This document shows, piece after piece, positions 1 through 64,000 of a stretch of DNA of 64,000 nt (position 1 is the first letter of the stretch; the number at the start of each line of letters is the position of its first letter). Origin of the DNA: Luteitalea sp. (GTDB taxonomy: Bacteria > Acidobacteriota > Vicinamibacteria > Vicinamibacterales > Vicinamibacteraceae). Where the stretch lies: assembly GCA_009377605.1 (NCBI GenBank), contig WHTT01000012.1, positions 1 to 64,000 on the forward strand, read 5' to 3'. The translations under genes were made by a program, and so were the position numbers. The notes under the pieces were generated by a model, which was given only the letters and a program-made list of their open reading frames with translations, had not been told where the DNA came from and made no database searches.

Positions 1-1689
1 GGCACACGCGTCGCGTTCACACGCGAGAGCGACCTGTGGGTGCGATCGCTCGCCGATGGCCGTGAGACGCGTCTGACGACGTCGGCGGCGGCCGAGTCAT
101 CGCCGGTGTGGTCGCCGGACGACCAGCGCTTGGCGTTTTTGGTCAGGGTCAGTGAGCGGCAATCGGAGGCCCCTGCGTATTCCGGGGCAAAGCTCGTGTT
201 TGCGCGGTTCGACCGGCAGCCGCCGGATGTGGGCATCGTGAGCGTCAACGGAGGGCCACCGTCGATGGCTGCATCGCCCGGGTGGGAAGGCGCACCGCAT
301 TGGCTCGACCCCTCGCGCCTTTTACTTCAGCGCGTCACCGAAAATTTGAAGACGCGCGAGGTGGTGGTCGCCGAGGCGGAGACCGGCCGCACCGAGACGC
401 TGCACCGCGACGTGGACGAAAAGTGGTGGAGCGTGACGTATCTCAGCCCGGAGCCAATCCCTTCGCCAGACGGACGCCGCATTGCATTCATCAGCGACCG
501 CGACGGCTGGGATCACCTATACGTGATGTCCAGCGGCGGTGGACCGCCGGTTCAAGTGACGCAAGGCCAGTACGAAATCAGTCGAATCGCCTGGTCGCCT
601 GATGGCACACGTGTGGCTTTCGACACGAACGAAGGGGGACATCCCGGCACGCGCCACATCGCGGTTGCGGCGCTCGGCGACGATCCGTCGGCGGCGACGA
701 TTACACAGCTCACCGATGGCCGAGGCACGAACACCGAGCCACGATGGTCGCCCGATGGCACTCGCCTGCTCTACCAGCACACTGATCCGAGCAACTCGGC
801 CGATCTCTATGTCGTGGCAGCAAATGACACGGGTGCGCCGCCAGTCCGGCTCTCGAGCTCGATGCCCGCGTCGATCGCGCGCGATGGGCTCGTCGAGCCG
901 GAGCTCGTGCGATATCGCGCGCCGGACGGCCAGCAGGTTCCCGCGTATCTCTTCGTCTCCTCCCGCCTCGACCGCTCTCATCGCCACCCGGCGATCGTCT
1001 GGGTGCACGGGGACGGCGTCACCCAGAGCTACGACGGATGGCACGTGCGGCGTGACTACGCCGTCTACTACAGCTTTCACCAATACCTCGCGCAACAGGG
1101 CTATGTGGTGCTGGCGGTCGACTACCGCGGAAGCATCGGCTACGGCAAGGCTTGGCGCCAGGGGCACTTCCGGGATCTTGGAGGCAAGGACTACGAGGAC
1201 GTCGCGGCGGGTGTCGACTATCTCCGGAGTCTCGGTTACGTCGACGTGGGCCGCATCGGCATCTGGGGCCTCAGCTATGGCGGCTTCATGACGCTACAGG
1301 CGCTGACGGTCACGCCCGAGCTCTTCAAGTGCGGCATCAACGTGGCGGGCGTCGTGGACTGGCGTGACTGGTACAAAGATCCCGACGGTCCCTGGATCGA
1401 AGGACGAATGGGCCCGCCGTCGCAGAATGCAGCACTCTACGAGCGCACCGCCCCGATCGAGCGCATCGATCGCATCGTCCGGCCGCTGATGGTGCTGCAC
1501 GGCACAGCCGACGTCAACGTTCCGTTTCTCGAATCAGTTCGCCTCATCGACGTGGCAACGAAGCTCGACAAGGACGTCGAGCTCATGATGTACCCTGGTG
1601 AGTTCCACTACTTCCATCGAGAGCACGTATTGAGAGACGCGTGGCAGCGCGTCGCCCGCTTCTTCGACCAGCATCTGGCAGAAGACTGA
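1..1689 (+). CDS. S9 family peptidase (prolyl oligopeptidase/DPP4-like), 5' end outside the window
   Basis: The reading frame is open from base 1, so the true start lies upstream; a GTG at 40 is only an internal candidate. The N-terminal half carries PD40/WD40-like propeller repeats, seen as recurring SPDG-R-AF motifs (for example SPDGRRIAFISDRDGW). The C-terminal half is an alpha/beta hydrolase: the nucleophile motif GLSYGGF has its Ser codon at 1273, the acid lies in HGTADVNVPF (Asp codon at 1510) and the His in PGEFHYF (codon at 1606). Family knowledge: such enzymes remove dipeptides or cleave short peptides, usually in the periplasm. A signal peptide cannot be judged because the start is missing. 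No operon partner is visible downstream. Confidence 0.9.
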   Translation, partial: GTRVAFTRESDLWVRSLADGRETRLTTSAAAESSPVWSPDDQRLAFLVRVSERQSEAPAYSGAKLVFARFDRQPPDVGIVSVNGGPPSMAASPGWEGAPHWLDPSRLLLQRVTENLKTREVVVAEAETGRTETLHRDVDEKWWSVTYLSPEPIPSPDGRRIAFISDRDGWDHLYVMSSGGGPPVQVTQGQYEISRIAWSPDGTRVAFDTNEGGHPGTRHIAVAALGDDPSAATITQLTDGRGTNTEPRWSPDGTRLLYQHTDPSNSADLYVVAANDTGAPPVRLSSSMPASIARDGLVEPELVRYRAPDGQQVPAYLFVSSRLDRSHRHPAIVWVHGDGVTQSYDGWHVRRDYAVYYSFHQYLAQQGYVVLAVDYRGSIGYGKAWRQGHFRDLGGKDYEDVAAGVDYLRSLGYVDVGRIGIWGLSYGGFMTLQALTVTPELFKCGINVAGVVDWRDWYKDPDGPWIEGRMGPPSQNAALYERTAPIERIDRIVRPLMVLHGTADVNVPFLESVRLIDVATKLDKDVELMMYPGEFHYFHREHVLRDAWQRVARFFDQHLAED

Positions 1690-1754
1690 GGAAAACGGGG
1701 ACAGCCCTCGTTATCGTGGTGAGAGTATGAACTACATGTCCGACCTGTCAAGTC

Positions 1755-2039
1755 CTATTTAACAGTCCCATTCAACACCGCGTCTCGCCAGACCGCTGTT
1801 CCGTCTCGGCCTCGGCTCGGGATCGACATATAGGTCTTGAAGCCGTGATCCGATACGACGATAAACGCGGTCGTCGCCGTGATGCCCGCGCGGCGGTAGG
1901 GCATCGACCTCCTGGCCAACCCTGGCATCCGCGAGCGCGAGCGCTGCGTGACCAGCGAGTTGATGGACCATCCTGCACTCTGGCAGCCGTGGCCGTCCAC
2001 CACGCGAGCACGCCGACCAAGACGAGGAGTCTTCTCCAC
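1755..2039 (-). pseudogene. Decayed remnant of a type I phosphodiesterase/alkaline-phosphatase-superfamily gene
   Basis: This about 430-base gap between the S9 peptidase and the FecA-like receptor has no intact gene. One minus-strand frame contains TTAFIVVSDHGFKTY, which resembles the metal-binding SDHGF motif of type I phosphodiesterases/nucleotide pyrophosphatases. A neighbouring minus frame has a short signal-peptide-like stretch (VGVLAWWTATAARVQDG). The two pieces are in different frames and far too short for the family, which suggests a scrambled relic. The identification rests on one motif, so it is tentative. Confidence 0.4.
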
Positions 2040-2062
2040 GTCTGCGAGGTCCTTTTCGCGTT

Positions 2063-2068
2063 TATACT
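2063..2068 (+). promoter_or_regulatory. Possible -10 element (TATACT) for the FecA-like receptor
   Basis: TATACT matches the sigma-70 -10 consensus at five of six positions and lies about 50 bases before the receptor start in a locally AT-richer stretch. No good -35 hexamer was found 16-18 bases upstream, so this is only a candidate. Confidence 0.3.
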
Positions 2069-2117
2069 AAAGCCCAGTACTCATCTAGTCAGGGCAACCT
2101 CAGAAGAGTGTAGCCAT

Positions 2118-4556
2118 ATGACGACAACGCAACGAGATTCGGGCGATCTTCAACCGTGCCTGCTCCCAACGACGCTCCACGCGATAGTGCTCGCTGGCGC
2201 ACTCTTGTGTCTCGTAGGGCCCGCGCAGGCTCAACCCGACGACGCGGCGATCTCTGGGACCGTCGTTGACGCCTCCGGATGGGTCGTGCCCGGCGCCTCG
2301 GTCATCCTGCGGCGTCCCGCGGCCGGCTTCGAGCGAGTCCAAACGACCGACAGCGAGGGGCGCTATCGCTTCGACCGCGTGCCGGATGGCACCTATAGCC
2401 TCACGGCGCGGCTGCCCGGCTTCTCCGTCGCGCGAAGAGAGCTGGTGCTGGGCCGAGAGCCCACGGTCGTCGACTTCACGCTGCGGACCGGTTCCTTTAC
2501 CGAGGATCTCACGTCGATCGACTCGCGGCTCGTCGGCTCCGAAGAAGCGCTGCGCCAGACGCCGGGATCGGTCGACATCCTGATTCGAGACGCGCTGACA
2601 GCCTCTTACGTCTTCACGAGCAACGAGGCGCTTCGCAAGGTGCCCGGTGTGTACTCCCGTGACGAAGAAGGGCTTGGGCTGCGCCCGCACATCGGGATCC
2701 GCGGCTTGAACCCTGGGGCCTCGACCAAAGCCCTGCTGCTCGAGGACGGCGTCCCGACCTCCTATGCTCCCTACGGCGACAATGCCAGCACCTATCACCC
2801 TCCCATCGAGCGACTGTCGCGAGTGGAGGTCCTCAAGGGCTCTGGACAGATCGCCCATGGGCCCGTGACGGTCGGCGGCGTGATCAACTACATCACGCCC
2901 GATCCACCGGCGCGCCGCTCGACCGCCGTGTCGCTCGCCGGCGGCAGCGGCGACTACTTCAACGGGCATCTCAGCTTCGGCGGCACGTTCGGCTCGACCG
3001 GCCTCCTGCTCGACGTGATGCGGAAGCAGAGCGACGGCGCCCGCGAGAGCCAGCACGCGAACCTGAACGATCTCACGTTCAAGGTGGCCTCTCAGCTCAC
3101 GCCCGCCCAGAGCGTGTGGTTCAAGGTGAACTACTATCGCGAGGATGCACAGCTCGGCTTGAGCGGCCTCCGCGATCTCGAGTATCTCGACGATCCGCGC
3201 CAGAATCCCTTCAGCGACGAGGAGCTCGAGGCCAACCGCAGCGGCTTCACCGGCGCGTATCGTGCGCTGCTCCAGAACCATATCGCGTTCACGACGACGG
3301 CGTACGTCCAGGTCTATCGGCCCGAATGGTGGTACCAGTCGAGGCACTCGGCCCAGCGGCCGCGCCCGGATCCTCTCTGCGTCGATGAGACGGACTTGAG
3401 CCCGCAATGCGGGAACGAGGGGCGAACCTCCCGGTACACGGTGCTTGGGCTCCAGCCCAGGGTGCGCATCGATCACGCCTTCTTCGGCCTCGCCCAGGAG
3501 ACCGACCTGGGCGTGCGGATCCATGGCGAGATCCAGGAGCGGGATCTGGTGAAGGGCCTGACGCCCACCGCGCGCAATGGCGTGCGGCTCGAGGACAACC
3601 GTCGCACGACCAATGCGGTCTCGGCCTTCTTACAACATCGCTTCCTGCTCGGGCGATGGACGATCACGCCAGGCGTGCGCGTCGAGCACATGCAGCACGA
3701 GCGAACCAACCGCTTGGCGAACGACAGCACCGGCGTGACCGGCAACACCAGCCTCACCGAGGTCGTGCCCGGTCTCGGCGTGGCGTACTCGCTGGGAGCG
3801 CGAATCACCGCGTTCGCAGGCGTGCATCGCGGCTTGGCGCCGCCGCGCGCGGAAGATCTCATCAACAACGACACGGGCGCCGCCGTGGACCTCGAAGCGG
3901 AGCGGAGCTGGAACAGCGAGGTCGGCGCGCGCGCCCTCTTGGCTCCCGGCGTCCAACTGGACGTGACCGTCTTCCAAATCGATTACGACAATCAGATCAT
4001 TCCGGCCAACCAAGCTGGCGGCACCGACACCACGTTCGTCAACGCAGGCTCTGCGCTGCACCGCGGGCTCGAGACCGGTCTCAGCTTCGACAGCGCAACG
4101 CTCACCCGCGGATCGAACAACGTCTATGCTCGCCTCGCGGGTCTCTGGCTGCCGGTTGCACGGTTGACCGGCGCGCGCTTCGCCGTCGTTCCCGACGGTG
4201 AGCCCGTGAGCGTCGATGGAAATCGTGTCCCCTACGCACCCGAGACGCTCACGACCTTCACGGTTGGTTACCGGCGCACTGCCCTCCTGGATGTTCAGCT
4301 GGAAGCCCAGCAAGTGGCCGAGCAGTTCGGCGACACGCTCAACACCGTCCCCAGCAGCGTGAACGGGCAGCAAGGGCTCATCCCCGGCTATACGCTGTGG
4401 AACGCCGCCGCCACCTGGTATCTGAGCCAGCCCCGGCTCTCGCTCTTCGTTGCGGTCAAGAACCTCGCCGACCGCACCGTCATCGTCGACCGATCGCGGG
4501 GTATTCTGCCGTCGGCGCCGAGGTTGGTGCAGGCGGGGATGTCCTGGCGATTTTGA
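2118..4556 (+). CDS. FecA-like TonB-dependent receptor with N-terminal carboxypeptidase-regulatory-like domain
   Basis: This 812-residue outer-membrane receptor begins at the ATG preceding MTTTQRD; the frame is open further upstream, but only this start gives a signal peptide (hydrophobic residues about 20-34, cleavage after AQA at about 38). Residues about 45-115 form a carboxypeptidase-regulatory-like beta domain ([18 protein letters not shown]). The plug follows, with [20 protein letters not shown] and [28 protein letters not shown], which is close to FecA-type plugs. The barrel ends in the expected C-terminal Phe (SWRF). Family knowledge: TonB-driven uptake of ferric chelates or other large solutes. 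Substrate is unknown; the FecA-like plug suggests ferric dicitrate or another ferric complex. It converges on the PhoX-type gene across a repeat hairpin. Confidence 0.88.
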   Translation: [812 protein letters not shown]

Positions 4557-4617
4557 GTGACGAGTGACGAGTGACGAGTGGGCGGCACGCGCAACTCACT
4601 CGTCACTCGTCACTCAC
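4555..4617. repeat. Inverted pair of 7-bp tandem repeat arms at a convergent gene junction
   Basis: The left arm repeats GAGTGAC about three to four times and begins inside the receptor stop codon. The right arm (from 4594) repeats the complement, ACTCGTC, and ends a few bases before the convergent PhoX-type stop. The arms can pair around a loop of about 14 bases. The position suits a bidirectional terminator, although there is no T-tract. Confidence 0.75.
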
Positions 4618-4622
4618 AGGTA

Positions 4623-6032
4623 CTACAACGCCCCAGCCCGCCACGGTCCGGTAACGGCGAAGGTGATGCCCGGTGACTGGATGTTGAAGAACAACCAGCG
4701 GCCGTCCGGGCTGAACGTCGCGCCCGCGAACTCGGAGCCGGTGAAGTCGCCGCTGATGCCGTTGCGCTCGCCGCTGAGGATCACGTTGTTCTGTGCAAAG
4801 CGGAAGACGTAGCCGTCCGTGGTCAGGCCGTGGAGAAACTCGGTGCCGCCGCCATCTTCGCAGAGCACCAGCCCTCCCCGCGGGCTGACACAGATGTTGT
4901 CCGGCGCGTTGAGTACTTCGGCGCTGGGCGATTCGAATACGAGCCGCAGCGTCTCGCTCATCGGCTCGTATTCCCAGATCTGGCCTTCTTCGGCGTCCCC
5001 GCCGCTCGTCGAAACGAAGAAGACACTGCCGTTACCGTACCAGGCGCCTTCGAGGCGCGCGAAACGTGCGCCCCCTTTCGCCCAGCCCTGCTCGAAGACC
5101 TGCGGTTCGTCGGGCAGGTTCGGATCCGGCCGATCGATCGTCACCCATTCCGCGTCGAGCTGCTCTCCCTGCCGCTGGCCGGTTGCGGTGTCGTATTGTG
5201 GCCGGCCGGCAATCGCCAGCATTTGGAGGGTGCCGCCCGCAACCAAGCGACCGCGGCTATTGGGAATGAATCGATAGAAGCCAGACATGCCGGAATCTTC
5301 GGTCTCGTACACGATGCCCGTGTGCGGATCGACCGCGACCGCTTCGTGCACGAGGCGGCCCATCGCCGTGAGCGGCTCGGCCGTTGCCGCGCCGAAGACC
5401 GGTACCTCGAAAATGTAGCCGTGCTTCAGCGTCAGGTCGTTCTCCTCGGTCGGCTCGTCCAGCGTCTCTTCACATGTGAGCCACGCTCCCCACGGCGCGG
5501 GGCCACCGGCGCAGTTACGCACCGTGCCGCTCAGGCTCGGCCAGCTGCCGACGAAGCGGCCGCGCCTCGGGTCGAACTCCACCGTCGTCGTGCCGCCGCC
5601 CGCCCCCGGGTCATACGTCAGCCCCGTGGCAAACGTCTCTTCGCTGGAACCAACCTCGTGGTTCCGTACAAGTCGCACACGGCCGCCACGCGAGCGAAAC
5701 GCGGCCATGCCGTCGTGCGCTGCCGGCGTTGGCGTGCCGTCACTGAGGAGGTCCCCGGTCCACCCGTAAGTCAGATATTGAAACCCCGCCGGTAACAAGA
5801 GGAGCGGCAGGCCAGTGGTGGCGTCGTTCGCCGGTTGGAGCGGGCCATAGTCTGGACTGCAATCGCGCCGAGGCGGACGCTTCCCCATCTCCTGCCGTCC
5901 GTTCGGCTCGGCACGCGCCAAGAGGGCGTGAAGTGGTGCAGTGACCGCGGCGCCAACCAACGCTCCTTGCGTCAAGAACCGCCTGCGATCGACGTTGGTG
6001 TGCTGATGACCGTTCGACCCATGATCCGACAT
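4623..6032 (-). CDS. PhoX family (DUF839) phosphatase, Tat-exported
   Basis: The 469-residue product starts at an ATG with a strong GGAGGAG ribosome-binding site; the longer open frame upstream runs antisense into the next gene and is rejected. Residues 16-20 (RRRFL) plus the following hydrophobic stretch form a Tat signal. Family landmarks are LVRNHE and NCAGGPAPWGAWLTCEE, a hallmark of PhoX phosphatases. A later propeller part contains APDNICVSPRGGLVLCEDGGG. Family knowledge: PhoX enzymes are periplasmic Ca/Fe-dependent phosphomonoesterases often induced by phosphate limitation; no Pho box was identified here. It converges on the FecA-like receptor and diverges from the amidohydrolase over about 210 bases. 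Confidence 0.88.
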   Translation of the reverse strand: MSDHGSNGHQHTNVDRRRFLTQGALVGAAVTAPLHALLARAEPNGRQEMGKRPPRRDCSPDYGPLQPANDATTGLPLLLLPAGFQYLTYGWTGDLLSDGTPTPAAHDGMAAFRSRGGRVRLVRNHEVGSSEETFATGLTYDPGAGGGTTTVEFDPRRGRFVGSWPSLSGTVRNCAGGPAPWGAWLTCEETLDEPTEENDLTLKHGYIFEVPVFGAATAEPLTAMGRLVHEAVAVDPHTGIVYETEDSGMSGFYRFIPNSRGRLVAGGTLQMLAIAGRPQYDTATGQRQGEQLDAEWVTIDRPDPNLPDEPQVFEQGWAKGGARFARLEGAWYGNGSVFFVSTSGGDAEEGQIWEYEPMSETLRLVFESPSAEVLNAPDNICVSPRGGLVLCEDGGGTEFLHGLTTDGYVFRFAQNNVILSGERNGISGDFTGSEFAGATFSPDGRWLFFNIQSPGITFAVTGPWRAGAL

Positions 6033-6242
6033 AATCTGCTCCTCCCAGGCTGACGCGAGTCGGCCGTCGAGCGCCCCGCCACAGTTGCTCGCGCTGATTT
6101 GGCGGCTACTATGACCGGCCCACATGTCGGCCTCGTGAAGACAGTCCAACGATCCTGCAAAACCGACGCGGGTCAGCCGCTCTTCGGGGAAACGCCCTAC
6201 CGATCGCTTTGGTGGATGGCCGCTCTCGGATAAGCTCATCGC

Positions 6243-7556
6243 ATGCGATTCCGATGTGTGGCGCTCTTGCTGCTCGCGACGGCGGGCCTCGCGTGCTCTT
6301 CGTCGCCACCGCCCGGGGACACGGCCAGTGCAGCGGAAAGTGGTGCGCAGGCATTCGTCGGTGCGCGGATCATCGACGGAAGCGGCGGTCAGCCCATCGA
6401 GGAGGGGGTGCTCGTCGTGCGCGATGGTCGGATCGAGACCGTTGGAGCGCTGGCCAATCAATCTTTGCCAGCGGACGTGCATCGGATCGACGTGCAAGGC
6501 AAGACCATCATGCCTGGCATGATCAACGCGCACGGACACGTGAACGACGTCCGAGGCCTGGAGTCGGGACCCGAGCTCTACACGCGGGAGAACATCACGC
6601 GCCAGCTCGGGGTCTATGCGCGATACGGCGTGACAACGGTCTTCAGTCTCGGCGGAGGCGGGGCCGCCGGCGTGGAGGTACGGAACGAGCAGGAGGCGGA
6701 TAGGCGCGACATGGCCCGGTTCTTCCTGGCCGGTCCCGTTGTCACCGCCACGGATCCGGACGACGCAAGACAGGCCGTCGACGAGCTGGCCGCCATGAAC
6801 GTCGACCTCGTCAAGATTCGCGTGGATGACAATCTCGGCACCAGCAAGAAGATGCCGTCCGCCGCGTACGAGGCAGTCATCGAGCAAGCGCACCAACAGG
6901 GCCTCGAAGTGGCGGCACACGTCTTCTACCTCGAGGACGCCAAGCAGCTGCTCGCCGCGGGAGCCGACTACATCGCGCACAGCGTGCGCGACGTGGCGGT
7001 CGATGATGAGTTGATCAGCCAGCTAAAGGCGCGCGACGTCTGTGTCTGTCCGACGCTCATGCGCGAGGTGTCCACCTTCGTCTATGAGACGCGGCCGGCA
7101 TTCTTCGACGATCCCTTCTTCCAGCGTGAGGTCGACCGAACGACGATGGAGAGCCTGCAGGCGCCGGCGTATCAAGCGTCGATACGACAGGACCCGGCCG
7201 CCGAACGCTACAAGCGCGCGCTCGACGTCGCGGAAGCGAACCTCGAACGGCTGGTGGAGGCTGGTGTTCGTATTGCGTTCGGAACCGACACCGGCCCACC
7301 CGGACGCTTCCAGGGCTACTTCGAGCATCTCGAGCTGGAGCGCATGGTCGAAGCGGGGCTCACGCCGATGCAAGCGATTGTCGCGGCCACAGGAGATGCC
7401 GCGCGCTGCATGAACATCGCGGATCGGGTGGGCACGTTGAAGGCTGGCCTGCAGGCCGACTTCCTCGTGCTTCAGCGCGATCCGCTCGAGGACATTCGCA
7501 ATACACGCACGCTCGAGTCGGTCTGGATAGGAGGCGCGCAGGTGAGGTCACGATAG
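6243..7556 (+). CDS. Amidohydrolase family protein (imidazolonepropionase/prolidase-like), exported
   Basis: The 437-residue protein has a hydrophobic N-terminus ending in LACSSSPPPG, which could be a lipoprotein signal although the -3 position is not canonical. The fold is shown by the sheet-forming start VGARIIDGSGG, by PGMINAHGHVND with metal ligands His97 and His99, by later His residues in AAHVFYLEDA and YIAHSVRD, and by FGTDTGPPG with Asp349. The C-terminus has the usual GTLKAGLQADFLVLQRDP. Family knowledge: metal-dependent hydrolysis of C-N or related bonds, often dipeptides or cyclic amides; the substrate cannot be told. It appears monocistronic and converges on the ABC permease gene. 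Confidence 0.85.
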   Translation: MRFRCVALLLLATAGLACSSSPPPGDTASAAESGAQAFVGARIIDGSGGQPIEEGVLVVRDGRIETVGALANQSLPADVHRIDVQGKTIMPGMINAHGHVNDVRGLESGPELYTRENITRQLGVYARYGVTTVFSLGGGGAAGVEVRNEQEADRRDMARFFLAGPVVTATDPDDARQAVDELAAMNVDLVKIRVDDNLGTSKKMPSAAYEAVIEQAHQQGLEVAAHVFYLEDAKQLLAAGADYIAHSVRDVAVDDELISQLKARDVCVCPTLMREVSTFVYETRPAFFDDPFFQREVDRTTMESLQAPAYQASIRQDPAAERYKRALDVAEANLERLVEAGVRIAFGTDTGPPGRFQGYFEHLELERMVEAGLTPMQAIVAATGDAARCMNIADRVGTLKAGLQADFLVLQRDPLEDIRNTRTLESVWIGGAQVRSR

Positions 7557-7626
7557 CGAGCTCCGTGAATCCTGCAGCACCGTGCTCGATGTTTCCCAGG
7601 GGCAGCGCCGAGGGCCAAGGTGATTG

Positions 7627-8595
7627 CTACTGCGCTGCGCGGGACCTGCGCAGGCCGTCGACCGCCACGGCGAGGACGATGATGACGCCAATCATGATCT
7701 CCTGCACGAACGTCGGCCAGCCCATTTGTTGGCTGCCGTTGCGCAGAAACGCCATGATCAGCGCGCCAACCATGGAGCCCAAGATGCTGCCCTCGCCGCC
7801 GCTCAGACTCCCCCCACCGATCACGACCGCCGCAATGACGTCGAGCTCGCTCCCGATGGCGACCGTTGGGTCGCCCTGCCGGAGGCGCGACATCTGCATC
7901 ACGCCCGCGAGACCAAAGAGCAGCCCGGCAACCATGTAGATCCAGACCTTGATCCGATCCGTCGCCACGCCGGACGCCCGCGCAGCCGCCTCGTTCGATC
8001 CGATGGCAAAGATCCGGCGGCCGAACACGGTGTTACGTAAGACGAAGGCGGCAGCAACCGCCAAGAGCAGCGCGAGCCAGACCCCTGGCGCCACCACCAG
8101 CCAGGCGGGATCGGGAAAGGTGACCGCCAGCTCGTTGACCCAGGTGTCGGGGAAGTTGACGGTCTGCTGCCCCGCCAGCCACTTGGCGACGCCACGCGCG
8201 ATACCGAGCATTCCGAGCGTGGCGATGAACGGCAGCACCTTCAACCGCGTGATCGCGAGACCATTGACCGCACCCACGACGCCACCGACGATGACCCCGG
8301 CAACAACCGCCGAAAACGGCGACCATCCAGCGCGGAGCGCGGTGGCCGTCACCACGCCGGTGAGCGCTACGACCGACCCGACCGACAGGTCAATCCCGCC
8401 GCTCACGATGATCATCGTCATCCCGATCGCACCAAGGGCCACGATGACCGTCTGCGCGGACACGATCCGAAAATTGCGCGCCGACAGGTAGTTGGCCGGC
8501 GAGTCGCTCAACAGCGCAAAGAATAGGATGACGGCGGCGAGGCCGAGGAACGGGCCAAGCCGCGCGAGCCATTTGGGTTGTGAACCGCCTCGCAA
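7627..8595 (-). CDS. Sugar ABC transporter permease (RbsC/XylH-type)
   Basis: This 322-residue inner-membrane protein has about eight to ten hydrophobic segments and the family signature SGGIDLSVGSVVALTG early in the protein. A second landmark is IAAVVIGGGSLSGGEGSILGS near the C-terminus. It is the last gene of the minus-strand operon that also encodes the ATPase and binding protein. It is separated from the ATPase by about 200 bases occupied by inverted tandem repeats, which could reduce or differentiate its expression. The family transports monosaccharides or polyols; the operon's dehydrogenases and UxaA-type enzyme suggest an acid sugar or a precursor of one. Confidence 0.92.
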   Translation of the reverse strand: MRGGSQPKWLARLGPFLGLAAVILFFALLSDSPANYLSARNFRIVSAQTVIVALGAIGMTMIIVSGGIDLSVGSVVALTGVVTATALRAGWSPFSAVVAGVIVGGVVGAVNGLAITRLKVLPFIATLGMLGIARGVAKWLAGQQTVNFPDTWVNELAVTFPDPAWLVVAPGVWLALLLAVAAAFVLRNTVFGRRIFAIGSNEAAARASGVATDRIKVWIYMVAGLLFGLAGVMQMSRLRQGDPTVAIGSELDVIAAVVIGGGSLSGGEGSILGSMVGALIMAFLRNGSQQMGWPTFVQEIMIGVIIVLAVAVDGLRRSRAAQ

Positions 8596-8606
8596 AGTCG
8601 CACCTC

Positions 8607-8793
8607 ACGACAGGGTGATAGGGCGACAAGGTGACCGGGTGACAGGGTGACGAGGCAGGAACGACAGCGTGGGCTTCGACCGAGTCTGCTGCCCTCCAAC
8701 GCGCGGCCACGCTACATACGCTGAAACAACCTTGTCACCCAGTCACCCAGTCACCCAGTCACCTTGTCACCTTGTCACCTTGTCACCCTTCGC
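8607..8793. repeat. Inverted 8-bp tandem repeat arms inside the sugar ABC operon
   Basis: The left arm is made of GGTGACAG/GGCGACAA-like units (8607-8655). The right arm (about 8729-8790) is made of GTCACCCA and GTCACCTT units, the complement of the left arm. About 75 bases of unique sequence separate them. Transcribed, this would fold into a long hairpin between the ATPase and permease cistrons. Confidence 0.75.
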
Positions 8794-8797
8794 TTCG

Positions 8798-10282
8798 CTA
8801 GCTTCCAATAGCCACTTCCAACACCCGTTCCGGCGTCCATTCGGCAATCGAGCGGACCGATGACAACCGGCCGCGTGACATCACGGCGAGCGAATCGCAG
8901 ATCCCAAACAGCTCCGGCAGATACGAGCTGACCATGACGATCCCCTTCTTCTCGCTGGCGGCCTCATCAATCGCCTCGTAGATCTGCACTTTACTGCCGA
9001 TGTCGATACCCTTGGTCGGCTCGTCCAGCAGCCAGATGTCGGCGTTCTGGTGACGCAAGCGGGCCAGCGCCACCTTTTGTTGATTTCCACCCGACAGCGT
9101 GCGCGCCCGCTGCGCGGGACTGTGCGCGCGGATGCCGAGCGCACGCATTTGGTGGTCGGCCTGGCGCGCTTGTGCCGGCCGCGCGATCCAGCCGTATCGC
9201 GCACAGGTCGCGTACCGCGTGCAGGTGATGTTATCCGCGACCGAGAGCGCCAGCGCGAGCCCCTCACGCTGGCGATCCTCGCTCAGGAAGCCGATGCCGC
9301 GGGCCAACATCTCCCACGGGCGGACTGCGCTCACGGCAACGTCGCTGCCCTCGACACGCACGCGCCCCACGCTCGCGCGGTCGAGACCGACCAGCGCGCG
9401 CAGCATCTCCGTGCGTCCCGCGCCGACGAGCCCCGCGATCCCGAGCACTTCGCCGCGTCGCACCGCGAAGCTCGCGTCGCTCAGCGCCGGGGGTGCCGCC
9501 AAGTGCTCCACGTCGAGCAGCACCTCCCCAGGGGCCGGTCGATGGCGACGCGGAAAGACGTCATCGACCGAGCGCCCGACCATCGCCCCAATGATCTGGG
9601 CGTCGCCCGTACTGGCGAGCTCGCCGGAGGCGACGCTCCGCCCGTCGCGCAACACCGTGAAATCCTCCGCCACCTCGCGGAGCTCCTCGAGAAAGTGGCT
9701 GATGTACACGACGGCGACCCCATGGTCGCGAAGCCGCCGCACGAGGGCAAACAGCCGATCGACATCGGCGCGCGGCAAGCTGCTCGTGGGCTCGTCCATC
9801 AACACGACGGAGGCATTCGCGGCGATGGCCCGGCTGATTTCGACCATCTGTCGCGCGGCGATGGGGAGATCCGCCACACGCCGGTCTGGCCGCAGCTCCG
9901 GATGATGGAACTGTTCGAGGACTTCAGCGGCACGGCGGCGGAACTGTTCCCAATCGAGCAGTCCGCCGCGCGTCGGCTCCTGGCCCATGAGGATGTTCTC
10001 TGCCACCGTGAGGTGCGCGCACAGTGACAGCTCCTGATGAATCAGCGCGACGCCGGCCAGCCGGGCGTCGAGCGGCGAGCTGGGCGCGTAGCGCCGGCCG
10101 TCGAGGCTCATCGTGCCCGCATCCGGCGCGAGGGCGCCGGACGCGATGTTCATCAGCGTGGTCTTGCCGGCCCCGTTCTCGCCAATCAGCGCGTGCACGC
10201 GCCCAGGGCGGAGCTCCAGCGACACACCATCGAGTGCCACCGTCGGCCCGAAGCGCTTCTTGATACCAGAAAGGGCTAGCAC
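8798..10282 (-). CDS. Sugar ABC transporter ATPase with two ABC domains (RbsA/XylG/MglA-type)
   Basis: The 494-residue protein carries two nucleotide-binding domains in tandem, as usual for this class. The first has Walker A GENGAGKT at residues 34-41 and Walker B VVLMDEPTSSLP. The second has a degenerate P-loop (GLVGAGRTEM) and a clear signature LSGGNQQKVALAR followed by LLDEPTKGID. A degenerate second P-loop is typical of RbsA-like ATPases. It sits between binding-protein and permease genes on the same strand and powers sugar import at the inner membrane. Confidence 0.93.
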   Translation of the reverse strand: MLALSGIKKRFGPTVALDGVSLELRPGRVHALIGENGAGKTTLMNIASGALAPDAGTMSLDGRRYAPSSPLDARLAGVALIHQELSLCAHLTVAENILMGQEPTRGGLLDWEQFRRRAAEVLEQFHHPELRPDRRVADLPIAARQMVEISRAIAANASVVLMDEPTSSLPRADVDRLFALVRRLRDHGVAVVYISHFLEELREVAEDFTVLRDGRSVASGELASTGDAQIIGAMVGRSVDDVFPRRHRPAPGEVLLDVEHLAAPPALSDASFAVRRGEVLGIAGLVGAGRTEMLRALVGLDRASVGRVRVEGSDVAVSAVRPWEMLARGIGFLSEDRQREGLALALSVADNITCTRYATCARYGWIARPAQARQADHQMRALGIRAHSPAQRARTLSGGNQQKVALARLRHQNADIWLLDEPTKGIDIGSKVQIYEAIDEAASEKKGIVMVSSYLPELFGICDSLAVMSRGRLSSVRSIAEWTPERVLEVAIGS

Positions 10283-10375
10283 GACTCAGGGATCAGGGTC
10301 AGGGATCAGCAGGCATCAGCTATCAGGCATCAGCAGTCAGCTTTGTCACTCGTCACTCGTCACTCGCCGCGACCT
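10283..10375. repeat. Short tandem repeat block between binding-protein and ATPase genes
   Basis: The block contains imperfect AGGGATC/GGCATCAGC-type units followed by three TCACTCG units. The latter are the same 7-bp unit seen in the 4555-4617 hairpin. The block fills nearly the whole gap between the two cistrons. Confidence 0.65.
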
Positions 10376-10379
10376 GCCA

Positions 10380-11384
10380 TTACCGTAAGTACTCGTCGAT
10401 TGGCGGGTGGAGCAACGCTTGGGATTCTGGAGTCTCGAGGTTCTCGCTCGTCACGAGCGTCACGCCGGTGTCGATGCGCCGCGGCACCTCCTTGCCCTGC
10501 AGATGTGCAACCATCGTCATCACGCCTCGGTATCCCATCTCAAAGGGATCCTGTAAGACCACGCCGTGCAGCTGGTCGCGCTGCATGGCCCTGACGAACG
10601 CGTCGCTTGCATCGAAGCCGACAAACCTCACCTTACCGACACGCCCGAGGTCCTGCAGCGCCAGCAACATCCCGTAAGTGGAGTTCTCGTTGACCGTGAA
10701 CACGCCGTCCAACCGTGAGCCGAAGCGGTTGAGGAGATTCTCGGACGCCCGCTTCGCCGTGTCGCGCGTCGGACCGGCGTGTTGGTCTGACGAGATGAGC
10801 TCGATACCAGGGTAGCCTTGCTTCAGACGCTCGACAAAGCCTCGCTCCCGCGCCTCGGTGCTGGCCGACCCTTCTTGATACCGCAAGAGCAGCACGGTCC
10901 CCTGGCCCTCGAGCAAGGTGCCGAGCCGGTCGGCTGCCAGCACACCGCCTTCGTGGTTGTTGGTTGCCACGAAGCTGACGGTGTCGTCCGACGCAAGGTC
11001 CGAGTCGATGATCACCGTCGGCACACCGGCGCGCCGCGCCTCGTCCACGGGCCGCACGAGGGCACGGGCGTCGAGCGGCGCGAGCACCAGCCCGTCGATG
11101 CCCTCACTGAGAAAGCCCTCGACGACCTGGATCTGCTGCTCGCGGTCGTCCTCGCGCAGCGGTCCCTTCCACGTCAGGCGCACGCGCACGCCCTGCTTCC
11201 CGAGCTCGCGCTCGGCGCGAACCGCACCGGCGTGTATGCTTTGCCAAAACTCGTGCGTGGTGCCCTTCGGGATGACGGCAATGTGGAACTCGTCGGACGA
11301 GCCGCCTCCGCTGCACGCGCTCGCAAAGAGCGCACCAGACAAAAGCATCGAGACGAAAGCTGCGAGCGGTCGCATGACGGACAT
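10380..11384 (-). CDS. Sugar ABC transporter substrate-binding lipoprotein (RbsB/periplasmic binding protein type 1)
   Basis: The 334-residue protein begins with a lipoprotein signal; the likely lipidated Cys is residue 24 in FASACSGGGSS. The mature part matches the Peripla_BP_4 fold: FHIAVIPKGTTHEFWQSI at the first strand, DGLVLAPLDARALV, and the second-lobe features DGVFTVNENSTYG and VGFDASDAFVRAM. It delivers ligand to the neighbouring permease. The start lies four bases after the dehydrogenase stop, so the two are probably translationally coupled. Ligand identity is inferred only from the operon (acid sugar or related polyol). Confidence 0.92.
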   Translation of the reverse strand: MSVMRPLAAFVSMLLSGALFASACSGGGSSDEFHIAVIPKGTTHEFWQSIHAGAVRAERELGKQGVRVRLTWKGPLREDDREQQIQVVEGFLSEGIDGLVLAPLDARALVRPVDEARRAGVPTVIIDSDLASDDTVSFVATNNHEGGVLAADRLGTLLEGQGTVLLLRYQEGSASTEARERGFVERLKQGYPGIELISSDQHAGPTRDTAKRASENLLNRFGSRLDGVFTVNENSTYGMLLALQDLGRVGKVRFVGFDASDAFVRAMQRDQLHGVVLQDPFEMGYRGVMTMVAHLQGKEVPRRIDTGVTLVTSENLETPESQALLHPPIDEYLR

Positions 11385-11388
11385 CCTC

Positions 11389-12537
11389 TCAATCCAGCTC
11401 CAGCACGGCCTTGATGTAATCAGGCGAGTGGCGGTCGGGACCGCCGAACGCCTCCGGCACCTGCTCGAGCGAGCGATAGCGGTGCGTCACGAAGCGGCTC
11501 ACCTCGATCGTGCCCTCGTCGATGAGCGCCAGTGCCCGGCGGTAGACAGTGGGCCGGCCGTCCGCGTCGAAGCCTCCCGAGCCGCCAGCGGTCGCCACGA
11601 GCGTCGGCTCACGAAACTGGAGCTGGTTGAGCACGCTGAGCTCGACGTCGGTCTGTCCGTGCGCATAGAGCAGGACCGTCGCCTGCTTGCGCGTCAGCAA
11701 CGGCATCTGGCGAAATAGTGCGCCGACCCCCGCCGCGTCGATCAGCCACTCGACCCGCCGGCCGCCCGTCCGGTCGAGCATCAGCTCGACAACGTCCACA
11801 GCCCCAGGATCGATGACCTCGGCGCCAAACGACGACGCAAGCCTCCGGCGGGCGGGGTTCGGCTCGGCCACGAAGATGTGACCATCGTAACCGAGCGCCC
11901 GGCGGAGGTATTGAAGGAACAAGAGCCCGGCCGGGCCGGCGCCCGCCACGAGCAGGCTCCGGGCGCGAGCCTCACCTCGCCGCGGCATCAAATGATAGCG
12001 TCCCCGTGCTTGCTGCGCGACCTCCATCGCATGCACCACGCAGGCAAGCGGCTCCACCAGCGCCGCTTCGGCGTTCGGCACGCCACCGTCGCAGCGAACG
12101 CAGTTCACGGCCGGGATGACCAGCTGCTCGGCCATGCCGCCCGGCAACCCGGTCAGACCATGCTCCTGGTAGCGCTCACATTGATGAGAATCGGCCGAGG
12201 CACAGTATTCGCAGAGCGTGGGGCGTCCTGCGCTCACACAGTTGATCCCTTGATCGACGATGACCCGGTCGCCCGGCTTCAGATCGTGCACGTCGCGGCC
12301 GACCGTCTCGACGACCCCGGTGTTCTCGTGGCCCAGGATCTGCGGTGCTCGACTCAGGGGAATCGGCTGTCCGAGACGGTCGGTATTGTAGTTGCCGCGC
12401 CCCTCGTAGATGTGGAAGTCGGTTCCGCAGAGGCCAACGGCCGTCACGCGAATGACCACATCACGTGGTGATGGGTCGGGCGTCGGGACATCACGAATCT
12501 CGAAGCGGCGGACATCGCACAGGACGGCGGCTCTCAT
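11389..12537 (-). CDS. Zinc-dependent alcohol/sugar dehydrogenase (MDR family)
   Basis: A start at MRAAVLCDVRRF gives 382 residues and places it five bases after the UxaA-type stop; the 11 extra residues upstream are not needed. Catalytic zinc ligands are seen in GLCGTDFH and in GHENTGVVE. The Cys-rich segment CEYCASADSHQCERY corresponds to the structural zinc loop of glucose- or threonine-dehydrogenase-like MDRs. The NAD(P)-binding GAGPAGLL motif lies mid-protein. Family knowledge: oxidises a sugar or polyol hydroxyl. Position between the transporter and the UxaA-type gene suggests that it prepares or consumes an acid sugar such as a hexuronate or hexonate; this is inference. Confidence 0.87.
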   Translation of the reverse strand: MRAAVLCDVRRFEIRDVPTPDPSPRDVVIRVTAVGLCGTDFHIYEGRGNYNTDRLGQPIPLSRAPQILGHENTGVVETVGRDVHDLKPGDRVIVDQGINCVSAGRPTLCEYCASADSHQCERYQEHGLTGLPGGMAEQLVIPAVNCVRCDGGVPNAEAALVEPLACVVHAMEVAQQARGRYHLMPRRGEARARSLLVAGAGPAGLLFLQYLRRALGYDGHIFVAEPNPARRRLASSFGAEVIDPGAVDVVELMLDRTGGRRVEWLIDAAGVGALFRQMPLLTRKQATVLLYAHGQTDVELSVLNQLQFREPTLVATAGGSGGFDADGRPTVYRRALALIDEGTIEVSRFVTHRYRSLEQVPEAFGGPDRHSPDYIKAVLELD

Positions 12538-12542
12538 CGGCG

Positions 12543-14108
12543 CTACAGCGAGATGGCCTGCTCCGCCCACACCTGGAACTCACGATGCTTGTTGCGCTCG
12601 GCGCAGGCGCGCTCGCCGCTGGCAACGGCGATTATGTGCTCGAAGACTCGTCGCCCGACGCTCTCCGGGCTCTCCGTGCCGTCGATCACACCACCCGCAG
12701 ACAGATCGAGATCTCCCGACAGGCGCTCGAAGATAGGAGTGTTGGAGGCCAACTTGATCACCGGCGCAATGGCATTGCCAATCGTCGTGCCGCGTCCGGT
12801 CGTGAAGACGACAACGGTTGCGCCAGCCGCGACGAGCCCCGGTGTGGACTCTTGGTCATACCCTGGCCCTTGCATCAAATGCAAGCCAGGCCCCTCGGGC
12901 GGCTCCGCGTAACCGGTGACCCCCTCGACACGCGTGGAGCCTGCCTTGGCAATGGCGCCCAGCGATTTGATCGTGATGTTGAGGAGGCCGCCCGCGACGT
13001 TGCCCGGGCTGGGATTCTCGCCCAGGATCGTGCCGAACCTGGCCGCAACGTCCTTGTACCAGTCGACCATGGCGTACACGGCGCGCCCCGTCTCCGCGTC
13101 TTTGGCGCGCTGCGCGAGAATGTGCTCGGCGCCACAGAACTCCGGCACCTCCGTGATGAGCACCGTGCCGCCGCATCGTACGAGCCAGTCAGCGCCGTGC
13201 CCGAGGCTGGGATTGGCCGAGAGGCCCGAAAAGCCATCCGACCCGCCGCACTTGACGCCCAGCACGAGCTCGCTCACCGGCGCTTCGATCCGGACGTGTT
13301 GGTTGGCGACCGGCAGCATGGCTTCGACGGCCTCGAGCCCGCGGCGGACCGTGGCTTCGGTTCCGCCGGCCTCCTGAATGCCGATGCGTACGACCGGCTT
13401 GTTGAGCAGGCGGTCATGGTCACCGAGGTACCGCTCCAGCACGGTGTGATTCGTCTTCTCGCACCCGAGCCCCACGAACACTACGCCGCCCACGTTGGGA
13501 TGATCCGCGTAGTTCGACAACGTGCGCAGCAGGATGTCGAGGTTCGTGCCGTCGGAGCAACCGCATCCCTTGTTGTGCGGAATCGCGACGACGCCGTCGA
13601 CGTTCGGGAACGCCTCACGCGTGCAGAGCGTGAATTCGGCGATGGTGGCAATCTGCGACGCTTCGTGGCTCGCGCACATGCTCGTCGGCACGATGAGGAC
13701 CCAGTTGCGCGTCCCGACGCGACCATCCGGACGACGAAACCCACGAAACGTGGGACGCTCCTTCTCTGGCAGGTACTCGGGCGGAGGCGTCGAGAGGTGC
13801 TGATCGAGATCGCGCACCACCGGGACGTCGTTCGACATGTTCAGGTGTGTGACCCATGTCCCTTCGCCCATCCCCCTGGACGTGCCAATGGGCTCCCCAT
13901 ACTGGCGCACCAGCGCACCGGCCGGAATCTCCCGCAACGCGAATCGGTGGCCCGCCGGCACAGCCTGCCCGATTTCCACCACGTGCCCATCTACCGCCAC
14001 GCGCGTCCCAGCGGGCACATCTCGCTTGACGACGGCGACGTTATCGCGCGGATCGACCACGATCGCGTACGCGCTGAGCAGCGGGACCTCTGTGTCTATC
14101 TGGTTCAT
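12543..14108 (-). CDS. UxaA family altronate/galactarate-type dehydratase
   Basis: The 521-residue protein starts at MNQIDTE, just after the epimerase gene. The first about 95 residues form an SAF-like domain (DVPAGTRVAVDGHVVEIGQAVPAGHRFAL). The main part carries the family signatures IPHNKGCGCSDGTN and LGVKCGGSDGFSGLSANPSLG, whose cysteines are expected to hold the catalytic metal. Family knowledge: dehydration of altronate, galactarate or similar sugar acids to 2-keto-3-deoxy acids. With the adjoining epimerase-like dehydrogenase and sugar ABC transporter it probably defines an oxidative acid-sugar route. The exact substrate (altronate, galactarate, L-threonate or other) cannot be set from sequence alone. 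Confidence 0.88.
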   Translation of the reverse strand: MNQIDTEVPLLSAYAIVVDPRDNVAVVKRDVPAGTRVAVDGHVVEIGQAVPAGHRFALREIPAGALVRQYGEPIGTSRGMGEGTWVTHLNMSNDVPVVRDLDQHLSTPPPEYLPEKERPTFRGFRRPDGRVGTRNWVLIVPTSMCASHEASQIATIAEFTLCTREAFPNVDGVVAIPHNKGCGCSDGTNLDILLRTLSNYADHPNVGGVVFVGLGCEKTNHTVLERYLGDHDRLLNKPVVRIGIQEAGGTEATVRRGLEAVEAMLPVANQHVRIEAPVSELVLGVKCGGSDGFSGLSANPSLGHGADWLVRCGGTVLITEVPEFCGAEHILAQRAKDAETGRAVYAMVDWYKDVAARFGTILGENPSPGNVAGGLLNITIKSLGAIAKAGSTRVEGVTGYAEPPEGPGLHLMQGPGYDQESTPGLVAAGATVVVFTTGRGTTIGNAIAPVIKLASNTPIFERLSGDLDLSAGGVIDGTESPESVGRRVFEHIIAVASGERACAERNKHREFQVWAEQAISL

Positions 14109-14118
14109 TGAGCGCCTT

Positions 14119-15147
14119 CTATGGTAGGGCGCGTTCGCCGAACGCGCCATCAGGACGCCTCGGCGAGGCGTCGCTACTTGCTGCGGTTTCTCCGGCCCAC
14201 CACCCTCGCCTTTTCAATTCCATGAACCGCTCGATCGTCTCTGCGATGCCGTCCTGCAGCGACGTGCTGGGCACACCGCTGACCGCGCGGCGCAGCGCCG
14301 AGTCGTCCAGCCTGGGCGGGATGGGTATCGGAGCGCCTTCGACATCGATGAGCCCGCGCGCTTTGGGCAGTGTCTCTTCGACGAGCTGGACGAAGCGCGC
14401 TACGGGGGCGGTCTCACCATGCATGTTGAAGACGTGGGCCCCCTCCGGCGCGCGATCCGCACAGGCGACGAAGGCTTCCGCCGCATCCCGCACGTAGACG
14501 AAATCCGTGTCGCCGCTGAAGCGAATGCGGAACGGGCGCCCGAGCACGGCGTGGCGGATGGCTTCCGTGGGATCACTCGTGACGCCCGTGTCGCGACCCA
14601 CACCGTAGACGGCCAGCGGACGGAGGCCAGCGCTCGAGAGGCCGTGGTCGAGATAGTACACGCGCGCGTTCCCTTCGTTCGTCCGTTTGAACCATCCATA
14701 GTGCGTGGTCGGCTCGCCACCGCCCTCCTCGGAGACCGGCCCCTCACCATCGTCACTCTCGCCTATCACGGCGGCCGAGCTCGCGTACGCCACGCGCTCG
14801 ACGCCAGCCGTGCGCGCCGCCTCGAACAGGTGCAGCGTGCCAACGACGTTGACCATCGCGCCGAGCACCGGGTTGGCACGGCACGTTGGCACCTGCACAC
14901 CAGCCAGGTGGATGACGCGACGCGCGCCGGAGGTCGCCAAGGCGCGATGGACCGCGGCCCCGTCGGTGATGTCACCTTCGACGAAGTCGACAGCCGCAAT
15001 CGCGTCGGCCGTCAAAATGGCCTCGAGGCGCGAGCGGTCCGATCCCATGTCGAAGACAATCGGCGTGTCGCCGCGCTGCACGAGGGTCCGAACGATCCAA
15101 GCGCCGATACACCCCAGGGCGCCGGTCACGAAGTAGCGTTCGCTCAT
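14119..15147 (-). CDS. NAD-dependent epimerase/dehydratase family protein (uronate-dehydrogenase-like candidate), with repeat-derived C-terminus
   Basis: This is the first gene of the six-gene minus-strand operon. The 342-residue extended SDR shows the N-terminal Rossmann motif FVTGALGCIG and an active-site pair with YGWFK (YxxxK) preceded by YASSAAVIGE. Family members include UDP-sugar epimerases, uronate dehydrogenase and acid-sugar dehydrogenases; next to a UxaA-type dehydratase a dehydrogenase role is more likely, by inference. The last roughly 18 residues (DASPRRPDGAFGERALP) are encoded entirely by a dispersed palindromic repeat, so the original stop codon was probably lost and the tail is likely non-functional. 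Confidence 0.85.
   Translation of the reverse strand: MSERYFVTGALGCIGAWIVRTLVQRGDTPIVFDMGSDRSRLEAILTADAIAAVDFVEGDITDGAAVHRALATSGARRVIHLAGVQVPTCRANPVLGAMVNVVGTLHLFEAARTAGVERVAYASSAAVIGESDDGEGPVSEEGGGEPTTHYGWFKRTNEGNARVYYLDHGLSSAGLRPLAVYGVGRDTGVTSDPTEAIRHAVLGRPFRIRFSGDTDFVYVRDAAEAFVACADRAPEGAHVFNMHGETAPVARFVQLVEETLPKARGLIDVEGAPIPIPPRLDDSALRRAVSGVPSTSLQDGIAETIERFMELKRRGWWAGETAASSDASPRRPDGAFGERALP
14122..14175. repeat. REP-like double palindrome (GGTAGGG family) within the 3' end of the epimerase gene
   Basis: Two palindromes lie side by side: GCGCGTTCGCCGAACGCGC-type at 14128-14148 and GACGCCTCGGCGAGGCGTC at 14154-14172, with a flanking TGGTAGGG. Copies or partial copies of both cores occur at 15239, 21478, 41750 and 56306. 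This copy overlaps coding sequence. Confidence 0.85.
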
Positions 15148-15238
15148 TGGTCTAGCCAGTTTCGCATAAATTGCGCGCGTGGAACAAACCAGCTCTGCGG
15201 GTCTCCACCTCCAGCTTACATCAGCGTGGGAGGAGCAG

Positions 15239-15282
15239 GACGCCTCGGCACGATGACGGGCGCCTCGGCGAGGCGGCCCTCC
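15239..15282. repeat. REP-like palindrome copy
   Basis: A partial CGCCTCGGCA copy is followed by a full CGCCTCGGCGAGGCGGCCCT core. It belongs to the dispersed family described at 14122. Confidence 0.75.
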
Positions 15283-15290
15283 CTCACGTG

Positions 15291-15319
15291 TTGACTTACG
15301 AAAGCCGCCTGCGTAGAGT
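15291..15319 (+). promoter_or_regulatory. Candidate sigma-70 promoter for the Oar-like receptor
   Basis: TTGACT and TAGAGT are separated by 17 bases and match the -35 and -10 consensus at five and four positions. The receptor start lies about 190 bases downstream, leaving a long leader. Confidence 0.45.
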
Positions 15320-15512
15320 CGAGATTACATGTTGCTCATGCGTCTGATCTGACGCCCGCCACGATTGCTTACACCACGCGGAAAGGCTGATGCTTACGCC
15401 ACGGCGCCTTGCGGCGCGGCGTTTTGCCGCTTTTGCGTGTCGAGCTCCGGTGCGCGACCGCCGGTGCCTAGCACGCGGAGGCGGCTGAGACGAGGGAGAG
15501 GAGGAAAGCTCC

Positions 15513-18500
15513 ATGCGGAGAGGACTCACCACGTATAGTTGCGGCGCGGGAATGGCGCTCGCACTTGCGGCGCTTCCCGTTGCATGGCCAGCGACTGTTC
15601 ACGCGCAGGCCATGAAGGGATCACTGGTCGGCGCTGTCACCGACTCGACGGGCGCCGCGCTTCCCGGCGTCACGGTGCTGGTCACCGAGACTCAAACGAA
15701 CCGTCAAACGACGGCGATTACCAACGAATCCGGCTTCTACACGGTGCCCACCATCGCGAACGGCCAGTATCAGGTCGAAGCAGAGCTGGAAGGCTTCAAG
15801 AAGACCCTGCGCGAGAACATTCGTGTGGACGTGAACACGACCGTTCGCGCCGATCTGGTTCTGGAGATCGGTGAGCTGACCGAGTCGGTGACCGTCGCGA
15901 GCGAGCCAGCGCTCCTCCAGACCGACCGTACCGACACGGGCCGGATCATCGAGTCGCGACAGGTCCAGGATCTCCCGCTCGGCTTCAACCGAAACTTCCA
16001 GGGCTTGTGGGTCACGGTTCCCGGCTCGTCGCGGCCAACGCGGCCGCACTCCGAGTTCTTCAATCCACAGGATAGCCTCGAAGCCAAGATCAACGGCCAA
16101 TCACGAATGTCGAACAACGTCCAGATCGAAGGCATCGACAATAATCAGCGTACGGGTCTCCTGACCGTGCTGATCCCATCGCCCGAGGCCATCGAAACGG
16201 TGGGCGTGTCGACGAGCAACTTCGACGCGGAGCTGGGGCGCGCCGGCGGCGCCGTGACATCAGTGACGTTGAAGTCCGGCACGAATCAGTTGAGCGGCAG
16301 CGCCTTCTGGTTCGGCAAAGATGACGCCATGAACGCCAGGCCCTACTTCGCGGAGACCAAAGCGCCCACCACCTACAACCAGTTCGGCTTCACGCTCGGT
16401 GGGCCAATCGTTCAGAACCGTCTCTTCTACTTCGGCGACTATCAACGGACCAACGACGATCTCGGCAAGGTCCATCGTCTCACGGTGCCGCCTGCGGAGT
16501 GGCGCAACGGTGACTTCAGCAGCGCCCCGACGACCATTTACGACCCCGCCACGGGGAATCCGGACGGCAGCGGGCGCGCGGCGTTCTCCGGCAATCGCAT
16601 TCCGCAGTCGCGCATCAGCCCAATCGCCCAACGCTTGCTCGACCTGGTGCCCGCGCCCAACCTCGACGCGGCGCCCGGCCAGATCAACTACGAGGCCACG
16701 GCGGTGCGCGAGAAGCGCACCGACAACTTCGACACCAAGATTACGTACCAGGCCAGCCCGGCGGATCAGATCGCATGGCGCCTCAGCTTCATGCGGCCCG
16801 AGATCTTCGACCCTTCGCCGGAGGAGTACGGCCTGTTCGGCGGACCGAGCAACGGTGGGTTCAATGCGACCGGCTCCGCCACGACCTGGAGCACGACGTT
16901 CAACTGGACGCGCAGCCTGTCGAACACGTTGGTGCTGGACACACGGGCCGGCCTGAGCCGCTACCACAACATCGCCGACGCTCAAGGGCGGGGGCTGCGC
17001 TCGTCCGAGGAGCTGGGCATCACCGGTGCGAACCTCGACGATTACACGAGCGGTCTCACATCGATCAATCTCAACAACGGCTACTCGAATCCGGCGCTCG
17101 GCTTCGGTGGGTCGCTCCCATGGGATCGGTCGGAGCGGACCGTCCAACTGGCCTCCACGCTCACGAAGCTGCTGGGAAATCACGCGGTAAAGATTGGCGC
17201 GGACTATCGTTACAATCGCGACTTCCTCCTTCAAACGCAGGACAACGGCGGCCCGCGCGGCATCTTTCGCTTCACCGGCGCCGGGACGGCGATTCCAACG
17301 GATGCCGCCGCTACGGCTGGAGTCGCCAACACGCTGGCCTCGTTTCTCCTCGACCAACCCAACAGCATCGGCCGCGACAACCGCGTGGTGGATCCGGTGA
17401 TGATTCACCAGGCGCTCTTCACGTTCATCCACGACAAGTGGCAGGTCACGCCGCGGACCACGCTCGATCTCGGCCTCCGCCACGAGTTCTACACCCCGTT
17501 CTATGCGGAGGAGGCCGGCGGGTTGTCGAACTTCGACCCCGAGACCAACACGCTGCGCGTCGCCGGCTACGGCAACGTTCCGTCCGACGTCGGCGTGGAG
17601 AAGAGCTTCACGCACTTCTCGCCGCGGGTCGGTCTCTCCTATCGCATCGACGACCGCACGGTCGCGCGCGGCGGCTACGGGGCGACGACAATTCCGTTTC
17701 CCGACAACAAGTACGCGTGGGACAACTTCCCGGTGAAGCAGAACAACCAGTTCTCAGCCCCCAACGCGTTCCAGACGCCCGGCTTGCAGATGGCTGACGG
17801 CTTCCCCGCGCCGCTCGTCGCCGAGATCCCAGACGACGGGATCATCGACGCGAGCGACCCGGCGCTCCTCAACCAGGGCTACAACGTCGTCCCGCTGGAT
17901 CTCGAGGAGGCGACGCTCCACACCTGGAACGTCGCATTTCAGCGCGAGCTGACATGGGGCTTTGTCGGAGAAGTGGCGTACGTCGGCAACTACGGCGATG
18001 GCGTGCTCTCGCGCCTGCAGGCGAATGCCGGCATGGTCCTCGGGGCCGAGGATGCCGGGCGGCCATACTTCGAGCGGTTCGGCCGGACGGCGGAGTCCAG
18101 GGTCTGGGTGCCGACGACGAGCCGGTACGACGGCTTGCAGGTGAAGCTGGATCGCCGCTTCAGCAACGGCTTCCTCATGACCAATTCGTACACGCTCGGC
18201 AAATCGACCGACTACTCGAACGACAACGCCTTCATCAGCACGCCGGCCGATCGCGAGCGGAGCAAGGGGCCGTCTGCGTTCGACCGCCGCCATGCCTACA
18301 GCGCCAGCTTCGTGTACGAGCTGCCGTTCGGGCGCGAAGACGAGGGGCTCGTTCGATGGTTGGCCGGTGGCTGGCAGCTTGCCGGCGTGTTCACCGCCAT
18401 GACCGGGACGCCGGTCGACATCGATATGAGCGGCGCCACCCTCGGCGCGCCCAACAACACCCAGCGGCCCAACATGGTGAGCGAGCCGCGGATCATCGGC

Positions 18501-18809
18501 GACATCGGTCCTGAACAGCAATACTTCGATCCGTCGGCATTCGAGGCCCCACCTGCCGCCACGTGGGGCAATCTCACGCGCAATGGCAGCGGCGTGACCG
18601 GCCCGGCCTTCGTCAATCTCGATCTGACGCTGGCCAAGCGCTTCGCCTTCGGCGCGCGCTTCCTCGAGCTCCGGATCGACTCGTTCAACCTGACCAATTC
18701 GCCGCACTTCAACAACCCGGAGAACACGCTTGGCGACGCGGACTTCGGGCAGGTCACCGGTGCGTTCGGTGAGCGACAGTTCCAGCTCGGGGCCAAGTTC
18801 GTTTTCTGA
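15513..18809 (+). CDS. Oar-like TonB-dependent receptor with carboxypeptidase-regulatory-like domain
   Basis: The 1098-residue product begins at an ATG behind a strong AGGAGG site. A signal peptide ends at about residue 31 (TVHA before QAMKGS). Residues about 35-120 form the carboxypeptidase-regulatory-like beta-sandwich (GSLVGAVTDSTGAALPGVTV). The plug region contains MSNNVQIEGIDNNQRT and AGGAVTSVTLKSGTNQLSGS, typical of Oar-like receptors. A large beta-barrel follows and ends in FVF. Family knowledge: outer-membrane import of large substrates or protease-related export; no SusD-like partner is present. Substrate is unknown. It diverges from the acid-sugar operon. Confidence 0.9.
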   Translation: MRRGLTTYSCGAGMALALAALPVAWPATVHAQAMKGSLVGAVTDSTGAALPGVTVLVTETQTNRQTTAITNESGFYTVPTIANGQYQVEAELEGFKKTLRENIRVDVNTTVRADLVLEIGELTESVTVASEPALLQTDRTDTGRIIESRQVQDLPLGFNRNFQGLWVTVPGSSRPTRPHSEFFNPQDSLEAKINGQSRMSNNVQIEGIDNNQRTGLLTVLIPSPEAIETVGVSTSNFDAELGRAGGAVTSVTLKSGTNQLSGSAFWFGKDDAMNARPYFAETKAPTTYNQFGFTLGGPIVQNRLFYFGDYQRTNDDLGKVHRLTVPPAEWRNGDFSSAPTTIYDPATGNPDGSGRAAFSGNRIPQSRISPIAQRLLDLVPAPNLDAAPGQINYEATAVREKRTDNFDTKITYQASPADQIAWRLSFMRPEIFDPSPEEYGLFGGPSNGGFNATGSATTWSTTFNWTRSLSNTLVLDTRAGLSRYHNIADAQGRGLRSSEELGITGANLDDYTSGLTSINLNNGYSNPALGFGGSLPWDRSERTVQLASTLTKLLGNHAVKIGADYRYNRDFLLQTQDNGGPRGIFRFTGAGTAIPTDAAATAGVANTLASFLLDQPNSIGRDNRVVDPVMIHQALFTFIHDKWQVTPRTTLDLGLRHEFYTPFYAEEAGGLSNFDPETNTLRVAGYGNVPSDVGVEKSFTHFSPRVGLSYRIDDRTVARGGYGATTIPFPDNKYAWDNFPVKQNNQFSAPNAFQTPGLQMADGFPAPLVAEIPDDGIIDASDPALLNQGYNVVPLDLEEATLHTWNVAFQRELTWGFVGEVAYVGNYGDGVLSRLQANAGMVLGAEDAGRPYFERFGRTAESRVWVPTTSRYDGLQVKLDRRFSNGFLMTNSYTLGKSTDYSNDNAFISTPADRERSKGPSAFDRRHAYSASFVYELPFGREDEGLVRWLAGGWQLAGVFTAMTGTPVDIDMSGATLGAPNNTQRPNMVSEPRIIGDIGPEQQYFDPSAFEAPPAATWGNLTRNGSGVTGPAFVNLDLTLAKRFAFGARFLELRIDSFNLTNSPHFNNPENTLGDADFGQVTGAFGERQFQLGAKFVF

Positions 18810-19189
18810 CGGTGAAGGACACGAAGGAACGACAACGAAGGGCACGAAGAATTCACCACGAAGGGCACGAAGATCACGAAGAAGAAGATCATCGATTGGT
18901 TTTCTTCGTGAGCTTCGTGTCTTCTATGTTGCGGGCCGTCGTCAAGCCCCTGTCGAAACCGTTCAAACACAGCGTCCGCCTCGATCCGTCTCACGCGGGT
19001 CCGGCGATGAGGCGTAAGTCGGTGACTCAGCGCTCGTCTTCTATCCGGGCTCGCGCGCATGCGCGCGGCCCCCAGAGACTGTGCAGTCTCAATCCGGACA
19101 CGAGTGCTGCGGCACCCTCTTCGTGGCGGTCGCGCCAGGCGACCCAACAGAAACCGTCCGCAGCGCGCGTGAGGTGCGCAGACGTGAGC
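18810..19189. other. Gene-free region: tandem repeat arms, then flank of the IS110 remnant
   Basis: The first about 120 bases are CACGAAG repeats. The rest, up to the transposase stop, has no convincing frame. It may include the 3' non-coding end of the IS110-type element, including a GC-rich inverted stretch near 19050 (GCGCGCATGCGCGC). No other element was recognised. Confidence 0.5.
18812..18931. repeat. CACGAAG tandem repeat with short inverted arm
   Basis: About seven CACGAAG or CGAAGG units run from 18819 to 18885 and are followed by the complement CTTCGTG twice (18902-18920). The arrangement follows the receptor stop directly. The same unit recurs at 53527. Confidence 0.75.
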
Positions 19190-19690
19190 CTACGCGACTT
19201 TTACGATCGCGCCCGGCGGCACGACACGCGTCGTGACATATCGCCAGAGCGCGATCACCAGCTTGCGGGCCACCGCGACGATCCCGATCCGCCGGGCGCG
19301 TTTGCCCGCCCCAAACTTCGCCTGATACCACTGCGTCAGGGCGCTCTGCGGTTGCCACCGCACCCAATTCCACGCCAGTTGAATGCTGATCGCTTGCAGC
19401 CGCGCATTCCCCGCACGACTGATGCCTTGTTCCCGGACCGTCTCGCCGCTGTCGTACGGCGTCGGCGCGAACCCCAGCAGCCCGCCAATCTGGCGCCGAT
19501 TCCGAAAGGCCCGCCACAGCAGCCCCTCGTCGAGCAGCACCGACGCACTCGTCGTCGCGACGCCTTTGAGCTGGGCCAGCTGGTGCAAGGCCGCGGTCGG
19601 TGCCGCGGCCGTGACCGCGGCGTGCTGCTGGGCGTCCAGCTCCGCGATCTGCGCCTCGAGGCCGTGGAGCCACTCAGCGGGCCAGTACCG
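19190..19690 (-). mobile_element. IS110-family transposase, C-terminal remnant
   Basis: About 165 residues on the minus strand match the C-terminal Transposase_20 half of IS110-family transposases: LKGVATTSASVLLDEG, FRNRRQIGGLLGFAP, REQGISRAGNARLQ (which should carry the catalytic serine) and the end KRARRIGIVAVARKLV. Full-length members have 330-400 residues, so the N-terminal DEDD nuclease domain is missing. The missing side abuts the beheaded receptor pseudogene at about 19690. The element is therefore a fragment and presumably immobile. Assignment to the IS110 or IS1111 subgroup is not possible from this piece. Confidence 0.82.
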
Positions 19691-21478
19691 CTTCCACCGT
19701 AACGACGTCCTGACGCGGCAGCTCGACAACTCGCCGTCGGTGACGCTCGGTCAGGATCTCGCCGCCCTGCTGCTGGGGTATCCGAGCGGGGGCGCCATCG
19801 ACCGCAGTGCCGATCGGTTCAACCAAGTGATCTACCACGGTCTCTTCGTCCAAGACGACTGGAAGGTCAGCGACAAGCTGACGTTCAACCTGGGCTTGCG
19901 ATGGGAGTACGAAGGGCCACCAACGGAGCGCTTCAACAGGAACGCGCGCGGCTTCGATCCCGACGCGCAGCTCGACGTCGCGTCCGCGGCGCAGACGGCG
20001 TATGCGGCAGACCCCATTCCGGAGCTCTCCCCGAGCGACTTCCGGGTCCAAGGCGGCCTGGGGTTCGCGAGCGACAGCGACCGCGGGAGCGTCGATCCCG
20101 ACTGGCGCAACATCCAGCCGCGCCTCGGGTTCGCCTACCAGTGGAACGAGAGAACCGTCGTGCGCGGCGGCTGGGCCATCTACACGGTGCCGGGTCTCTT
20201 CGATTACAGGGGTATCTATCAGCCAGGCTTCTCGCAAGGCACGACGATCGTGCCGTCGCTCGATACGGGCGTGACCATCCGTGCGACGCTCGACGATCCG
20301 TTCCCCGATGGCGTGGCCGAGCCGCCTGGCGCGGCAAACGGTGCGAACACATTCGTCGGCCGCTCGCTCGGGCGATTCAACCACGATGTGGGCTACCAAA
20401 ACGGCCAGTCCATGCGGTGGGCCGTCAGCATGCAGCGCGAGCTCCCAGCTCAGTGGGTGGTCGAGGCCGCGTACGTCGGCAACCGCGCCTACGACCTGAC
20501 GATGTACCCGGGTAACGACTTCAACATCAACTCGGTGCCGCGCGAGTACTTGTCGACGAGCTCGGTGCGCGATCAAGCGACCATCGACTTCCTCACCGCG
20601 AATGTCGACAACCCGCTTGCCGGATTGCTCCCAGGTGAAGATCTCGACAGCAGTACGGTGCAACGCCAACAGTTACTGAGACCTTATCCACAGTTCAGCG
20701 GGATCAACACGCGCCCCTACGAGGGGTCCAGCTCGTACGCGTCCGGGCAATTCAGGCTCGAGAAGCGCTTCAGCACGGGGTTCACGATGCTGACGAGCTA
20801 CACCTACGCGCACGCTCAGGACAAGTTGCGGTTCCTCAATGAGACCGACGCCGAGCCGGAGGAGCGATCCGCCGAAACGGATATCCGGCACCGCCTGGTG
20901 CTGAACGGAATCTGGGACGTGCCCTTCGGCCGCGACCGCCGCTTCGGCGCGGACGCGCACCCGGTGCTGAACGCGATTGCCGGCAACTGGAGCGTGTCGC
21001 TCATCTGGCAGTGGCAGAGCGGCCGGGCCAACCTGGGAGGGTTTGGCGGCCTGGGCAACGTCTACTACGACGGTGACATCAACCAGTTGAAGACGGACTA
21101 TTCGGGTGACGTCTCGGAGCCCGTGTTCGACACGAGCGGCTTCTACTTCCAGGACGAAGCGGTCCAGACCAACGGCGTCGTGGATCCGGCCAAGCAGCGG
21201 AGCGACGAGCGGATCCGGCTCGCGAACAACATCCGGACGCTGCCCACGCGTCCCGACCAGTTCGCGGACCGCGCTACGTGAACTGGGAGATGTCGTTCGT
21301 GAAGCGCTTCGACCTGGGGCAGGTGCGCGCGCAACTCCACCTCGAGTTGTACAATGCCTTCAACGACGTCTTCTACAACAACCCAAACCTGGATCCGCAG
21401 AACGCGAACTTCGGGATGGTGACGAGTCAAAACAACCTCCCGCGGAACCTCCAGCTCGGGTTCAAGCTGCTGTTCTAG
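19690..21478 (+). pseudogene. TonB-dependent receptor pseudogene: 5' truncated at an IS remnant and frameshifted near the 3' end
   Basis: From about 19690 the plus strand reads as receptor sequence (LDNSPSVTLGQDLAALLLG, then barrel motifs FVQDDWKVSDKLTFNLGLRWEYEG and WVVEAAYVGNRAYDL). The signal peptide, regulatory-like domain and plug are absent. An open frame continues leftward into the IS110 remnant but is only antisense of the transposase. The receptor frame stops at 21281, while the C-terminus continues in the next frame (VRGPRYVNWEMSFVKRFDLGQ to LGFKLLF), so a single-base indel lies around 21255-21275. Both lesions argue against function, although the indel could be a sequencing error. 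Confidence 0.8.
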
Positions 21479-21573
21479 GTGGGGACGCCCCGCCGAGCCG
21501 TCCGCACGGCGCGTTCGGCGAACGCGCCCTACCACCATCGGAAGGTAGGGACGCCTCGCCGAGGCGTCCTTAC
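21478..21573. repeat. Cluster of REP-like palindromes (two to three copies)
   Basis: This is the densest copy of the family. It shows a GGACGCCCCGCCGAGCCGTCC-like unit, then GGCGCGTTCGGCGAACGCGCC ending in CTACC, and finally GGTAGGG with ACGCCTCGCCGAGGCGT. The units face each other through the GGTAGGG/CCCTACC flanks. It lies between the receptor pseudogene and the Gfo/Idh/MocA gene. Confidence 0.85.
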
Positions 21574-21630
21574 CGTAGTATCTACAGACGTGCTACAGTT
21601 CACCCACGTCGACAGGAGGAGACTCGGTCC

Positions 21631-23007
21631 ATGAAGGTGAATCGTCGAACCTTTGTCGCCTCGACTGCGGCTGGCGTTGTCGGAACGACAACCGCGCTCG
21701 GCGCACGAGAGTCTGGCCTCGTGCAAGGCGCCAACGACCGCATCCGGCTGGGATTCATCGGCGTCGGAGGCATGGGGCGCGGTCACCTCGGCAACTTCAT
21801 GGAGATCCCCGAGGTGGAGATCGTGGTGGTCTGCGACGTCTGGGGGCTCGCTCGAGACAGGGCCCAGAAGATGACCGAGCAGCAGCCGCGCGGCCCGGCC
21901 GAGGTCGAGAGTGACTTTCGTCGCGTGCTCGAGAGAAAAGATGTGGACGCGGTCGTGATTGCCACGCCGGATCACTGGCACGCGCTGCCGACCATCATGG
22001 CCTGCGACGCCGGCAAGGACGTCTACGTCGAAAAGCCCATCTCGCACAACATCGTCGAGGGACGGAAGATGGTGGAAGCGGCGCGTACACACGAGCGCAT
22101 CGTGCAGGTGGGCACGCAGCAGCGCTCTGGGCTCCACTTCCAGGAAGCCGTGGACATCGTGCGCAGTGGGAAGATCGGCAAGGTGGCTCGGGTCCATACG
22201 TGGAACTACGAAAACGAGTCGCCACGAGGTATCGGAAGCCCGGCGGATGGCACGCCGCCACCCGATCTCGACTGGGACTTCTGGCTCGGCCCGGCGCCGA
22301 GTGTGGCATTCAACCCGAACCGCTTCATTGGATCCTTCCGATGGTTCTGGGACTATGCGGGCGGCATGATGACCGACTGGGGCGTCCATCTGTTGGATAT
22401 CGTGCAGTGGGCCATGAAGGTCGACGCGCCCTCCACCATCTCCGCGGCAGGCGGCACGTTCGTCTTGCAAGACAATCGCGAGACCCCCGACACGCTCGAC
22501 GTGCTGTTCCAGTATCCGGAGTTCGTTGCCACGTACGCGAACCGCAAGACCAACGGGTACACGCCGGGCGGACAGGGCTACGGCATCACCTTCTACGGCA
22601 CGGATGGCACGCTCTTCGTCGATCGGTCGGGCTACGACCTCTATCCGGAGCTGGGTGGCGTCGTCGAGGAGCCGGAGCCCGCATATGTGCGCTTACAGCA
22701 GACCGGACGCCCTTCCTGGTCGCGCGGTCGCACGGTGGACGTCGGTCGCGCACAGCGGATGGCGGGACCTGGCTCGGATCAGAACGGCCCCCACATCGAG
22801 AACTTCCTCGAGTGCATGCGCACGCGGAAGCTGCCGATGTCGGACATCGAGATCGGTCACCGGTCGACCTCGACGTGCCTATTGGGCAACATTGCTTACC
22901 GAACGGGACACACGATCACCTGGGATGCGACGCAGGAACAGGTTGCAAATGACCCGGAGGCGTCGAAACTGCTCTTGCGTGCGTATCGCGCGCCCTGGAA
23001 GATCTGA
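21631..23007 (+). CDS. Gfo/Idh/MocA family oxidoreductase, Tat-exported
   Basis: The 458-residue protein starts at an ATG with AGGAGGA about nine bases upstream; longer frames upstream are repeat sequence. The N-terminus MKVNRRTFVAST is a Tat signal. The Rossmann motif is GFIGVGGMGRGH, followed by the family hallmarks ATPDHWHALPT and VEKPISHN. The C-terminal domain contains WDYAGGMMTDWGVHLLDIVQWAM, with the catalytic-site Asp/His pattern. Family knowledge: NAD(P)-dependent oxidation or reduction of sugars or glycosides, and exported versions often carry a tightly bound cofactor. Genes downstream (OYE-like and MFS) are co-directional, but the first gap contains its own palindrome. Confidence 0.9.
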   Translation: MKVNRRTFVASTAAGVVGTTTALGARESGLVQGANDRIRLGFIGVGGMGRGHLGNFMEIPEVEIVVVCDVWGLARDRAQKMTEQQPRGPAEVESDFRRVLERKDVDAVVIATPDHWHALPTIMACDAGKDVYVEKPISHNIVEGRKMVEAARTHERIVQVGTQQRSGLHFQEAVDIVRSGKIGKVARVHTWNYENESPRGIGSPADGTPPPDLDWDFWLGPAPSVAFNPNRFIGSFRWFWDYAGGMMTDWGVHLLDIVQWAMKVDAPSTISAAGGTFVLQDNRETPDTLDVLFQYPEFVATYANRKTNGYTPGGQGYGITFYGTDGTLFVDRSGYDLYPELGGVVEEPEPAYVRLQQTGRPSWSRGRTVDVGRAQRMAGPGSDQNGPHIENFLECMRTRKLPMSDIEIGHRSTSTCLLGNIAYRTGHTITWDATQEQVANDPEASKLLLRAYRAPWKI

Positions 23008-23040
23008 ATTGGTGGTTGCGCGGCGGCGGAGAATAATGTT

Positions 23041-23055
23041 CATATATGATATATG
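23041..23055. promoter_or_regulatory. AT-rich palindrome overlapping the start codon of the OYE-like gene
   Basis: CATATAT-G-ATATATG is a perfect 7-bp inverted repeat in an otherwise GC-rich window. Its right end contains the ATG of the next gene. It could be a repressor operator or a chance AT-rich start region. Confidence 0.4.
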
Positions 23056-24489
23056 CCGTCGTACGCTCGGGTAGCCGCACTCAAGACGCCAGAGCTCTTT
23101 CTCGCCCACACTGAGAGTCTCGGGATCGAGCTGGCCTTCGATCCTACACTCCTGAGCGGACCGCAAAACCCACTCGCGGCGCCCTTGCCGCTCGACAGGC
23201 TCACGCTGGGAAACCGCTTTGCGATCCTGCCCATGGAGGGCTGGGACGGCACAGCCGACGGCCGGCCGAGCGAGCTGACGACCCGGCGCTGGACGCATTT
23301 CGGCCAAAGCGGCGCAAAGCTGATCTGGGGCTGTGAGGCAGTTGCCGTTCGATACGACGGGCGCGCGAATCCAAATCAGCTCGTGATCGGTCCGCATGCC
23401 GCAGACGACCTGACGCGACTGCGCGAAACCCTGGTATCGGCCCACGCCGAGCGCTTCGGCACCTCGTCTGACCTGATGGTCGGCCTGCAGCTCACGCACT
23501 CGGGCCGGTATGCCCGGCCGGAAGGTGCGGGGGAACCGCGGCCATTGCTTGCCTATCGGCACCCGCTGCTCGACAGGCGGCTGCCGCCGGGGACGCCCTT
23601 GACCGTGATGAGCGACCAGGACATCGAGCATCTCGTGGACGATTTCGTGTCGGCCGCGCGCGTGGCCGCCCGCGCGGGCTTTCACTTCGTCGACATCAAG
23701 CACTGCCACGGTTATTTCGCTCACGAGCTGCTGTCGGCGGTCGATCGTCCCGGGAAGTTTGGCGGCTGCTTCGAGAACCGCACACGATTTCTGCGACTGG
23801 TGGTCGAAGGCATTCGTGCGGTGGAGCCGCGACTCGGTCTTGGCGTGCGGCTGTCGGCGTTCGACAGTATTCCTTATTCCAAGAATGGCGACGGCTCCGG
23901 TGTGCCCGACGCCGACGCGCGGCGCTATCGATTCGCCTTCGGTGCGCTTCGAGACCCGGCAGCACTGCCAGAGCTCGATGATGCCCGTTGCTTTCTGGCG
24001 CTGTTGCGCGAGCTCGACGTGCGGCTCGTGTGCATCTCCGGCGGCAGCCCGTATTACAATCCCCACATCCAGCGGCCGGCCCTGTTCCCGCCCTCGGACG
24101 GTTACCTTCCGCCTGAGGATCCGCTCGTCGGCGTGGCTCGTCAGATCCAGGTGACGGCGCAGCTCAAGCGAGCCTTCCCGGATCTCGTCGTCGTCGGCTC
24201 GGCGTACAGCTACCTGCAGGAGTGGCTGCCGCACGTCGCACAGGCCGCGGTTCGGCAAGAGGCGGTCGACGTGGTGGGCATTGGTCGAATGGTGCTCGCG
24301 TACCCAACGCTTCCCGCAGACGTGCTCGCAGGCCGGCCGCTCCAGCGCAAGGCGATCTGCCGGACGTTCAGCGACTGCACGACGGCGCCGCGCCATGGCC
24401 TCGTCTCCGGCTGCTTTCCGCTCGATCGCTTCTATGCGGCACATCCACACGCCGCGCGCCTCAAAGAGGTGAAAGCCACGCTGTCATGA
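23053..24489 (+). CDS. NADH:flavin oxidoreductase / Old Yellow Enzyme-like protein
   Basis: The 478-residue protein has the OYE-type TIM-barrel start [22 protein letters not shown], followed by [16 protein letters not shown] (the FMN/substrate His-Ser pattern) and later GVRLSAF. The C-terminus has [14 protein letters not shown], the usual phosphate-binding part, and a cysteine-containing tail ([20 protein letters not shown]) resembling the Fe-S region of 2,4-dienoyl-CoA reductase-like members. Family knowledge: FMN-dependent reduction of activated alkenes or related chemistry. There is no strong ribosome-binding site at this start, so the first residues are uncertain. Its stop overlaps the MFS start (ATGA). 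Confidence 0.82.
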
Positions 24490-25763
24490 CATCATCATCG
24501 CTGTCGCGCGCTCAGGTTCACGTCGCCTTCACTGCGTTCGCGGCGCTCTTCTCCATCGTCGGTCTCGCGTTGTACGGCCTTCCATTCTTCTACGATTTCA
24601 TGGTGCGCGATTTCGGCTGGACACGCGCGCAAGTGACGTCCGGCAACGCGTATAGCAAGTTGATCGTGGGACCGCTGTTTGGGTTTCTCGCCGGATGGCT
24701 GGTCGATCGCTTTGGGCCGCGGCGGCTGATGCTCGTGGGCATCGCGATGGCTGGCATCGCCCTCATCGGTCTCGGCTTCATCTCGACGCTGACTGGCTTC
24801 TATCTCTTCTATCTCTTCAACGCCCTCGGCTATGTCTGCGGCGGTCCGTTGCCGAACCAGGTCCTGCTCTCACGCTGGTTCGATCGCGGGCGTGGCAAGG
24901 CGATGGGTTTTGCGTACCTCGGCATCGGCGTCGGTGGCGCGGTGGTGCCGCTACTCGCGGTCTTCCTCATCAACCAGCTAGGGTGGCAGCCGGCGCTGCA
25001 GATACTCGGCGTGCTCCTCATCGCGTGTGCGCTGCCACTCGCGTGGTTCGTCAAAGACAAACCCGATCCGGCACCTGAGCACCGCTGCACCCTGCACGCG
25101 GCCAACCTCGAACCTCGAACCTCGAACCTCGAACCTCAACGCCTGCCTCCTGCACACGCGGGCAATCCGGGCGCCAGCTTCTCCCCCGTCCTGCGTGCCT
25201 GGCCGTTCTATTTGCTCCTCATCGCGAGCATGTGCTCGATTGGCGCGGTCGGCGGGACGATGCAGAACCTCAAGCTCTATCTCAGCCTCGACCTCGAGTA
25301 CTCGCAGCAGTCGATCGGCTACATCGCGTCGCTCGTGCTCGTCGGAAGCATCATTGGAAGGCTGCTCATGGGCTGGCTTGCGGACCGGTGGCCGAAGAAG
25401 TACGTCATGCTGCTCATCTACTCGATTGTTGCCTCCGCCATCCCGCTCCTGTTCTTCGCGCAGTCACAGCCGATGCTGTATCTGTTTGCGCTGGTCTTTG
25501 GAATCGGGCTCGGGGGCGACTACATGATCATTCCGTTGATGGCGGCGGAGCTCTTCGGCGTGGCGGTCCTCGGCCGGGTGATGGGGATAGTGCTGACGGC
25601 CGACGGTGCGGCCGAGGCGCTCGCACCAATGGCCGTCGCGGCGATTCGAGACCGCACCGGAAGCTACGGAGATGGCTTTCTTATCCTCGTGCTGCTTGCT
25701 GCGCTAGGCGCCGCAGCCGTCGCGCTGCTGCCACGGGGACAGCACGCGCGGGGAGAAGCGTAA
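24486..25763 (+). CDS. MFS transporter (oxalate/formate antiporter-like), with repeat-derived central loop
   Basis: The 425-residue carrier begins at the ATG overlapping the upstream stop (ATGA), so it is probably translated with the OYE-like gene. About twelve membrane segments are visible. The loop motif [13 protein letters not shown] after the second segment and its second-half counterpart [13 protein letters not shown] are typical of MFS carriers. The central cytoplasmic loop contains an in-frame heptanucleotide repeat giving [11 protein letters not shown], not expected in the family. Substrate is unknown; the context of an oxidoreductase and an exported sugar-type dehydrogenase suggests a small carboxylate. 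Confidence 0.86.
25104..25138. repeat. In-frame AACCTCG heptanucleotide tandem repeat within the MFS gene
   Basis: Four perfect AACCTCG units and one variant (AACCTCA) run head to tail. Because three 7-bp units make seven codons, the array adds NLEPRTS heptads without a stop. The same unit forms the intergenic array at 63372-63428. Confidence 0.85.
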
Positions 25764-26142
25764 CGGTTCGACGTTCGAGCGGTCGAGACTCTCAGACAAG
25801 ATCCGGTGCCGCCAGTCGCCGGCACAACTGTCGCGCCGGCAGGATCAGGATTCCATCGTCGGTGCGGGCCCGTGGTTCGCGACAGACGACCACACGCTGG
25901 CGGGTACGCGGATGATCTTTGGCGAGCTCGCGAAGCCCTTTGCGATCGTCACTGGGTCATGGCCTCTTTGCGCCTCGCCTCGGGTTCACCTACCGGCTGG
26001 GCGAGGACAGGGTCTTTCGGACCGCTACGCACTCCCTGCTACTCCCTGGTCTTGCGCGGTTTACGAGCTGCGCGGTGGTCGGGTCATGTAGCACGCCCGC
26101 CGCGTGTGCTCACCTGAGGCGCCCCTCGCCTCCGTCGAGCCA
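25764..26142. other. Gene-free region with possible coding relics
   Basis: No intact gene is seen. One plus-strand frame around 25965-26010 reads FAPRLGFTYRLGEDRVFR, closely matching the barrel motif of neighbouring receptors (FAPRVGIVYRLNDDTVVR), so a tiny receptor relic is likely. A preceding stretch in another frame (GAGPWFATDDHTLAGTRMIFGELAKPF) looks coding-like but was not identified. Confidence 0.4.
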
Positions 26143-26171
26143 TTGACAGGAGTGCGGCGAGGGGGTTACCT
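26143..26171 (+). promoter_or_regulatory. Conserved TTGACA-N17-TTACCT upstream element of receptor paralogue A
   Basis: TTGACA and TTACCT are separated by exactly 17 bases, as at two other receptor genes in this window. TGCTC followed by a CCATTTC-like motif lies six bases further on. The left hexamer is a perfect -35; the right one is a poor match to TATAAT, so a different sigma factor or an activator is possible. Confidence 0.6.
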
Positions 26172-26206
26172 TTCTTGTGCTCAACCATTTCAGGTTGCAT
26201 GCTCCC

Positions 26207-26257
26207 GTCGCCGACGGGTGCGGGCGATCAGCGTGCCTCGCATCCCGCGTCGGCGAC
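26207..26257 (+). other. Strong hairpin in the 5' leader of receptor paralogue A
   Basis: GTCGCCGAC at 26207-26215 pairs with GTCGGCGAC at 26249-26257, and the stem continues with GGGTGCG against CGCATCC across a three-base bulge. It sits between the promoter-like element and the ribosome-binding site, so it may affect mRNA stability or translation. Confidence 0.5.
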
Positions 26258-26310
26258 GCCGGATCTTTGTGATTTGCCGCTTCCGATGCGGCTTGACATG
26301 GAGGTATGGT

Positions 26311-29300
26311 GTGAGGCCCCCTAACGTCCTTGGGAGGATTGGGATCAATGCACTGGTTATAACCGGTGCGATCAGCTCATGGAGCCCGCCGGTGAACGCC
26401 CAGGTCCTGTACGGCGGCCTGGTGGGCACGGTCAGGGACTCGTCCGGCGCGGCGGTCCCGGGCGCGAGCGTGACGGCAGTCAACACGAATACCGGCCTGG
26501 TGCTCGAGACCGTGAGCAACGAGACCGGCACTTACTCCATCACGAATGTCCAGCCTGGCCCCTACGACGTGAAGGTGGTGCTGCAGGGCTTCAAGGAGTT
26601 CGTGCGGACCGGCGTGCCGGTCACCGTGAACACGATCAGCCGCGTCGATCTCACGCTCGACGTAGGTGGCCTCGCGGAGACGGTCACGGTCGCCTCCGAA
26701 GCGACCTTGCTTCAGACCGACAAGGCCGACGTGCACACGGAGCTGAAGTCTGCCGAGATCACGAGCCTGCCGCTCAACCAGTTTCGCAACTACCAGGCGC
26801 TCGTCAACCTCGTGCCTGGTGCGACGCCGGCGATGTTTCAGAACGCCGAGACCGACTCACCCGCGCGCTCGCTGACCACGAACGTCAACGGTCAGAACCG
26901 CAACAACAATGCCAACCGCACCGACGGCGCGACGAACTTGAACATCTGGCTTCCACACCACGACATGTACGTGCCGCCGGCGGAGACCATCGATACTGTC
27001 AACATCTCCACGAACAACTTCGACGCTGAGCAGGGGATGGCGGGTGGCGCCGCCCTCACTGTCATCACCAAGTCCGGGACGAACGAGCTCAGGGGGTCGG
27101 CGTTCGAGTTCTTCAACAGCGAGGCATTGAACGCGAGACCATATTTCTTCGGAACGGCAGATGCCAAGCCGGAAAAGCTGCCTATCGACCAGAACGTCTT
27201 CGGTGGCACGGTCGGCGGCCCCATCAAGCGCAACGCGCTGTTCTTCTTCGGCTCGTTCGAAGGCTACAGGCGATCGCAGAACCTGTTCAACTTCTTCACG
27301 GTACCGGATGCGGCACTCCGAAACGGCGACTTCCGGAACGCGCGCAACACGGACGGGTCGCGTCAGATCATCTACGACCCGATGACCGGCAACCCGGATG
27401 GCACCGGCCGCCAGCCGTTTCCCAACAACGTGATTCCATCCGACCGGATCCATCCGATCGCGCGCCAGTTGCTGGATCTGTATCCGGAGCCGAACACTAC
27501 GGGCTTCGGCGCCGGCGGCTTCACGGACAACTATCAGCGCCAGGAGAAGCGCACGACGGACCGATACAACTACGACGCGAAGATCAACTGGAACCGGACA
27601 TCGGCGCACCAGATCTGGGGGAAGTTCAGCTACATGGACGCCGTTGTCGACGACCGCACCTACTTCCTGGGTCCCGACCCGAATGCGCAGGGTGACGGCG
27701 GCGACACCAAGGTCTACCAGTTCACCGCCGGTCAGACCTGGACGCTCAGCCCAACGGTCGTCGTCGACAGCACGTTCGGCTTCGCGCGTCAGGACCAGTC
27801 GGTGCTGGGACCAGATCTCCAGGCCGGCAACTTTGGCCTCGATGTACTGGGCATCCCGGGCACGAACGACCAGGGGCTCGGCGATTCGCGGTACGCCGGC
27901 TACCCGCGCTTTGACACGGGCTTCAGCCTGCTCGGCAACTACGAAGGATGGATGCCGATCTTCCGCGACGAGCGCACCTACTCAGTCTCGACCAACCTCA
28001 CGAAGGTGGCGGGTCGCCACGAGATTCGCGCCGGCTATCTCGTGAACTTCCTCTACCTCGATCACTGGCAGCCGGAGATCGACAACCCGCGCGGTCGCTT
28101 TCAAATCGCTACGAACGCGGCGGCGCTCAACGCCGATGGCGCGCAGACCGGTAACTTCTACAACCGGTACGCGGCCACCTTGCTGGGCCTGGTGGGAACA
28201 GCCAGCAAGAGCGTGCAGAACGAGCTGATGACCGGGCGCGAGTGGCAGCATGGGGTGTTCGTCCGCGACCGCTGGGCGGTGAACAACAAGCTCACGCTCG
28301 ACCTCGGCGTCCGCTGGGAGTACTACCCGATCATGCATCGGGCAGACCGCGGCCTCGAGCGGGTCGATCTTGAAACGCTCGATGTGCTCCTCGGCGGCCT
28401 CGGCGGCAATCCCGAAGACGTCGGTCTGGACGCGAGCGCGAACCACTTCGCGCCACGCGTCGGGATCGTCTATCGATTGAACGACGACACCGTGGTGCGC
28501 ACGGGCTACGGCGTCACCTACAACCCGATGCCCTGGTCGCGGCCGCTGCGCGGGTTCTATCCGCTCACGATCGCGGCCAGCTTCTTCCAGGACGAGCCGT
28601 TCGGCTTCGCCAGCACCCTCGATGAAGGCATTCCGCTCATTGAGGGGCCGGACCTCAGCAGCGGCCGGGTTCCGCTGCCCGCTGAAGCCGCGATGCGGAC
28701 ACCTGAGCCCGGCAACGTGGATCGCGGCATGATTCAGTCCTGGAATCTTTCCTTCGAGCGGCGTCTGCCTGGGGATCTCTCGGTAGATCTTGCCTACGTC
28801 GGGACCAAGGGCGACGGTGGGTATGCCGACCTCGATATCAACTCGCCGCAGGAGGTCGGGACCGGCAACCAAGGCCGGCCGTTCGCGTCAATGGGCCGAA
28901 CCAACGATCTCAACCTCTGGGGCGGGCGCTTGAAGACGCGGTATCACGCCCTGCAGGTGGCCCTGAATCGCCCCTTCACGGGCGGGCTGATGCTGAAGGG
29001 CGCCTACACCTGGAGCAAAGCGATGAACATGGCGGACGATGACGGCTGGGTCGGGCTCACCTGGGACATGCCGAGTCAGCTTCATCGCAACTACGCCCTT
29101 GCCGGCTACGACCGGACGCACAACTTCCAGCTCGGGTTCCTCTATCAGCTCCCGTGGCGCAACGATGGAGGCTACAGCAGCATCGCGAAGGCCCTCGTCA
29201 GCGACTGGCAGATCAACGGGGTCTTTGCGGCGTTCACCGGCACGCCCTTCACGGTGACCGCGAGCGGCGCTGTGCTGGACACGCCGAGCAACACGCAGAC

Positions 29301-29664
29301 GGCCGACCAGGTTAGCGACGCCCAGAACGTCGGCGAGATTGGCGCGAGCGGGACGTACTACGACACAAGCGCCTGGGCACAGCCGGAGGGGGTCCGCTTT
29401 GGCAACTCGGGCCGAAACTCGGTGCGCGGCCCCGGCGGCGTCAACCTCGACCTCTCGCTGTTCCGGGCCTTCCCAATGGGCGGCACACGCCGGCTGGAGT
29501 TCCGGGTCGAGGCCTCCAACGTGTCCAACACGCCAAAGTTCAACAACCCGAGCAACAACGTCACGAGCGGGACGTTCATGCAGGTGACGAGCCTGCTAGG
29601 AGGCAACGCCACTCCCGCTTACCCGCCACGGCAGGTTCGCCTTGGCCTGAGGTTCAGCTTCTGA
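26311..29664 (+). CDS. Oar-like TonB-dependent receptor, paralogue A
   Basis: A GTG start at VRPPNVLGR, five bases after GGAGGT, gives 1117 residues. It aligns with the N-termini of paralogues B and C; the frame is open upstream but that part lies in the leader. The signal peptide includes the shared LVITGA and ends near residue 30 (NA before QVLYGG). A carboxypeptidase-regulatory-like domain (LVGTVRDSSGAAVPGASV) follows, then the plug (TDGATNLNIWLPHHDMYV and GGAALTVITKSGTNELRGS) and a barrel ending in RLGLRFSF. It is closer to C than to B: A and C share SLPLNQFRNYQALVNL and FFGTADAKP. Likely role is uptake of a large substrate; identity is unknown. Confidence 0.9.
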   Translation: MRPPNVLGRIGINALVITGAISSWSPPVNAQVLYGGLVGTVRDSSGAAVPGASVTAVNTNTGLVLETVSNETGTYSITNVQPGPYDVKVVLQGFKEFVRTGVPVTVNTISRVDLTLDVGGLAETVTVASEATLLQTDKADVHTELKSAEITSLPLNQFRNYQALVNLVPGATPAMFQNAETDSPARSLTTNVNGQNRNNNANRTDGATNLNIWLPHHDMYVPPAETIDTVNISTNNFDAEQGMAGGAALTVITKSGTNELRGSAFEFFNSEALNARPYFFGTADAKPEKLPIDQNVFGGTVGGPIKRNALFFFGSFEGYRRSQNLFNFFTVPDAALRNGDFRNARNTDGSRQIIYDPMTGNPDGTGRQPFPNNVIPSDRIHPIARQLLDLYPEPNTTGFGAGGFTDNYQRQEKRTTDRYNYDAKINWNRTSAHQIWGKFSYMDAVVDDRTYFLGPDPNAQGDGGDTKVYQFTAGQTWTLSPTVVVDSTFGFARQDQSVLGPDLQAGNFGLDVLGIPGTNDQGLGDSRYAGYPRFDTGFSLLGNYEGWMPIFRDERTYSVSTNLTKVAGRHEIRAGYLVNFLYLDHWQPEIDNPRGRFQIATNAAALNADGAQTGNFYNRYAATLLGLVGTASKSVQNELMTGREWQHGVFVRDRWAVNNKLTLDLGVRWEYYPIMHRADRGLERVDLETLDVLLGGLGGNPEDVGLDASANHFAPRVGIVYRLNDDTVVRTGYGVTYNPMPWSRPLRGFYPLTIAASFFQDEPFGFASTLDEGIPLIEGPDLSSGRVPLPAEAAMRTPEPGNVDRGMIQSWNLSFERRLPGDLSVDLAYVGTKGDGGYADLDINSPQEVGTGNQGRPFASMGRTNDLNLWGGRLKTRYHALQVALNRPFTGGLMLKGAYTWSKAMNMADDDGWVGLTWDMPSQLHRNYALAGYDRTHNFQLGFLYQLPWRNDGGYSSIAKALVSDWQINGVFAAFTGTPFTVTASGAVLDTPSNTQTADQVSDAQNVGEIGASGTYYDTSAWAQPEGVRFGNSGRNSVRGPGGVNLDLSLFRAFPMGGTRRLEFRVEASNVSNTPKFNNPSNNVTSGTFMQVTSLLGGNATPAYPPRQVRLGLRFSF

Positions 29665-29701
29665 GCCCGGTGTCAGGCGTGCGACAGTCGTAGCCCTCCA
29701 C

Positions 29702-29734
29702 AAGGGCCTGGCGAGTGATCGCTGGGCCCTTTTG
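29702..29734 (+). terminator. Intrinsic-type terminator after receptor paralogue A
   Basis: AAGGGCC (29702-29708) pairs with GGCCCTT (29725-29731) around a loop of about 16 bases and runs directly into a short T-stretch (CTTTTG). It separates the A and B transcripts. Confidence 0.65.
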
Positions 29735-29861
29735 TATCACGCAGCACCACCCTACCCTGCTACACCTGTGCGGCTGCACGCCGCGCAGCCACCTCCGCTG
29801 TCACCTCAGTGTCATCGTGGTGCGCTACGCTGATCGTTATTCGTGTGCGCACGTCTGGCCG

Positions 29862-29890
29862 TTGACACAAGCCCGGTAAGCGGATTACCT
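29862..29890 (+). promoter_or_regulatory. Conserved TTGACA-N17-TTACCT upstream element of receptor paralogue B
   Basis: Same arrangement as at 26143: a perfect -35 hexamer, 17-base spacer, TTACCT, then TGCTC six bases later. The start codon lies about 138 bases downstream, nearly the same leader length as paralogue A. The whole gap between A and B (about 360 bases) holds only this element, the terminator and a leader hairpin. Confidence 0.6.
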
Positions 29891-29993
29891 TGGTGCTGCT
29901 CAGCCAGTTCGGTTGTGCGCCCCCGCTGTCTCATTGCGTGTCGCCCTGATTCTCGTCGCATGGTGTGCTCGGTGATGAAGGGCTTTTTATTGT

Positions 29994-30013
29994 GTGCCCC
30001 GCGTTGGGGGCAC
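29994..30013 (+). other. Leader hairpin just before the ribosome-binding site of paralogue B
   Basis: GTGCCCC and GGGGCAC form a 7-bp perfect stem with a six-base loop, ending four bases before the GGAGG site. Paralogues A and B also share near-identical sequence from the ribosome-binding site into the first codons (GGAGGT-TGG-GTGAG followed by CCCCCTAA). Confidence 0.5.
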
Positions 30014-30028
30014 GGTTGGAGGTGTGGA

Positions 30029-33000
30029 GTGAGCCCCCCTAAGGCAGCAGCAAGGAGAATTGTAGCCATTGCGCTGGTTATAACCGGTGCGACCATGCCA
30101 TGGGCTCGGCCAGCCGACGCCCAGGTCTTGTACGGCGGCCTCGTCGGCACCGTGCGCGACAGCTCCGGCGCCGCGGTGCCGGGCGCGACGGCGACCGCGA
30201 CGAACACGAATACCGGCCTCGTGCTCGAGGCCGTCTCCAACGAAGCCGGCAACTACAACATCACGAACATCCAGCCTGGCGCCTACGACGTCAGCATCTC
30301 ACTGCAAGGATTCAAGGAGTTCGTGCGCACGGGCGTGCCGGTGACCGCCAACAGCATCAGCCGCGTGGACGTCACCTTGGAGGTCGGTGAGCTCCAGGAG
30401 ACGGTGACCGTTGCCTCCGAGGCGGCCCTGCTGCAGACCGACACCGCGGACGTGCACACCGAGCTGAAGGCGAAGGAGATTACGGACCTTCCGCTACCGA
30501 GCTACCGGAACTACCAGAGCCTGATGAACCTCGTGCCGGGGGCAACGCCGGCGGTCTTTCAAAATGCGCTTACCGACTCGCCAGCGCGTTCGCTGCGGAC
30601 ATTCGTCAACGGCCAGAACCCGAATAGCAACGCGACGAAGACCGACGGCGCCACGAACGTGAATCTCTGGCTACCGCACCACGTCATGTACGTCTCTCCG
30701 GCCGAGACGGTCGACACGGTCAACATCTCGACCAACAGCTTCGGCGCCGAGCAGGGGCAGGCAGGTGGCGCGGCGATCACGGTGATCACCAAGTCCGGCA
30801 CGAACCAGCTGTCCGGTTCCGCCTTCGAGTTCGTCAACAGCGACGCCCTCAACGCCAGAGAGTTCTTCGACCCCGAGAAGCCGCCGCTCGATCGCAACAT
30901 CACGGGCGGCACGCTCGGCGGTCCCATCGTCCCGAACAAGCTGTTCTTCTTCGGCTCCTATGAGGGCTTCTTCGACCGCAGCTCGGACTTCGGGTTCTAC
31001 GATGTCCCCACCCCAGCCCTGCGCACCGGAGACTTCGGCAACGCGCGGAACGCAGACGGCACCCTGCAGGTCATCTATGATCCCATGACCGGCAACGAGG
31101 ATGGGACTGGCCGCCAGCCGTTTCCCAATAACGTGGTCCCTGCTGATCGGATCAACCCGGTCGCTCGGGACGTCCTCGACCTCTACCCACTGCCCAATGC
31201 AGGTGACGATGCCCACGACGCGACGCGGAACTTTACGCGTGAGAACAACACCAACGTCGATCGGCACAACTTCGACGTCAAGATCAACTGGAACCGTAGC
31301 TCGTCTCACCAAATCTGGGGCAAGTACAGCCAGATGAACGCCACGGTGGGCAACTTGTTCTACCTGGGTGTGGACGGCAACGGCAACGGCGACACCAAGG
31401 TCTATCAATCGACCTTCGGCCATACCTGGACGCTCAGCCCCACCTTGGTGCTCGACTCGACGTTCGGCTTCTCACGTCAGGATCAGAACGTTGCAGCGTC
31501 GGACTTCGAGCTCGGATTCTTCGGGCGCGACGTGCTGGGCCTGCCTGGCACCAACGGCGGGAATGGGGCATTCGCAAACGACGAGCGCTACTCGGGATTT
31601 CCAGAGTTCAATCCTGGCTTCAGCGCCCTGGGCAACAACGCCGGCTGGAACCCGCTGTTCCGAGACGAGCGCACGTACGCGATCTCCACGAACCTGACGA
31701 AGATGGCCGGCGACCACGAGCTGCGCTTCGGGTACTCGGGCAACTATCTGTACCTCGATCATTGGCAGCCGGAGGTCGCCAATCCACGCGGCGAATTCAA
31801 CTTCGCCGCCAACGCCACCGGGCTCAACGGCGGCCAGACCCCCAACTTCTACAACACGTACGCAGCCTTCATGCTCGGCCTCGTCAGCAGCACGAACAAG
31901 AGCATCCAGAACGAGCTAATGACGACGCGCGAGTGGCAGCACGCGCTGTACCTCAACGATCGCTGGCAGCTCAACGACCGGATGACGGTCAACCTCGGGC
32001 TTCGTTATGAGTACTATCCGCTCATGACGCGCGCCGGGCGTGGCATCGAGCGGCTGGATCTCGAGACCATGGAGGTGCTCCTCGGCGGTGTCGGCGGCAA
32101 CCCGGATGATCTCGGCGTCGATGTGGGCAGCGGCCTGTTCGCACCGCGCCTCGGGTTCATCTATCGCGTGAACGACGAGACGGTGTTCCGCAGCGGATAC
32201 GGCATCACGTACAACCCGCTCGGGTTCGCCCGGCCGCTGCGCGGGTTCTATCCGCTGTCCATCGGCGACAACTTCTCACAGGACAATCCGTGGGGCTGGG
32301 TCGCCGAGCTCAACGAAGGCATTCCGGAGGTGCAGCAGCCGGACACGAGCAGCGGCCGCGTCCCGCTGCCGCCGACGGTTGACATGCGCACGCCGGAGTC
32401 GGACCTCACGCGCGGCTACATTCAGTCCTGGAACGTCGCCATCGAGCGGCGCTTCCCGGGCGACATCTCGGTTGATCTCGCCTACGTCGGCACGAAGGGC
32501 ACCGACGGGTTCGCCGACCTCGACATCAACGCCTCCGACACACCGGGAGGCGGCAACGAGAGCCGGCCGTTCTTCGAGGAGTTCGGCCGCAACCGCGACC
32601 TCAAGAGCTGGGGACCGCGCCTAAAGACCGAGTACCACGCCCTGCAGGTCGCCGTCAATCGGCCGTTCAGAAACGGCCTCATGCTCAAGGGGGCGTACAC
32701 CTGGTCCAAGGCGATGGGCGAAAGCGCAAACGGCGAAGACGGCTGGGTCGGCCTCCGATGGAACGCACCGAGCCAGCTCCACCGTAACTACGCCTTGCAG
32801 CCCTTCGATCGCACGCACGTGTTTCAACTCGGCTTCCTCTATGAGCTGCCGTTCGCGAGGAACACGACAGGCATCACCAAGGCGCTCGCCGACGGCTGGC
32901 AGTTGAACGGTATCGCGTATGCCTATTCCGGTGTTCCCTTCACGGTCACGGCAAACAGCGGGATCTCGATCAACATGCCAGGCAACATCCAGACGGCCAA

Positions 33001-33358
33001 CCAGGTGGCGGACCCCGTCGTGCTCGGCAACGTCGGCGATGCCGGAACGTACTTCGATCCGAGCGCCTGGGAGCAGCCCGAGGGCGTAGAGTTCGGCAAC
33101 TCTGGTCGCAGCTCCGTGCGCGGCCCCGGCGCCTGGAACCTCGACCTGTCGGTGTTCCGCGCCTTCCCGTTGGGTGCATCGCGCCGGCTCGAGTTCCGCG
33201 CCGAAGCGTTCAACATCCTCAATCATCCGATCTTCAATGGACCGGCTGGCCTTGGCGGGAACCAGGATGAAGGCGTCACTGCCAGCGACTTCATGCAGAT
33301 CTTCAGCACGGCGAACGCGCCGCGGACCATTCGACTCGGCCTGCGATTCAGCTTCTAG
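30029..33358 (+). CDS. Oar-like TonB-dependent receptor, paralogue B
   Basis: A GTG start at VSPPKAAARR, six bases after GGAGG, gives 1109 residues and mirrors paralogue A. The signal peptide contains ALVITGA and ends near ADA before QVLYGG. The order is regulatory-like domain (TVRDSSGAAVPGATA), plug (TDGATNVNLWLPHHVMYV, GGAAITVITKSGTNQLSGS) and barrel ending RLGLRFSF. It is the most divergent of the three: LPLPSYRNYQSLMNL replaces the LPLNQFRNYQALVNL of A and C, and the FFGTADAKP insert is absent. This suggests a related but distinct substrate. A strong terminator follows. Confidence 0.9.
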   Translation: MSPPKAAARRIVAIALVITGATMPWARPADAQVLYGGLVGTVRDSSGAAVPGATATATNTNTGLVLEAVSNEAGNYNITNIQPGAYDVSISLQGFKEFVRTGVPVTANSISRVDVTLEVGELQETVTVASEAALLQTDTADVHTELKAKEITDLPLPSYRNYQSLMNLVPGATPAVFQNALTDSPARSLRTFVNGQNPNSNATKTDGATNVNLWLPHHVMYVSPAETVDTVNISTNSFGAEQGQAGGAAITVITKSGTNQLSGSAFEFVNSDALNAREFFDPEKPPLDRNITGGTLGGPIVPNKLFFFGSYEGFFDRSSDFGFYDVPTPALRTGDFGNARNADGTLQVIYDPMTGNEDGTGRQPFPNNVVPADRINPVARDVLDLYPLPNAGDDAHDATRNFTRENNTNVDRHNFDVKINWNRSSSHQIWGKYSQMNATVGNLFYLGVDGNGNGDTKVYQSTFGHTWTLSPTLVLDSTFGFSRQDQNVAASDFELGFFGRDVLGLPGTNGGNGAFANDERYSGFPEFNPGFSALGNNAGWNPLFRDERTYAISTNLTKMAGDHELRFGYSGNYLYLDHWQPEVANPRGEFNFAANATGLNGGQTPNFYNTYAAFMLGLVSSTNKSIQNELMTTREWQHALYLNDRWQLNDRMTVNLGLRYEYYPLMTRAGRGIERLDLETMEVLLGGVGGNPDDLGVDVGSGLFAPRLGFIYRVNDETVFRSGYGITYNPLGFARPLRGFYPLSIGDNFSQDNPWGWVAELNEGIPEVQQPDTSSGRVPLPPTVDMRTPESDLTRGYIQSWNVAIERRFPGDISVDLAYVGTKGTDGFADLDINASDTPGGGNESRPFFEEFGRNRDLKSWGPRLKTEYHALQVAVNRPFRNGLMLKGAYTWSKAMGESANGEDGWVGLRWNAPSQLHRNYALQPFDRTHVFQLGFLYELPFARNTTGITKALADGWQLNGIAYAYSGVPFTVTANSGISINMPGNIQTANQVADPVVLGNVGDAGTYFDPSAWEQPEGVEFGNSGRSSVRGPGAWNLDLSVFRAFPLGASRRLEFRAEAFNILNHPIFNGPAGLGGNQDEGVTASDFMQIFSTANAPRTIRLGLRFSF

Positions 33359-33386
33359 CCTCTCACGCAACGCGGTCGACAAACAC

Positions 33387-33422
33387 ACGCCGGCAGGCCT
33401 CACGCCCGCCGGCGTTCTTATT
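33387..33422 (+). terminator. Intrinsic-type terminator after receptor paralogue B
   Basis: ACGCCGGC (33387-33394) pairs perfectly with GCCGGCGT (33408-33415) and is followed by TCTTATTT. It insulates the toxin-antitoxin pair from the receptor transcript. Confidence 0.7.
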
Positions 33423-33476
33423 TGCAGATGCGCCCCCCGCCGATGTGGCGTCTGAAGCCAATCTGTTTCAGTTACT

Positions 33477-33490
33477 TACCATTAGTGGTA
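33477..33490. promoter_or_regulatory. Palindrome upstream of the AbiEi-like gene
   Basis: TACCA-TTAG-TGGTA is a 5-bp inverted repeat ending 10 bases before the GTG start. Its place fits an autoregulatory operator, as is known for AbiEi-type antitoxins binding inverted repeats at their own promoters. The surrounding AT-rich sequence could also hold the -10 element. Confidence 0.4.
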
Positions 33491-33500
33491 TGTTATGTGA

Positions 33501-34142
33501 GTGACATTTACCGGACTCCTGCAAGTCGTGGGGCAGGAGCCCGTTTTCGACACAGGGCTGCTCCTTGCAGGGACCGCCTCTGTGGCGGACGTCGAGCGGC
33601 AGCTCAGCCGATGGAAGCGCTCCCGCCGCATCGTACAGATTCGCCGTGGTCTCTACGCTCTTGCCGCGCCGCACCGTAAGGTCGAGCCCCACCCATTCCT
33701 CGTGGCTAATCGGTTGGTTCCGGGCTCCTACGTCAGTTGTCAGGCTGCCCTGGCGTGGCACGGGCTCATTCCGGAGCACGTCGCGGTCGTCACGAGCATC
33801 AGCACACGGGGAACGCGCCGTTTCCAGACATCGCTGGGCTCGTTCCTGTTTCGTCACGTCAAGCCCAAGCTGCTGTTTGGCTACCGCGTCGAGCGCGTCA
33901 CTCCTGGGCAGGATGCGCTGGTGGCATCTCCAGAGAAGGCCCTGCTCGACCTTGTACACCTCGAACCTGCAGGCGACACGGAACCTTTCCTCGAGAACCT
34001 TCGCTTGCAGCACCTCGATCAGCTCGACCTGGAGCTGCTTCGTCGCTCCGCTCGGTCCGCCGAATCACCAAAGCTTGTCCGAGCCGCGTTGGTCGTCGAG
34101 ACACTCGCCGAGACGGAACGAGCAGATTACGAGGCGCTGTGA
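33501..34142 (+). CDS. AbiEi-type antitoxin / transcriptional regulator-like protein (type IV toxin-antitoxin)
   Basis: The 213-residue protein begins at a GTG immediately after ATGTGA; start strength is weak. The N-terminal part (residues about 20-60) looks like a winged helix, with VERQLSRWKRSRRIVQIRRGLYAL, the typical AbiEi pattern ending in RGLYAL. It continues with SYVSCQAALAWHGLIPE and VASPEKALLDLVHLEP, also characteristic. Family knowledge: AbiEi represses its own operon and counteracts the nucleotidyltransferase toxin AbiEii. The stop overlaps the next start (GTGA), which is the classical antitoxin-first order. It stands between two receptor paralogues. Confidence 0.82.
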   Translation: MTFTGLLQVVGQEPVFDTGLLLAGTASVADVERQLSRWKRSRRIVQIRRGLYALAAPHRKVEPHPFLVANRLVPGSYVSCQAALAWHGLIPEHVAVVTSISTRGTRRFQTSLGSFLFRHVKPKLLFGYRVERVTPGQDALVASPEKALLDLVHLEPAGDTEPFLENLRLQHLDQLDLELLRRSARSAESPKLVRAALVVETLAETERADYEAL

Positions 34143-34951
34143 AGGAATACATCCGCCACCTATTGGGACCCGACACCTCCGGACCACGCGGCGTGAATGT
34201 CGTGCGCGAGTATCTACAGGCGCGCATCCTCTCGGCTTTGCAGCGTGAAGGCGCGATGATGGCACTGGCGTTTCAGGGTGGCACCGCTCTGCGTTTCTTG
34301 TACGCGTTGCCGCGGCACTCGGAGGATCTCGACTTCACGCTGGAACGCCCCGAGAAGCCATACGATCTCCGGCGCTGCGCAGAGGCGGTCCGGCGTGAGC
34401 TCGCTGCGGAAGCGTACGACGTGGAGATCCGGGTTAGCGATCGACGCGCAGTGCACTCAACCTTCGTCAGGTTTCCTGGTCTCTTGTACGAACTGGCTCT
34501 TGCCCCTCGGAGGCAGCAGGTGCTGTCCGTCAGGATCGAAGTGGATACCCGGCCACCTCGCGGCGCACGACTCGAAACAACGGTCGTCCGGCGCCATGCC
34601 ATCCTGCAACTTCAACACCACGACCGGGCATCCCTCCTCTCGGGCAAGCTGCACGCCGTTCTCCAGCGCCCTTACGTCAAGGGACGCGATGTCTATGACC
34701 TGCTGTGGTACCTGAGCGACCGTACGTGGCCCGAGCCGAATCTCGACCTTCTCCGCGAAGCGCTCCGGCAGACTGACTGGAGCGGCCCCCTGCCCGATCA
34801 GATCACTTGGAGAGAAGTGGTTCGCAGTCGCCTCGAAGACATGAACTGGAGTCGTGTTGTCTCCGACGTGACTCCCTTTCTCGAAGTGCCGACGGAGGTC
34901 ACGATGCTCACGCGCGAGAACCTGCTCCAATTGCTGGATATGTCCCGATGA
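34139..34951 (+). CDS. AbiEii/AbiGii-type nucleotidyltransferase toxin
   Basis: The 270-residue protein starts at the GTG overlapping the antitoxin stop. The nucleotidyltransferase core is clear: GGTALR at residues 47-52, then HSEDLDF with acidic residues 62-65. The later LLSGKLHAVLQRPYVKGRDVYDLLWYL is a conserved motif of AbiEii proteins. Length is near the family's usual 250-300. Family knowledge: DUF1814-type toxins, some of which transfer nucleotides onto tRNA acceptor stems and cause abortive-infection-like growth arrest. Catalytic residues appear intact, so the module is probably active. The promoter-like element of receptor C begins only 20 bases after the stop. Confidence 0.88.
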   Translation: MKEYIRHLLGPDTSGPRGVNVVREYLQARILSALQREGAMMALAFQGGTALRFLYALPRHSEDLDFTLERPEKPYDLRRCAEAVRRELAAEAYDVEIRVSDRRAVHSTFVRFPGLLYELALAPRRQQVLSVRIEVDTRPPRGARLETTVVRRHAILQLQHHDRASLLSGKLHAVLQRPYVKGRDVYDLLWYLSDRTWPEPNLDLLREALRQTDWSGPLPDQITWREVVRSRLEDMNWSRVVSDVTPFLEVPTEVTMLTRENLLQLLDMSR

Positions 34952-34971
34952 CGACCTAGATTGCCGCTGCG

Positions 34972-35000
34972 TTGACACCAGCGCCGCAAAAGGATTACCT
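34972..35000 (+). promoter_or_regulatory. Conserved TTGACA-N17-TTACCT upstream element of receptor paralogue C
   Basis: This is the third copy of the arrangement, again with a 17-base spacer and a TGCTC-CCATTTC-like motif shortly after. The leader is about 126 bases. Conservation at C despite the intervening toxin-antitoxin genes indicates that the element belongs to the duplicated receptor unit. Confidence 0.6.
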
Positions 35001-35126
35001 TCCGTTTTTGCTCCACCATTTCGTCGTGCGCGGGTCGACCGCGCTGGAAGCGGCAACGGCTGCGCGTCCCACGATGTGAGATCCGATGCCAGCCCGTCGC
35101 CGCGATGAGCTCGGAGGGAGGAAGGC

Positions 35127-38100
35127 ATGAGACCCGCTCGCGCAGTCGGGACGATGGTCGTGACCGTCCTGGTCATAACCGGTGCGATCGCCTTGTCGAA
35201 GCGGCCGGCCGTGGCACAGGTCTTGTACGGCGGCTTGGTCGGCAGCGTCACCGATAGCTCCGACGCCGCCGTGCCCGGCGCCACCGTGACCGCCACCAAC
35301 ACCAACACCGGTCTCGTCCTCGAGACGGTGAGCGGCGACAACGGCAACTACTCCTTCACGAACGTGCAGCCGGGCCCGTACGATGTGCAGGTGGTGCTGC
35401 AAGGGTTCAGAGAGTTCCTGCGAACCGGCGTGCCCGTCACCGTGAACACCATCAGTCGCATCGACGTGAGGCTCGAGGTCGGCGCCCTCACCGAAACGGT
35501 GACGGTCGCCTCGGAGGCGTCACTCCTGCAGACCGACAAGGCCGACCTTCACACGGAGCTGAAATCAGACGAGATCACGAGCCTGCCGCTCAATCAGTTC
35601 CGCAACTATCAAGCGCTGGTCAACCTCGCACCTGGCGCGACGCCCGCCACGTTCCAGAACGCCGAGACCGACACGCCCGCGCGGTCGCTCCGCACCTTCG
35701 TCAACGGCCAAAATCCCAACAGCAACGCCACGCGCACGGACGGGGCCACGAACGTCAACATCTGGCTGCCGCACCACGACATGTACGTCTCCCCGGCGGA
35801 GACGATCGACACGGTCAACGTCTCCACGAATACCTTCGACGCCGAGCAAGGCATGGCCGGCGGCGCCGCCATCACCGTCGTCACCAAGTCGGGCACGAAC
35901 GAGCTCAGGGGGTCGGCCTTCGAGTTCTTCAATAGCGACACGTTGAACGCGCGGCCCTATTTCTTCGGGACCGCGGACGCCAAGCCGGACAAGCTCCCGG
36001 TCAACCGCAACATCTTCGGTGGCACGATCGGTGGGCCGATCAAGCGCAACACGCTGTTCTTCTTCGGCTCGTACGAGGGCTACAAACAGTCGCAGGACCT
36101 GTTCAACTTCTTGAGCGTGCCGGATAGCGGGCTCCGAAACGGCAACTTCGGCAACGCGCGCAACGCCGATGGCACTCGTCAGGTCATCTACGACCCGGCC
36201 ACGGGCAATCCGGATGGCAGCGGCCGCCAGCCGTTCCCGAACAACGTGATCCCGGACGACCGCATTCACCCGATCGCGCGCGAATTGCTCGAGCTGTATC
36301 CACTGCCAAATACGACAGGCTTCGGGGCCGGTGGCTTCAGCCAGAACTACCAGCGGCAGGAGAGCCGGACCACGGACCGGTACAACTACGACGGCAAGAT
36401 CAACTGGAACCGGACCTCCTCGCATCAGATCTGGGGCAAGTTCAGCTACCTGGACGCGGTCGTCGACGACCGGACCTACTTCCTCGGGCCCGACCCTGAC
36501 GCCGAGGGCGATGGCGGCGACACCAAGGTGTACCAGTTCACGGCGGGCCAGACCTGGACGCTGAGCCCGACGGTCGTCCTCGACAGCACGTTCGGCTTCT
36601 CGCGTCAGGACCAGACGGTCCTCGGCGCAGACTTCGAAGCGGGGAACTTCGGTCTCGATGTGCTGGGGATTCCCGGGACGAACGACCAGGGTCTCGATTT
36701 GCCCAACAGAGACCGCTACGCGGGTTACCCGCGGTTCGACGTTGGGACGAGCGCCACGACGACCGGTACTCCGCCTCTCACGAATGCCGCGCCGTTTTCA
36801 GTGCTGGGAAACTTCGAGGGTTGGATGCCGATCTTCCGCGACGAGCGGACGTACTCATTCTCGACCAACATCACCAAGGTCGCCGGGCGGCACGAGTTCC
36901 GGGGTGGTTACCTGGTGAACTTCCTGTCCCTGACGCATTGGCAGCCGGAGCTCGACAACCCGCGCGGCCGCTTCGACTTCACGACACGCAGCACGACGGC
37001 GCTCAGGGGCGGGCCGCAGACGGCAAACTTCTACAATTACTACGCCGCGTTCTTGCTCGGCCTCCCAGGCACCGTCAGCAAGAGCGTGCAGAACGAGCTG
37101 TTGACCGGCCGGGAGTGGCAGCACGGCCTCTATTTCCGCGATCGCTGGAACGTGAGCTCGAAGATGACGCTCGACCTCGGCGTGCGATGGGAGTACTACC
37201 CCATCATGCATCGGGTCGACCGTGGCATCGAGCGCGTGGATCTCGAGACGCTCGACGTGATGCTCGGCGGGCGCGGCGGCAATCCCGAGGACGTCGGCCT
37301 GGAGGCAGGCAAGGACAACTTCGCTCCGCGGGTCGGGTTCGTCTATCGGCCCAACGAGGACACCGTCATCAGGAGCGGTTACGGCGTCACGTACAACCCC
37401 GTCCCGTGGTCGCGCCCGCTTCGTGGCTCGTACCCGCTCACGATCGCAGAGCAGTTCTTCGACAACGAGACATTCGCACCGTATGGGCCGCTCGACGAAG
37501 GCATCCCGCTGATCACGGGGCCAGACCTCGAGAGCGGTCAGTTTCCGCTGCCGCCTGGGGTCGCCATGCGAACGCCGGAGCCGGGCAACATCGACCGCGG
37601 CACGATTCAGTCGTGGAACCTCGCGGTCGAGCGGCGTCTGCCCCTCAACATGTCGCTGGATCTCGCCTACGTCGGGACCAAGGGCGACGGCGGCTATGCC
37701 TGGATCGACATCAACGCGCCGCTGGAGATAGGCTCCGGTAACGACGGGCGGCCCTACGCTTCGCTCGGGCGGTTCCGGAATCTCGACTCCTGGGGTGCCC
37801 GCTTGAAGACGCGGTACCACGCCTTCCAGGTCGCCCTCAACCGGCCACTCAGCGATGGTCTGATGCTCAAGGGGGCCTACACGTGGGGCAAGTCGATGAA
37901 CATGTCGACCGGCGACGAGGACGGGTCGACGGGTGTTCATTTCAACACGCCAAGTCAGTATCACCGCAACTATACGGTCGCCGGCTTCGACCGGACGCAC
38001 AACTTCCAACTGGGGTTCTTGTACCAGCTCCCATGGCGAAGTGACGAGGGCTATGGCAACGTCGCGAGGGCGCTCATCAGCGACTGGCAGCTCAACGGCG

Positions 38101-38528
38101 TCTTCGCCATGTTCAGCGGTACACCGTTCGACGTGACCGCGAACGGGGACACCCTGAACACGCCGAGTAACCTCCAGACCGCCGACCAGATTGGAGACAC
38201 CACGCGCATCGGCGATGTCGGCGCAAGCGGGACGTACTACGATCCGAGCGCTTGGGCACAGCCGGAGGGCGTGCGCTTTGGGAGCTCGAGCCCGAACTCG
38301 GTCCGCGGCCCCGGAGGCGCCAACCTGGATCTCTCGGTGTTCCGGGCCTTCCTGCTAGGTGGGCTCCGGCGGCTCGAGTTCCGGGTCGAGGCTAACAACG
38401 TGACCAACACGCCGAAGTTCGCGAACCCGAACGGCGATGTCAACAACGCGAACTTCATGAGGATCACGAGCACGCTCAACGGATACGGCGAGCGTCAGAT
38501 CCGGCTTGGTGTGAGGTTCGCGTTCTAG
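35127..38528 (+). CDS. Oar-like TonB-dependent receptor, paralogue C
   Basis: The 1133-residue protein starts at an ATG with GGAGGGAGG upstream. The signal peptide contains VLVITGAIAL and ends at VA before QVLYGG. The domain order is as in A: regulatory-like domain (SVTDSSDAAVPGATV), plug (TDGATNVNIWLPHHDMYV, GGAAITVVTKSGTNELRGS) and barrel ending RLGVRFAF. Relative to A it has a longer segment at the GYPRFDVGTSATTTG-containing loop, a probable extracellular-loop difference. Duplication of A or C is evident; divergent loops suggest related ligands. A palindromic repeat follows the stop. Confidence 0.9.
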   Translation: MRPARAVGTMVVTVLVITGAIALSKRPAVAQVLYGGLVGSVTDSSDAAVPGATVTATNTNTGLVLETVSGDNGNYSFTNVQPGPYDVQVVLQGFREFLRTGVPVTVNTISRIDVRLEVGALTETVTVASEASLLQTDKADLHTELKSDEITSLPLNQFRNYQALVNLAPGATPATFQNAETDTPARSLRTFVNGQNPNSNATRTDGATNVNIWLPHHDMYVSPAETIDTVNVSTNTFDAEQGMAGGAAITVVTKSGTNELRGSAFEFFNSDTLNARPYFFGTADAKPDKLPVNRNIFGGTIGGPIKRNTLFFFGSYEGYKQSQDLFNFLSVPDSGLRNGNFGNARNADGTRQVIYDPATGNPDGSGRQPFPNNVIPDDRIHPIARELLELYPLPNTTGFGAGGFSQNYQRQESRTTDRYNYDGKINWNRTSSHQIWGKFSYLDAVVDDRTYFLGPDPDAEGDGGDTKVYQFTAGQTWTLSPTVVLDSTFGFSRQDQTVLGADFEAGNFGLDVLGIPGTNDQGLDLPNRDRYAGYPRFDVGTSATTTGTPPLTNAAPFSVLGNFEGWMPIFRDERTYSFSTNITKVAGRHEFRGGYLVNFLSLTHWQPELDNPRGRFDFTTRSTTALRGGPQTANFYNYYAAFLLGLPGTVSKSVQNELLTGREWQHGLYFRDRWNVSSKMTLDLGVRWEYYPIMHRVDRGIERVDLETLDVMLGGRGGNPEDVGLEAGKDNFAPRVGFVYRPNEDTVIRSGYGVTYNPVPWSRPLRGSYPLTIAEQFFDNETFAPYGPLDEGIPLITGPDLESGQFPLPPGVAMRTPEPGNIDRGTIQSWNLAVERRLPLNMSLDLAYVGTKGDGGYAWIDINAPLEIGSGNDGRPYASLGRFRNLDSWGARLKTRYHAFQVALNRPLSDGLMLKGAYTWGKSMNMSTGDEDGSTGVHFNTPSQYHRNYTVAGFDRTHNFQLGFLYQLPWRSDEGYGNVARALISDWQLNGVFAMFSGTPFDVTANGDTLNTPSNLQTADQIGDTTRIGDVGASGTYYDPSAWAQPEGVRFGSSSPNSVRGPGGANLDLSVFRAFLLGGLRRLEFRVEANNVTNTPKFANPNGDVNNANFMRITSTLNGYGERQIRLGVRFAF

Positions 38529-38541
38529 CACAAGAGGAGGA

Positions 38542-38598
38542 GGTAGGGCGGGGCTTCAACCCCGCCGCTCAGGGCGGCCCTAAGGGGCCGCCCTACCA
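38542..38598. repeat. GGTAGGG-bounded nested palindrome, possible terminator
   Basis: The ends GGTAGGGCGG and CCGCCCTACC are complementary. Inside are GGCGGGG/CCCCGCC with a six-base loop and GGGCGGCC/GGCCGCCC with a short loop. It has the same GGTAGGG and CCCTACC flanks as the REP-like family but different cores, and it lies 14 bases after the receptor C stop. Confidence 0.75.
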
Positions 38599-38629
38599 GA
38601 AACGCGATCATCCCACGAGTTCACGAATA

Positions 38630-40030
38630 GTGCCCCTTCCGTACCTTCGGGTGATCGCGCTGCTCGTGGCCGTGGGATCGCAGGCCGTCGGCGCACGGCA
38701 GCCGCTGCCTGTGCCGGAGCTCTCCCTCGAGGCCTATCCGCCCGAGGCCAGGCGCGCCATCGAGCCGGCGTATCGTGAGGCGGTCGCCAACCCAGAGGAT
38801 GCGGGAGCCGTGGGCCGTTTGGCGATGACGCTGCATGCGTGGGAGCAGTGGGACCGAGCCGCCGCAGCCTACGCGCGCGCCGCTGCCCTCGCACCCAAGA
38901 CGTTCGACTGGCCCTATCTCGCAGCTGTTGTTGCCGCGCGCACCAAGCGCTCTGCCGAAGCCGTCCCCTGGCTCGAGACGGCACTGACGCTGCGTCCCGA
39001 TTACCTGCCTGCTCGCCTCAAGCTGGCCGAAGCGCTGCTCGAAACGGCGCAGCGCGAGAAGAGCGCTCGGCACTTCGAAGCGCTCGCACGCGAGCCCGAA
39101 GCCGCCGCGCCGGCAGAGTACGGCCTCGGACGAGTCGCTGCAGAGGATGGCCGCACCGAGGCCGCCGTCGCGCATTATCGCCGCGCCTGCAGCCTCTTTC
39201 CGGAGTTCGGTGCCGCCCACTACGCGCTCGCCATGGCGTATCGCGACCTGGATCGGCGAGACGAAGCGCGCGGTGAGCTCGAGCTGCATCACAAGTACGG
39301 TACGCGCTGGCCCGGCCTAGACGATCCGCTGCTCGCCGGTGTCCACGCGCTCAAGGTCGACTCGCGATCGCAGGCGCAGCGAGGCCTCGAGTTGGCCAAA
39401 GCGGGACGTCTCGAGGAAGCCGTGCAGGCGCACGAAGCCGCCCTGGCAGCAAATCCCGAGCTCGTTCAGGCCCACGCCAACTTGATCTCACTCTACGGCC
39501 GGTTGAAAGAATGGCAGAAGGCCGAGGCACACTACCGGGCCATCGTCGACGCCGGCCGGGAGTCGGACGAGGCGCACTACAACTATGGGGTACTCCTCGG
39601 ACTGCAGAAGCGCTACGCCGAAGCCGCGGAGGCCTATCGCAAGGCGATCGAGGTCAACCCGCAGCGCGCATCGGCGCACAACAATCTCGGCCAGCTACTC
39701 GAGCAAGACGGCCGTGTGGACGAGGCGTTGGACGCCTACCAGCGTGCGGTCCGCGAGGCACCGACGTTCCGCCTGGCGCGGTTCAATCTCGGGCGGATGT
39801 TCATTGGCTCGCGCCGGTTCGACGAGGCAATCGCCGCGCTGTCCAAGCTGACGACGCCGGTGGATGCCGAGACGCCGCAATACCTGTTCGCACTGGCCAC
39901 GGCGTACGTACACGCGGGTCAGCGCGAGGTTGGCCTCGAATGGGCGACAAAGGCCAAGCAGCTCGCCGAGTCGCACGGCCAAACGGCGCTGGCCGCAGCC
40001 ATCGAGCGCGAGCTGGCGGGCCTCCGATGA
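38630..40030 (+). CDS. Exported tetratricopeptide repeat protein
   Basis: The 466-residue protein starts at a GTG with a signal-like N-terminus (LRVIALLVAVGSQAVGARQ). At least seven to eight TPR units follow, for example AHYNYGVLLGLQKRYAEAAEAYRKAIEVNP and HNNLGQLLEQDGRVDEAL. TPR proteins mediate protein-protein contacts and have no enzymatic role by themselves. The stop overlaps the start of the CRTAC1-type gene (ATGA), so the pair is likely made together and may form a surface or periplasmic complex. Confidence 0.85.
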   Translation: MPLPYLRVIALLVAVGSQAVGARQPLPVPELSLEAYPPEARRAIEPAYREAVANPEDAGAVGRLAMTLHAWEQWDRAAAAYARAAALAPKTFDWPYLAAVVAARTKRSAEAVPWLETALTLRPDYLPARLKLAEALLETAQREKSARHFEALAREPEAAAPAEYGLGRVAAEDGRTEAAVAHYRRACSLFPEFGAAHYALAMAYRDLDRRDEARGELELHHKYGTRWPGLDDPLLAGVHALKVDSRSQAQRGLELAKAGRLEEAVQAHEAALAANPELVQAHANLISLYGRLKEWQKAEAHYRAIVDAGRESDEAHYNYGVLLGLQKRYAEAAEAYRKAIEVNPQRASAHNNLGQLLEQDGRVDEALDAYQRAVREAPTFRLARFNLGRMFIGSRRFDEAIAALSKLTTPVDAETPQYLFALATAYVHAGQREVGLEWATKAKQLAESHGQTALAAAIERELAGLR

Positions 40031-41709
40031 CACCCTCCCTGCTGACGCGTTGTGCTGCCGCTGCGCTGCTGCTGCCACTCGCCATCGACGCGCCCCTCTT
40101 TCGCGAGGCCGCGCGTGATGTCGGCCTGGCATTCACGCACGTGAACGGCGCCTCCGGGCAGTACTACATGCCCGAGGTCATGGGCGCGGGTGTGGCCCTG
40201 TTCGACTACGACAACGACGGGGACCTCGACGTCTACGCCGTGCAGGGGCTCGACGACCTCCGTGACGCCCCATCGGCCCCCGTGTCCAGCCTCTTTCGCA
40301 ACGACCTCACGACATCGTCCGACGGCCAGCCGACACTACGCTTCACGGAGGTCACACAGAAGGCAGGCGTTGGTCTAGCCGCGTATGGCATGGGGACCGC
40401 GGTGGGAGACTACGACAATGACGGCAACCTCGACCTGTACGTGACGACGTTCGGGTCGAACGTGCTCTATCGCAACAAGGGCGACGGTACGTTCACCGAC
40501 GTGACGAGAACGGCAGGGGTCGACGATCCGCGTTGGAGCACGAGCGCCGCCTTCCTGGATTACGACCGCGATGGCGATCTCGATCTCTTCGTCGCAAACT
40601 ACGTGGCCTTCACGATTGCGAGCAACAAGATCTGCTACGAGGCGCTCGGTGCCCGCGACTACTGCGGTCCGCGCGCCTATAATCCAGTGCCAGACCGCAT
40701 GTTCCGCAACAATGGTGACGGCACCTTCACCGACGTGACCGAGCCCTCCGGCATGGCGAGCGCCTTCGGTCGCGGCCTCGGCGTCGCCACGGGTGACTAT
40801 GACGGTGATGGCTGGATCGATGTCTACGTGGCGAACGACGCCTCCCCCAACCAGCTCTGGATCAACCGTAGCGACGGGACGTTCGAGGATGCAGGCCTGC
40901 TGTCTGGCACCGCCGTCAGCGGTGACGGCCGTCCCGAAGGCAGCATGGGCATTGCCTCCGCGGATTACGACGCAGACGGTGATGAGGACCTTCTCGTCTC
41001 GAATCTCACGGGCGAGACCTTCGTGATCTACACCAACGATGGCACGGGTAATTTCGAGGACAGCCGCCGGGCGGCCGGTCTCGCGATGCCGACCGCGGGC
41101 ATGACGGGGTTCGGCACCGACTGGTTCGACTACGACGCCGACGGCCGGCTCGATCTCTTCGTCGCCAACGGCGCGGTCAATATCATCGGCGAGCAGCGGG
41201 GACACGCCCAGCCGTTCCGACAGCGCAACCAACTCTTCCACCAGGAAGCACAGGGACGCTTGACGGAGGTGACCGCCAACGCTGGCGCAGCTCTAGCGCT
41301 CATCGAGGTCAGCCGCGGCGCCGCGTTCGGCGACATCGACAACGACGGTGATATCGACCTCCTCGTGACCAACAATGCGGGCCCGCTGCGCCTGTTGCTC
41401 AATGAAGCACGGGCAGAGCGGCACTGGCTGTCGGTCAGGTTGGACAACGGGGCACGCAACCGCTGGGGTGTCGGCGCGCGCGTCGGCGTTGCGCGCCAGG
41501 GGCAGCCGACGCTCTGGCGGCGCGTCCGCAGCGATGGCAGTTATCTCTCGGCCTCCGATCTACGTGCCCACTTTGGTCTTGGCGCGAATGCCGCAATCAG
41601 CGCCGTCATCGTGGAATGGCCAGATGGATCCCGCGAACGCTGGACCGATGTCCGTACAGATCGCCTCGTTGTGCTAACGCGTGGTGAGGGAAGCCGGCCG
41701 GGCCGCTAG
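40027..41709 (+). CDS. CRTAC1 family protein: FG-GAP/VCBS repeats with C-terminal ASPIC/UnbV domain
   Basis: The 560-residue protein begins at the ATG overlapping the TPR stop, with a signal-like start (LLTRCAAAALLLPLAI). It contains about six FG-GAP-like calcium-binding repeats with DxDxDGxxD loops, such as LFDYDNDGDLDVY, VGDYDNDGNLDLY, FLDYDRDGDLDLF and WFDYDADGRLDLF. The C-terminal about 70 residues form the ASPIC/UnbV domain (RWGVGARVGVAR to GANAAISAVIVEWPDGS). Family knowledge: beta-propeller surface proteins of unclear function, common beside TPR genes in Acidobacteriota and Planctomycetota. It is followed by a REP-like cluster. Confidence 0.88.
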   Translation: MTPSLLTRCAAAALLLPLAIDAPLFREAARDVGLAFTHVNGASGQYYMPEVMGAGVALFDYDNDGDLDVYAVQGLDDLRDAPSAPVSSLFRNDLTTSSDGQPTLRFTEVTQKAGVGLAAYGMGTAVGDYDNDGNLDLYVTTFGSNVLYRNKGDGTFTDVTRTAGVDDPRWSTSAAFLDYDRDGDLDLFVANYVAFTIASNKICYEALGARDYCGPRAYNPVPDRMFRNNGDGTFTDVTEPSGMASAFGRGLGVATGDYDGDGWIDVYVANDASPNQLWINRSDGTFEDAGLLSGTAVSGDGRPEGSMGIASADYDADGDEDLLVSNLTGETFVIYTNDGTGNFEDSRRAAGLAMPTAGMTGFGTDWFDYDADGRLDLFVANGAVNIIGEQRGHAQPFRQRNQLFHQEAQGRLTEVTANAGAALALIEVSRGAAFGDIDNDGDIDLLVTNNAGPLRLLLNEARAERHWLSVRLDNGARNRWGVGARVGVARQGQPTLWRRVRSDGSYLSASDLRAHFGLGANAAISAVIVEWPDGSRERWTDVRTDRLVVLTRGEGSRPGR

Positions 41710-41749
41710 GCGCGCTCAGTGGAATCCGAGACAGACCCCAAACGGACAC

Positions 41750-41822
41750 CTCGGCGAGAGAACGGCCTCCTCGGCGAGGCGGCCCTACCGCGATGGTAGG
41801 GTGTGTTCGCCGAACGCGCCGT
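41750..41822. repeat. REP-like double palindrome
   Basis: CCTCGGCGAGGCGGCCCTACC (about 41767-41789) faces GGTAGGGTGTGTTCGCC-AACGCGCC (to 41820). The two are separated by GCGATG. The unit lies in the gap between the CRTAC1-type and M28 peptidase genes. Confidence 0.8.
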
Positions 41823-41889
41823 GACCATTGATAGAATCTTCCCAGTCAAGTGCGGCGGTCAGCAAAGCCTGACGGAGATGTTTCCGGAT

Positions 41890-43329
41890 ATGCACACTCA
41901 CTCCTCCTCTCGCCTCGTCCATCGGTTGGCCCTCCGCTCGGTGATCTTCGTGGGGCTCGTCATCGCGGTCGCGCTGACGAAGGGCGCCTCGACGGCCGGC
42001 CAGGAAGCACGCGACACGTGGCTCGAGCCGTATCGGCCGGCGGTCCAACGCCTCATCGACACATCGCTCGGGTCACCGTTTGCATGGCGCCGCCTGGCGA
42101 CGCTGACCGATACGTTCGGTCCACGCCTCTCGGGCAGCGACAACCTCGAAAAGGCCATACGCTGGGCGGAGTCCGAAATGAAGCGCGACGGTCTCACCAA
42201 CGTCCGCCTCCAACGCGTGCAGGTGCCGCGCTGGGTGCGCGGTCGCGAGAGCCTGGAGATCGTCGAGCCGGTGCCCTCCTCGCTCGCGATGCTTGGCCTC
42301 GGCGGCAGCGTGGCGACAGCGGCTGACGGCGTCGAGGCAGAGCTGCTGGTTGTCAGCAGCTTCGAGGACTTGCGCAGCCGCGTGCCGCAGGCACGCGGCA
42401 AGATCGTGCTCTTCAACGCACCGTTCACGAGCTACAGCGAGACCGTGACGTACCGCACGAACGGCGCGGCGGAGGCGGCGCGCGTCGGCGCTGTCGCAGC
42501 GTTGGTTCGCTCGGTCGGTGGCATGGGGCTCCGAACGCCGCACACCGGCATGATGACCTACGTCGAGGATGTGCCGCAGATTCCCGCGGCCGCTGTCAGC
42601 GCGGAAGACGCCGAGCGGCTCGCGCGGCTACAGGCACGCGGTCGGCCGGTGGTGCTCCGCTTGCGAATGGAGGCACAAATGCAGCCGGACGCGGAATCCG
42701 CCAATGTGATTGGTGAGATCCCGGGACGCGAGCGGCCGAACGAAATCGTGCTCGTCGGCGGCCACATCGACTCGTGGGACGTCGGCACCGGCGCGTCGGA
42801 CGATGGGGTGGGCTGCATTGTCACGTGGGAGGCGCTGCGGCTGATGAAGGCGCTGGACCTTCGCCCCCGCCGGACCGTCCGCGTTGTGTTGTTCACCAAC
42901 GAGGAGAACGGGCTGCGCGGCGCCCTGGCGTATCGAGACGCGTATGCCGCCGAGGCAGGGCAACACGTGCTAGCGCTCGAGAGCGACTCCGGCGTGTTCG
43001 CGCCACTCCGTCTCGGTTACACCGGACCGGATCGCGGGCTGCAGACGTTGAGCGAGATCGCGACCTTGCTCACACGGCTCGGTGTCGATCGAGTCGGCGC
43101 TGGGGGCGGTGGAGCCGATATCAGCCCCATTGCCCGCGCCGGCAACGTGCCCATGATGTCGCTCGGCGGCGATCCGTCGCGCTACTTCACCATCCACCAC
43201 ACGCAGGCCGACACGATCGAGCGCATCACACCGGGGGAGGTCTCACGCGCCGCAGCCGCGATTGCCGTGGTGACCTATCTCGTTGCGGACATGCCGCAGC
43301 GTTTCGCGGCGTATCCGGCGACGAATTAA
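41890..43329 (+). CDS. M28 family metallopeptidase, exported
   Basis: The chosen ATG (MHTHSSSR) has GGAG about 12 bases upstream and gives 479 residues; an ATG 12 bases earlier is possible but sits directly on that site. The N-terminus has a signal sequence (SVIFVGLVIAVALTKGASTA). A PA-like insert spans about residues 120-260 (ARGKIVLFNAPF). The zinc-binding part is intact: GGHIDSWDVGTGASDDG with His292, TNEENGLRG with the catalytic Glu, and FTIHHTQADTIERI with the last His ligand. Family knowledge: aminopeptidase or carboxypeptidase with two zinc ions. It converges on the S10 gene across an inverted repeat. Confidence 0.88.
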   Translation: MHTHSSSRLVHRLALRSVIFVGLVIAVALTKGASTAGQEARDTWLEPYRPAVQRLIDTSLGSPFAWRRLATLTDTFGPRLSGSDNLEKAIRWAESEMKRDGLTNVRLQRVQVPRWVRGRESLEIVEPVPSSLAMLGLGGSVATAADGVEAELLVVSSFEDLRSRVPQARGKIVLFNAPFTSYSETVTYRTNGAAEAARVGAVAALVRSVGGMGLRTPHTGMMTYVEDVPQIPAAAVSAEDAERLARLQARGRPVVLRLRMEAQMQPDAESANVIGEIPGRERPNEIVLVGGHIDSWDVGTGASDDGVGCIVTWEALRLMKALDLRPRRTVRVVLFTNEENGLRGALAYRDAYAAEAGQHVLALESDSGVFAPLRLGYTGPDRGLQTLSEIATLLTRLGVDRVGAGGGGADISPIARAGNVPMMSLGGDPSRYFTIHHTQADTIERITPGEVSRAAAAIAVVTYLVADMPQRFAAYPATN

Positions 43330-43512
43330 GGAGGGATCAAGGGACCAAGGGGTCAAGGGGTCTAGGGATCAAGGGTCGGGAGGGCTGCTGGCCAGGCCGA
43401 CCCCAAGGCCACGCTATTGTCGGTCAGTGCAAAATGGCCTCTAGGTTTGAAGCTCGTGCGCTTGGACAAGCCCATCCCTAGATCCCTAGATCCCTAGATC
43501 CCTTGACCCTTT
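43330..43512. repeat. Inverted tandem repeat arms at the M28/S10 convergent junction
   Basis: The left arm (43333-43378) carries AAGGGGTC/TAGGGATC-like 8-bp units. The right arm (43468-43512) carries CCCTAGAT units in the complementary sense and ends inside the S10 stop region. The arms enclose about 90 bases of unique sequence. The same TAGGGATC unit builds the junction at 59403-59555. Confidence 0.75.
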
Positions 43513-45097
43513 ACTTCCCTCCCTCCGACGTGGGCACCGGTGCACGGCTTGCACCGGTGATGAAGCGCGCCAGGTTTCCCTTCAATTGTTCGAGCGACGG
43601 GCCGTGGATGTACATCATGTGCCCGGCCTCGTAGTACGTCATGCTGACACGTTGACGGTAGTCTCCGTCATACGCGAGATGGTTGAAGGTGTACTCCGTC
43701 GCGAAGAACGGCGTTGCGAGATCGTAGTAGCCGTTGGCTACCAGGACGCGCAGGTGCGGGTTCTGGGCCATCGCTGACCGCAGGGCCGGCGCGACGTTCG
43801 TGTACCTGCCTGGCTCCTCGGGCTTCCAGGGGCGCACCTTGTCGGTGAGAATCTCGTAGACAGCGTCGTTCTCGTACTTCAGCTCTCGACGGACGTACGC
43901 GTTCAGCGCCGCGGTGTACGGTCCAGAGATGGCGACCATGCTGGGGTCGTATGCGGTGTGCTCGCCCGCTGCATCCTCGTCGCGGCCGGTATATCGGCTG
44001 TCGAGGCGGCCAACCGTCACGCGCGCGTCGCGCAACAGCTCCTTCCTGAACCGAGAGATCTCGACGCGCAGGTTGGCCTGCTCGACGAACGCCGCCGAGA
44101 GGCCCGTCAGGCGAGCGACCTGCTGCGCCACTTCCTGCCGCGCGGTGTCGTTGAGCGTGTTGCCGGCGAGCAGCGCTCGTGCGTACTCACCCATCGCGAA
44201 TTCACGCACCTCATCCAGCGTCTTCCCAAGATCTGCTTGGAGCTCGGGCGCCAGCTTCTTGTGGTACCACGCCGTTGCGGTATATGTCGGCAGGAACAGC
44301 AAATACGGCAGATCGTTGCCCTCGTCGAATCTGGCAGTCTGGAAGTTCAAGATCGACGAGACGAGCATGATGCCGCTCAGATGGATACCGTGGCGATCCT
44401 GCAGATAGTCCGACAGCCCCGCGGCGCGTGTGGTGCCGTAGCTTTCGCCGATGAGAAACTTCGGTGAGCTCCAGCGCTGGGCGCGGGTGAGGTAGAGCCG
44501 GATGAAGTCGCCGACCGACTCGACATCCTCACGGACGCCGTGGAACTGTCCGGCATCTTCACCCGCCGCCGGCCGGCTATAGCCGGTGGACACCGGGTCG
44601 ATGAAGACCAGATCCGTCACGTCCAGAACCGACGATGCATTCTCGACGAGTTGGCCGGGCGGCGCGGCCTGGGTCGGATCGTCAGGCATGAAGACGCGCT
44701 TCGGTCCGAGCAAACCGAGATGCAACCAGACCGACGAGGAGCCAGGCCCGCCGTTGAACGAGAACGTGAGCGGCCGCCGTGACACATCGTCGACATCGTC
44801 CCGCGTGTACGCAGTGAAGAAGATGTTCGCCTTCGGCTCTCCGGCGTCATCCTCGAGCGCCAGCATCCCGGTTGTTGCCGTATATGCGACGTCGACGCCG
44901 CCGATGCGTGCACGATGTCGTGTCTCGACCGGCGGCGACAGCTCGGATGCCTTCGCCAGCTCCTTCCTCTCTCCAGTTTCTGACTTGACCTCCTTGCTGG
45001 CCAGCTGGGCCGCCGCTCCGCGCTGTTGCGCCGGCATTGCGGAGGAGCCCAACAGCAGCGCGAAGACCAGTGCGCTCATCTGGCGTACCATTCGCAT
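43511..45097 (-). CDS. S10 family serine carboxypeptidase-like protein, exported
   Basis: The 528-residue product has a signal peptide (MSALVFALLLGSSAMPAQQ). The alpha/beta-hydrolase fold of S10 peptidases is shown by LTFSFNGGPGSSSVWLHLG (oxyanion-hole motif), FLIGESYGTTRAAGL with Ser219 as nucleophile, VANGYYDLATPF with the Asp and YEAGHMMYIH with the His. Length and motif order fit bacterial S10 members. Family knowledge: acidic carboxypeptidases that remove C-terminal residues from peptides. With the nearby M28 gene it suggests peptide scavenging outside the inner membrane. Confidence 0.88.
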   Translation of the reverse strand: MRMVRQMSALVFALLLGSSAMPAQQRGAAAQLASKEVKSETGERKELAKASELSPPVETRHRARIGGVDVAYTATTGMLALEDDAGEPKANIFFTAYTRDDVDDVSRRPLTFSFNGGPGSSSVWLHLGLLGPKRVFMPDDPTQAAPPGQLVENASSVLDVTDLVFIDPVSTGYSRPAAGEDAGQFHGVREDVESVGDFIRLYLTRAQRWSSPKFLIGESYGTTRAAGLSDYLQDRHGIHLSGIMLVSSILNFQTARFDEGNDLPYLLFLPTYTATAWYHKKLAPELQADLGKTLDEVREFAMGEYARALLAGNTLNDTARQEVAQQVARLTGLSAAFVEQANLRVEISRFRKELLRDARVTVGRLDSRYTGRDEDAAGEHTAYDPSMVAISGPYTAALNAYVRRELKYENDAVYEILTDKVRPWKPEEPGRYTNVAPALRSAMAQNPHLRVLVANGYYDLATPFFATEYTFNHLAYDGDYRQRVSMTYYEAGHMMYIHGPSLEQLKGNLARFITGASRAPVPTSEGGK

Positions 45098-45145
45098 CTA
45101 CTTCCTCATCGCGCGGTCTGGAGGCTGCGCTCCTCGCCAGCGGTC

Positions 45146-46294
45146 CTATGCACGGGTGCCGGCCAACGCACGGATGCAGCCAATCGTGTAGTCGATCTCC
45201 TCGCGGGTCGTCGGCCGACCGAGGCCGAAACGCAAATGCGTCATGCCCTCGGCTTCGCGTCCGATTGCCTTGAGCACGTGAGAGCCCTCACCAGACGCAC
45301 TGGTGCAAGCGGAGCTCGTCGAAACAGCGACCTGGTCGAGCGCCGCAACCAATGCCTCACCCTCCGCGCCGGGAACGCTGATGTTCAGGTTGTTCGGGAG
45401 CCTGAGCTCCCCTCTCTCCAGTGGATCCGGTCCGTTGACCAGCACGGTCGACATCGACTCGCGGAGCGCACGCCACAGGTCGTCCCGCCACTCGCGCGTT
45501 CGCGCCTCTTCCTCCCTCATGGACTCTGTGGCAACTTCAACCGCCTTGGCCAGGCCCACGATGCCTGGCACATTCAACGTGCCACTCCGCAAGCCGCCCT
45601 CATGGCCGCCACCGGTGATGAGCGGCGCGCAATCGACAGAGCGACGAATGAAGAGCGCGCCGGCTCCTTTCGGTCCGTAGAGCTTGTGACCGGACAATGA
45701 CAGGAGATCCACGTTCAGATGCCGGACAGAGAACGGCAGCTTACCGATTGATTGTGTCGCGTCGGTGTGGAACAGGACGCCACGGTCACGACAAAGCGCC
45801 CCAATCGGCGCGATGTCTTGGACGGCGCCGATCTCGTTGTTCGCGTGCATGATGGTGACGAGGATCGTGTCTTGGGCCAGCGCTTCACGCACGGCATCCA
45901 GCGACACACGCCCCTCGACATCTACGGGTAGCACCGTGACGCGAAACCCATCCTCCTCGAGGGCCAGACAGGTGTTGAGCACGGACTTGTGCTCTGCCGC
46001 CGCCGTGATGATGTGCCGTCCGCGCTCACGGCAGAAGCGCGCCACACCCCGAATCGCCAGATTGTTCGACTCGGTGGCCCCAGAGGTAAAGATGATCTCC
46101 TCGGGCTCCGCATCCAGGCCGTCCGTCACCTGACGCCTGGCCTGTTCGACCGCGGCGCTCGCCTGCCAACCAAAGACGTGGCTGCTGCTGGAGGGGTTGC
46201 CAAAGATCTCGACGAAATAGGGTTGCATCGCCTCCAGGACACGTTGGTCGACGGGAGTCGTGGCGTGATAGTCCAGGTAGATCGGAAGCTTCAT
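45146..46294 (-). CDS. Cysteine desulfurase (NifS/IscS-type)
   Basis: The start at MKLPIYLDYHATTP gives 382 residues; ten residues upstream are not conserved. Landmarks are ATTPVDQRVLEAMQPYF, GATESNN, the PLP site SGHKLYGPKGAGAL with Lys204, and the active-site loop STSSACTSAS with Cys330. The intact Cys loop fits class I enzymes. Family knowledge: PLP-dependent release of sulfur from cysteine for Fe-S or tRNA thiolation. There is no IscU, IscA or SufBCD neighbour. The gene lies 31 bases after the start-side of nothing related: the next co-directional gene upstream encodes the DUF1080 protein. Confidence 0.9.
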   Translation of the reverse strand: MKLPIYLDYHATTPVDQRVLEAMQPYFVEIFGNPSSSSHVFGWQASAAVEQARRQVTDGLDAEPEEIIFTSGATESNNLAIRGVARFCRERGRHIITAAAEHKSVLNTCLALEEDGFRVTVLPVDVEGRVSLDAVREALAQDTILVTIMHANNEIGAVQDIAPIGALCRDRGVLFHTDATQSIGKLPFSVRHLNVDLLSLSGHKLYGPKGAGALFIRRSVDCAPLITGGGHEGGLRSGTLNVPGIVGLAKAVEVATESMREEEARTREWRDDLWRALRESMSTVLVNGPDPLERGELRLPNNLNISVPGAEGEALVAALDQVAVSTSSACTSASGEGSHVLKAIGREAEGMTHLRFGLGRPTTREEIDYTIGCIRALAGTRA

Positions 46295-46325
46295 GAGGTT
46301 CGAGGAAGCAGAGGCCTTGCCCAAT

Positions 46326-47270
46326 TCAATTCAATTCGTGAACCTTGATGTTGCGATACCACACGTCGCTCTCGTGATCCTGGAACACGATGTGTCCCGT
46401 GCTCGCCACGGCGAACATCGGCCACTCCGTGAACTTACTCGCCTCGAGGCGCTGGTTCCAATCCGCGCTGTCACGCTCGTACTCGACCACCTTTTGACCG
46501 TTCAGCCAATGTTCCACATGGTCACCATTGACGACGATCTTCGACCAGTTCCACTCTCCTGCTGGCTTCGACGCATCCGTTGACGGGGGGTAGAGGTCGT
46601 AACAGGCGCCAGCAGTGCGATTGCCATTCGACCCCTGCTTGGCGTCGGGGTGACGGACGTTGTCGAGGATCTGGTACTCGGGACCGCTCCAATACGTCTC
46701 GTCTCCCTCCTCCGTCACTTGATACATCACGCCGCTATTCCCGCCAGGCGCAAGCTTCCACTCGAACACGAGCTCGAAGTTGCTGAACTCCTGCTCCGTC
46801 ACCAGGTCCGTGCCATCTCCCACGTAACTGATCGCGCCGTCTGCCACCTTCCAGCTCGTGGTCGCTGACGCCGACTTGAACCCGCGGAAGCCTGTCAGAT
46901 CCTTCCCATTGAAGAGCAGCTCCCAGCCCGCGTCCCCTTCTTCGGGACTGAGCGTGTTGAGCGCAGGCGCGCCACCGGCGGCCGCGACTCCGGTCCAGCC
47001 CTCCCTGGCACCTTTCTTCGTTCCTGTCACCACTCCGCTTGCAGCAGCCGCGCCTGTCTTGACGCCCTTCTTCGTTGCATCAACGCCCTTCCTTATCGCC
47101 CCCGCGGTCGCCTTGCTCGCTTTTTTGGCCACTGACTCACTCCCTTTCTTCGCCTTTTCGGGAGCGCTTTGGCCTGACTTCTCACCGCCCTGCGACTGCG
47201 CCATGGCCGGCAACATCATCGCCCAGGCCAATGCAGTGGTCATCGTCATCAGCATCAAGAAGCGCTTCAT
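46326..47270 (-). CDS. DUF1080 (3-keto-disaccharide hydrolase-type) protein with Lys/Ala-rich N-terminal segment
   Basis: The start MKRFLMLMTMTT with GGAG upstream gives 314 residues and a signal peptide (to about AMAQ). Residues about 25-90 are low-complexity and Lys/Ala/Gly-rich (KKASKATAGAIRKGVDATKKG), an unusual addition. From about 100 the DUF1080 jelly-roll is clear: WELLFNGKDLTGFRGF, GGNSGVMYQVTEEG, PEYQILDN and VWYRNIKVHEL. Family knowledge: DUF1080 enzymes act on 3-keto-glycosides (hydrolysis or elimination) after C3 oxidation by Gfo/Idh/MocA dehydrogenases. Such a dehydrogenase-family gene lies directly upstream on the same strand. Confidence 0.88.
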   Translation of the reverse strand: MKRFLMLMTMTTALAWAMMLPAMAQSQGGEKSGQSAPEKAKKGSESVAKKASKATAGAIRKGVDATKKGVKTGAAAASGVVTGTKKGAREGWTGVAAAGGAPALNTLSPEEGDAGWELLFNGKDLTGFRGFKSASATTSWKVADGAISYVGDGTDLVTEQEFSNFELVFEWKLAPGGNSGVMYQVTEEGDETYWSGPEYQILDNVRHPDAKQGSNGNRTAGACYDLYPPSTDASKPAGEWNWSKIVVNGDHVEHWLNGQKVVEYERDSADWNQRLEASKFTEWPMFAVASTGHIVFQDHESDVWYRNIKVHELN

Positions 47271-47323
47271 GACTGACTCCTTTCGTCGAGCGAGGCTGGC
47301 CTCGCTTTTGAGCATCCTGCCGC

Positions 47324-47371
47324 ATCACCCTGTCACCTCTCTCACCGTGTCACCCAACCCTCGCCCTGTCA
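47324..47371. repeat. GTCACC-type tandem repeat between DUF1080 and Gfo/Idh/MocA genes
   Basis: Imperfect TCACCCTG, TCACCTCT, TCACCGTG and TCACCCAA units fill about half of the roughly 100-base gap. They are related to the right arm at 8729-8790. Confidence 0.6.
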
Positions 47372-48649
47372 AGAAAGGTCGTACTGGCCTGGCATCGCGA
47401 CCGCCGGCGTGGGCATCGGCCCCAGCTCCAACGTCTCAGGCACCAGCGACTGCTGCGCATCGAGCGCCTGCTCCCAGGTCACGAGCTGGCCGCTGTACCC
47501 GGCCATCCGGCCCATGATCGCGGTCAGCGTTGACTCGGCCACCTGTTTGAGCTCGTTGAGCGGTGTTCCTTTACGAATGCTCTCGATGAGATCCGTGTGC
47601 TCCTGCACGTACGGGCTGATGGGATCCTTGGTCCCAGTCCAGGCCTGTGCCCCTTTGATCTCGTACCGGTTCGGATCCGTATCGCAGGTCCCTTTGGTGC
47701 CGACGAGGGCCTCGGCGATGCGGTTGGCACAGTCGTCGATCTGCCGGCACATGCTCAGCGCGTGGACACCGTTTTGGTACTCGAAGTCCACCGCGAAGTG
47801 GTCATAGATGTTGCCGAACTCCGGCGCGGTGCGGGCTTGCCTGCCCGCCAGTGCGACGGCAGCTACCGGATGCCCCTGCATTGCCCAGTTCACCACATCG
47901 ATGTTGTGCACATGTTGCTCGACGATGTGATCGCCGGAGAGCCAGGTGAAGTAGAGCCAATTACGCACCTGCCACTCGACGTCGGTCCAGTCTGGCTGCC
48001 GCTCCCGGTTCCAGAGAAAGCCCTGGTTCCAGTAGCACCGCGCGGCGACGACGTCGCCGATGGCACCGTCATGGATCCGCTTCATCGTCTCGATATAGCC
48101 ATGTTGGTGGCGCCGCTGCGTACCGGCGGCAACCGCCAGTTGCTTCTGTGCCGCTTGGTCCGCAAGCGCCAGCACCTTGCGAATGCCAGGCCCGTCGACC
48201 GCCACCGGCTTTTCCGTGAACACGTGCTTGCCCGCCGCGATGGCCGCTTCGAGATGGAGCGGTCGAAAGCCGGGAGGTGTAGCGAGGATGACGTAGTTGA
48301 TGTCGCTCGCGAGCACCTTCTGGTAAGCATCGAGACCGACGAAGCAGTGATCGTCCGCGACGCTCGCGGTCTCGCCGAATTTCTTCGCCAGCATCTTGCG
48401 GGATTGGTCGAGACGGTCGGCAAACGCATCACCCATGGCCACGAGCCGAACCCCCTCCGCACCACGGAGCGCGTCACCCGCAGCACCCGTGCCGCGGCCG
48501 CCGCAACCTATGACTCCGATACGAATCTCGTCGGATCCTGCGGCGTACGCACCGGCCAGGCTGGCCGTCGTGGCGAGGCTGGTCCCCACGGCCGCTGCGG
48601 TCGCGCTCTTGAGGAAATCGCGACGCGAAAAGGAGTCGTGCTCGCTCAT
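47369..48649 (-). CDS. Gfo/Idh/MocA family oxidoreductase, Tat-exported
   Basis: The start MSEHDSFSRRDFLKSA (426 residues) has GGAGAA upstream and supplies a Tat signal; the open frame upstream is antisense to other sequence. Landmarks are IGVIGCGGRGTG (Rossmann), ILATPPGFRPLHLEAAIAAGKHVFTEKP and the active-site region HIVEQHVHNIDVVNWAM. Family knowledge: exported members oxidise glycosides or sugars at C3 or deacylate them with bound NAD. It is 11 bases after the SUMF1-like gene and upstream of the DUF1080 gene on the same strand, so a combined oxidation and cleavage pathway is inferred. Confidence 0.9.
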   Translation of the reverse strand: MSEHDSFSRRDFLKSATAAAVGTSLATTASLAGAYAAGSDEIRIGVIGCGGRGTGAAGDALRGAEGVRLVAMGDAFADRLDQSRKMLAKKFGETASVADDHCFVGLDAYQKVLASDINYVILATPPGFRPLHLEAAIAAGKHVFTEKPVAVDGPGIRKVLALADQAAQKQLAVAAGTQRRHQHGYIETMKRIHDGAIGDVVAARCYWNQGFLWNRERQPDWTDVEWQVRNWLYFTWLSGDHIVEQHVHNIDVVNWAMQGHPVAAVALAGRQARTAPEFGNIYDHFAVDFEYQNGVHALSMCRQIDDCANRIAEALVGTKGTCDTDPNRYEIKGAQAWTGTKDPISPYVQEHTDLIESIRKGTPLNELKQVAESTLTAIMGRMAGYSGQLVTWEQALDAQQSLVPETLELGPMPTPAVAMPGQYDLS

Positions 48650-48660
48650 GATTGTTCTCC

Positions 48661-49719
48661 TCACATGCTGTCTTTGGTCACCTTCGACCGAATAGCACGC
48701 AGCTCCGGCTGCTCTTCGGCTGCGCGAACGATGCGCAGGCCGACGAACGACTCGTCTGGATGCCACCAAATGCTCTGCGGCTGCTGCGGATCACTTGCGC
48801 TCCACTCCTCGCTCGATGCGAGGCGCGCCGCGTAACGTACCTCCTCGGCGCCATCCAGATACGACCCGCCGCGCACCACGTGCGGATAGCGCCGGTCGTC
48901 CGGTACCAAGACCGGGCGCTCGAGCGGCTGCGGCAGCACGGACAGCTCTTCGTATCGCTCGGCATCGTACTGATCGAGGACCCACTCGGCGACGTTGCCC
49001 AGCATGTCGTGGAGTTGCCAGGCATTTGGCGCCTTGTCACCCACGGGCTGCGGCCGGCCGTTGGCGTTCTCCTCGAACCACGCGTGCTCGCCCAACCCCT
49101 TCGGCGCCGCGCTCGTATCCCCAGCCCGAGCAGCGTACTCCCACTCGGCCTCGGTCGCCAAGCGATACGCCTTCCCGGTCACCTCCGAGAGCCAGCGGCA
49201 GTATTCCATGGCGGCGTGGTGAGTCATGGCGATGGCCGGCTGCTGCCCCTTGGCAAAGCCCCGCGCTTCATCTCCGTACGGGCGAGACGGCCGGCTGATT
49301 GCATCCGTATCACCCGCACCGGAATCGACCGTCCGCAGGCCCTTGGCGCCCTGCGCAAAGGCGTACTCGTCGAACTCGTCCCACGTCACCTCATGCTTGC
49401 TGATCCAGAACGGCGCGAGCTCCACCTGCACCTGCGGCCCCTCGTCTTCACGGCGGCCCGGCTCGCCTGCCCCGAGCGAAGTCGCGGCACTGCCCATCGT
49501 GAGCTTGCCGCCAGGGATGGCGACCATCTCGAAGCTCACGCTCGTCTCGGGAATCTTCTCGATGTAGGTAGTGCCCGCCTTGAAGGTGTCTGCCGCTCCT
49601 TGGGTTGGCGCGCTCGGCGCGGCGAGCAGCGTTGCCATTGGTGTGGCGAGCACCGCTGCCAGGGCGCTGGCAACGATCTGCGTCCGTTTCACCAAGCGTC
49701 TACACTGCGGGTTGAGCAT
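48661..49719 (-). CDS. SUMF1/formylglycine-generating-enzyme-like domain protein, without the active-site cysteines
   Basis: The 352-residue protein has a signal-like N-terminus (IVASALAAVLATPMATLLAAP) and the SUMF1 fold: FEMVAIPGGKLTMGS, FWISKHEVTWDEFDEYA, LATEAEWEYAARAG, LGNVAEWVLDQYDA, VVRGGSYLDGAEEVRYAARL and FVGLRIVRA. In true formylglycine-generating enzymes two copper-binding cysteines lie in the segment after GGS; none is present here and no sulfatase is nearby. It is therefore more likely a binding or structural member of the family. It is 11 bases upstream of the Gfo/Idh/MocA gene and probably co-transcribed. Confidence 0.85.
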   Translation of the reverse strand: MLNPQCRRLVKRTQIVASALAAVLATPMATLLAAPSAPTQGAADTFKAGTTYIEKIPETSVSFEMVAIPGGKLTMGSAATSLGAGEPGRREDEGPQVQVELAPFWISKHEVTWDEFDEYAFAQGAKGLRTVDSGAGDTDAISRPSRPYGDEARGFAKGQQPAIAMTHHAAMEYCRWLSEVTGKAYRLATEAEWEYAARAGDTSAAPKGLGEHAWFEENANGRPQPVGDKAPNAWQLHDMLGNVAEWVLDQYDAERYEELSVLPQPLERPVLVPDDRRYPHVVRGGSYLDGAEEVRYAARLASSEEWSASDPQQPQSIWWHPDESFVGLRIVRAAEEQPELRAIRSKVTKDSM

Positions 49720-49781
49720 CTGTCTATCATAATGCCCGAGCCCCCAGGGACGCGACGGCGGGGCGTGTAACGAAAGTGGGA

Positions 49782-49805
49782 GCGAGGGGCCGCGAGGCCC
49801 CTCGC
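49782..49805 (-). terminator. Hairpin after the Oar-like receptor
   Basis: GCGAGGGGCC and GGCCCCTCGC form a 10-bp perfect stem with a four-base loop (GCGA), 12 bases past the receptor stop. There is no strong T-tract, so termination is inferred. A related GAGGGGCCCCTC core occurs at 58908. Confidence 0.5.
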
Positions 49806-49817
49806 CCTTGCTCGTTA

Positions 49818-52800
49818 TCAGAACTGGAACCGCAGGCTGAGCTGCACGTCGCGCTGACCGCCCTTCGAGACCACACGACCGAAGTCAGCGTTCGTGGGAT
49901 CGGTAACCACGCCGCTCAGGTTAGGGTGGTTCGGGAAGTTGAAAATCTCCGCCCGAAACTGTACCCGCCGCGCGCCTCCGAGGTTGAAGTTCTTGAACAG
50001 CGCGATGTCCCACTGCTGGTTACCCGGATGGCGGAACAGGTTCCGCGTCTGGTTGCCGAACGTTCCCGCCGCAGGGTCCGCGAACGCGTCGGGATTGATG
50101 AAGAAGTTGTCATCCTCCCCGTCCGAGAACTCCCGGCTGGTGCCTGCTTCTGGATCGCCAACGACATCGATCGGCTGGGCGAAGCTGTCGCCGACGCCGG
50201 CAATGTCGTTCGAGCGCGTGACAGAGAACGTGTCGCCCGTTCGCAAGAACGTCGCACCGGAGATTTGCCAGCCGCCGAGCAAGCTCGCCATCACCGAGCC
50301 CCCTTCGCGGAAGAAGGGGAGATCGTAGATGTATTGGAACGTGAGCACGTGGCGCCGGTCGTAGCTGGACGGCCCATAGAAGCTCGTATCGTCGAAGCTG
50401 TTCCAGATGACGTTGCGCTTGTCACTGCCGTTGTCCTCCGATTTGCTCAGCGTGTACGCCACCGCGACCTTCAGGCCGTTGCTGTAACGACGCTCGGCGC
50501 TGAGCTGGAGGCCGTGGTAGATCGATTTCCCCGCGTTCTCGGTGATACGGAGTGCGCCGTACCCTGTAAACGGCCGCAACGCTGCGGGGTTGACGTCAGG
50601 ATTGGCCAGGAGCGTGCCAGCGGGCATCTGGTTGAGATTGCGCTCGCGTTGCAGATAGAGTCCCCGGCGGCCGACGTAGGCGACATCCAGGACGAACCCA
50701 TAGGGGATCTCGCGCTGCACGCCGGCCGACCACATATAGGCCGTCGGATGCTTGAAGGCAACGTCCTGGGCCTGCATGCCAAACGGCAGATCCGTGGCGC
50801 CACCCGAGCCGCCCCCGGGGTTATCCGCGCTGCCGTTCGCCACGGTGACCATCGGCTGGAACGGCGGGTTGCCGCCGAGCAGCGACGAGTCGTTGAGCGT
50901 CACGCGGTTGTGGAAGATTCCACCGCTCGTGCGGAGGATGGTCTTGTCGTCGATCGCGTACGAGATGCCGAGCCGCGGTTCGATCGCGTTTGAGTGGGTC
51001 TCGGAGAAACCGCGCGGCTCGCCGAGGAACAGCGCCTGCACTCTCGGGTCCTGCGCCACGACCAGATCGTTCCCCTCGCCGATGAAGCCGTCACCCGGCA
51101 GGACAATCCCGTTGAACCGGTCGCCTCCGACAAGGCGTCCGGTGTTGGGGTCGATGACCGCCGCGCGTGAGGGATCGAAGAACCGCGGGTCGAAGTTCGC
51201 GATGTTGTTCGTCGTCGAATGCCACGGCGGCCAGACGACCCAGCGCATCCCCCCTTCAATGGTGAGCTGGCTGGTCGGCCGCCAGGAATCCTGGATGAAG
51301 AAGTCGGTGGCCAAGGCACGCCACTTGGTGAAGGCACGCTCGCCCAGCTCGGCATAGTTCGTGAAGAGCCCGAGACCCATGTCCGAGATCGCCAGACCGG
51401 TGCCGCTCGCTCGGTCGTCGCGGAACTCGAACCGGCCGTTTTGATTGTTGGTGCCGCCCGGGATGGCGGCGACGTTGATCTGGTCGAAATCGTCCTCGCC
51501 GGAGTACTCGACGCTAACGCCGCCCTTGAGCGTGTGCCGGCCCTTCACCCAGGTTGTGACGTTGGACCACGTGTGGATCGGCCCTGCGGAGAAAGCCGGA
51601 TACGGTCCGCCGTCGATATCGGCGAAGCCGTCGATCGAGATGGTGGGAATCTTGTCGTCGATCTCCTTGCCGGGAAAGATGTACGGATAGTTGATCCCCG
51701 TGCGGCTCCGCTGATGGAGACCTGACTCCGTGAAGACGTCGATGAAGACCTCGTCGAGCGAGTGCGTATAGGTGAACTCGTTGATGAGATTGTTCGTCAA
51801 CGTGCCGGTCCAACTGAAAACCTGGGTCCGATTCGGCCGCTCCCAGTCGGTGCGCGCAAACGGGAACGAGCCGCGGAACGGATCGACCGCGACCCAGTTC
51901 GAGCCGGAGTAGCGGTAGGTGAACTGGTTGCGCGCGTTGAGCCGATAGTCGAGGCGTAGCGTGTCCTTCCGCTGGTCCTGCGGGTTGTCGCTCGTCTGAA
52001 TCAGGTTGTCGCTGCCCTGCTGAAAGCCGGGCGTCGGCTCTGGATACAGGTTCAGAAACGCGAGACCATTCGCCGAGAGCCGGTCCTGCGGGATCACGTT
52101 GCCAGGGAATGGCCGGCCAGTCCGCGGGTCGATGATCTCCCGGCGCTCGTCGAAGAAGGGGTTGTTCGAATTGAGCAGCTCGCTGAAGTCGCCCCGGCGC
52201 ATGGCCGCCGTAGGTACGGTGTCGGTTCGCGTCGCCACCTGGAAGAAGTCCACCCACTCTTGTGCACCGAAGAAGAAGAACTTGTCCCTGAAGACCTCGC
52301 CCGGTACCGGACCGCCAAAGGCGTACCCGTACTGTTTGTAATCGAACGGCGCAGGCCCCGAGTTCTCGTCCTCGTTGGGGCTCCGGTTGCGGCTCCAGCT
52401 GTTGGCCTGCAGCGCTTCGTCGCGGAGGAAGTACGACCCGCTGCCGGTGTACCGACTGCTGCCGCTCTTGGTCACGAAACGGATCTGTCCGCCGCTCGCA
52501 CGGCCGTACTCCGGCATGTAGTTGGCCGTGAGCACCTGCACTTCCTGGATGGCATCGACGTTCTGGACGGCGATGATGGTGCCCGCCGATCGTGTGCGGA
52601 CGGCGACGGCACCGTCGATGCTGATCGTGTTCTCATCAGACCGGCTGCCGTTGATATTGAACCCGCCGTTGGTCAGGCTGGAAAAGCCGGCGTTGTTGAA
52701 GTTCCCGCCGCTGACGCCTGCCTTCAACGCCGCCACCCCAATGGGATTGCGGCCATTGAAGGACATGAGCTCGATGTCCTTGGCTTCGACCGTCTTTCGC

Positions 52801-53222
52801 ACGGCGACGTCCGTCTGTAGCGGGGGCGCTTCCGCGGTCACGGTGACTTCCTCCGTGATCGCACCGGTCTCGAGGACGAAGCCAATCGTCAGCGACCCCG
52901 CGGCGTCGAGCTGCACGCCTGGGCGACTGACCCGCTTGAAGCCCTGAAGCTCCACCGTGATGTCGTACTGCCCCGGCCGAAGGTTTGGAAACGTATAGAA
53001 GCCGCTCTCGTCGGTCACGGCGACCTGCACCTGCTGCGTTTGTACGCTCGTCGCGGTCACCGTCACGCCCGGGATCATGGCGCCCGTCTCGTCTCGGACG
53101 GCGCCGGAGACTGTCCCTCGATCGAGCTGGGCTAGCGCAGGCCCGGCGCCCACGAGAACTAGCGCCACAAGCTGACATCCTCTGTGGAACACGCTCCTCC
53201 ACATATTTGTCCCCGAGTTCAT
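49818..53222 (-). CDS. Oar-like TonB-dependent receptor with carboxypeptidase-regulatory-like domain
   Basis: The 1134-residue protein starts at an ATG preceded by AGGAGGATGAG and overlaps the stop of a small upstream ORF (ATGA). The signal peptide ends near ALA before QLDRG. The regulatory-like domain (GTVSGAVRDETGAMIPGVTV) is followed by a plug with FNGRNPIGVAALKAG, GFNINGSRSDENTISIDGA and GGQIRFVTKSGSSRYTGS. The barrel ends in SLRFQF. It belongs to a different subfamily from A, B and C. Position upstream of the SUMF1-like, Gfo/Idh/MocA and DUF1080 genes on the same strand suggests that it imports the glycoside they process. Confidence 0.9.
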   Translation of the reverse strand: MNSGTNMWRSVFHRGCQLVALVLVGAGPALAQLDRGTVSGAVRDETGAMIPGVTVTATSVQTQQVQVAVTDESGFYTFPNLRPGQYDITVELQGFKRVSRPGVQLDAAGSLTIGFVLETGAITEEVTVTAEAPPLQTDVAVRKTVEAKDIELMSFNGRNPIGVAALKAGVSGGNFNNAGFSSLTNGGFNINGSRSDENTISIDGAVAVRTRSAGTIIAVQNVDAIQEVQVLTANYMPEYGRASGGQIRFVTKSGSSRYTGSGSYFLRDEALQANSWSRNRSPNEDENSGPAPFDYKQYGYAFGGPVPGEVFRDKFFFFGAQEWVDFFQVATRTDTVPTAAMRRGDFSELLNSNNPFFDERREIIDPRTGRPFPGNVIPQDRLSANGLAFLNLYPEPTPGFQQGSDNLIQTSDNPQDQRKDTLRLDYRLNARNQFTYRYSGSNWVAVDPFRGSFPFARTDWERPNRTQVFSWTGTLTNNLINEFTYTHSLDEVFIDVFTESGLHQRSRTGINYPYIFPGKEIDDKIPTISIDGFADIDGGPYPAFSAGPIHTWSNVTTWVKGRHTLKGGVSVEYSGEDDFDQINVAAIPGGTNNQNGRFEFRDDRASGTGLAISDMGLGLFTNYAELGERAFTKWRALATDFFIQDSWRPTSQLTIEGGMRWVVWPPWHSTTNNIANFDPRFFDPSRAAVIDPNTGRLVGGDRFNGIVLPGDGFIGEGNDLVVAQDPRVQALFLGEPRGFSETHSNAIEPRLGISYAIDDKTILRTSGGIFHNRVTLNDSSLLGGNPPFQPMVTVANGSADNPGGGSGGATDLPFGMQAQDVAFKHPTAYMWSAGVQREIPYGFVLDVAYVGRRGLYLQRERNLNQMPAGTLLANPDVNPAALRPFTGYGALRITENAGKSIYHGLQLSAERRYSNGLKVAVAYTLSKSEDNGSDKRNVIWNSFDDTSFYGPSSYDRRHVLTFQYIYDLPFFREGGSVMASLLGGWQISGATFLRTGDTFSVTRSNDIAGVGDSFAQPIDVVGDPEAGTSREFSDGEDDNFFINPDAFADPAAGTFGNQTRNLFRHPGNQQWDIALFKNFNLGGARRVQFRAEIFNFPNHPNLSGVVTDPTNADFGRVVSKGGQRDVQLSLRFQF

Positions 53223-53443
53223 CTCATCCTCCTCCCAAAAGTCGCACCGCCGAACGTGGCGGCCTCATTCAAAAGGCTCAAAGCTGCAATACGCTCGCCG
53301 TGATCCGACGACGCTGTCGGTCCCTGATCGCGACCGGCTGAAGGTTGGAAAAGGGGTAGAACCGCGGTGCCGGCCATGACTAGGGCCAAGCCCCAACATA
53401 CCGGTCGAATGAGGCGCGCAAGCCTCCTCATGCGTGAGCACAT
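53219..53443 (-). CDS. Small membrane/exported ORF translationally coupled to the receptor (hypothetical)
   Basis: This 74-codon frame starts at an ATG with a strong GGGGGAGGAT site and ends in TGA overlapping the receptor ATG. The product has a positively charged N-terminus (MCSRMRRLARLIRP) and one hydrophobic segment (WGLALVMAGTAVLPLF), then a polar tail. It could be a small membrane protein or a leader peptide controlling receptor translation. No family was recognised. The strong start site and exact overlap favour a real gene; shortness and missing homology evidence keep confidence modest. Confidence 0.5.
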   Translation of the reverse strand: MCSRMRRLARLIRPVCWGLALVMAGTAVLPLFQPSAGRDQGPTASSDHGERIAALSLLNEAATFGGATFGRRMR

Positions 53444-53484
53444 ATCCTCCCCCTCAAAGACCGCTCAATAAATGGCGGTCGAAC

Positions 53485-53508
53485 TTTCACACTACAAGAA
53501 GTGTGAAA
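53485..53508. promoter_or_regulatory. Operator-like palindrome upstream of the small ORF and receptor
   Basis: TTTCACACT-ACAAGA-AGTGTGAAA is a perfect 9-bp inverted repeat with a 6-base spacer, 42 bases upstream of the small ORF start and in AT-richer sequence. Size and symmetry suit a dimeric repressor or activator site. Confidence 0.55.
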
Positions 53509-53526
53509 CATCGGCGTGAATCCCTC

Positions 53527-53648
53527 ACGCACGCAAGACCACGAAGGGTCAACCACGAAGAACACGAAGAGCTCACCACGAAGTTCACGAAGAAGAAGTT
53601 CAAATTGTTTACTTCGTGATCTTTATGTCCTTCGTGGTTGATTTTTCG
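53527..53648. repeat. CACGAAG tandem repeat with inverted arm
   Basis: CCACGAAG, AACACGAAG and TTCACGAAG units (53527-53590) are followed by complementary CTTCGTG copies (about 53611-53640). The block ends shortly before the TIM-barrel stop. It is the same unit as at 18812, about 35 kb away. Confidence 0.75.
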
Positions 53649-53663
53649 TGTCCTTGGCGACCA

Positions 53664-54506
53664 TCAAGACTCGAGCGCCTTCCGACAATAGTCCAAGCAC
53701 CTCCTCACTTCTGCGACCGTATCCGTGCCCTTGTACTCGTATTCGATGTTGGCCTGGATCGGCCACCCACCTTCGCGCACCAACTGCAGCACCTCGGTGA
53801 TCGGCGTGTCCCCCTCGCCGAACGGCACGTTGTCGCCCTGGTCGCGCCTCCGATCCTTGATGTGGAGCGCCAGGACGTCGGCGTGATGCTCCTCGAGGAA
53901 CGCCACCGGGTCGAAGTTCGCCGCCACGAAATGCCCGATGTCGAGGTTGATCTTGATGGCATCCCCGCCGAGCTCCTGCGCGCGCGCGAAGTCATCCGGC
54001 GTCGCCGTCTCGTCGTTCCCGATCCGCGAGTGATTGTGATAGGCGACGACCATGTCGGCCTTCCTGGCCAGCGGTCCAATTCGCCGAGCCAGGCTGACCT
54101 TCGTCGACGTGGTCACGAGCGTCACGCCGAGCGCACGGGCAAACTCGAACGTGCGCGCAAGCTCCTCGTCTGTGGCATCCGGCGAGAACTGCCCGTTGAA
54201 GGCGTGAATCGCCACGCCCGCCTTGTCGAAGAGCGCCTTGGCCTGCTGAAAGTCCTCGGCGGTGGCCGGCTCCTTGTTGGGTCGCTGGACATGCCCAGCC
54301 CACAGCTCGCAGGTCTCGATCCCGAGCGTGGCCATGGCGTCGACTGCCGCCGCCAGCTCCAGGTCGCGAAAGCTGTAGCTCTGCACCCCAAGCTGCACGC
54401 CGCGGATGGCCGCGGTCACCACGGAGGAGGCAGCCCCGCTCCAGCCGACGAGTGCCGTCCCTGCCGTCGTCGCAGCGAGCGTGTGCAGAAAGTCACGACG
54501 ATTCAT
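53664..54506 (-). CDS. Sugar phosphate isomerase/epimerase-type TIM-barrel protein, Tat-exported
   Basis: The start MNRRDFLHTLAATTAG with GGAGCTC upstream gives 280 residues and a Tat signal. The AP-endonuclease-2/xylose-isomerase-like barrel is seen in VQLGVQSYSFRDLELAAAVDAMATLGIETCELWAGH, in the metal-ligand motifs INLDIGHFVAAN and VLALHIKDRRRDQGDNVPFGEGD, and in IQANIEYEYKG. Exported members of this family occur with Gfo/Idh/MocA and DUF1080 genes and are implicated in glycoside elimination or hydration via 3-keto sugars. Its start is eight bases after the stop of a Gfo/Idh/MocA gene, so the two form an operon. Confidence 0.88.
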   Translation of the reverse strand: MNRRDFLHTLAATTAGTALVGWSGAASSVVTAAIRGVQLGVQSYSFRDLELAAAVDAMATLGIETCELWAGHVQRPNKEPATAEDFQQAKALFDKAGVAIHAFNGQFSPDATDEELARTFEFARALGVTLVTTSTKVSLARRIGPLARKADMVVAYHNHSRIGNDETATPDDFARAQELGGDAIKINLDIGHFVAANFDPVAFLEEHHADVLALHIKDRRRDQGDNVPFGEGDTPITEVLQLVREGGWPIQANIEYEYKGTDTVAEVRRCLDYCRKALES

Positions 54507-54514
54507 ATGAGCTC

Positions 54515-55966
54515 CTACCGTGCAGCGACGCGCGCACTCGTGCGCGCTGTGTTCTCGCCGTCCACTTCGACCATCTTTTCTGGATCCCACGAGACCGGAC
54601 GCTGTTCGAAGTAGCTGACGTTCGACAACACGGCCGGTCCGGCCGCCCGCAGGCCAAAAGTCGGATCCTCGACCACGGGCTTACGCGTGCGCACCGCGTT
54701 GAAGAAATTCGCGAAGTGATCGTAGCTGTCATCGTACCCACGCGGCGCCGTCCATACTTCCTCGGGCTGCTCTCCCATGGCGGCGTGGGTCCGGCTGAAC
54801 GAGGGCTCCTCTTCCGGATACTTCTGGTAGTACTCCTCGAGGAACGCTTCCTGCACCGCTTCGGGGAACGTGTCGATGGTATGGCCAGGCGCTTTGGAGC
54901 GCGCGCTCTTGGCCACCCGCACCTCGTCGCCCTCGAGCGTCAGCATGCCGTCGCTCCCAACGAATCGAAATTGAGAGCCTCCGCCACCGCCAGCCGCGAA
55001 GTCGACCCTGAGCGTGAGGTTGAACGCGGGATGTGTGGCCGTCTTGGGATAGTCGCACACCGCGATCATCACGTCCGGCACATCCCGGCCATCGTTCCAG
55101 AAGCGCAGGCCGCCGGCCGAGAGCACGCGCGTCGGCCCGTTCGACGCGAGAATGTAGTGGATACCCGAGAAGAGGTGAACGAAGAGGTCGCCCGCAACGC
55201 CGGTCCCGTAGTCGCGATAGTTGCGGAATCGAAAGAGCCGCATGGCCTCGAACGGACGCTTGGGTGCCGGTCCGAGATAGCGGTCCCAGTCGATTGTCTG
55301 AGGCGAGGCGTCGGGCGGCATCGAATACTGCCACGCCCCAAGCGCCGAGTTGCGATCGATGTACGCCTCGACGAGATTGAGATCGCCAATCGCCCCGGCC
55401 TCGATCAGCTCACGCGCTTTCGTGTACACGATCGAGCTCACCCGCTGGCTGCCCACTTGCAGGATGCGCCCCGTCTTCTTGGCCCCATCGATGAGCGCCT
55501 GCCCCTGGTCCGCGTGCTGGACCATCGGCTTCTCCACGTACACGTCTTTGCCCGCCTTCATGGCGTCGAGCGCGATCTGCTGGTGCCAGTGATCCGACGT
55601 GGCGATGATCACGGCGTCCACATCCGGGCGCGCGAGAATCTCCTCGTAGTGGCGGGCGGTCACGAGGTCGTCGCCCCACCGCTCCTTGCAGCGGGTCATC
55701 CGGCCGTCGTAGCAGTCGGAAGCCGCCACCAGCGCAACGCCAGGAACCTGAAGCGCCACCTCCGCATCGTGCTGCCCTTGCCCGCCCGCGCCAATCAGCG
55801 CGACCTGGATCTTGTCGTTGGGCGACGGCGCGGGAGGCGGGGCTTGTCGAAGCGGCAGGACGCGCGCCTCGGCACGACCTGGGTCGAACGCCGCCGCCCC
55901 GAACGCGAGCGAGCCGGCAGCAGATACCTTCAAGAAATCTCGACGGGAAGCCATTCGGTCAGCCAT
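54515..55966 (-). CDS. Gfo/Idh/MocA family oxidoreductase, Tat-exported
   Basis: The 483-residue protein starts with MADRMASRRDFLKVSA, a Tat signal. Landmarks are VALIGAGGQGQHDAEV, VIIATSDHWHQQIALDAMKAGKDVYVEKP and GDLFVHLFSGIHYIL. The length with an extra Gly-rich loop (AAGGGGGSQFRFVG) suggests a periplasmic GFOR-like member. It is first in an operon with the exported TIM-barrel gene and diverges from a third Gfo/Idh/MocA gene across about 400 bases. Its likely role is oxidation of a glycoside at C3 or a similar step, by inference. Confidence 0.9.
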   Translation of the reverse strand: MADRMASRRDFLKVSAAGSLAFGAAAFDPGRAEARVLPLRQAPPPAPSPNDKIQVALIGAGGQGQHDAEVALQVPGVALVAASDCYDGRMTRCKERWGDDLVTARHYEEILARPDVDAVIIATSDHWHQQIALDAMKAGKDVYVEKPMVQHADQGQALIDGAKKTGRILQVGSQRVSSIVYTKARELIEAGAIGDLNLVEAYIDRNSALGAWQYSMPPDASPQTIDWDRYLGPAPKRPFEAMRLFRFRNYRDYGTGVAGDLFVHLFSGIHYILASNGPTRVLSAGGLRFWNDGRDVPDVMIAVCDYPKTATHPAFNLTLRVDFAAGGGGGSQFRFVGSDGMLTLEGDEVRVAKSARSKAPGHTIDTFPEAVQEAFLEEYYQKYPEEEPSFSRTHAAMGEQPEEVWTAPRGYDDSYDHFANFFNAVRTRKPVVEDPTFGLRAAGPAVLSNVSYFEQRPVSWDPEKMVEVDGENTARTSARVAAR

Positions 55967-56369
55967 GATGGTTTCATCTCAGCGCTGGAGGGAGGAGCCG
56001 CACCGTCCAAGCTAGGCTCATACTGGTGTGACCATTGAGACAAACGACGATGTATCAGCTCCCGAATCAGTGGATTATCGAATTGTAGCATGGAGCCGAT
56101 CCGCCGGTTAAGGCAAGATCAGGAATCAGGACACGGGAATTAGCAATCGGCTTGCCATGAGCGAGCCTAACGGCTCGCCGAAGGCGGGCCGTCAGGCGAG
56201 TCGAATGGAAAAAGCGTGATAGGATTCGCTCGAATTGCACCAGTGCTGACCACAAGAAGATCAGGGTCCAATGTGGTCCTACCAACATTGCCTCGGTGCG
56301 CTAACGGCCGCCTCGGCGAGGCGGCCCTACCGAGGATTGTTGGTTCCGGTCAGCAAGGAGACGCAACCC
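55967..56369. other. Divergent intergenic region between two Gfo/Idh/MocA genes
   Basis: This about 400-base region contains a hairpin GCGAGCC-TAAC-GGCTCGC at 56161-56178, some ATCAGGA repeats near 56110 and a REP-like palindrome at 56306-56331. Promoters for both directions must lie here; AT-richer sequence near 56065-56095 is a candidate zone. No gene is seen. Confidence 0.5.
56306..56331. repeat. REP-like palindrome copy near the Gfo/Idh/MocA start
   Basis: GGCCGCCTCGGCGAGGCGGCC is a perfect palindrome followed by CTACC. It ends about 40 bases before the start codon and so may be in the 5' untranslated leader. Confidence 0.8.
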
Positions 56370-57719
56370 ATGGCAACCGATCGACGAACGTTCATTCGCA
56401 TGGCGGGGGCTGGCGCAGCCGGTCTGGCCGTGACGCCAGCCTCGAGCTATGCGCGCATCCTCGGGGCGAACGACCGCGTGCGCGTCGGCGTCGTGGGCTT
56501 CTCGGATCGCTGCAGGGGCTCGCTCCTCCCGGCGTTCCAGAGCCACGCCAACCCACTCAACTTCGAGCTCGTCGCCGTCTCGGACATTTGGAGCCGCAGA
56601 CGCGACGACGGTGTGGCAGCGGTCGAGAAGCTCGCCGGGAGAGCGCCCGCCGCCTGCCGGAACAACGAAGAGCTCTACGCGCGCAATGATGTGGATGCCG
56701 TGATCATTGCAACGGCCGACCATCAGCACGCGTATCACTGCATCGAGGCGGTGACCGCGGGGCGCGATTGCTACGTCGAGAAGCCCTTCGCGCACACGAT
56801 GAAGCATGCGCGCGACGCGCGCCAAGCGGTCAAGGAGTCCGGCAAGATCATGCAGGTCGGGACGCAACGCCGGAGTGCCGCGAACTATCAGGCGGCGGCC
56901 GACTTCATTCAGTCCGGCAAGTTTGGCGACCTCGTCATGGTCGAGATGACCTGGAACGTCAACCAACCGGGCCGCTGGCGGCGGAAGGAGCTCGTCCAGG
57001 AGATCCGCCCTGAAGAGACGGACTGGAAGCGGTTCCTCATCGACTACGAGGACGAGCCGTGGGATCCGCGAAAGTATTTGGAGTTCCGGCTGTTCTGGCC
57101 GTATTCCTCTGGGATTCCGGATCAGTGGATGGTGCATCAGATCGACACGGTGCACTGGTTCACTGGCCTGCCCCGCCCGCGCAGCGTCGTTGCCAACGGG
57201 GGCGTCTACCTCTGGAAGGACGGCCGCGTGAACTGGGACACCTTCACCGGCGTCTTCGACTATGGTCCGCTCGACGATCCCTCCAAGGGCTTCCAGGTGG
57301 TCTACGCCTCACGTATGACCAACTCGGCGGGCGACGTGAAGGAGATCTATCGGTCCAACGGTGGCACGCTGGATCTCGACCAGAACAAGGTGACGCCCGA
57401 GGGTGGCCTCGAGCAACGCCGCGCATCCGCCATGGGCATGGACGCCAATCTCTTGTCGGAGGCGTCACTCTCGGCGGCGGCCAAGATGGAGACGGGTGCC
57501 GACACCGGCGCCGACAACGCCACTTCGGCCAACATGCGGAACTGGATGGAATCGGTGCGAAGCCGCAAGACGCCGAATGCAGATATCGAGGCTGCCTACA
57601 ACCATTCGGTCGCCCTCTGTATGACCATTGCCGCCATGCAGACGGGCCAGCGCATTTCGTTCGATGATGAGCGGCAAGATGTCGTCATTGGAGGAGGGAA
57701 CCGTGGAACGCAGGAATAG
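56370..57719 (+). CDS. Gfo/Idh/MocA family oxidoreductase, Tat-exported
   Basis: The start MATDRRTFIRMAG (449 residues) has AAGGAG nine bases upstream and forms a Tat signal; upstream open frame is repeat sequence. Landmarks are VGVVGFSDRCRGS (a degenerate Rossmann Gly motif, with F-S replacing the usual G-x-G), VIIATADHQHAYHCIEAVTAGRDCYVEKP and IPDQWMVHQIDTVHWF. The altered Gly motif could alter cofactor binding. Its 3' end overlaps the DUF6807 start by 17 bases, so the two are coupled. Likely role is oxidation of a sugar or glycoside in the periplasm. Confidence 0.88.
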   Translation: MATDRRTFIRMAGAGAAGLAVTPASSYARILGANDRVRVGVVGFSDRCRGSLLPAFQSHANPLNFELVAVSDIWSRRRDDGVAAVEKLAGRAPAACRNNEELYARNDVDAVIIATADHQHAYHCIEAVTAGRDCYVEKPFAHTMKHARDARQAVKESGKIMQVGTQRRSAANYQAAADFIQSGKFGDLVMVEMTWNVNQPGRWRRKELVQEIRPEETDWKRFLIDYEDEPWDPRKYLEFRLFWPYSSGIPDQWMVHQIDTVHWFTGLPRPRSVVANGGVYLWKDGRVNWDTFTGVFDYGPLDDPSKGFQVVYASRMTNSAGDVKEIYRSNGGTLDLDQNKVTPEGGLEQRRASAMGMDANLLSEASLSAAAKMETGADTGADNATSANMRNWMESVRSRKTPNADIEAAYNHSVALCMTIAAMQTGQRISFDDERQDVVIGGGNRGTQE

Positions 57720-58860
57720 CGGGTGGAGCTCTTGGTCCGCTGCGGCGGGCGCTCTCACGGCAGCGGCTGTTGGTGTCGCCGCGTTTGCCGTGTCGGTTGC
57801 CGGCTCTCCGCGCACCCAGAACGGCTCATCTGGAGCCGGCGAGGAGGGGCGTGTCGAAATCGTGCCGCACGACGAGCAGCGCCGTGTGGACATCGAGGTG
57901 GACGGCAAGCCGTTCACCTCCTATATCTGGCCGACCACGCTCAAGAAGCCGGTCCTTTACCCGTTGCGAACGGCCGAAGGCGCGGAAGTGACGCGAGGCT
58001 TTCCTCCGAAGCCTGGCGAGCGTGCCGACCATCCGCACCAGGTCGGGCTGTGGTTCAACTTCGGCAACGTGAACGGCTTCGACTTCTGGAACAACTCCGA
58101 GGCCATCCCGGCTGATCGCGAGCCGAAGATGGGAACGATCCTCCACGAGAAGATCACGGAGACGCAGAGCGGCCCCGGAGAAGGGCGCCTGGGTATTCAG
58201 GCACTCTGGCGGCAAGGCGACGGGAAGGAGATCCTGCGCGAGGACACGACATTCGTCTTCAGGGCGAGCCCCGGCGTGCGAACCATCGACCGCGTGACGA
58301 CGCTGACGCCGCTGGCGGCGTCGGTCGCGATGAGTGACACCTCCGGCGGCGAGCCCGCAGAGGCAGCCAAAGAAGGCGTGCTCGGTATTCGGGTGGCCAG
58401 AGCGCTCGAGGATCCAAACGAGGAGGGCGGGCAGTTCACCGATGCCTCCGGCAAAGTAACCAAGGTCGAACAAATGGATACGTCCGGCGTCACCGGCGTC
58501 TACACCAGCAGCGAGGGCAAGACGGCCGGGGATGTCTGGGGTACGCGCGGCCGTTGGACCATGCTCTCTGGTACCGTGGACGACAAGCCGGCGACGATTG
58601 CAATTCTCGACACGCCGAGCAATCCCGGCTTTCCCACGTACTGGCACGCGCGTGGCTACGGCCTCTTTGCCGCGAACCCACTCGGCCAAGCGGTCTTCAG
58701 TGAAGGAAAGGAGCGGCTCGACTTCTCGATCGCCGCCGATGAGCCAGCGAAGTTCCGCTATCGCGTGCTCATCCTGAGCAGCCAGCCGTCTGCCGAGGAA
58801 ATGGAAGAGCTCTATCAGGAGTGGGTGAAGACGAACGAAGGTGAATCGGTGACAAGGTGA
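57703..58860 (+). CDS. DUF6807 (PmoA-like) family protein, exported
   Basis: A GTG start (VERRNSGWSSW) lies just after GGAGGAGGG and overlaps the Gfo/Idh/MocA gene by 17 bases, giving 385 residues. The N-terminus is signal-like (AGALTAAAVGVAAFAVSVAGS). The body carries DUF6807 marks: KPVLYPLRTAEGAEVTRGF, DHPHQVGLWFNFGNVNGFDFWNN and GFPTYWHARGYGLFAANPLG. The family is often annotated as methane-oxygenase PmoA, which is unsupported. Members commonly accompany Gfo/Idh/MocA genes in sugar loci, and a jelly-roll sugar-binding or epimerase-like role is plausible. The last codons run into a GTGACAGG tandem repeat. Confidence 0.85.
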   Translation: MERRNSGWSSWSAAAGALTAAAVGVAAFAVSVAGSPRTQNGSSGAGEEGRVEIVPHDEQRRVDIEVDGKPFTSYIWPTTLKKPVLYPLRTAEGAEVTRGFPPKPGERADHPHQVGLWFNFGNVNGFDFWNNSEAIPADREPKMGTILHEKITETQSGPGEGRLGIQALWRQGDGKEILREDTTFVFRASPGVRTIDRVTTLTPLAASVAMSDTSGGEPAEAAKEGVLGIRVARALEDPNEEGGQFTDASGKVTKVEQMDTSGVTGVYTSSEGKTAGDVWGTRGRWTMLSGTVDDKPATIAILDTPSNPGFPTYWHARGYGLFAANPLGQAVFSEGKERLDFSIAADEPAKFRYRVLILSSQPSAEEMEELYQEWVKTNEGESVTR

Positions 58861-58885
58861 CAGGGTGACAGGGTGACAGGGTGAC
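58849..58885. repeat. GTGACAGG tandem repeat overlapping the DUF6807 stop
   Basis: Four to five GGTGACAG units begin within the last codons of the gene (SVTR and stop) and continue about 25 bases past it. The unit is the same as in the left arm near 8640. Confidence 0.75.
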
Positions 58886-58889
58886 GACA

Positions 58890-58926
58890 CGTAGCGCGCG
58901 AGCGCGACGAGGGGCCCCTCGCTACG
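58890..58926. terminator. GC-rich hairpin between DUF6807 and cytochrome genes
   Basis: CGTAGCG (58890-58896) pairs with CGCTACG (58920-58926), and inside lies the self-complementary CGAGGGGCCCCTCG. No T-tract follows, so a terminator or REP-like role is only inferred. Confidence 0.45.
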
Positions 58927-59015
58927 TACCAAGTGAGCTACCGAAACGTGGCGTTAAGGTAAGATGGGTTGATGTGCTGGCGTGGCCAACCTGAACCTCG
59001 AGAGGGCTTGCAAAC

Positions 59016-59405
59016 GTGAAACGCCTTGTCGGACTGTCACCTTTCATCTTTGCAGCGAGCGTCGTGCTCGCCGGAGCGTTCTTTCTCGGATCCAAGCTCG
59101 TGATGGCGCAAGAAGCGGGAACGGCTCAAGCGTCGGCGGATCCGAAGGCCGAGGAGATCTACACGACACGGTGCGTGGCCTGCCATGGCGCCGACGGCGA
59201 CTCGCAGCTTCCGGAGATGAGCTTTACCGACGGAGTCTGGAAGCACGGCTCTTCGGAGGGGGAAGTTGCGAAGACCATCACGGACGGCGTGCCTGGCACC
59301 GCCATGATGCCGTTCGAATCGCAGCTCTCACAAGAAGAAATCGAGACGCTCGCCAAGTACGTGCGGCAGTTCGATCCGAAGCTGCGCGAGGGGGACAAGG
59401 AATAG
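59016..59405 (+). CDS. Class I c-type cytochrome, exported/anchored
   Basis: The 129-residue protein starts at a GTG; the ribosome-binding site is weak. The N-terminal segment (LSPFIFAASVVLAGAFFLGSKLVMAQ) is a signal or membrane anchor. The haem motif is CVACH (Cys53, Cys56, His57), and the axial Met is in TAMMPFESQLSQEEIETLAKYVRQF, the usual C-terminal helix. Size and motifs fit small cytochrome c (cytochrome_CBB3-like). Next to exported Gfo/Idh/MocA and DUF6807 genes it may accept electrons from a periplasmic sugar oxidation, but this is inference. Confidence 0.9.
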   Translation: MKRLVGLSPFIFAASVVLAGAFFLGSKLVMAQEAGTAQASADPKAEEIYTTRCVACHGADGDSQLPEMSFTDGVWKHGSSEGEVAKTITDGVPGTAMMPFESQLSQEEIETLAKYVRQFDPKLREGDKE

Positions 59406-59555
59406 GGATCTAGGGATCTAGGGCTCTAGGGTTCCAGGGTTCCAGGCGTAAAGGGGCCGACGCTTCCACCGTCGGCCCGAAGAGCCTACCACCTGCATTC
59501 GCACGACCCGTTCCCTAGATCCCTTGGCCCCTAGATCCCTTGCCCCGTCACCCTT
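59403..59555. repeat. Inverted tandem repeat arms at the cytochrome/TIM-barrel convergent junction
   Basis: The left arm has TAGGGATC units (59403-59445), starting within the cytochrome stop codon. The right arm has CCCTAGAT and related units in the reverse sense (59513-59540), ending before the TIM-barrel stop. The loop contains GGGCCGACG and CGTCGGCCC (59455-59479), a second perfect 9-bp inverted repeat. Confidence 0.75.
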
Positions 59556-60431
59556 TCACACATCACAAAGCTGCACCGCTTCCCCGAGCGAGGTCAGCGG
59601 CTCGCGCGTTGGGATGAACTCGTGCGCGAAGTACCCCGTGTAGCCCTTGTCGACGATGGCGCGCGCGATGGCATCCCACTGGAGCTCTTGCGTGCCGTCG
59701 AGCTCATGACGGCCTGGTACGCCGCCCGTGTGGAAGTGGCCAATGTAGTCCCAGTTATCCGTGATCGTCCGGATGACGTCCCCCTCCATGATCTGCATGT
59801 GGTAGATGTCGTACAGCAGCTTGACGCGAGGTGAACCGACCGCCTTCATCACCTGGACGCCGAACGGTGTGTGGTCGCCCTGGTAGCCCTCGTGATCGAC
59901 CTTGCTGTTCAGCAGCTCGACGCAGACGGTCACTTCGTGCTCCTCAGCGACCTTGACTACTTTGCCCAGCGCGTCGGTACAGTTGCGCACCGCTTGCTCA
60001 TCGTCGATGTTCGGTCGCCGGTTTCCGAAGAAGACGATCACATTCGGCACGCCGGCCTTGGCCGCCCTCGGGATGGCCGAGGTGAGCGCCGACACAATCT
60101 CGTCGTGATTCGCTGGATCGTTCAGACCATCTGGAATCGAGCCGGCACGGACCGATCCCATCGAGCAGGTCAGACCGTACTCCTTGGCAACCGACCAGTC
60201 TTCCTCTCTCAAGAGGTCGATGGCCGTGAGGCCGAGGTCCGCGACGCCTTTACAAAACGTGCGGAATTCGACCTTCTCGTAACACCAACGACAGACCGAC
60301 TGCTTCAAGCGCGCCTTCGAGACGACGTTCTCCCCCGCCGCCCCAGCGGCTGCGATCCTCGTGGCACCGGCACCCAAGGCTAGCGCCGCACCGCCCGCGG
60401 TCGTTAGCACATCCCGCCTCGTGATGTCCAT
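59556..60431 (-). CDS. Hydroxypyruvate isomerase-like TIM-barrel protein, Tat-exported
   Basis: The 291-residue protein begins MDITRRDVLTTAGG, a Tat signal. The barrel has DIYHMQIMEGDVIRTI, a hallmark of hydroxypyruvate isomerase (Hyi)-like enzymes, with metal-ligand residues also in VCVELLNSK and GHFHTGGVPGRHEL. It is the last gene of the minus-strand uronate operon, 11 bases after ManD. True Hyi is cytoplasmic, so export suggests a different substrate, such as a keto-sugar or elimination product. Confidence 0.87.
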   Translation of the reverse strand: MDITRRDVLTTAGGAALALGAGATRIAAAGAAGENVVSKARLKQSVCRWCYEKVEFRTFCKGVADLGLTAIDLLREEDWSVAKEYGLTCSMGSVRAGSIPDGLNDPANHDEIVSALTSAIPRAAKAGVPNVIVFFGNRRPNIDDEQAVRNCTDALGKVVKVAEEHEVTVCVELLNSKVDHEGYQGDHTPFGVQVMKAVGSPRVKLLYDIYHMQIMEGDVIRTITDNWDYIGHFHTGGVPGRHELDGTQELQWDAIARAIVDKGYTGYFAHEFIPTREPLTSLGEAVQLCDV

Positions 60432-60442
60432 GTTGCCCTCCC

Positions 60443-61654
60443 TTACCAGCTGTGCATCGTCCCGTCGACCCGCCGATTCACCGGGAGGTAAGCGGGGTCG
60501 TACGGGTACTTTGCCGCGAGATCCTCGTCGATCTCAACGCCCAAGCCTGGCTCGTCGCCCGGGTACATGTAGCCGTCCTGGAACGTGTACGCGTGCGGAA
60601 ACACACGATCGGTCTCGTTCAGGTGCGGCATGTATTCCTGGACGCCGAAGTTGTGAACCGACAGATCGAAGTGGAGCGCCGCCGCGATGCAGACCGGGCT
60701 CATATCGGTGGCGCCGTGGCAGCCCGTGCGTACTTGGTGCATTTCGGCAAGGCTGGCAATCTTCCGCAGGTGCGTGATCCCACCTGCATGAACAACGGTT
60801 GTCCGAATGTAGTCGATGAGCTGTTCCTGTATGAGCTTATAGCAATCGAACACACTGTTGAACACTTCGCCCACGGCAATGGGCGTTGTCGTGTGCTGGC
60901 GAATGATACGGAAGCCTTCTTGGAGCTCGCCGGGCGTCGGATCCTCCAGCCAGAGCAGGTGAAATGGCTCGAGCAGTTTGCCGGCGCGCGCCGCCTCTAT
61001 TGGGGTGAGGCGATGGTGGGCATCGTGTAGCAGGTGCACATCTGGGCCGAACTCGGCACGGACTCGCTCGAAGAGCCCGGGCAGAAAGTTCAGATACGCC
61101 TCGGAGCTCCAGCGGCTCTCGGTCGGCGCGGCGCCACGCTCAGCCGGCTCATAGAACATTGCGCCACGGCCGACGCCGTATGTGCTGGCCAAGCCGGGGA
61201 TCCCGGACTGCACCCGCACCGCCTTGTATCCAAGGTCGAGGTAGTGCGCAACGGCCCGCACGGCATCCTCGACCGTTTGACCGTTGGCGTGCCCGTAGAC
61301 GAGCACACCCTCGCGTGAGGCGCCACCAATCAACTGGAACACCGGCACGCCGGCGGCTTTGGCCTTGATGTCCCAGAGGGCCATGTCCACGGCCGAAATC
61401 GACGCCATGGTCACGGGGCCCCGGCGCCAGTACGCGCCTACGTACAGATACTGCCACGTGTCTTCGATTCGGCGGGCATCGCGGCCGATGAGCAGCGGAA
61501 TGACATGGTCGTTGAGGTAGCTGACAACGGCAAGCTCACGCCCGTTGAGCGTTGCGTCGCCCAAACCGGTGACGCCGTCTTCGGTCACGAGCTTCAACGT
61601 CACGAAGTTACGACCCGGACAACACACGATCACCTTCGCATCGACGATTTTCAT
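60443..61654 (-). CDS. manD: D-mannonate dehydratase, enolase superfamily (ManD/RspA-type)
   Basis: The 403-residue protein has the capping domain start [27 protein letters not shown] and the enolase barrel. Family marks are [69 protein letters not shown] and [20 protein letters not shown]; the carboxylate metal ligands lie in the Asp/Glu positions of these motifs. Length and motifs match ManD closely. Family knowledge: Mg-dependent dehydration of D-mannonate (some D-gluconate) to 2-keto-3-deoxygluconate. KdgK and Eda follow in the pathway and are encoded upstream in the same operon. Confidence 0.9.
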
Positions 61655-61668
61655 AAGACCTTGGTCCC

Positions 61669-62694
61669 TTACCTTTGCACGCGCCCGCTGACGTCTCCCT
61701 TGGCCACGCGCTCCACCTCGGCGACGGTCACCCGGTTGAAGTCTCCAGGAATGGTCTGCTTGAGCGCGCTTGCGGCAACAGCGAACCTGAGCGCGTCGGC
61801 CGGCGCCTTGCCGGCGATCACGCCGTAAATCAGCCCACCCGCAAAGCTGTCGCCGCCGCCAATGCGATCGACGAGACGCACGTCATAGCGCTGGCTATGA
61901 TGGAACTCTCCCGAGCCCGCATCGTAGAGAGCCGCGCTCCATCCGTTGTCACTTGCCGAGTAGCTCTCACGCAGCGTCACGGCCACCAGCTGCACACCGT
62001 ATTCGCGGACGATGCGCTCGGACACGGCGCGGTACCCCTCCAGATTCAAGCGACCGGTGGCGACGTCCGTGCCGGCCACCTCCAGGCCGAGAACGGACTG
62101 AATGTCCTCTTCGTTGGCGATGACCACGTCGACGAGGGAGACCAGGGGCCGCATGACCTCCTGCGCCTGCGCCTCGGTCCACAGCTTCTTGCGGAAATTC
62201 AGGTCGAGACTGACGCGGGCGCCCGACGCCTTCGCCGCCTCAATCGCTTCACGCGTGCAGGCGGCAGCCGAGGCGCCTAGTGCCGGCGTGATGCCGCTCG
62301 TATGAAACCAGGCAGCCCCCGTGCACACCTCGGCCCAGGGCACCATGCCAGGCTGCAACTCCGTGATCGCCGATCGCGCGCGGTCGTAGATGACGTTGGA
62401 TCCGCGCTGCGACGCGCCGGTCTCCGCATAGTAGACGCCGATACGCTCGCCACCACGTTGAATGTGGTCGGTGTGTACGCCTTCGGCACGCAGTGCACGC
62501 ACCGCCGCCTCGCCAATCGCGTGCGCCGGCAGCCGTGTGACGTAGTGGCTCTCGCAGCCACACCACGCCAGGCTCACCGCGACATTGGCTTCACCGCCGC
62601 CGAATGTCGCCTGAAAGACCGGAGACTGAAGGTAGCGCTCGAAGCCAGGCGGGCTCAAGCGCAGCATGATCTCGCCAAATGTCACGGTCTTCAT
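61669..62694 (-). CDS. kdgK: 2-keto-3-deoxygluconate kinase (PfkB family)
   Basis: The 341-residue sugar kinase begins [13 protein letters not shown] and shows the substrate-binding [16 protein letters not shown], typical of KDG kinases. The C-terminal anion-hole and catalytic motif is [16 protein letters not shown] with Asp282. Family knowledge: phosphorylates 2-keto-3-deoxygluconate to KDPG with ATP. It overlaps the eda stop side by four bases (ATGA) and lies 14 bases before manD, consistent with one transcript in the order transporter, eda, kdgK, manD, isomerase. Confidence 0.92.
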
Positions 62695-63356
62695 GATCGC
62701 TTGCCGGCTCCTGCTCGCGCCGCGGTGATGTCCTCTATCGCTCGTCGAGCATTTGCCGTGAGCACATCGTAGCGCCCCTCCGCAATGGCCTTTGGATCGA
62801 GCATCGCGCTGCCGACGCCCACCGCCGACGCCCCCGCCTTGATCCAGTCGCCCACGTTCTCGAGGCTCACGCCGCCGGTCGGCACGATCTTGATCTGCGG
62901 CAACGGCCCCCGGAGGTCGCGGATGAAGCCGGGCCCGAGCGCCGTGGCGGGAAAGACCTTGACCAGATCGGCGCCCGCCTGCCAGGCGCTCAGGATTTCG
63001 GTCGGCGAGAAGCAGCCGGGCACGACCGCCGCATCATAGCGATGACACAGCTCGATCACGCCATGGTGAAGCGTGGGTGCGACGACGAAGCGCGCGCCAG
63101 CCAAGATCACGTGCCGCGCGGTCTCTGGATCGAGCACCGTACCGGCGCCAAGAAAAAGGCCCTTCGGGAGCGACGCCGCAATCTCCTCGATCAGCCGCGT
63201 CGCGCCCGGCACCGTCATTGTCACCTCGAGCGCACGCACGCCGCCTTCGGCCAACGCGTCGAACACCGCCCGCACGCGTCCCGCGTCCTGCATGCGGATG
63301 ATGGCAACCACGCCACTCTCCTCGATGCCACGAACGATCTCTACACGTGAAGTCAT
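62691..63356 (-). CDS. eda: KDPG/KHG aldolase
   Basis: The 221-residue enzyme has ESGVVAIIRMQDAGR, GGVRALEVTMTVPGA, GAGTVLDPETARHVILAGARFVVAP and the Schiff-base motif LVKVFPATALGP with Lys133. PTGGVSLENVGDWIKAGA completes the phosphate-binding barrel end. Length and residue placement match bacterial Eda closely. It cleaves KDPG to pyruvate and glyceraldehyde-3-phosphate. The upstream MFS gene is separated by about 70 bases filled by an AACCTCG repeat; kdgK follows with a four-base overlap. Confidence 0.93.
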   Translation of the reverse strand: MTSRVEIVRGIEESGVVAIIRMQDAGRVRAVFDALAEGGVRALEVTMTVPGATRLIEEIAASLPKGLFLGAGTVLDPETARHVILAGARFVVAPTLHHGVIELCHRYDAAVVPGCFSPTEILSAWQAGADLVKVFPATALGPGFIRDLRGPLPQIKIVPTGGVSLENVGDWIKAGASAVGVGSAMLDPKAIAEGRYDVLTANARRAIEDITAARAGAGKRS

Positions 63357-63371
63357 AAAAGCAGGGACCTA

Positions 63372-63428
63372 CCTTGAACCTCGAACCTCGAACCTCGAAC
63401 CTCGAACCTCGAACCTCGAACCTCTTAC
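63372..63428. repeat. AACCTCG heptanucleotide tandem array between MFS and eda
   Basis: Six perfect AACCTCG units (63377-63418) are flanked by variants (TTGAACC and AACCTCT). The array runs into the MFS stop codon (complement of TAA at 63425). The same unit lies in-frame inside another MFS gene at 25104. Confidence 0.85.
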
Positions 63429-64000
63429 CTTAGATCCACCGGCTCCAATCTCGGCGCGAGCAGGTGCACGCACCCTAGCGCGACGAGATAGGCAAACCCG
63501 GCCACCAGAAAGATGATGAAGTAGCTCCCGGTCGTTTCCAATAGCCGGCTCGTGATATCAGCGATGAAGAAGCCCCCGAGTGCTCCCGCCATCCCCGCGA
63601 GACCGATGACCGATCCCACGGCCTGCCGTGGAAACATGTCCGAGGCCACCGTGTAAATGTTGGCCGACCACGCCTGGTGCGCGCCGGCCGCCAGGCCGAC
63701 CAGCCCCACGGCGGCCCACACGCTCGAGACCTGCGACGCAAACACGATTGGCGTGACCGACACCGCGCAAATGAACATCGCCGTCTTTCGCGCACGGTTC
63801 GGAGACCACCCACGCTTGAGGAAGTGCGACGACAGCCATCCGCCGGCCACGCTTCCGACGTCGGCAATGAGGTAGATGCCAATGAGCGGAGGCCCCATCG
63901 ACATCAAATCCAACCCGTGGTTGCGGTGCAGGAAGTCGGGCACCCAGAAGAGATACAACCACCACACCGGATCGGTCAGGAACTTGCCGGCCGCCACCGC
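63425..64000 (-). CDS. MFS transporter, ExuT/ACS-type hexuronate carrier (5' end outside the window)
   Basis: About 191 C-terminal residues are seen; the frame is open to the window edge, so the start is missing. The part covers roughly the last six membrane segments: FLTDPVWWLYLFWVPDFLHRNHGLD, GSVAGGWLSSHFLKRGWSPNRARKTAMF and MFPRQAVGSVIGLAGMAGALGG. The DPVWW-FLYWVP-type motif is typical of hexuronate/tartrate ACS-family carriers (ExuT-like). It heads the minus-strand uronate operon and likely imports galacturonate, glucuronate or related acid sugars across the inner membrane. Confidence 0.88.
   Translation of the reverse strand, partial: AVAAGKFLTDPVWWLYLFWVPDFLHRNHGLDLMSMGPPLIGIYLIADVGSVAGGWLSSHFLKRGWSPNRARKTAMFICAVSVTPIVFASQVSSVWAAVGLVGLAAGAHQAWSANIYTVASDMFPRQAVGSVIGLAGMAGALGGFFIADITSRLLETTGSYFIIFLVAGFAYLVALGCVHLLAPRLEPVDLR

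Follow-up and report, generated by a model that had tools for sequence, protein, structure and literature searches.

The question raised by this locus is how transcription begins at three tandem Oar-like receptor genes, each preceded by the same element, in which a perfect -35 hexamer is paired with what looks like a poor -10. In the 64,000-nucleotide stretch of DNA analysed here (the window), TTGACA followed by 17 bases and TTACCT recurs at positions 26143-26171, 29862-29890 and 34972-35000, always on the plus strand, as the initial annotation had it; the window holds no further copy, and 100 dinucleotide shuffles of the window yielded none. The perfect TTGACA upstream of all three receptors, the TGCTC with a CCATTTC-like stretch 3’ of each site, and the reported 126-139 bases to the start codon agreed equally well with our analysis, the last being 139, 138 and 126 bases for receptors 1, 2 and 3 when counted from the last T of TTACCTT. 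Beyond the hexamer the three sites read T-TCTTG-TGCTCAACCATTTC, T-GGTGC-TGCTCAGCCAGTTC and T-CCGTTTT-TGCTCCACCATTTC, respectively, so that the gap to TGCTC is not fixed (5, 5 and 7 bases). Across the whole genome, TTGACA-N16-18-TTACCTT was found at one site beyond these three, C22:32548, where the spacing is N16.

The genes themselves are tandem paralogues on the plus strand with Pfam matches to OMP_b-brl_4 and CarboxypepD_reg. Receptor 1 (26311..29664) begins with GTG after a GGAGG, receptor 2 (30029..33358) with GTG and receptor 3 (35127..38528) with ATG; relative to receptor 1, receptor 2 is 66% and receptor 3 is 77% identical. The family is very large, receptor 1 as query recovering 202 matches, fragments included, in its own 6.8-Mb genome, and the closest named records, at 64-68% protein identity, come from metagenome-assembled genomes of Acidobacteria gp6; the organism is thus probably an uncultured member of that acidobacterial group. 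The interval between receptors 2 and 3 (33501-34951) encodes an AbiEii-type nucleotidyl transferase of the type IV toxin-antitoxin family (Pfam), preceded by an ORF at 33501-34142 with no Pfam match. Downstream of receptor 3, a TPR protein and an FG-GAP/UnbV-ASPIC protein occupy window positions 38630-41709.

The apparent weakness of the -10 is largely a matter of register. The initial annotation had read TTACCT and judged it a poor match, but this frame lies one base too far to the left; TACCTT, at 18 bp from TTGACA, fits a TAnnnT class and retains T-12, A-11 and T-7, the most important -10 bases of sigma-70 promoters. So read, the hexamers are TTGACA at 26143..26148 and TACCTT at 26167..26172 for receptor 1, 29862..29867 and 29886..29891 for receptor 2, and 34972..34977 and 34996..35001 for receptor 3, all on the plus strand, with the -35 conserved in four aligned promoters. 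We prefer the shifted register because three independent observations agree on it. A tandem receptor promoter in a second genome of the same genus (G006) reads TTGACA-N18-TATCTT-CTTAG-TGCTCAGCCATTTTCGGCTG / TGCTCAGCCATTT, and keeps T-12, A-11 and T-7 rather than the first T of TTACCT, which favors TAnnTT. Among the TTGACA hexamers in the genome’s own upstream regions (n=77; 1.6 Mb), a spacing of 17 bp to TAnnnT occurs 8 times and one of 18 bp 13 times, whereas each remaining spacing between 12 and 23 accounts for 0-5 cases; the gene starts in this 1.6 Mb were set by a basic script of our own and are approximate, and the other spacings serve as a better control than the reverse-strand set, which is unclean because divergent genes share upstream regions. 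Finally, the leader of the rRNA operon carries TTGACA-N17-TATACT and TTGACA-N17-TAGACT, a few hundred bases upstream of where the 16S rRNA match lies. On the other side, only three of the six positions of TATAAT are matched by TACCTT, and a generic consensus promoter scan did not call the TACCTT promoter; the E. coli-like -10 weights that were applied are an illustration only.

We conclude, with a probability of roughly 0.85, that the elements are housekeeping sigma-70 (RpoD) promoters of the form TTGACA-N18-TACCTT that were inherited by the three tandem receptor duplicates and have been kept by purifying selection. At the level of sequence, the comparisons establish that the promoter is there, in which frame it is to be read and that it is conserved; from the resemblance of the motif, RpoD would be the factor used at all three. 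The genome encodes an RpoD (TIGR02393, 411.8 bits) that carries TRERIRQIEAKALRKLRHP, and its regions 2.4 and 4.2 look canonical by eye. Judging from the position of the -10, the holoenzyme would start about 6-8 bases after it, in or just before TGCTC, and would produce an mRNA leader of about 120-130 bases before a Shine-Dalgarno sequence and the GTG or ATG start. The TGCTCA...CCATTTC at the predicted 5’ end of the transcript would then probably be an addition serving initiation or regulation, in the form of a weak 5’ stem-loop or of an operator.

Searches of the literature on this bacterial group yielded no mapped promoters, and comparison is with better known systems. Like bacterial sigma-70 promoters in general, the elements have a perfect TTGACA, a spacing of 17-18 bp and T-12, A-11 and T-7, a form also taken by the genome’s own rRNA promoters; they differ in a -10 middle of CCT or TCT in place of TAA, and in the TGCTCA conserved at the predicted start. 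The -33/-7 promoters of Bacteroidetes have the consensus TTTG...TAnnTTTG. TAccTT is similar to the left-hand portion of TAnnTTTG, but the present elements have a full TTGACA, none of the three is followed by TTTG, and the RpoD lies in an open frame of about 600 codons.

The same promoter form is found well beyond the tandem array. TTGACn-N17/18-TAnnnT lies upstream of 15 of 70 receptors, the set being those that have an upstream gap; for other genes the figure is 19 of 685 (Fisher p=3e-8), and when the three focal receptors are left out it still precedes 12 of 67 receptors (p=3e-6); shuffled receptor upstream regions contain a mean of 0.26. In related genomes, 8 of 25 receptors have this form at 17/18 bp, with almost none at other spacings, and one of these relatives (L057) has exactly TACCTT, without TGCTC. 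Given the enrichment and the promoters of the relatives, the three elements belong to the genome’s general promoter class. The enrichment of TTGACA-N17-TTACCTT before other receptors that the initial annotation had proposed looking for does not appear outside the tandem set in this genome; what is enriched is the general sigma-70 form. This offers a rule for a poorly studied group, that Oar-like expansion receptors are preferentially served by TTGACA-N17/18-TAnnnT promoters, and their start sites are therefore predictable.

The sequence just downstream of the -10 fits a plain sigma-70 account less well, since the exact TAYCTT-TGCTCA combination is limited to one genus, which sigma-70 promoters would not require. 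An activator or a conserved leader signal had also been suggested for these sites, and one of these may in part apply: TGCTCA is conserved near the predicted +1 and opens a small inverted repeat in three of four receptor leaders. The predicted start region of receptor 1 is TGCTCAACCATTTCAGGTTG (26178..26197, plus strand; start placed from the -10), which folds and contains the inverted repeat CAACC-ATTTCA-GGTTG. That of receptor 2 is TGCTCAGCCAGTTCGGTTG (29897..29915, plus strand), with CAGCC-AGTTC-GGTTG and a fold z of -2.7, and that of receptor 3 is TGCTCCACCATTTC (35009..35022, plus strand), without a stable hairpin (z -0.2). Two interpretations of this region can be offered, both as additions to the sigma-70 core promoter and not as replacements for it.

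The first is tentative. A repressor or activator bound at TGCTCAnCCA... near +1 may co-regulate a subset of receptors together with an unrelated small-peptide unit (C22/C123), as a small regulon specific to the genus. In the genome, TGCTC lies 5-7 bases downstream at all four TTGACA-N16-18-TTACCTT sites, the fourth of which precedes an unrelated gene. A start-region signal common to the receptors and to the C22 site is plausible because that site was found without using TGCTC, whose chance of falling at the right place is about 0.6%. Among the 21 other TTGAC[A/T] promoters (1.6 Mb), none has TGCTC within 14 bases; in seven genomes of the family, TAYCTT-N5-7-TGCTCA was found only in the two genus members (7 matches); and some other receptor promoters of the same genome have palindromes at the same position. 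Two of these seven matches to TAYCTT-N5-7-TGCTCA, both in G006, were set aside as lying inside coding sequence. Against such a regulon, receptor 3 and the C22 family both lack the inverted repeat, the repeat spacer of 5 or 6 bases would be unusual for a DNA operator, and the independent cases are few and the argument was made partly after the fact. TTGACA-N17/18-TACCTT-N4-8-TGCTC was searched for in 148 further genomes from the order and found in none. The downstream motif TGCTCANCCANTTC on its own, with one mismatch allowed, did not clearly outnumber its reversed control, a result that is uninformative. It is doubtful that TAYCTT-N5-7-TGCTCA as such marks a small regulon of this one genus, with some of the Oar-like receptors placed, by way of the region where the transcript starts, under common control with a free-standing unit comprising a conserved leader of about 165 nt and a hydrophobic peptide of about 33 aa. 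The TGCTCA link to the small-peptide unit is a modest, testable lead.

The small-peptide unit has a recognizable architecture of its own. C22:32548 (L107:12548-12880) is the fourth member of the TTGACA-N17/18-TACCTT-N4-8-TGCTC set in this genome and has no receptor downstream. A second copy in the same genome, at C123:3622 (L237:3622-3950), has the -10 TACGTT, and the copy in the relative, at G006 C33:41063 onward (L238, minus strand), has TATCTT. The layout is a promoter, the leader of about 165 nt, a Shine-Dalgarno sequence, a hydrophobic peptide of about 33 aa (MGLDVVLALVFGLLEPVLGIVSGLLGGALGGTLPI and relatives) and a hairpin; the leader, of which TCGTCACGCCGGTGGCTCGAGCAACTCCCCAGGCTCGGCGCTGGTGGCCACCCG is an example, has a mean column identity of 83% over the three copies. 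No Rfam match was obtained for the window or for these leaders, and among 100 genomes the unit was not found outside the genus. One match to the leader, in G073, was rejected as a chance hit inside a coding region. The unit may combine a structured RNA and a small membrane peptide, resembling a type I toxin in its build.

The second interpretation is that a stem-loop at the 5’ terminus of the receptor mRNA stabilises the transcript, as the ompA 5’ stem-loop does for the transcript of an outer-membrane protein gene; we regard this as rather unlikely. CAACC/GGTTG in receptor 1, CAGCC/GGTTG in receptor 2 and CAGCC/GGCTG in the G006 relative can all pair, one position remaining paired through its changes (A-U, G-U, G-C), with fold z of -1.3, -2.7 and -3.4, respectively, and the loop varies in length as RNA allows. 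The covariation is nonetheless a single position in three sequences, the receptor 3 leader does not fold (z -0.2), and the leader past the stem is not conserved. Compared with the ompA type, a small predicted stem-loop here likewise lies at the predicted 5’ end of a transcript for an outer-membrane protein, but only three of four leaders fold.

Could the shared element be a relic of recent tandem duplication, not yet diverged and without function? The receptors are indeed tandem paralogues, 66-77% identical to receptor 1. Across the promoters of receptors 1-3 and the G006 relative, however, identity reaches 100% in the -35 and 86% in the -10 block, as compared with 29% for the 60 bp upstream and 44-53% at fourfold-degenerate sites of the same four loci. 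This difference indicates that the element has been kept by selection, which makes common descent without function a very improbable account; the shared element very probably has a function.

A dedicated alternative sigma factor reading TTGACA-N17-TTACCT, the proposal that the three copies of identical geometry and the poor fit of TTACCT to TATAAT had invited, has scarcely any probability left, given that the TTACCT register is lost in the G006 promoters (CTATCT, GTATCT) and the C22 spacing is 16, that the motif is not enriched beyond the local duplicates (the 6.8 Mb contain 4 sites, of which three belong to the tandem paralogues) and is present in none of six family genomes, and that the shifted register fits the genome’s general -10 and its rRNA promoters. 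Register, number and distribution of sites all argue against it, and the case shows how a one-base misreading of a -10 can point to a superfluous sigma factor.

Elsewhere in the genome, a related receptor (about 60% identical; C23:1-3300, minus strand) is read in two frames and is for that reason probably a frameshift or a pseudogene. Its upstream region has no TTGACA and -10 of the TTGACA-N18-TACCTT type, and retains TGCTCAGCCAG. On C6, palindromes directly follow the -10 upstream of the receptors at 11059, 45469 and 28880 (minus strand). One of them, ATCGAAAACGTTTTCGAT, has a LacI-like appearance; together with TGACATCGATGTCATGACGTCG / TGACATCGATATCATGACATCG it suggests putative operators for different repressors.

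Follow-up and report, generated by a model that had tools for sequence, protein, structure and literature searches.

The window, meaning the whole 64-kb stretch of DNA analysed here, contains the following genes at 46326-60431.

46326..47315, minus strand: exported protein of the DUF1080 / 3-keto-disaccharide hydrolase family (PF06439, 182 bits, cut-off 26.8)
47369..48649, minus strand: GFO1, Tat-exported Gfo/Idh/MocA oxidoreductase, start corrected (Pfam, RR motif)
48661..49719, minus strand: SUMF1/FGE-like exported protein (PF03781, FGE-sulfatase/SUMF1, 137 bits)
49818..53222, minus strand: Oar-like TonB-dependent outer-membrane protein (Pfam, CarboxypepD_reg and OMP_b-brl_4)
53664..54506, minus strand: TIM1, Tat-exported AP_endonuc_2 TIM barrel (PF01261, 71 bits, RR motif)
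54515..55966, minus strand: GFO2, Tat-exported Gfo protein (Pfam, RR motif)
56370..57719, plus strand: GFO3, Tat-exported Gfo protein, start corrected (Pfam, RR motif)
57628..58860, plus strand: DUF6807 protein (PF14100, 257 bits)
59016..59405, plus strand: exported mono-haem c-type cytochrome (PF13442, one CXXCH)
59556..60431, minus strand: HPI-like Tat-exported TIM barrel (PF01261, AP_endonuc_2, 105 bits, RR motif)

These are the ten genes named, at the same places, in a preliminary description of this DNA, and Pfam profile searches bore out the families. Several of the listed open reading frames began too far upstream; the corrected starts are ~48649 for GFO1, ~54506 for TIM1 and 56370 for GFO3. 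An RR motif opens all three Gfo proteins and both TIM-barrel proteins. Among the main open reading frames of the window, Pfam detected no glycoside hydrolase (GH), PL or SusD family, as the preliminary description had said for GH and SusD.

Properties of the Exported Proteins

The family PF06439 (DUF1080) now carries the name 3-keto-disaccharide hydrolase, though a member may equally be an ordinary endo-glucanase (THTE_1561, PMC10881899). In an alignment, the DUF1080 protein has the motifs NSGvMY, PEYQILDN..HPDAK, HVEHWLNG.KVVEY and QDH..vWYRNI in common with the PDB members. A Lys/Ala-rich linker that follows its signal peptide is specific to the genus, the protein of the second genus of the family being without it.

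In the PDB search, the closest solved structures to GFO2 were 8tdf and 8tdh. The NF058561 model (BT_2158 glycoside 3-dehydrogenase) gave 126 bits for GFO2 and 79 and 54 bits for the other Gfo proteins, against a cut-off of 750; with NF058563 the highest score was 33, the cut-off being 650. No Gfo protein thus reached the functional equivalog cut-off for the BT2158 or BT2159 glycoside 3-dehydrogenase, which speaks against a firm assignment of the substrate and the oxidised position. The fold search with GFO3 returned generic Gfo matches and no specific function; 8tdi, entitled "Glucuronide-3-dehydrogenase" in the PDB, was among them, a non-specific match since all Gfo folds match. A literature search on glucuronide 3-dehydrogenase found no relevant paper.

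Residues E172, D208, H234 and E271 of the HPI-like protein are invariant in 12 homologues, and its closest PDB entries are mostly ketose 3-epimerases. Searches of PDB sequences gave no match for the DUF6807 protein or for the TIM protein TIM2. The cysteines of the SUMF1-like protein are Cys6, in the signal region, and Cys174; the catalytic Cys pair of the formylglycine-generating enzyme is absent. A role as sulfatase activator was therefore rejected, and from its sequence the protein is unlikely to be a formylglycine-generating enzyme.

The Island Continues Beyond the Window

The region from ~46.3 to 79.5 kb of the contig forms one unit of ~33 kb and ~30 genes, of which 46326-60431 is the left half. 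The preliminary description had drawn a 14-kb unit. The genes it named are present, but it overlooked the part at 60443-64000 and the 16 kb past the end of the window. The genes of the right half that begin within the window are as follows.

60443..61654, minus strand: ManD, D-mannonate dehydratase (NF043051, 711 bits, cut-off 550)
61669..62694, minus strand: PfkB sugar kinase, probable KDG kinase (PF00294; NF041332, 250 bits, under the cut-off of 440)
62691..63356, minus strand: KDPG/KHG aldolase (PF01081, 149 bits; TIGR01182, 186 bits, above the cut-off of 156)
63425..64000, continuing to 64795 of the contig, minus strand: sugar-acid-type MFS transporter (PF07690; TIGR00893, 240 bits, under the cut-off of 395)

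Besides these, the right half adds an SDR, a GntR/FCD regulator, two more Gfo proteins, XylB, XylA and two tandem pairs of flavo-dehydrogenase genes, 66% identical, in which a GMC large subunit adjoins a gluconate-2-dh3 small subunit (PF05199, PF13618). The cytochrome gene lies ~10 kb from the GMC genes. A uronate isomerase, UxaC, is encoded on another contig (281 bits against a cut-off of 25). For enzymes of the ManD family, gluconate is also a possible substrate.

Conservation of the Island

Gene order is kept in both genera of this family of soil acidobacteria, the one family covered by the whole-unit synteny comparison. A congener (G001) has the same order at 69-93% identity. In the second genus the order recurs in five genomes at 46-81% identity, over the whole unit in three of them and on short contigs in the other two. 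There, identities are 77-81% for ManD, 71-72% for GFO3, 64-66% for GFO1 and 63-67% for the Oar-like protein. The exceptions are TIM1 and GFO2, TIM2 (replaced by a different TIM protein) and possibly the second small subunit. Co-conservation within the family agrees with the 3-keto-glycoside-type locus of the preliminary description. It does not extend to every gene named there, as TIM1 and GFO2 are confined to the genus of the window and missing from the second-genus locus; with the unit also running 16 kb past the window, we rejected the 14-kb unit as first drawn. The second genus lacks a flanking S10 peptidase gene, and no NifS match was found beside DUF1080 there.

Parts of the island recur elsewhere. 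GFO1 also adjoins SUMF1 in three other genomes, and GFO3 pairs with DUF6807 in two. In G046 and G037, GFO2 is found in a separate sub-cluster with GFO4, two GMC/gluconate-2-dh3 pairs and DUF1080.

Candidate Operators

The 403-bp intergenic stretch between GFO2 and GFO3 contains the palindrome TGGT-N3-ACCA twice (P ~5e-6), an operator form of the FadR subfamily (PMC4494728). Both sites are kept in the congener.

56024..56034, plus strand: TGGTGTGACCA, candidate operator 1 for a GntR regulator of the FadR subfamily
56274..56284, plus strand: TGGTCCTACCA, candidate GntR operator 2

In the second genus the palindrome occurs beside GFO3 and across the start codon of GntR; in the genus of the window the site at the GntR start has one mismatch. 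Within the locus it was counted 14 times per 238 kb, orthologous copies included, whereas stretches of related genomes outside the locus gave 1 per 275 kb. The 3-keto genes and the sugar-acid operon alike would have a palindromic candidate operator of the GntR type upstream, and the island is probably controlled by the GntR/FCD repressor.

Comparison with Known Systems

The BT2156-BT2160 type of 3-keto-glycoside pathway was reportedly described in Bacteroides by Nasseri et al. in 2024 (Nature 631:199). It comprises an exported Gfo dehydrogenase, DUF1080 and an AP_endonuc_2 TIM barrel (PMC9007349, PMC11300592). All three kinds of protein share one locus in the island too, GFO2 being the nearest to the structures mentioned above. 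However, the Gfo proteins of the island are not BT2158 equivalogs, and the island has further Gfo proteins as well as DUF6807, SUMF1-like, Oar, GMC and sugar-acid modules in addition.

The 3-ketolactose pathway of Caulobacter and relatives, LacABC with DUF1080, uses GMC, gluconate-2-dh3 and cytochrome c (PMC9007349). In gene content, the island and cassettes of this type agree in GMC, gluconate-2-dh3, DUF1080, TIM, Gfo, a transporter and a cytochrome c, which in the island is a candidate partner ~10 kb from GMC. LacABC-like cassettes with GMC, DUF1080, cytochrome c, TIM and Gfo genes are carried on plasmids of Xanthomonas, Paracoccus and Palleronia, and match HPI, GFO4, GMC and the cytochrome of the island. 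In such cassettes, the TIM protein that adjoins GMC corresponds to the HPI-like protein (43% identity over 290 aa), and the cytochrome of the island is 35% identical over 82 aa to that of the Xanthomonas cassette. Unlike LacABC, the island has two tandem GMC/gluconate-2-dh3 pairs with the cytochrome and DUF1080 10-25 kb off, has GntR/FCD rather than LacI control and is fused with a ManD/KDG operon. Coupling to a cytochrome, proposed in the preliminary description as distinctive, is not new, because the plasmid and other LacABC-type cassettes carry DUF1080, GMC and cytochrome c.

With the Agrobacterium O-glycoside eliminase operon AtOGE/AtHYD/Gfo, as described in outline (PMC10628242), the island shares TIM-barrel enzymes and the logic of C3 oxidation, elimination, hydration and Gfo reduction; in that outline the operon is without DUF1080 or Oar, unlike the island. 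Hexuronate (ManD/KDG/KDPG) operons under FadR-subfamily GntR resemble the island in ManD, the KDG kinase-like protein, KDPG aldolase, MFS, SDR, GntR and TGGT-N3-ACCA sites. In contrast to them, the island is fused with oxidative glycoside-cleavage genes and has its uronate isomerase on another contig. As in SusCD loci, an outer-membrane TonB-type protein adjoins glycan-active exported proteins, but SusD is missing, the window has no GH and the receptor is Oar-like rather than SusC. The SusD-less receptor, also put forward as part of a distinct arrangement, looks like a lineage trait, because several more Oar-like receptors share the window. The kinds of component in the island are known; their combination and probable joint regulation make it a new variant.

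Proposed Function of the Island

Taken together, the gene families, signal motifs, gene order and conserved operator sites support a 3-keto-glycoside-type catabolic locus, and we consider it probable that the ~33 kb are one catabolic island in which periplasmic oxidative cleavage of 3-keto-glycosides is joined to hexuronate catabolism. Oligo- or small glycosides would enter through the Oar-type receptor. In the periplasm, the Tat-exported Gfo/Idh/MocA and the GMC/gluconate-2-dh3 enzymes would oxidise a ring hydroxyl, most likely at C3, and the flavo-dehydrogenases presumably hand their electrons to the c-type cytochrome. Elimination and hydration by DUF1080 and the exported TIM-barrel proteins may then split the 3-keto-glycoside. 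The MFS carrier would import what is released, probably uronic acids and xylose, for use in central metabolism, xylose being handled by XylA/XylB.

The two halves could instead be independent neighbours, the first (46-59.4 kb) a 3-keto-glycoside set, the second (59.5-79.5 kb) a hexuronate/LacABC-like set. The genome is rich in such genes (28 DUF1080, 53 Gfo and 35 AP_endonuc_2 matches), so that the two sets might lie side by side by accident; GFO5/XylB has a second GntR-type gene next to it, and most GFO2 relatives, in Bryobacterales and Acidobacteriaceae, have no such genes around them within 10 kb. With 6 members, the stretch from 46341 is denser in the three families than any other 15 kb of the genome, a concentration beyond chance. 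Genome-wide, 6/22 DUF1080 genes lie no more than 5 kb from a Gfo gene, where 6.5% would be expected (p = 0.002; p = 0.04 for 10 kb), modestly above chance, so genome-wide clustering is weak evidence. What makes two separate loci unlikely is that order and strand are kept across both genera at 46-81% identity, that the same type of operator stands before GFO3 and at GntR, and that genes corresponding to both halves occur together in the plasmid cassettes.

We think it quite improbable that the locus serves free sugars, sugar acids or levoglucosan/inositol-type substrates, with Gfo and TIM proteins acting on monosaccharides and DUF1080 as a conventional hydrolase or binding domain: exported Gfo, DUF1080 and TIM are the set of the BT2157/BT2158-type pathway (PMC9007349, PMC11300592), and GMC with gluconate-2-dh3 beside DUF1080 is the pattern of LacABC and the plasmid cassettes (PMC9007349). 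Such a function would fit GFO4, which matches levoglucosan-dehydrogenase-type structures over its full length and the LGDH model with 191 bits; the structure matched, 6a3f, is one we take to be of that type. It would also fit weak matches of the IolG and IolE models to GFO1, GFO2, GFO3 and TIM1, and a DUF1080 protein for which endo-xanthanase/lichenase activity is described (PMC10881899). The absence of a classical GH, treated in the preliminary description as a defining trait, is not general, because two relatives (G002 and G003) have a GH29 alpha-fucosidase inside the orthologous locus. This, and the GH3 genes elsewhere in the genome, would suit a conventional polysaccharide locus with its GHs elsewhere or lost, whose oxidoreductases only process released sugars. 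Against it, the interval between HPI and the cytochrome holds no extra gene in G000, G001 and G005, GH115 was not found in the genome, and many exported oxidoreductases are present instead, which makes this reading very unlikely.

For a single island joining glycoside cleavage to hexuronate catabolism, a glucuronide- or hexuronate-bearing glycoside is a tentative choice of substrate, at somewhat less than even chances. If true, the island would give a concrete substrate class, glucuronides and glucuronoxylan fragments, for Acidobacteria, which rank with the most abundant bacteria of soils and whose use of glycans classical CAZyme annotation explains poorly. Oxidative glycoside cleavage and uronate catabolism under one probable regulator in a conserved island would add to the case for widespread GH-free glycan breakdown in soils.

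A more specific version strikes us as rather doubtful. In it, the system would be directed at glucuronides, and one GntR-type regulator would tie the KDG/Entner-Doudoroff route to oxidative cleavage of glycosidic bonds in the periplasm, in which cofactor-bound Gfo and cytochrome-linked GMC dehydrogenases both take part. DUF6807 would be a mutarotase-like enzyme, so far unrecognised, whose substrates are the keto-sugar products. This would place an unannotated family into a pathway; the AlphaFold model of the DUF6807 protein (pLDDT 88) gave a weak match to galactose-mutarotase-like supersandwich domains.

Extent and gene content of the locus

All 10 proteins named in the preliminary description were found, and a Pfam scan confirmed their families; Pfam now lists DUF1080 under the name 3-keto-disaccharide hydrolase. 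RR motifs occur at the N-termini of the three Gfo/Idh/MocA oxidoreductases of the window (GFO1-GFO3) and of both TIM-barrel proteins, TIM1 (53664-54506) and the HPI-like AP_endonuc_2 protein (59556-60431), while the DUF1080, SUMF1-like and DUF6807 proteins and the cytochrome have hydrophobic N-termini. As had been stated, no glycoside hydrolase or SusD was detected by the scan, which covered the main ORFs along the entire window. Matches to DUF1080, Gfo and AP_endonuc_2 number 28, 53 and 35, respectively, across the genome, and their densest 15-kb cluster is the stretch from 46341.

The limits first assigned to the unit, 46326-60431, are too narrow, since sugar-acid genes adjoin directly on the same strand and continue past the window end. 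Directly past 60431 lies ManD (711 bits versus a cut-off of 550), and further on, on the same strand, are a PfkB kinase, a KDPG aldolase and an MFS carrier crossing the window end. Further along the same contig (L010) the genes are an SDR, a GntR/FCD regulator, a TIM protein, a levoglucosan-dehydrogenase-like Gfo protein and two tandem GMC/gluconate-2-dh3 flavo-dehydrogenase pairs, followed by another Gfo protein, a second GntR-type gene, xylulokinase and xylose isomerase.

Four residues of the HPI-like protein, E172, D208, H234 and E271, are kept in 12/12 aligned homologues and are likely metal ligands; among solved structures, the closest to it are for the most part ketose 3-epimerases. The predicted DUF6807 structure (pLDDT 88) gave weak best PDB matches, mostly to galactose-mutarotase-like supersandwich domains (E from 1e-5, TM 0.3-0.4), and suggests a sugar-binding or mutarotase-like role. 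GFO3 has a normal Gfo fold; a glucuronide-3-dehydrogenase (8tdi) ranks among its top fold matches but does not stand out from the other Gfo structures. The Cys pair typical of formylglycine-generating enzymes is missing from the SUMF1-like protein. In the DUF1080 protein (46326-47315), a Lys/Ala-rich stretch of ~75 residues, seen only in the window's genus, separates the signal peptide from the domain and is possibly a surface or envelope anchor.

Conservation in related genomes

The array keeps its order in both genera of the family, although TIM1 and GFO2 are missing from the second-genus locus. The sole other genome of the window's genus, G001, has the complete array with its order unchanged (69-93% identity). 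In the second genus (G002-G006, 46-81% identity) the conserved order is DUF1080, GFO1, SUMF1, Oar (outer-membrane receptor), GFO3, DUF6807, cytochrome, HPI, ManD, probable KDG kinase, KDPG aldolase, MFS, SDR, GntR, GFO4, GMC, gluconate-2-dh3 and GFO5, with a different TIM protein at the TIM2 position. XylB/XylA were observed in G003 and G005; the G004 and G006 arrays end at contig ends. The second genus lacks the flanking peptidase S10 gene and shows no match to cysteine desulfurase next to DUF1080, which suggests that the array truly ends on the DUF1080 side.

The loci of G002 and G003 contain a GH29 alpha-L-fucosidase and an S9 peptidase:

L071:2471-6201, S9 peptidase and GH29 fucosidase between HPI and cytochrome, Luteitalea-like genome
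L073:3503-7030, the same insertion in a second Luteitalea-like genome

This insertion is absent between HPI and cytochrome in G000, G001 and G005. Because GH29 sits inside these loci, the lack of a classical glycoside hydrolase is not a defining trait of the locus.

Outside the family, parts of the array recur: GFO2, GFO4, two GMC pairs and DUF1080 together in two genomes (G046, G037), GFO3 with DUF6807 in two (G026, G031) and GFO1 with SUMF1 in three (G025, G029, G052).

Candidate operators

Many GntR regulators of the FadR subfamily recognize a published palindrome of the form TGGT-N3-ACCA (PMC4494728). The 403-bp GFO2-GFO3 intergenic stretch holds two copies (expected 0.003, P ~5e-6), and in G001 both are conserved islands in a diverged surrounding. 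In the second genus one copy adjoins GFO3 (G002, G003), and in four genomes the palindrome spans the start codon of GntR; this start-codon site is present in the window's genus with one mismatch. The palindrome occurs 14 times in 238 kb of locus sequence versus once in 275 kb taken from elsewhere in the same and related genomes; orthologous copies were counted several times, so the true significance is lower than the calculated p = 2e-4. We infer that the GntR protein probably governs the 3-keto genes together with the sugar-acid operon.

Relation to known systems and proposed pathway

Plasmids of Xanthomonas sacchari, Paracoccus and Palleronia carry GMC and gluconate-2-dh3 genes beside DUF1080, TIM and Gfo genes, the LacABC/DUF1080 pattern described by Price et al. 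for 3'-ketolactose (PMC9007349). The Xanthomonas cassette also includes a cytochrome c, and coupling to a cytochrome, previously put forward as possibly part of a distinct arrangement, is thus already known. Counterparts in the cassettes match the HPI-like protein (the TIM protein beside GMC, 43% identity over 290 residues), GFO4 (the cassette Gfo, 39% over 387 residues), GMC2 (38% over 575) and the window cytochrome (35% over 82). A permease-like gene immediately follows DUF1080 in the second genus (L073:17853-19046), an arrangement shared with the plasmid cassettes; in the window, no such gene was seen adjoining DUF1080.

Judged from sequence, the array is probably one catabolic unit and of the 3-keto-glycoside type. 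Predicted Gfo and/or GMC enzymes would oxidize the substrate in the periplasm, most likely at C3; DUF1080 and TIM proteins would cleave the oxidized product, and the imported products would be catabolized through ManD/KDG/KDPG and XylA/XylB. The substrate might be a glucuronide or other hexuronate-bearing glycoside, a tentative reading to which we give somewhat less than even weight. Its grounds are the ManD operon, a uronate isomerase encoded on contig C47 and the shared operator.

Roles within these families vary. BT2158 is described as a periplasmic glycoside 3-dehydrogenase (PMC11300592) and BT2157, a DUF1080 family member, as a 3-ketotrehalose hydrolase (PMC9007349); ordinary endo-glucanase activity is also possible for DUF1080 (PMC10881899), and in one study raffinose-family sugars were unaffected when BT2157 or BT2158 was deleted (PMC11501099). 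In profile scoring, none of the window's Gfo proteins reached the BT2158 equivalog cut-off.

Other features of the window

A second sugar-acid cluster lies on one strand at 7627-15147, with a sugar ABC transporter, a Zn-alcohol dehydrogenase, a galactarate/altronate-dehydratase-like protein and an NAD-dependent epimerase. Oar-like receptors follow in a row (15513-18809, 26104-29664, 29843-33358, 35127-38528); a fragment at 19383-21281, spanning the barrel middle only, is possibly a broken copy. Near it, at 21106-25763, is another Gfo/Idh/MocA gene, after which come an FMN-oxidoreductase-like gene and one for an MFS carrier, and at 33737-34951 is the toxin gene of a toxin-antitoxin pair, an AbiEii-type nucleotidyltransferase. 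Short head-to-tail repeats occupy intergenic positions in the locus at 58861-58890 (CAGGGTGA units) and 59406-59450 (GGATCTAG/GGGTTCCAG units).
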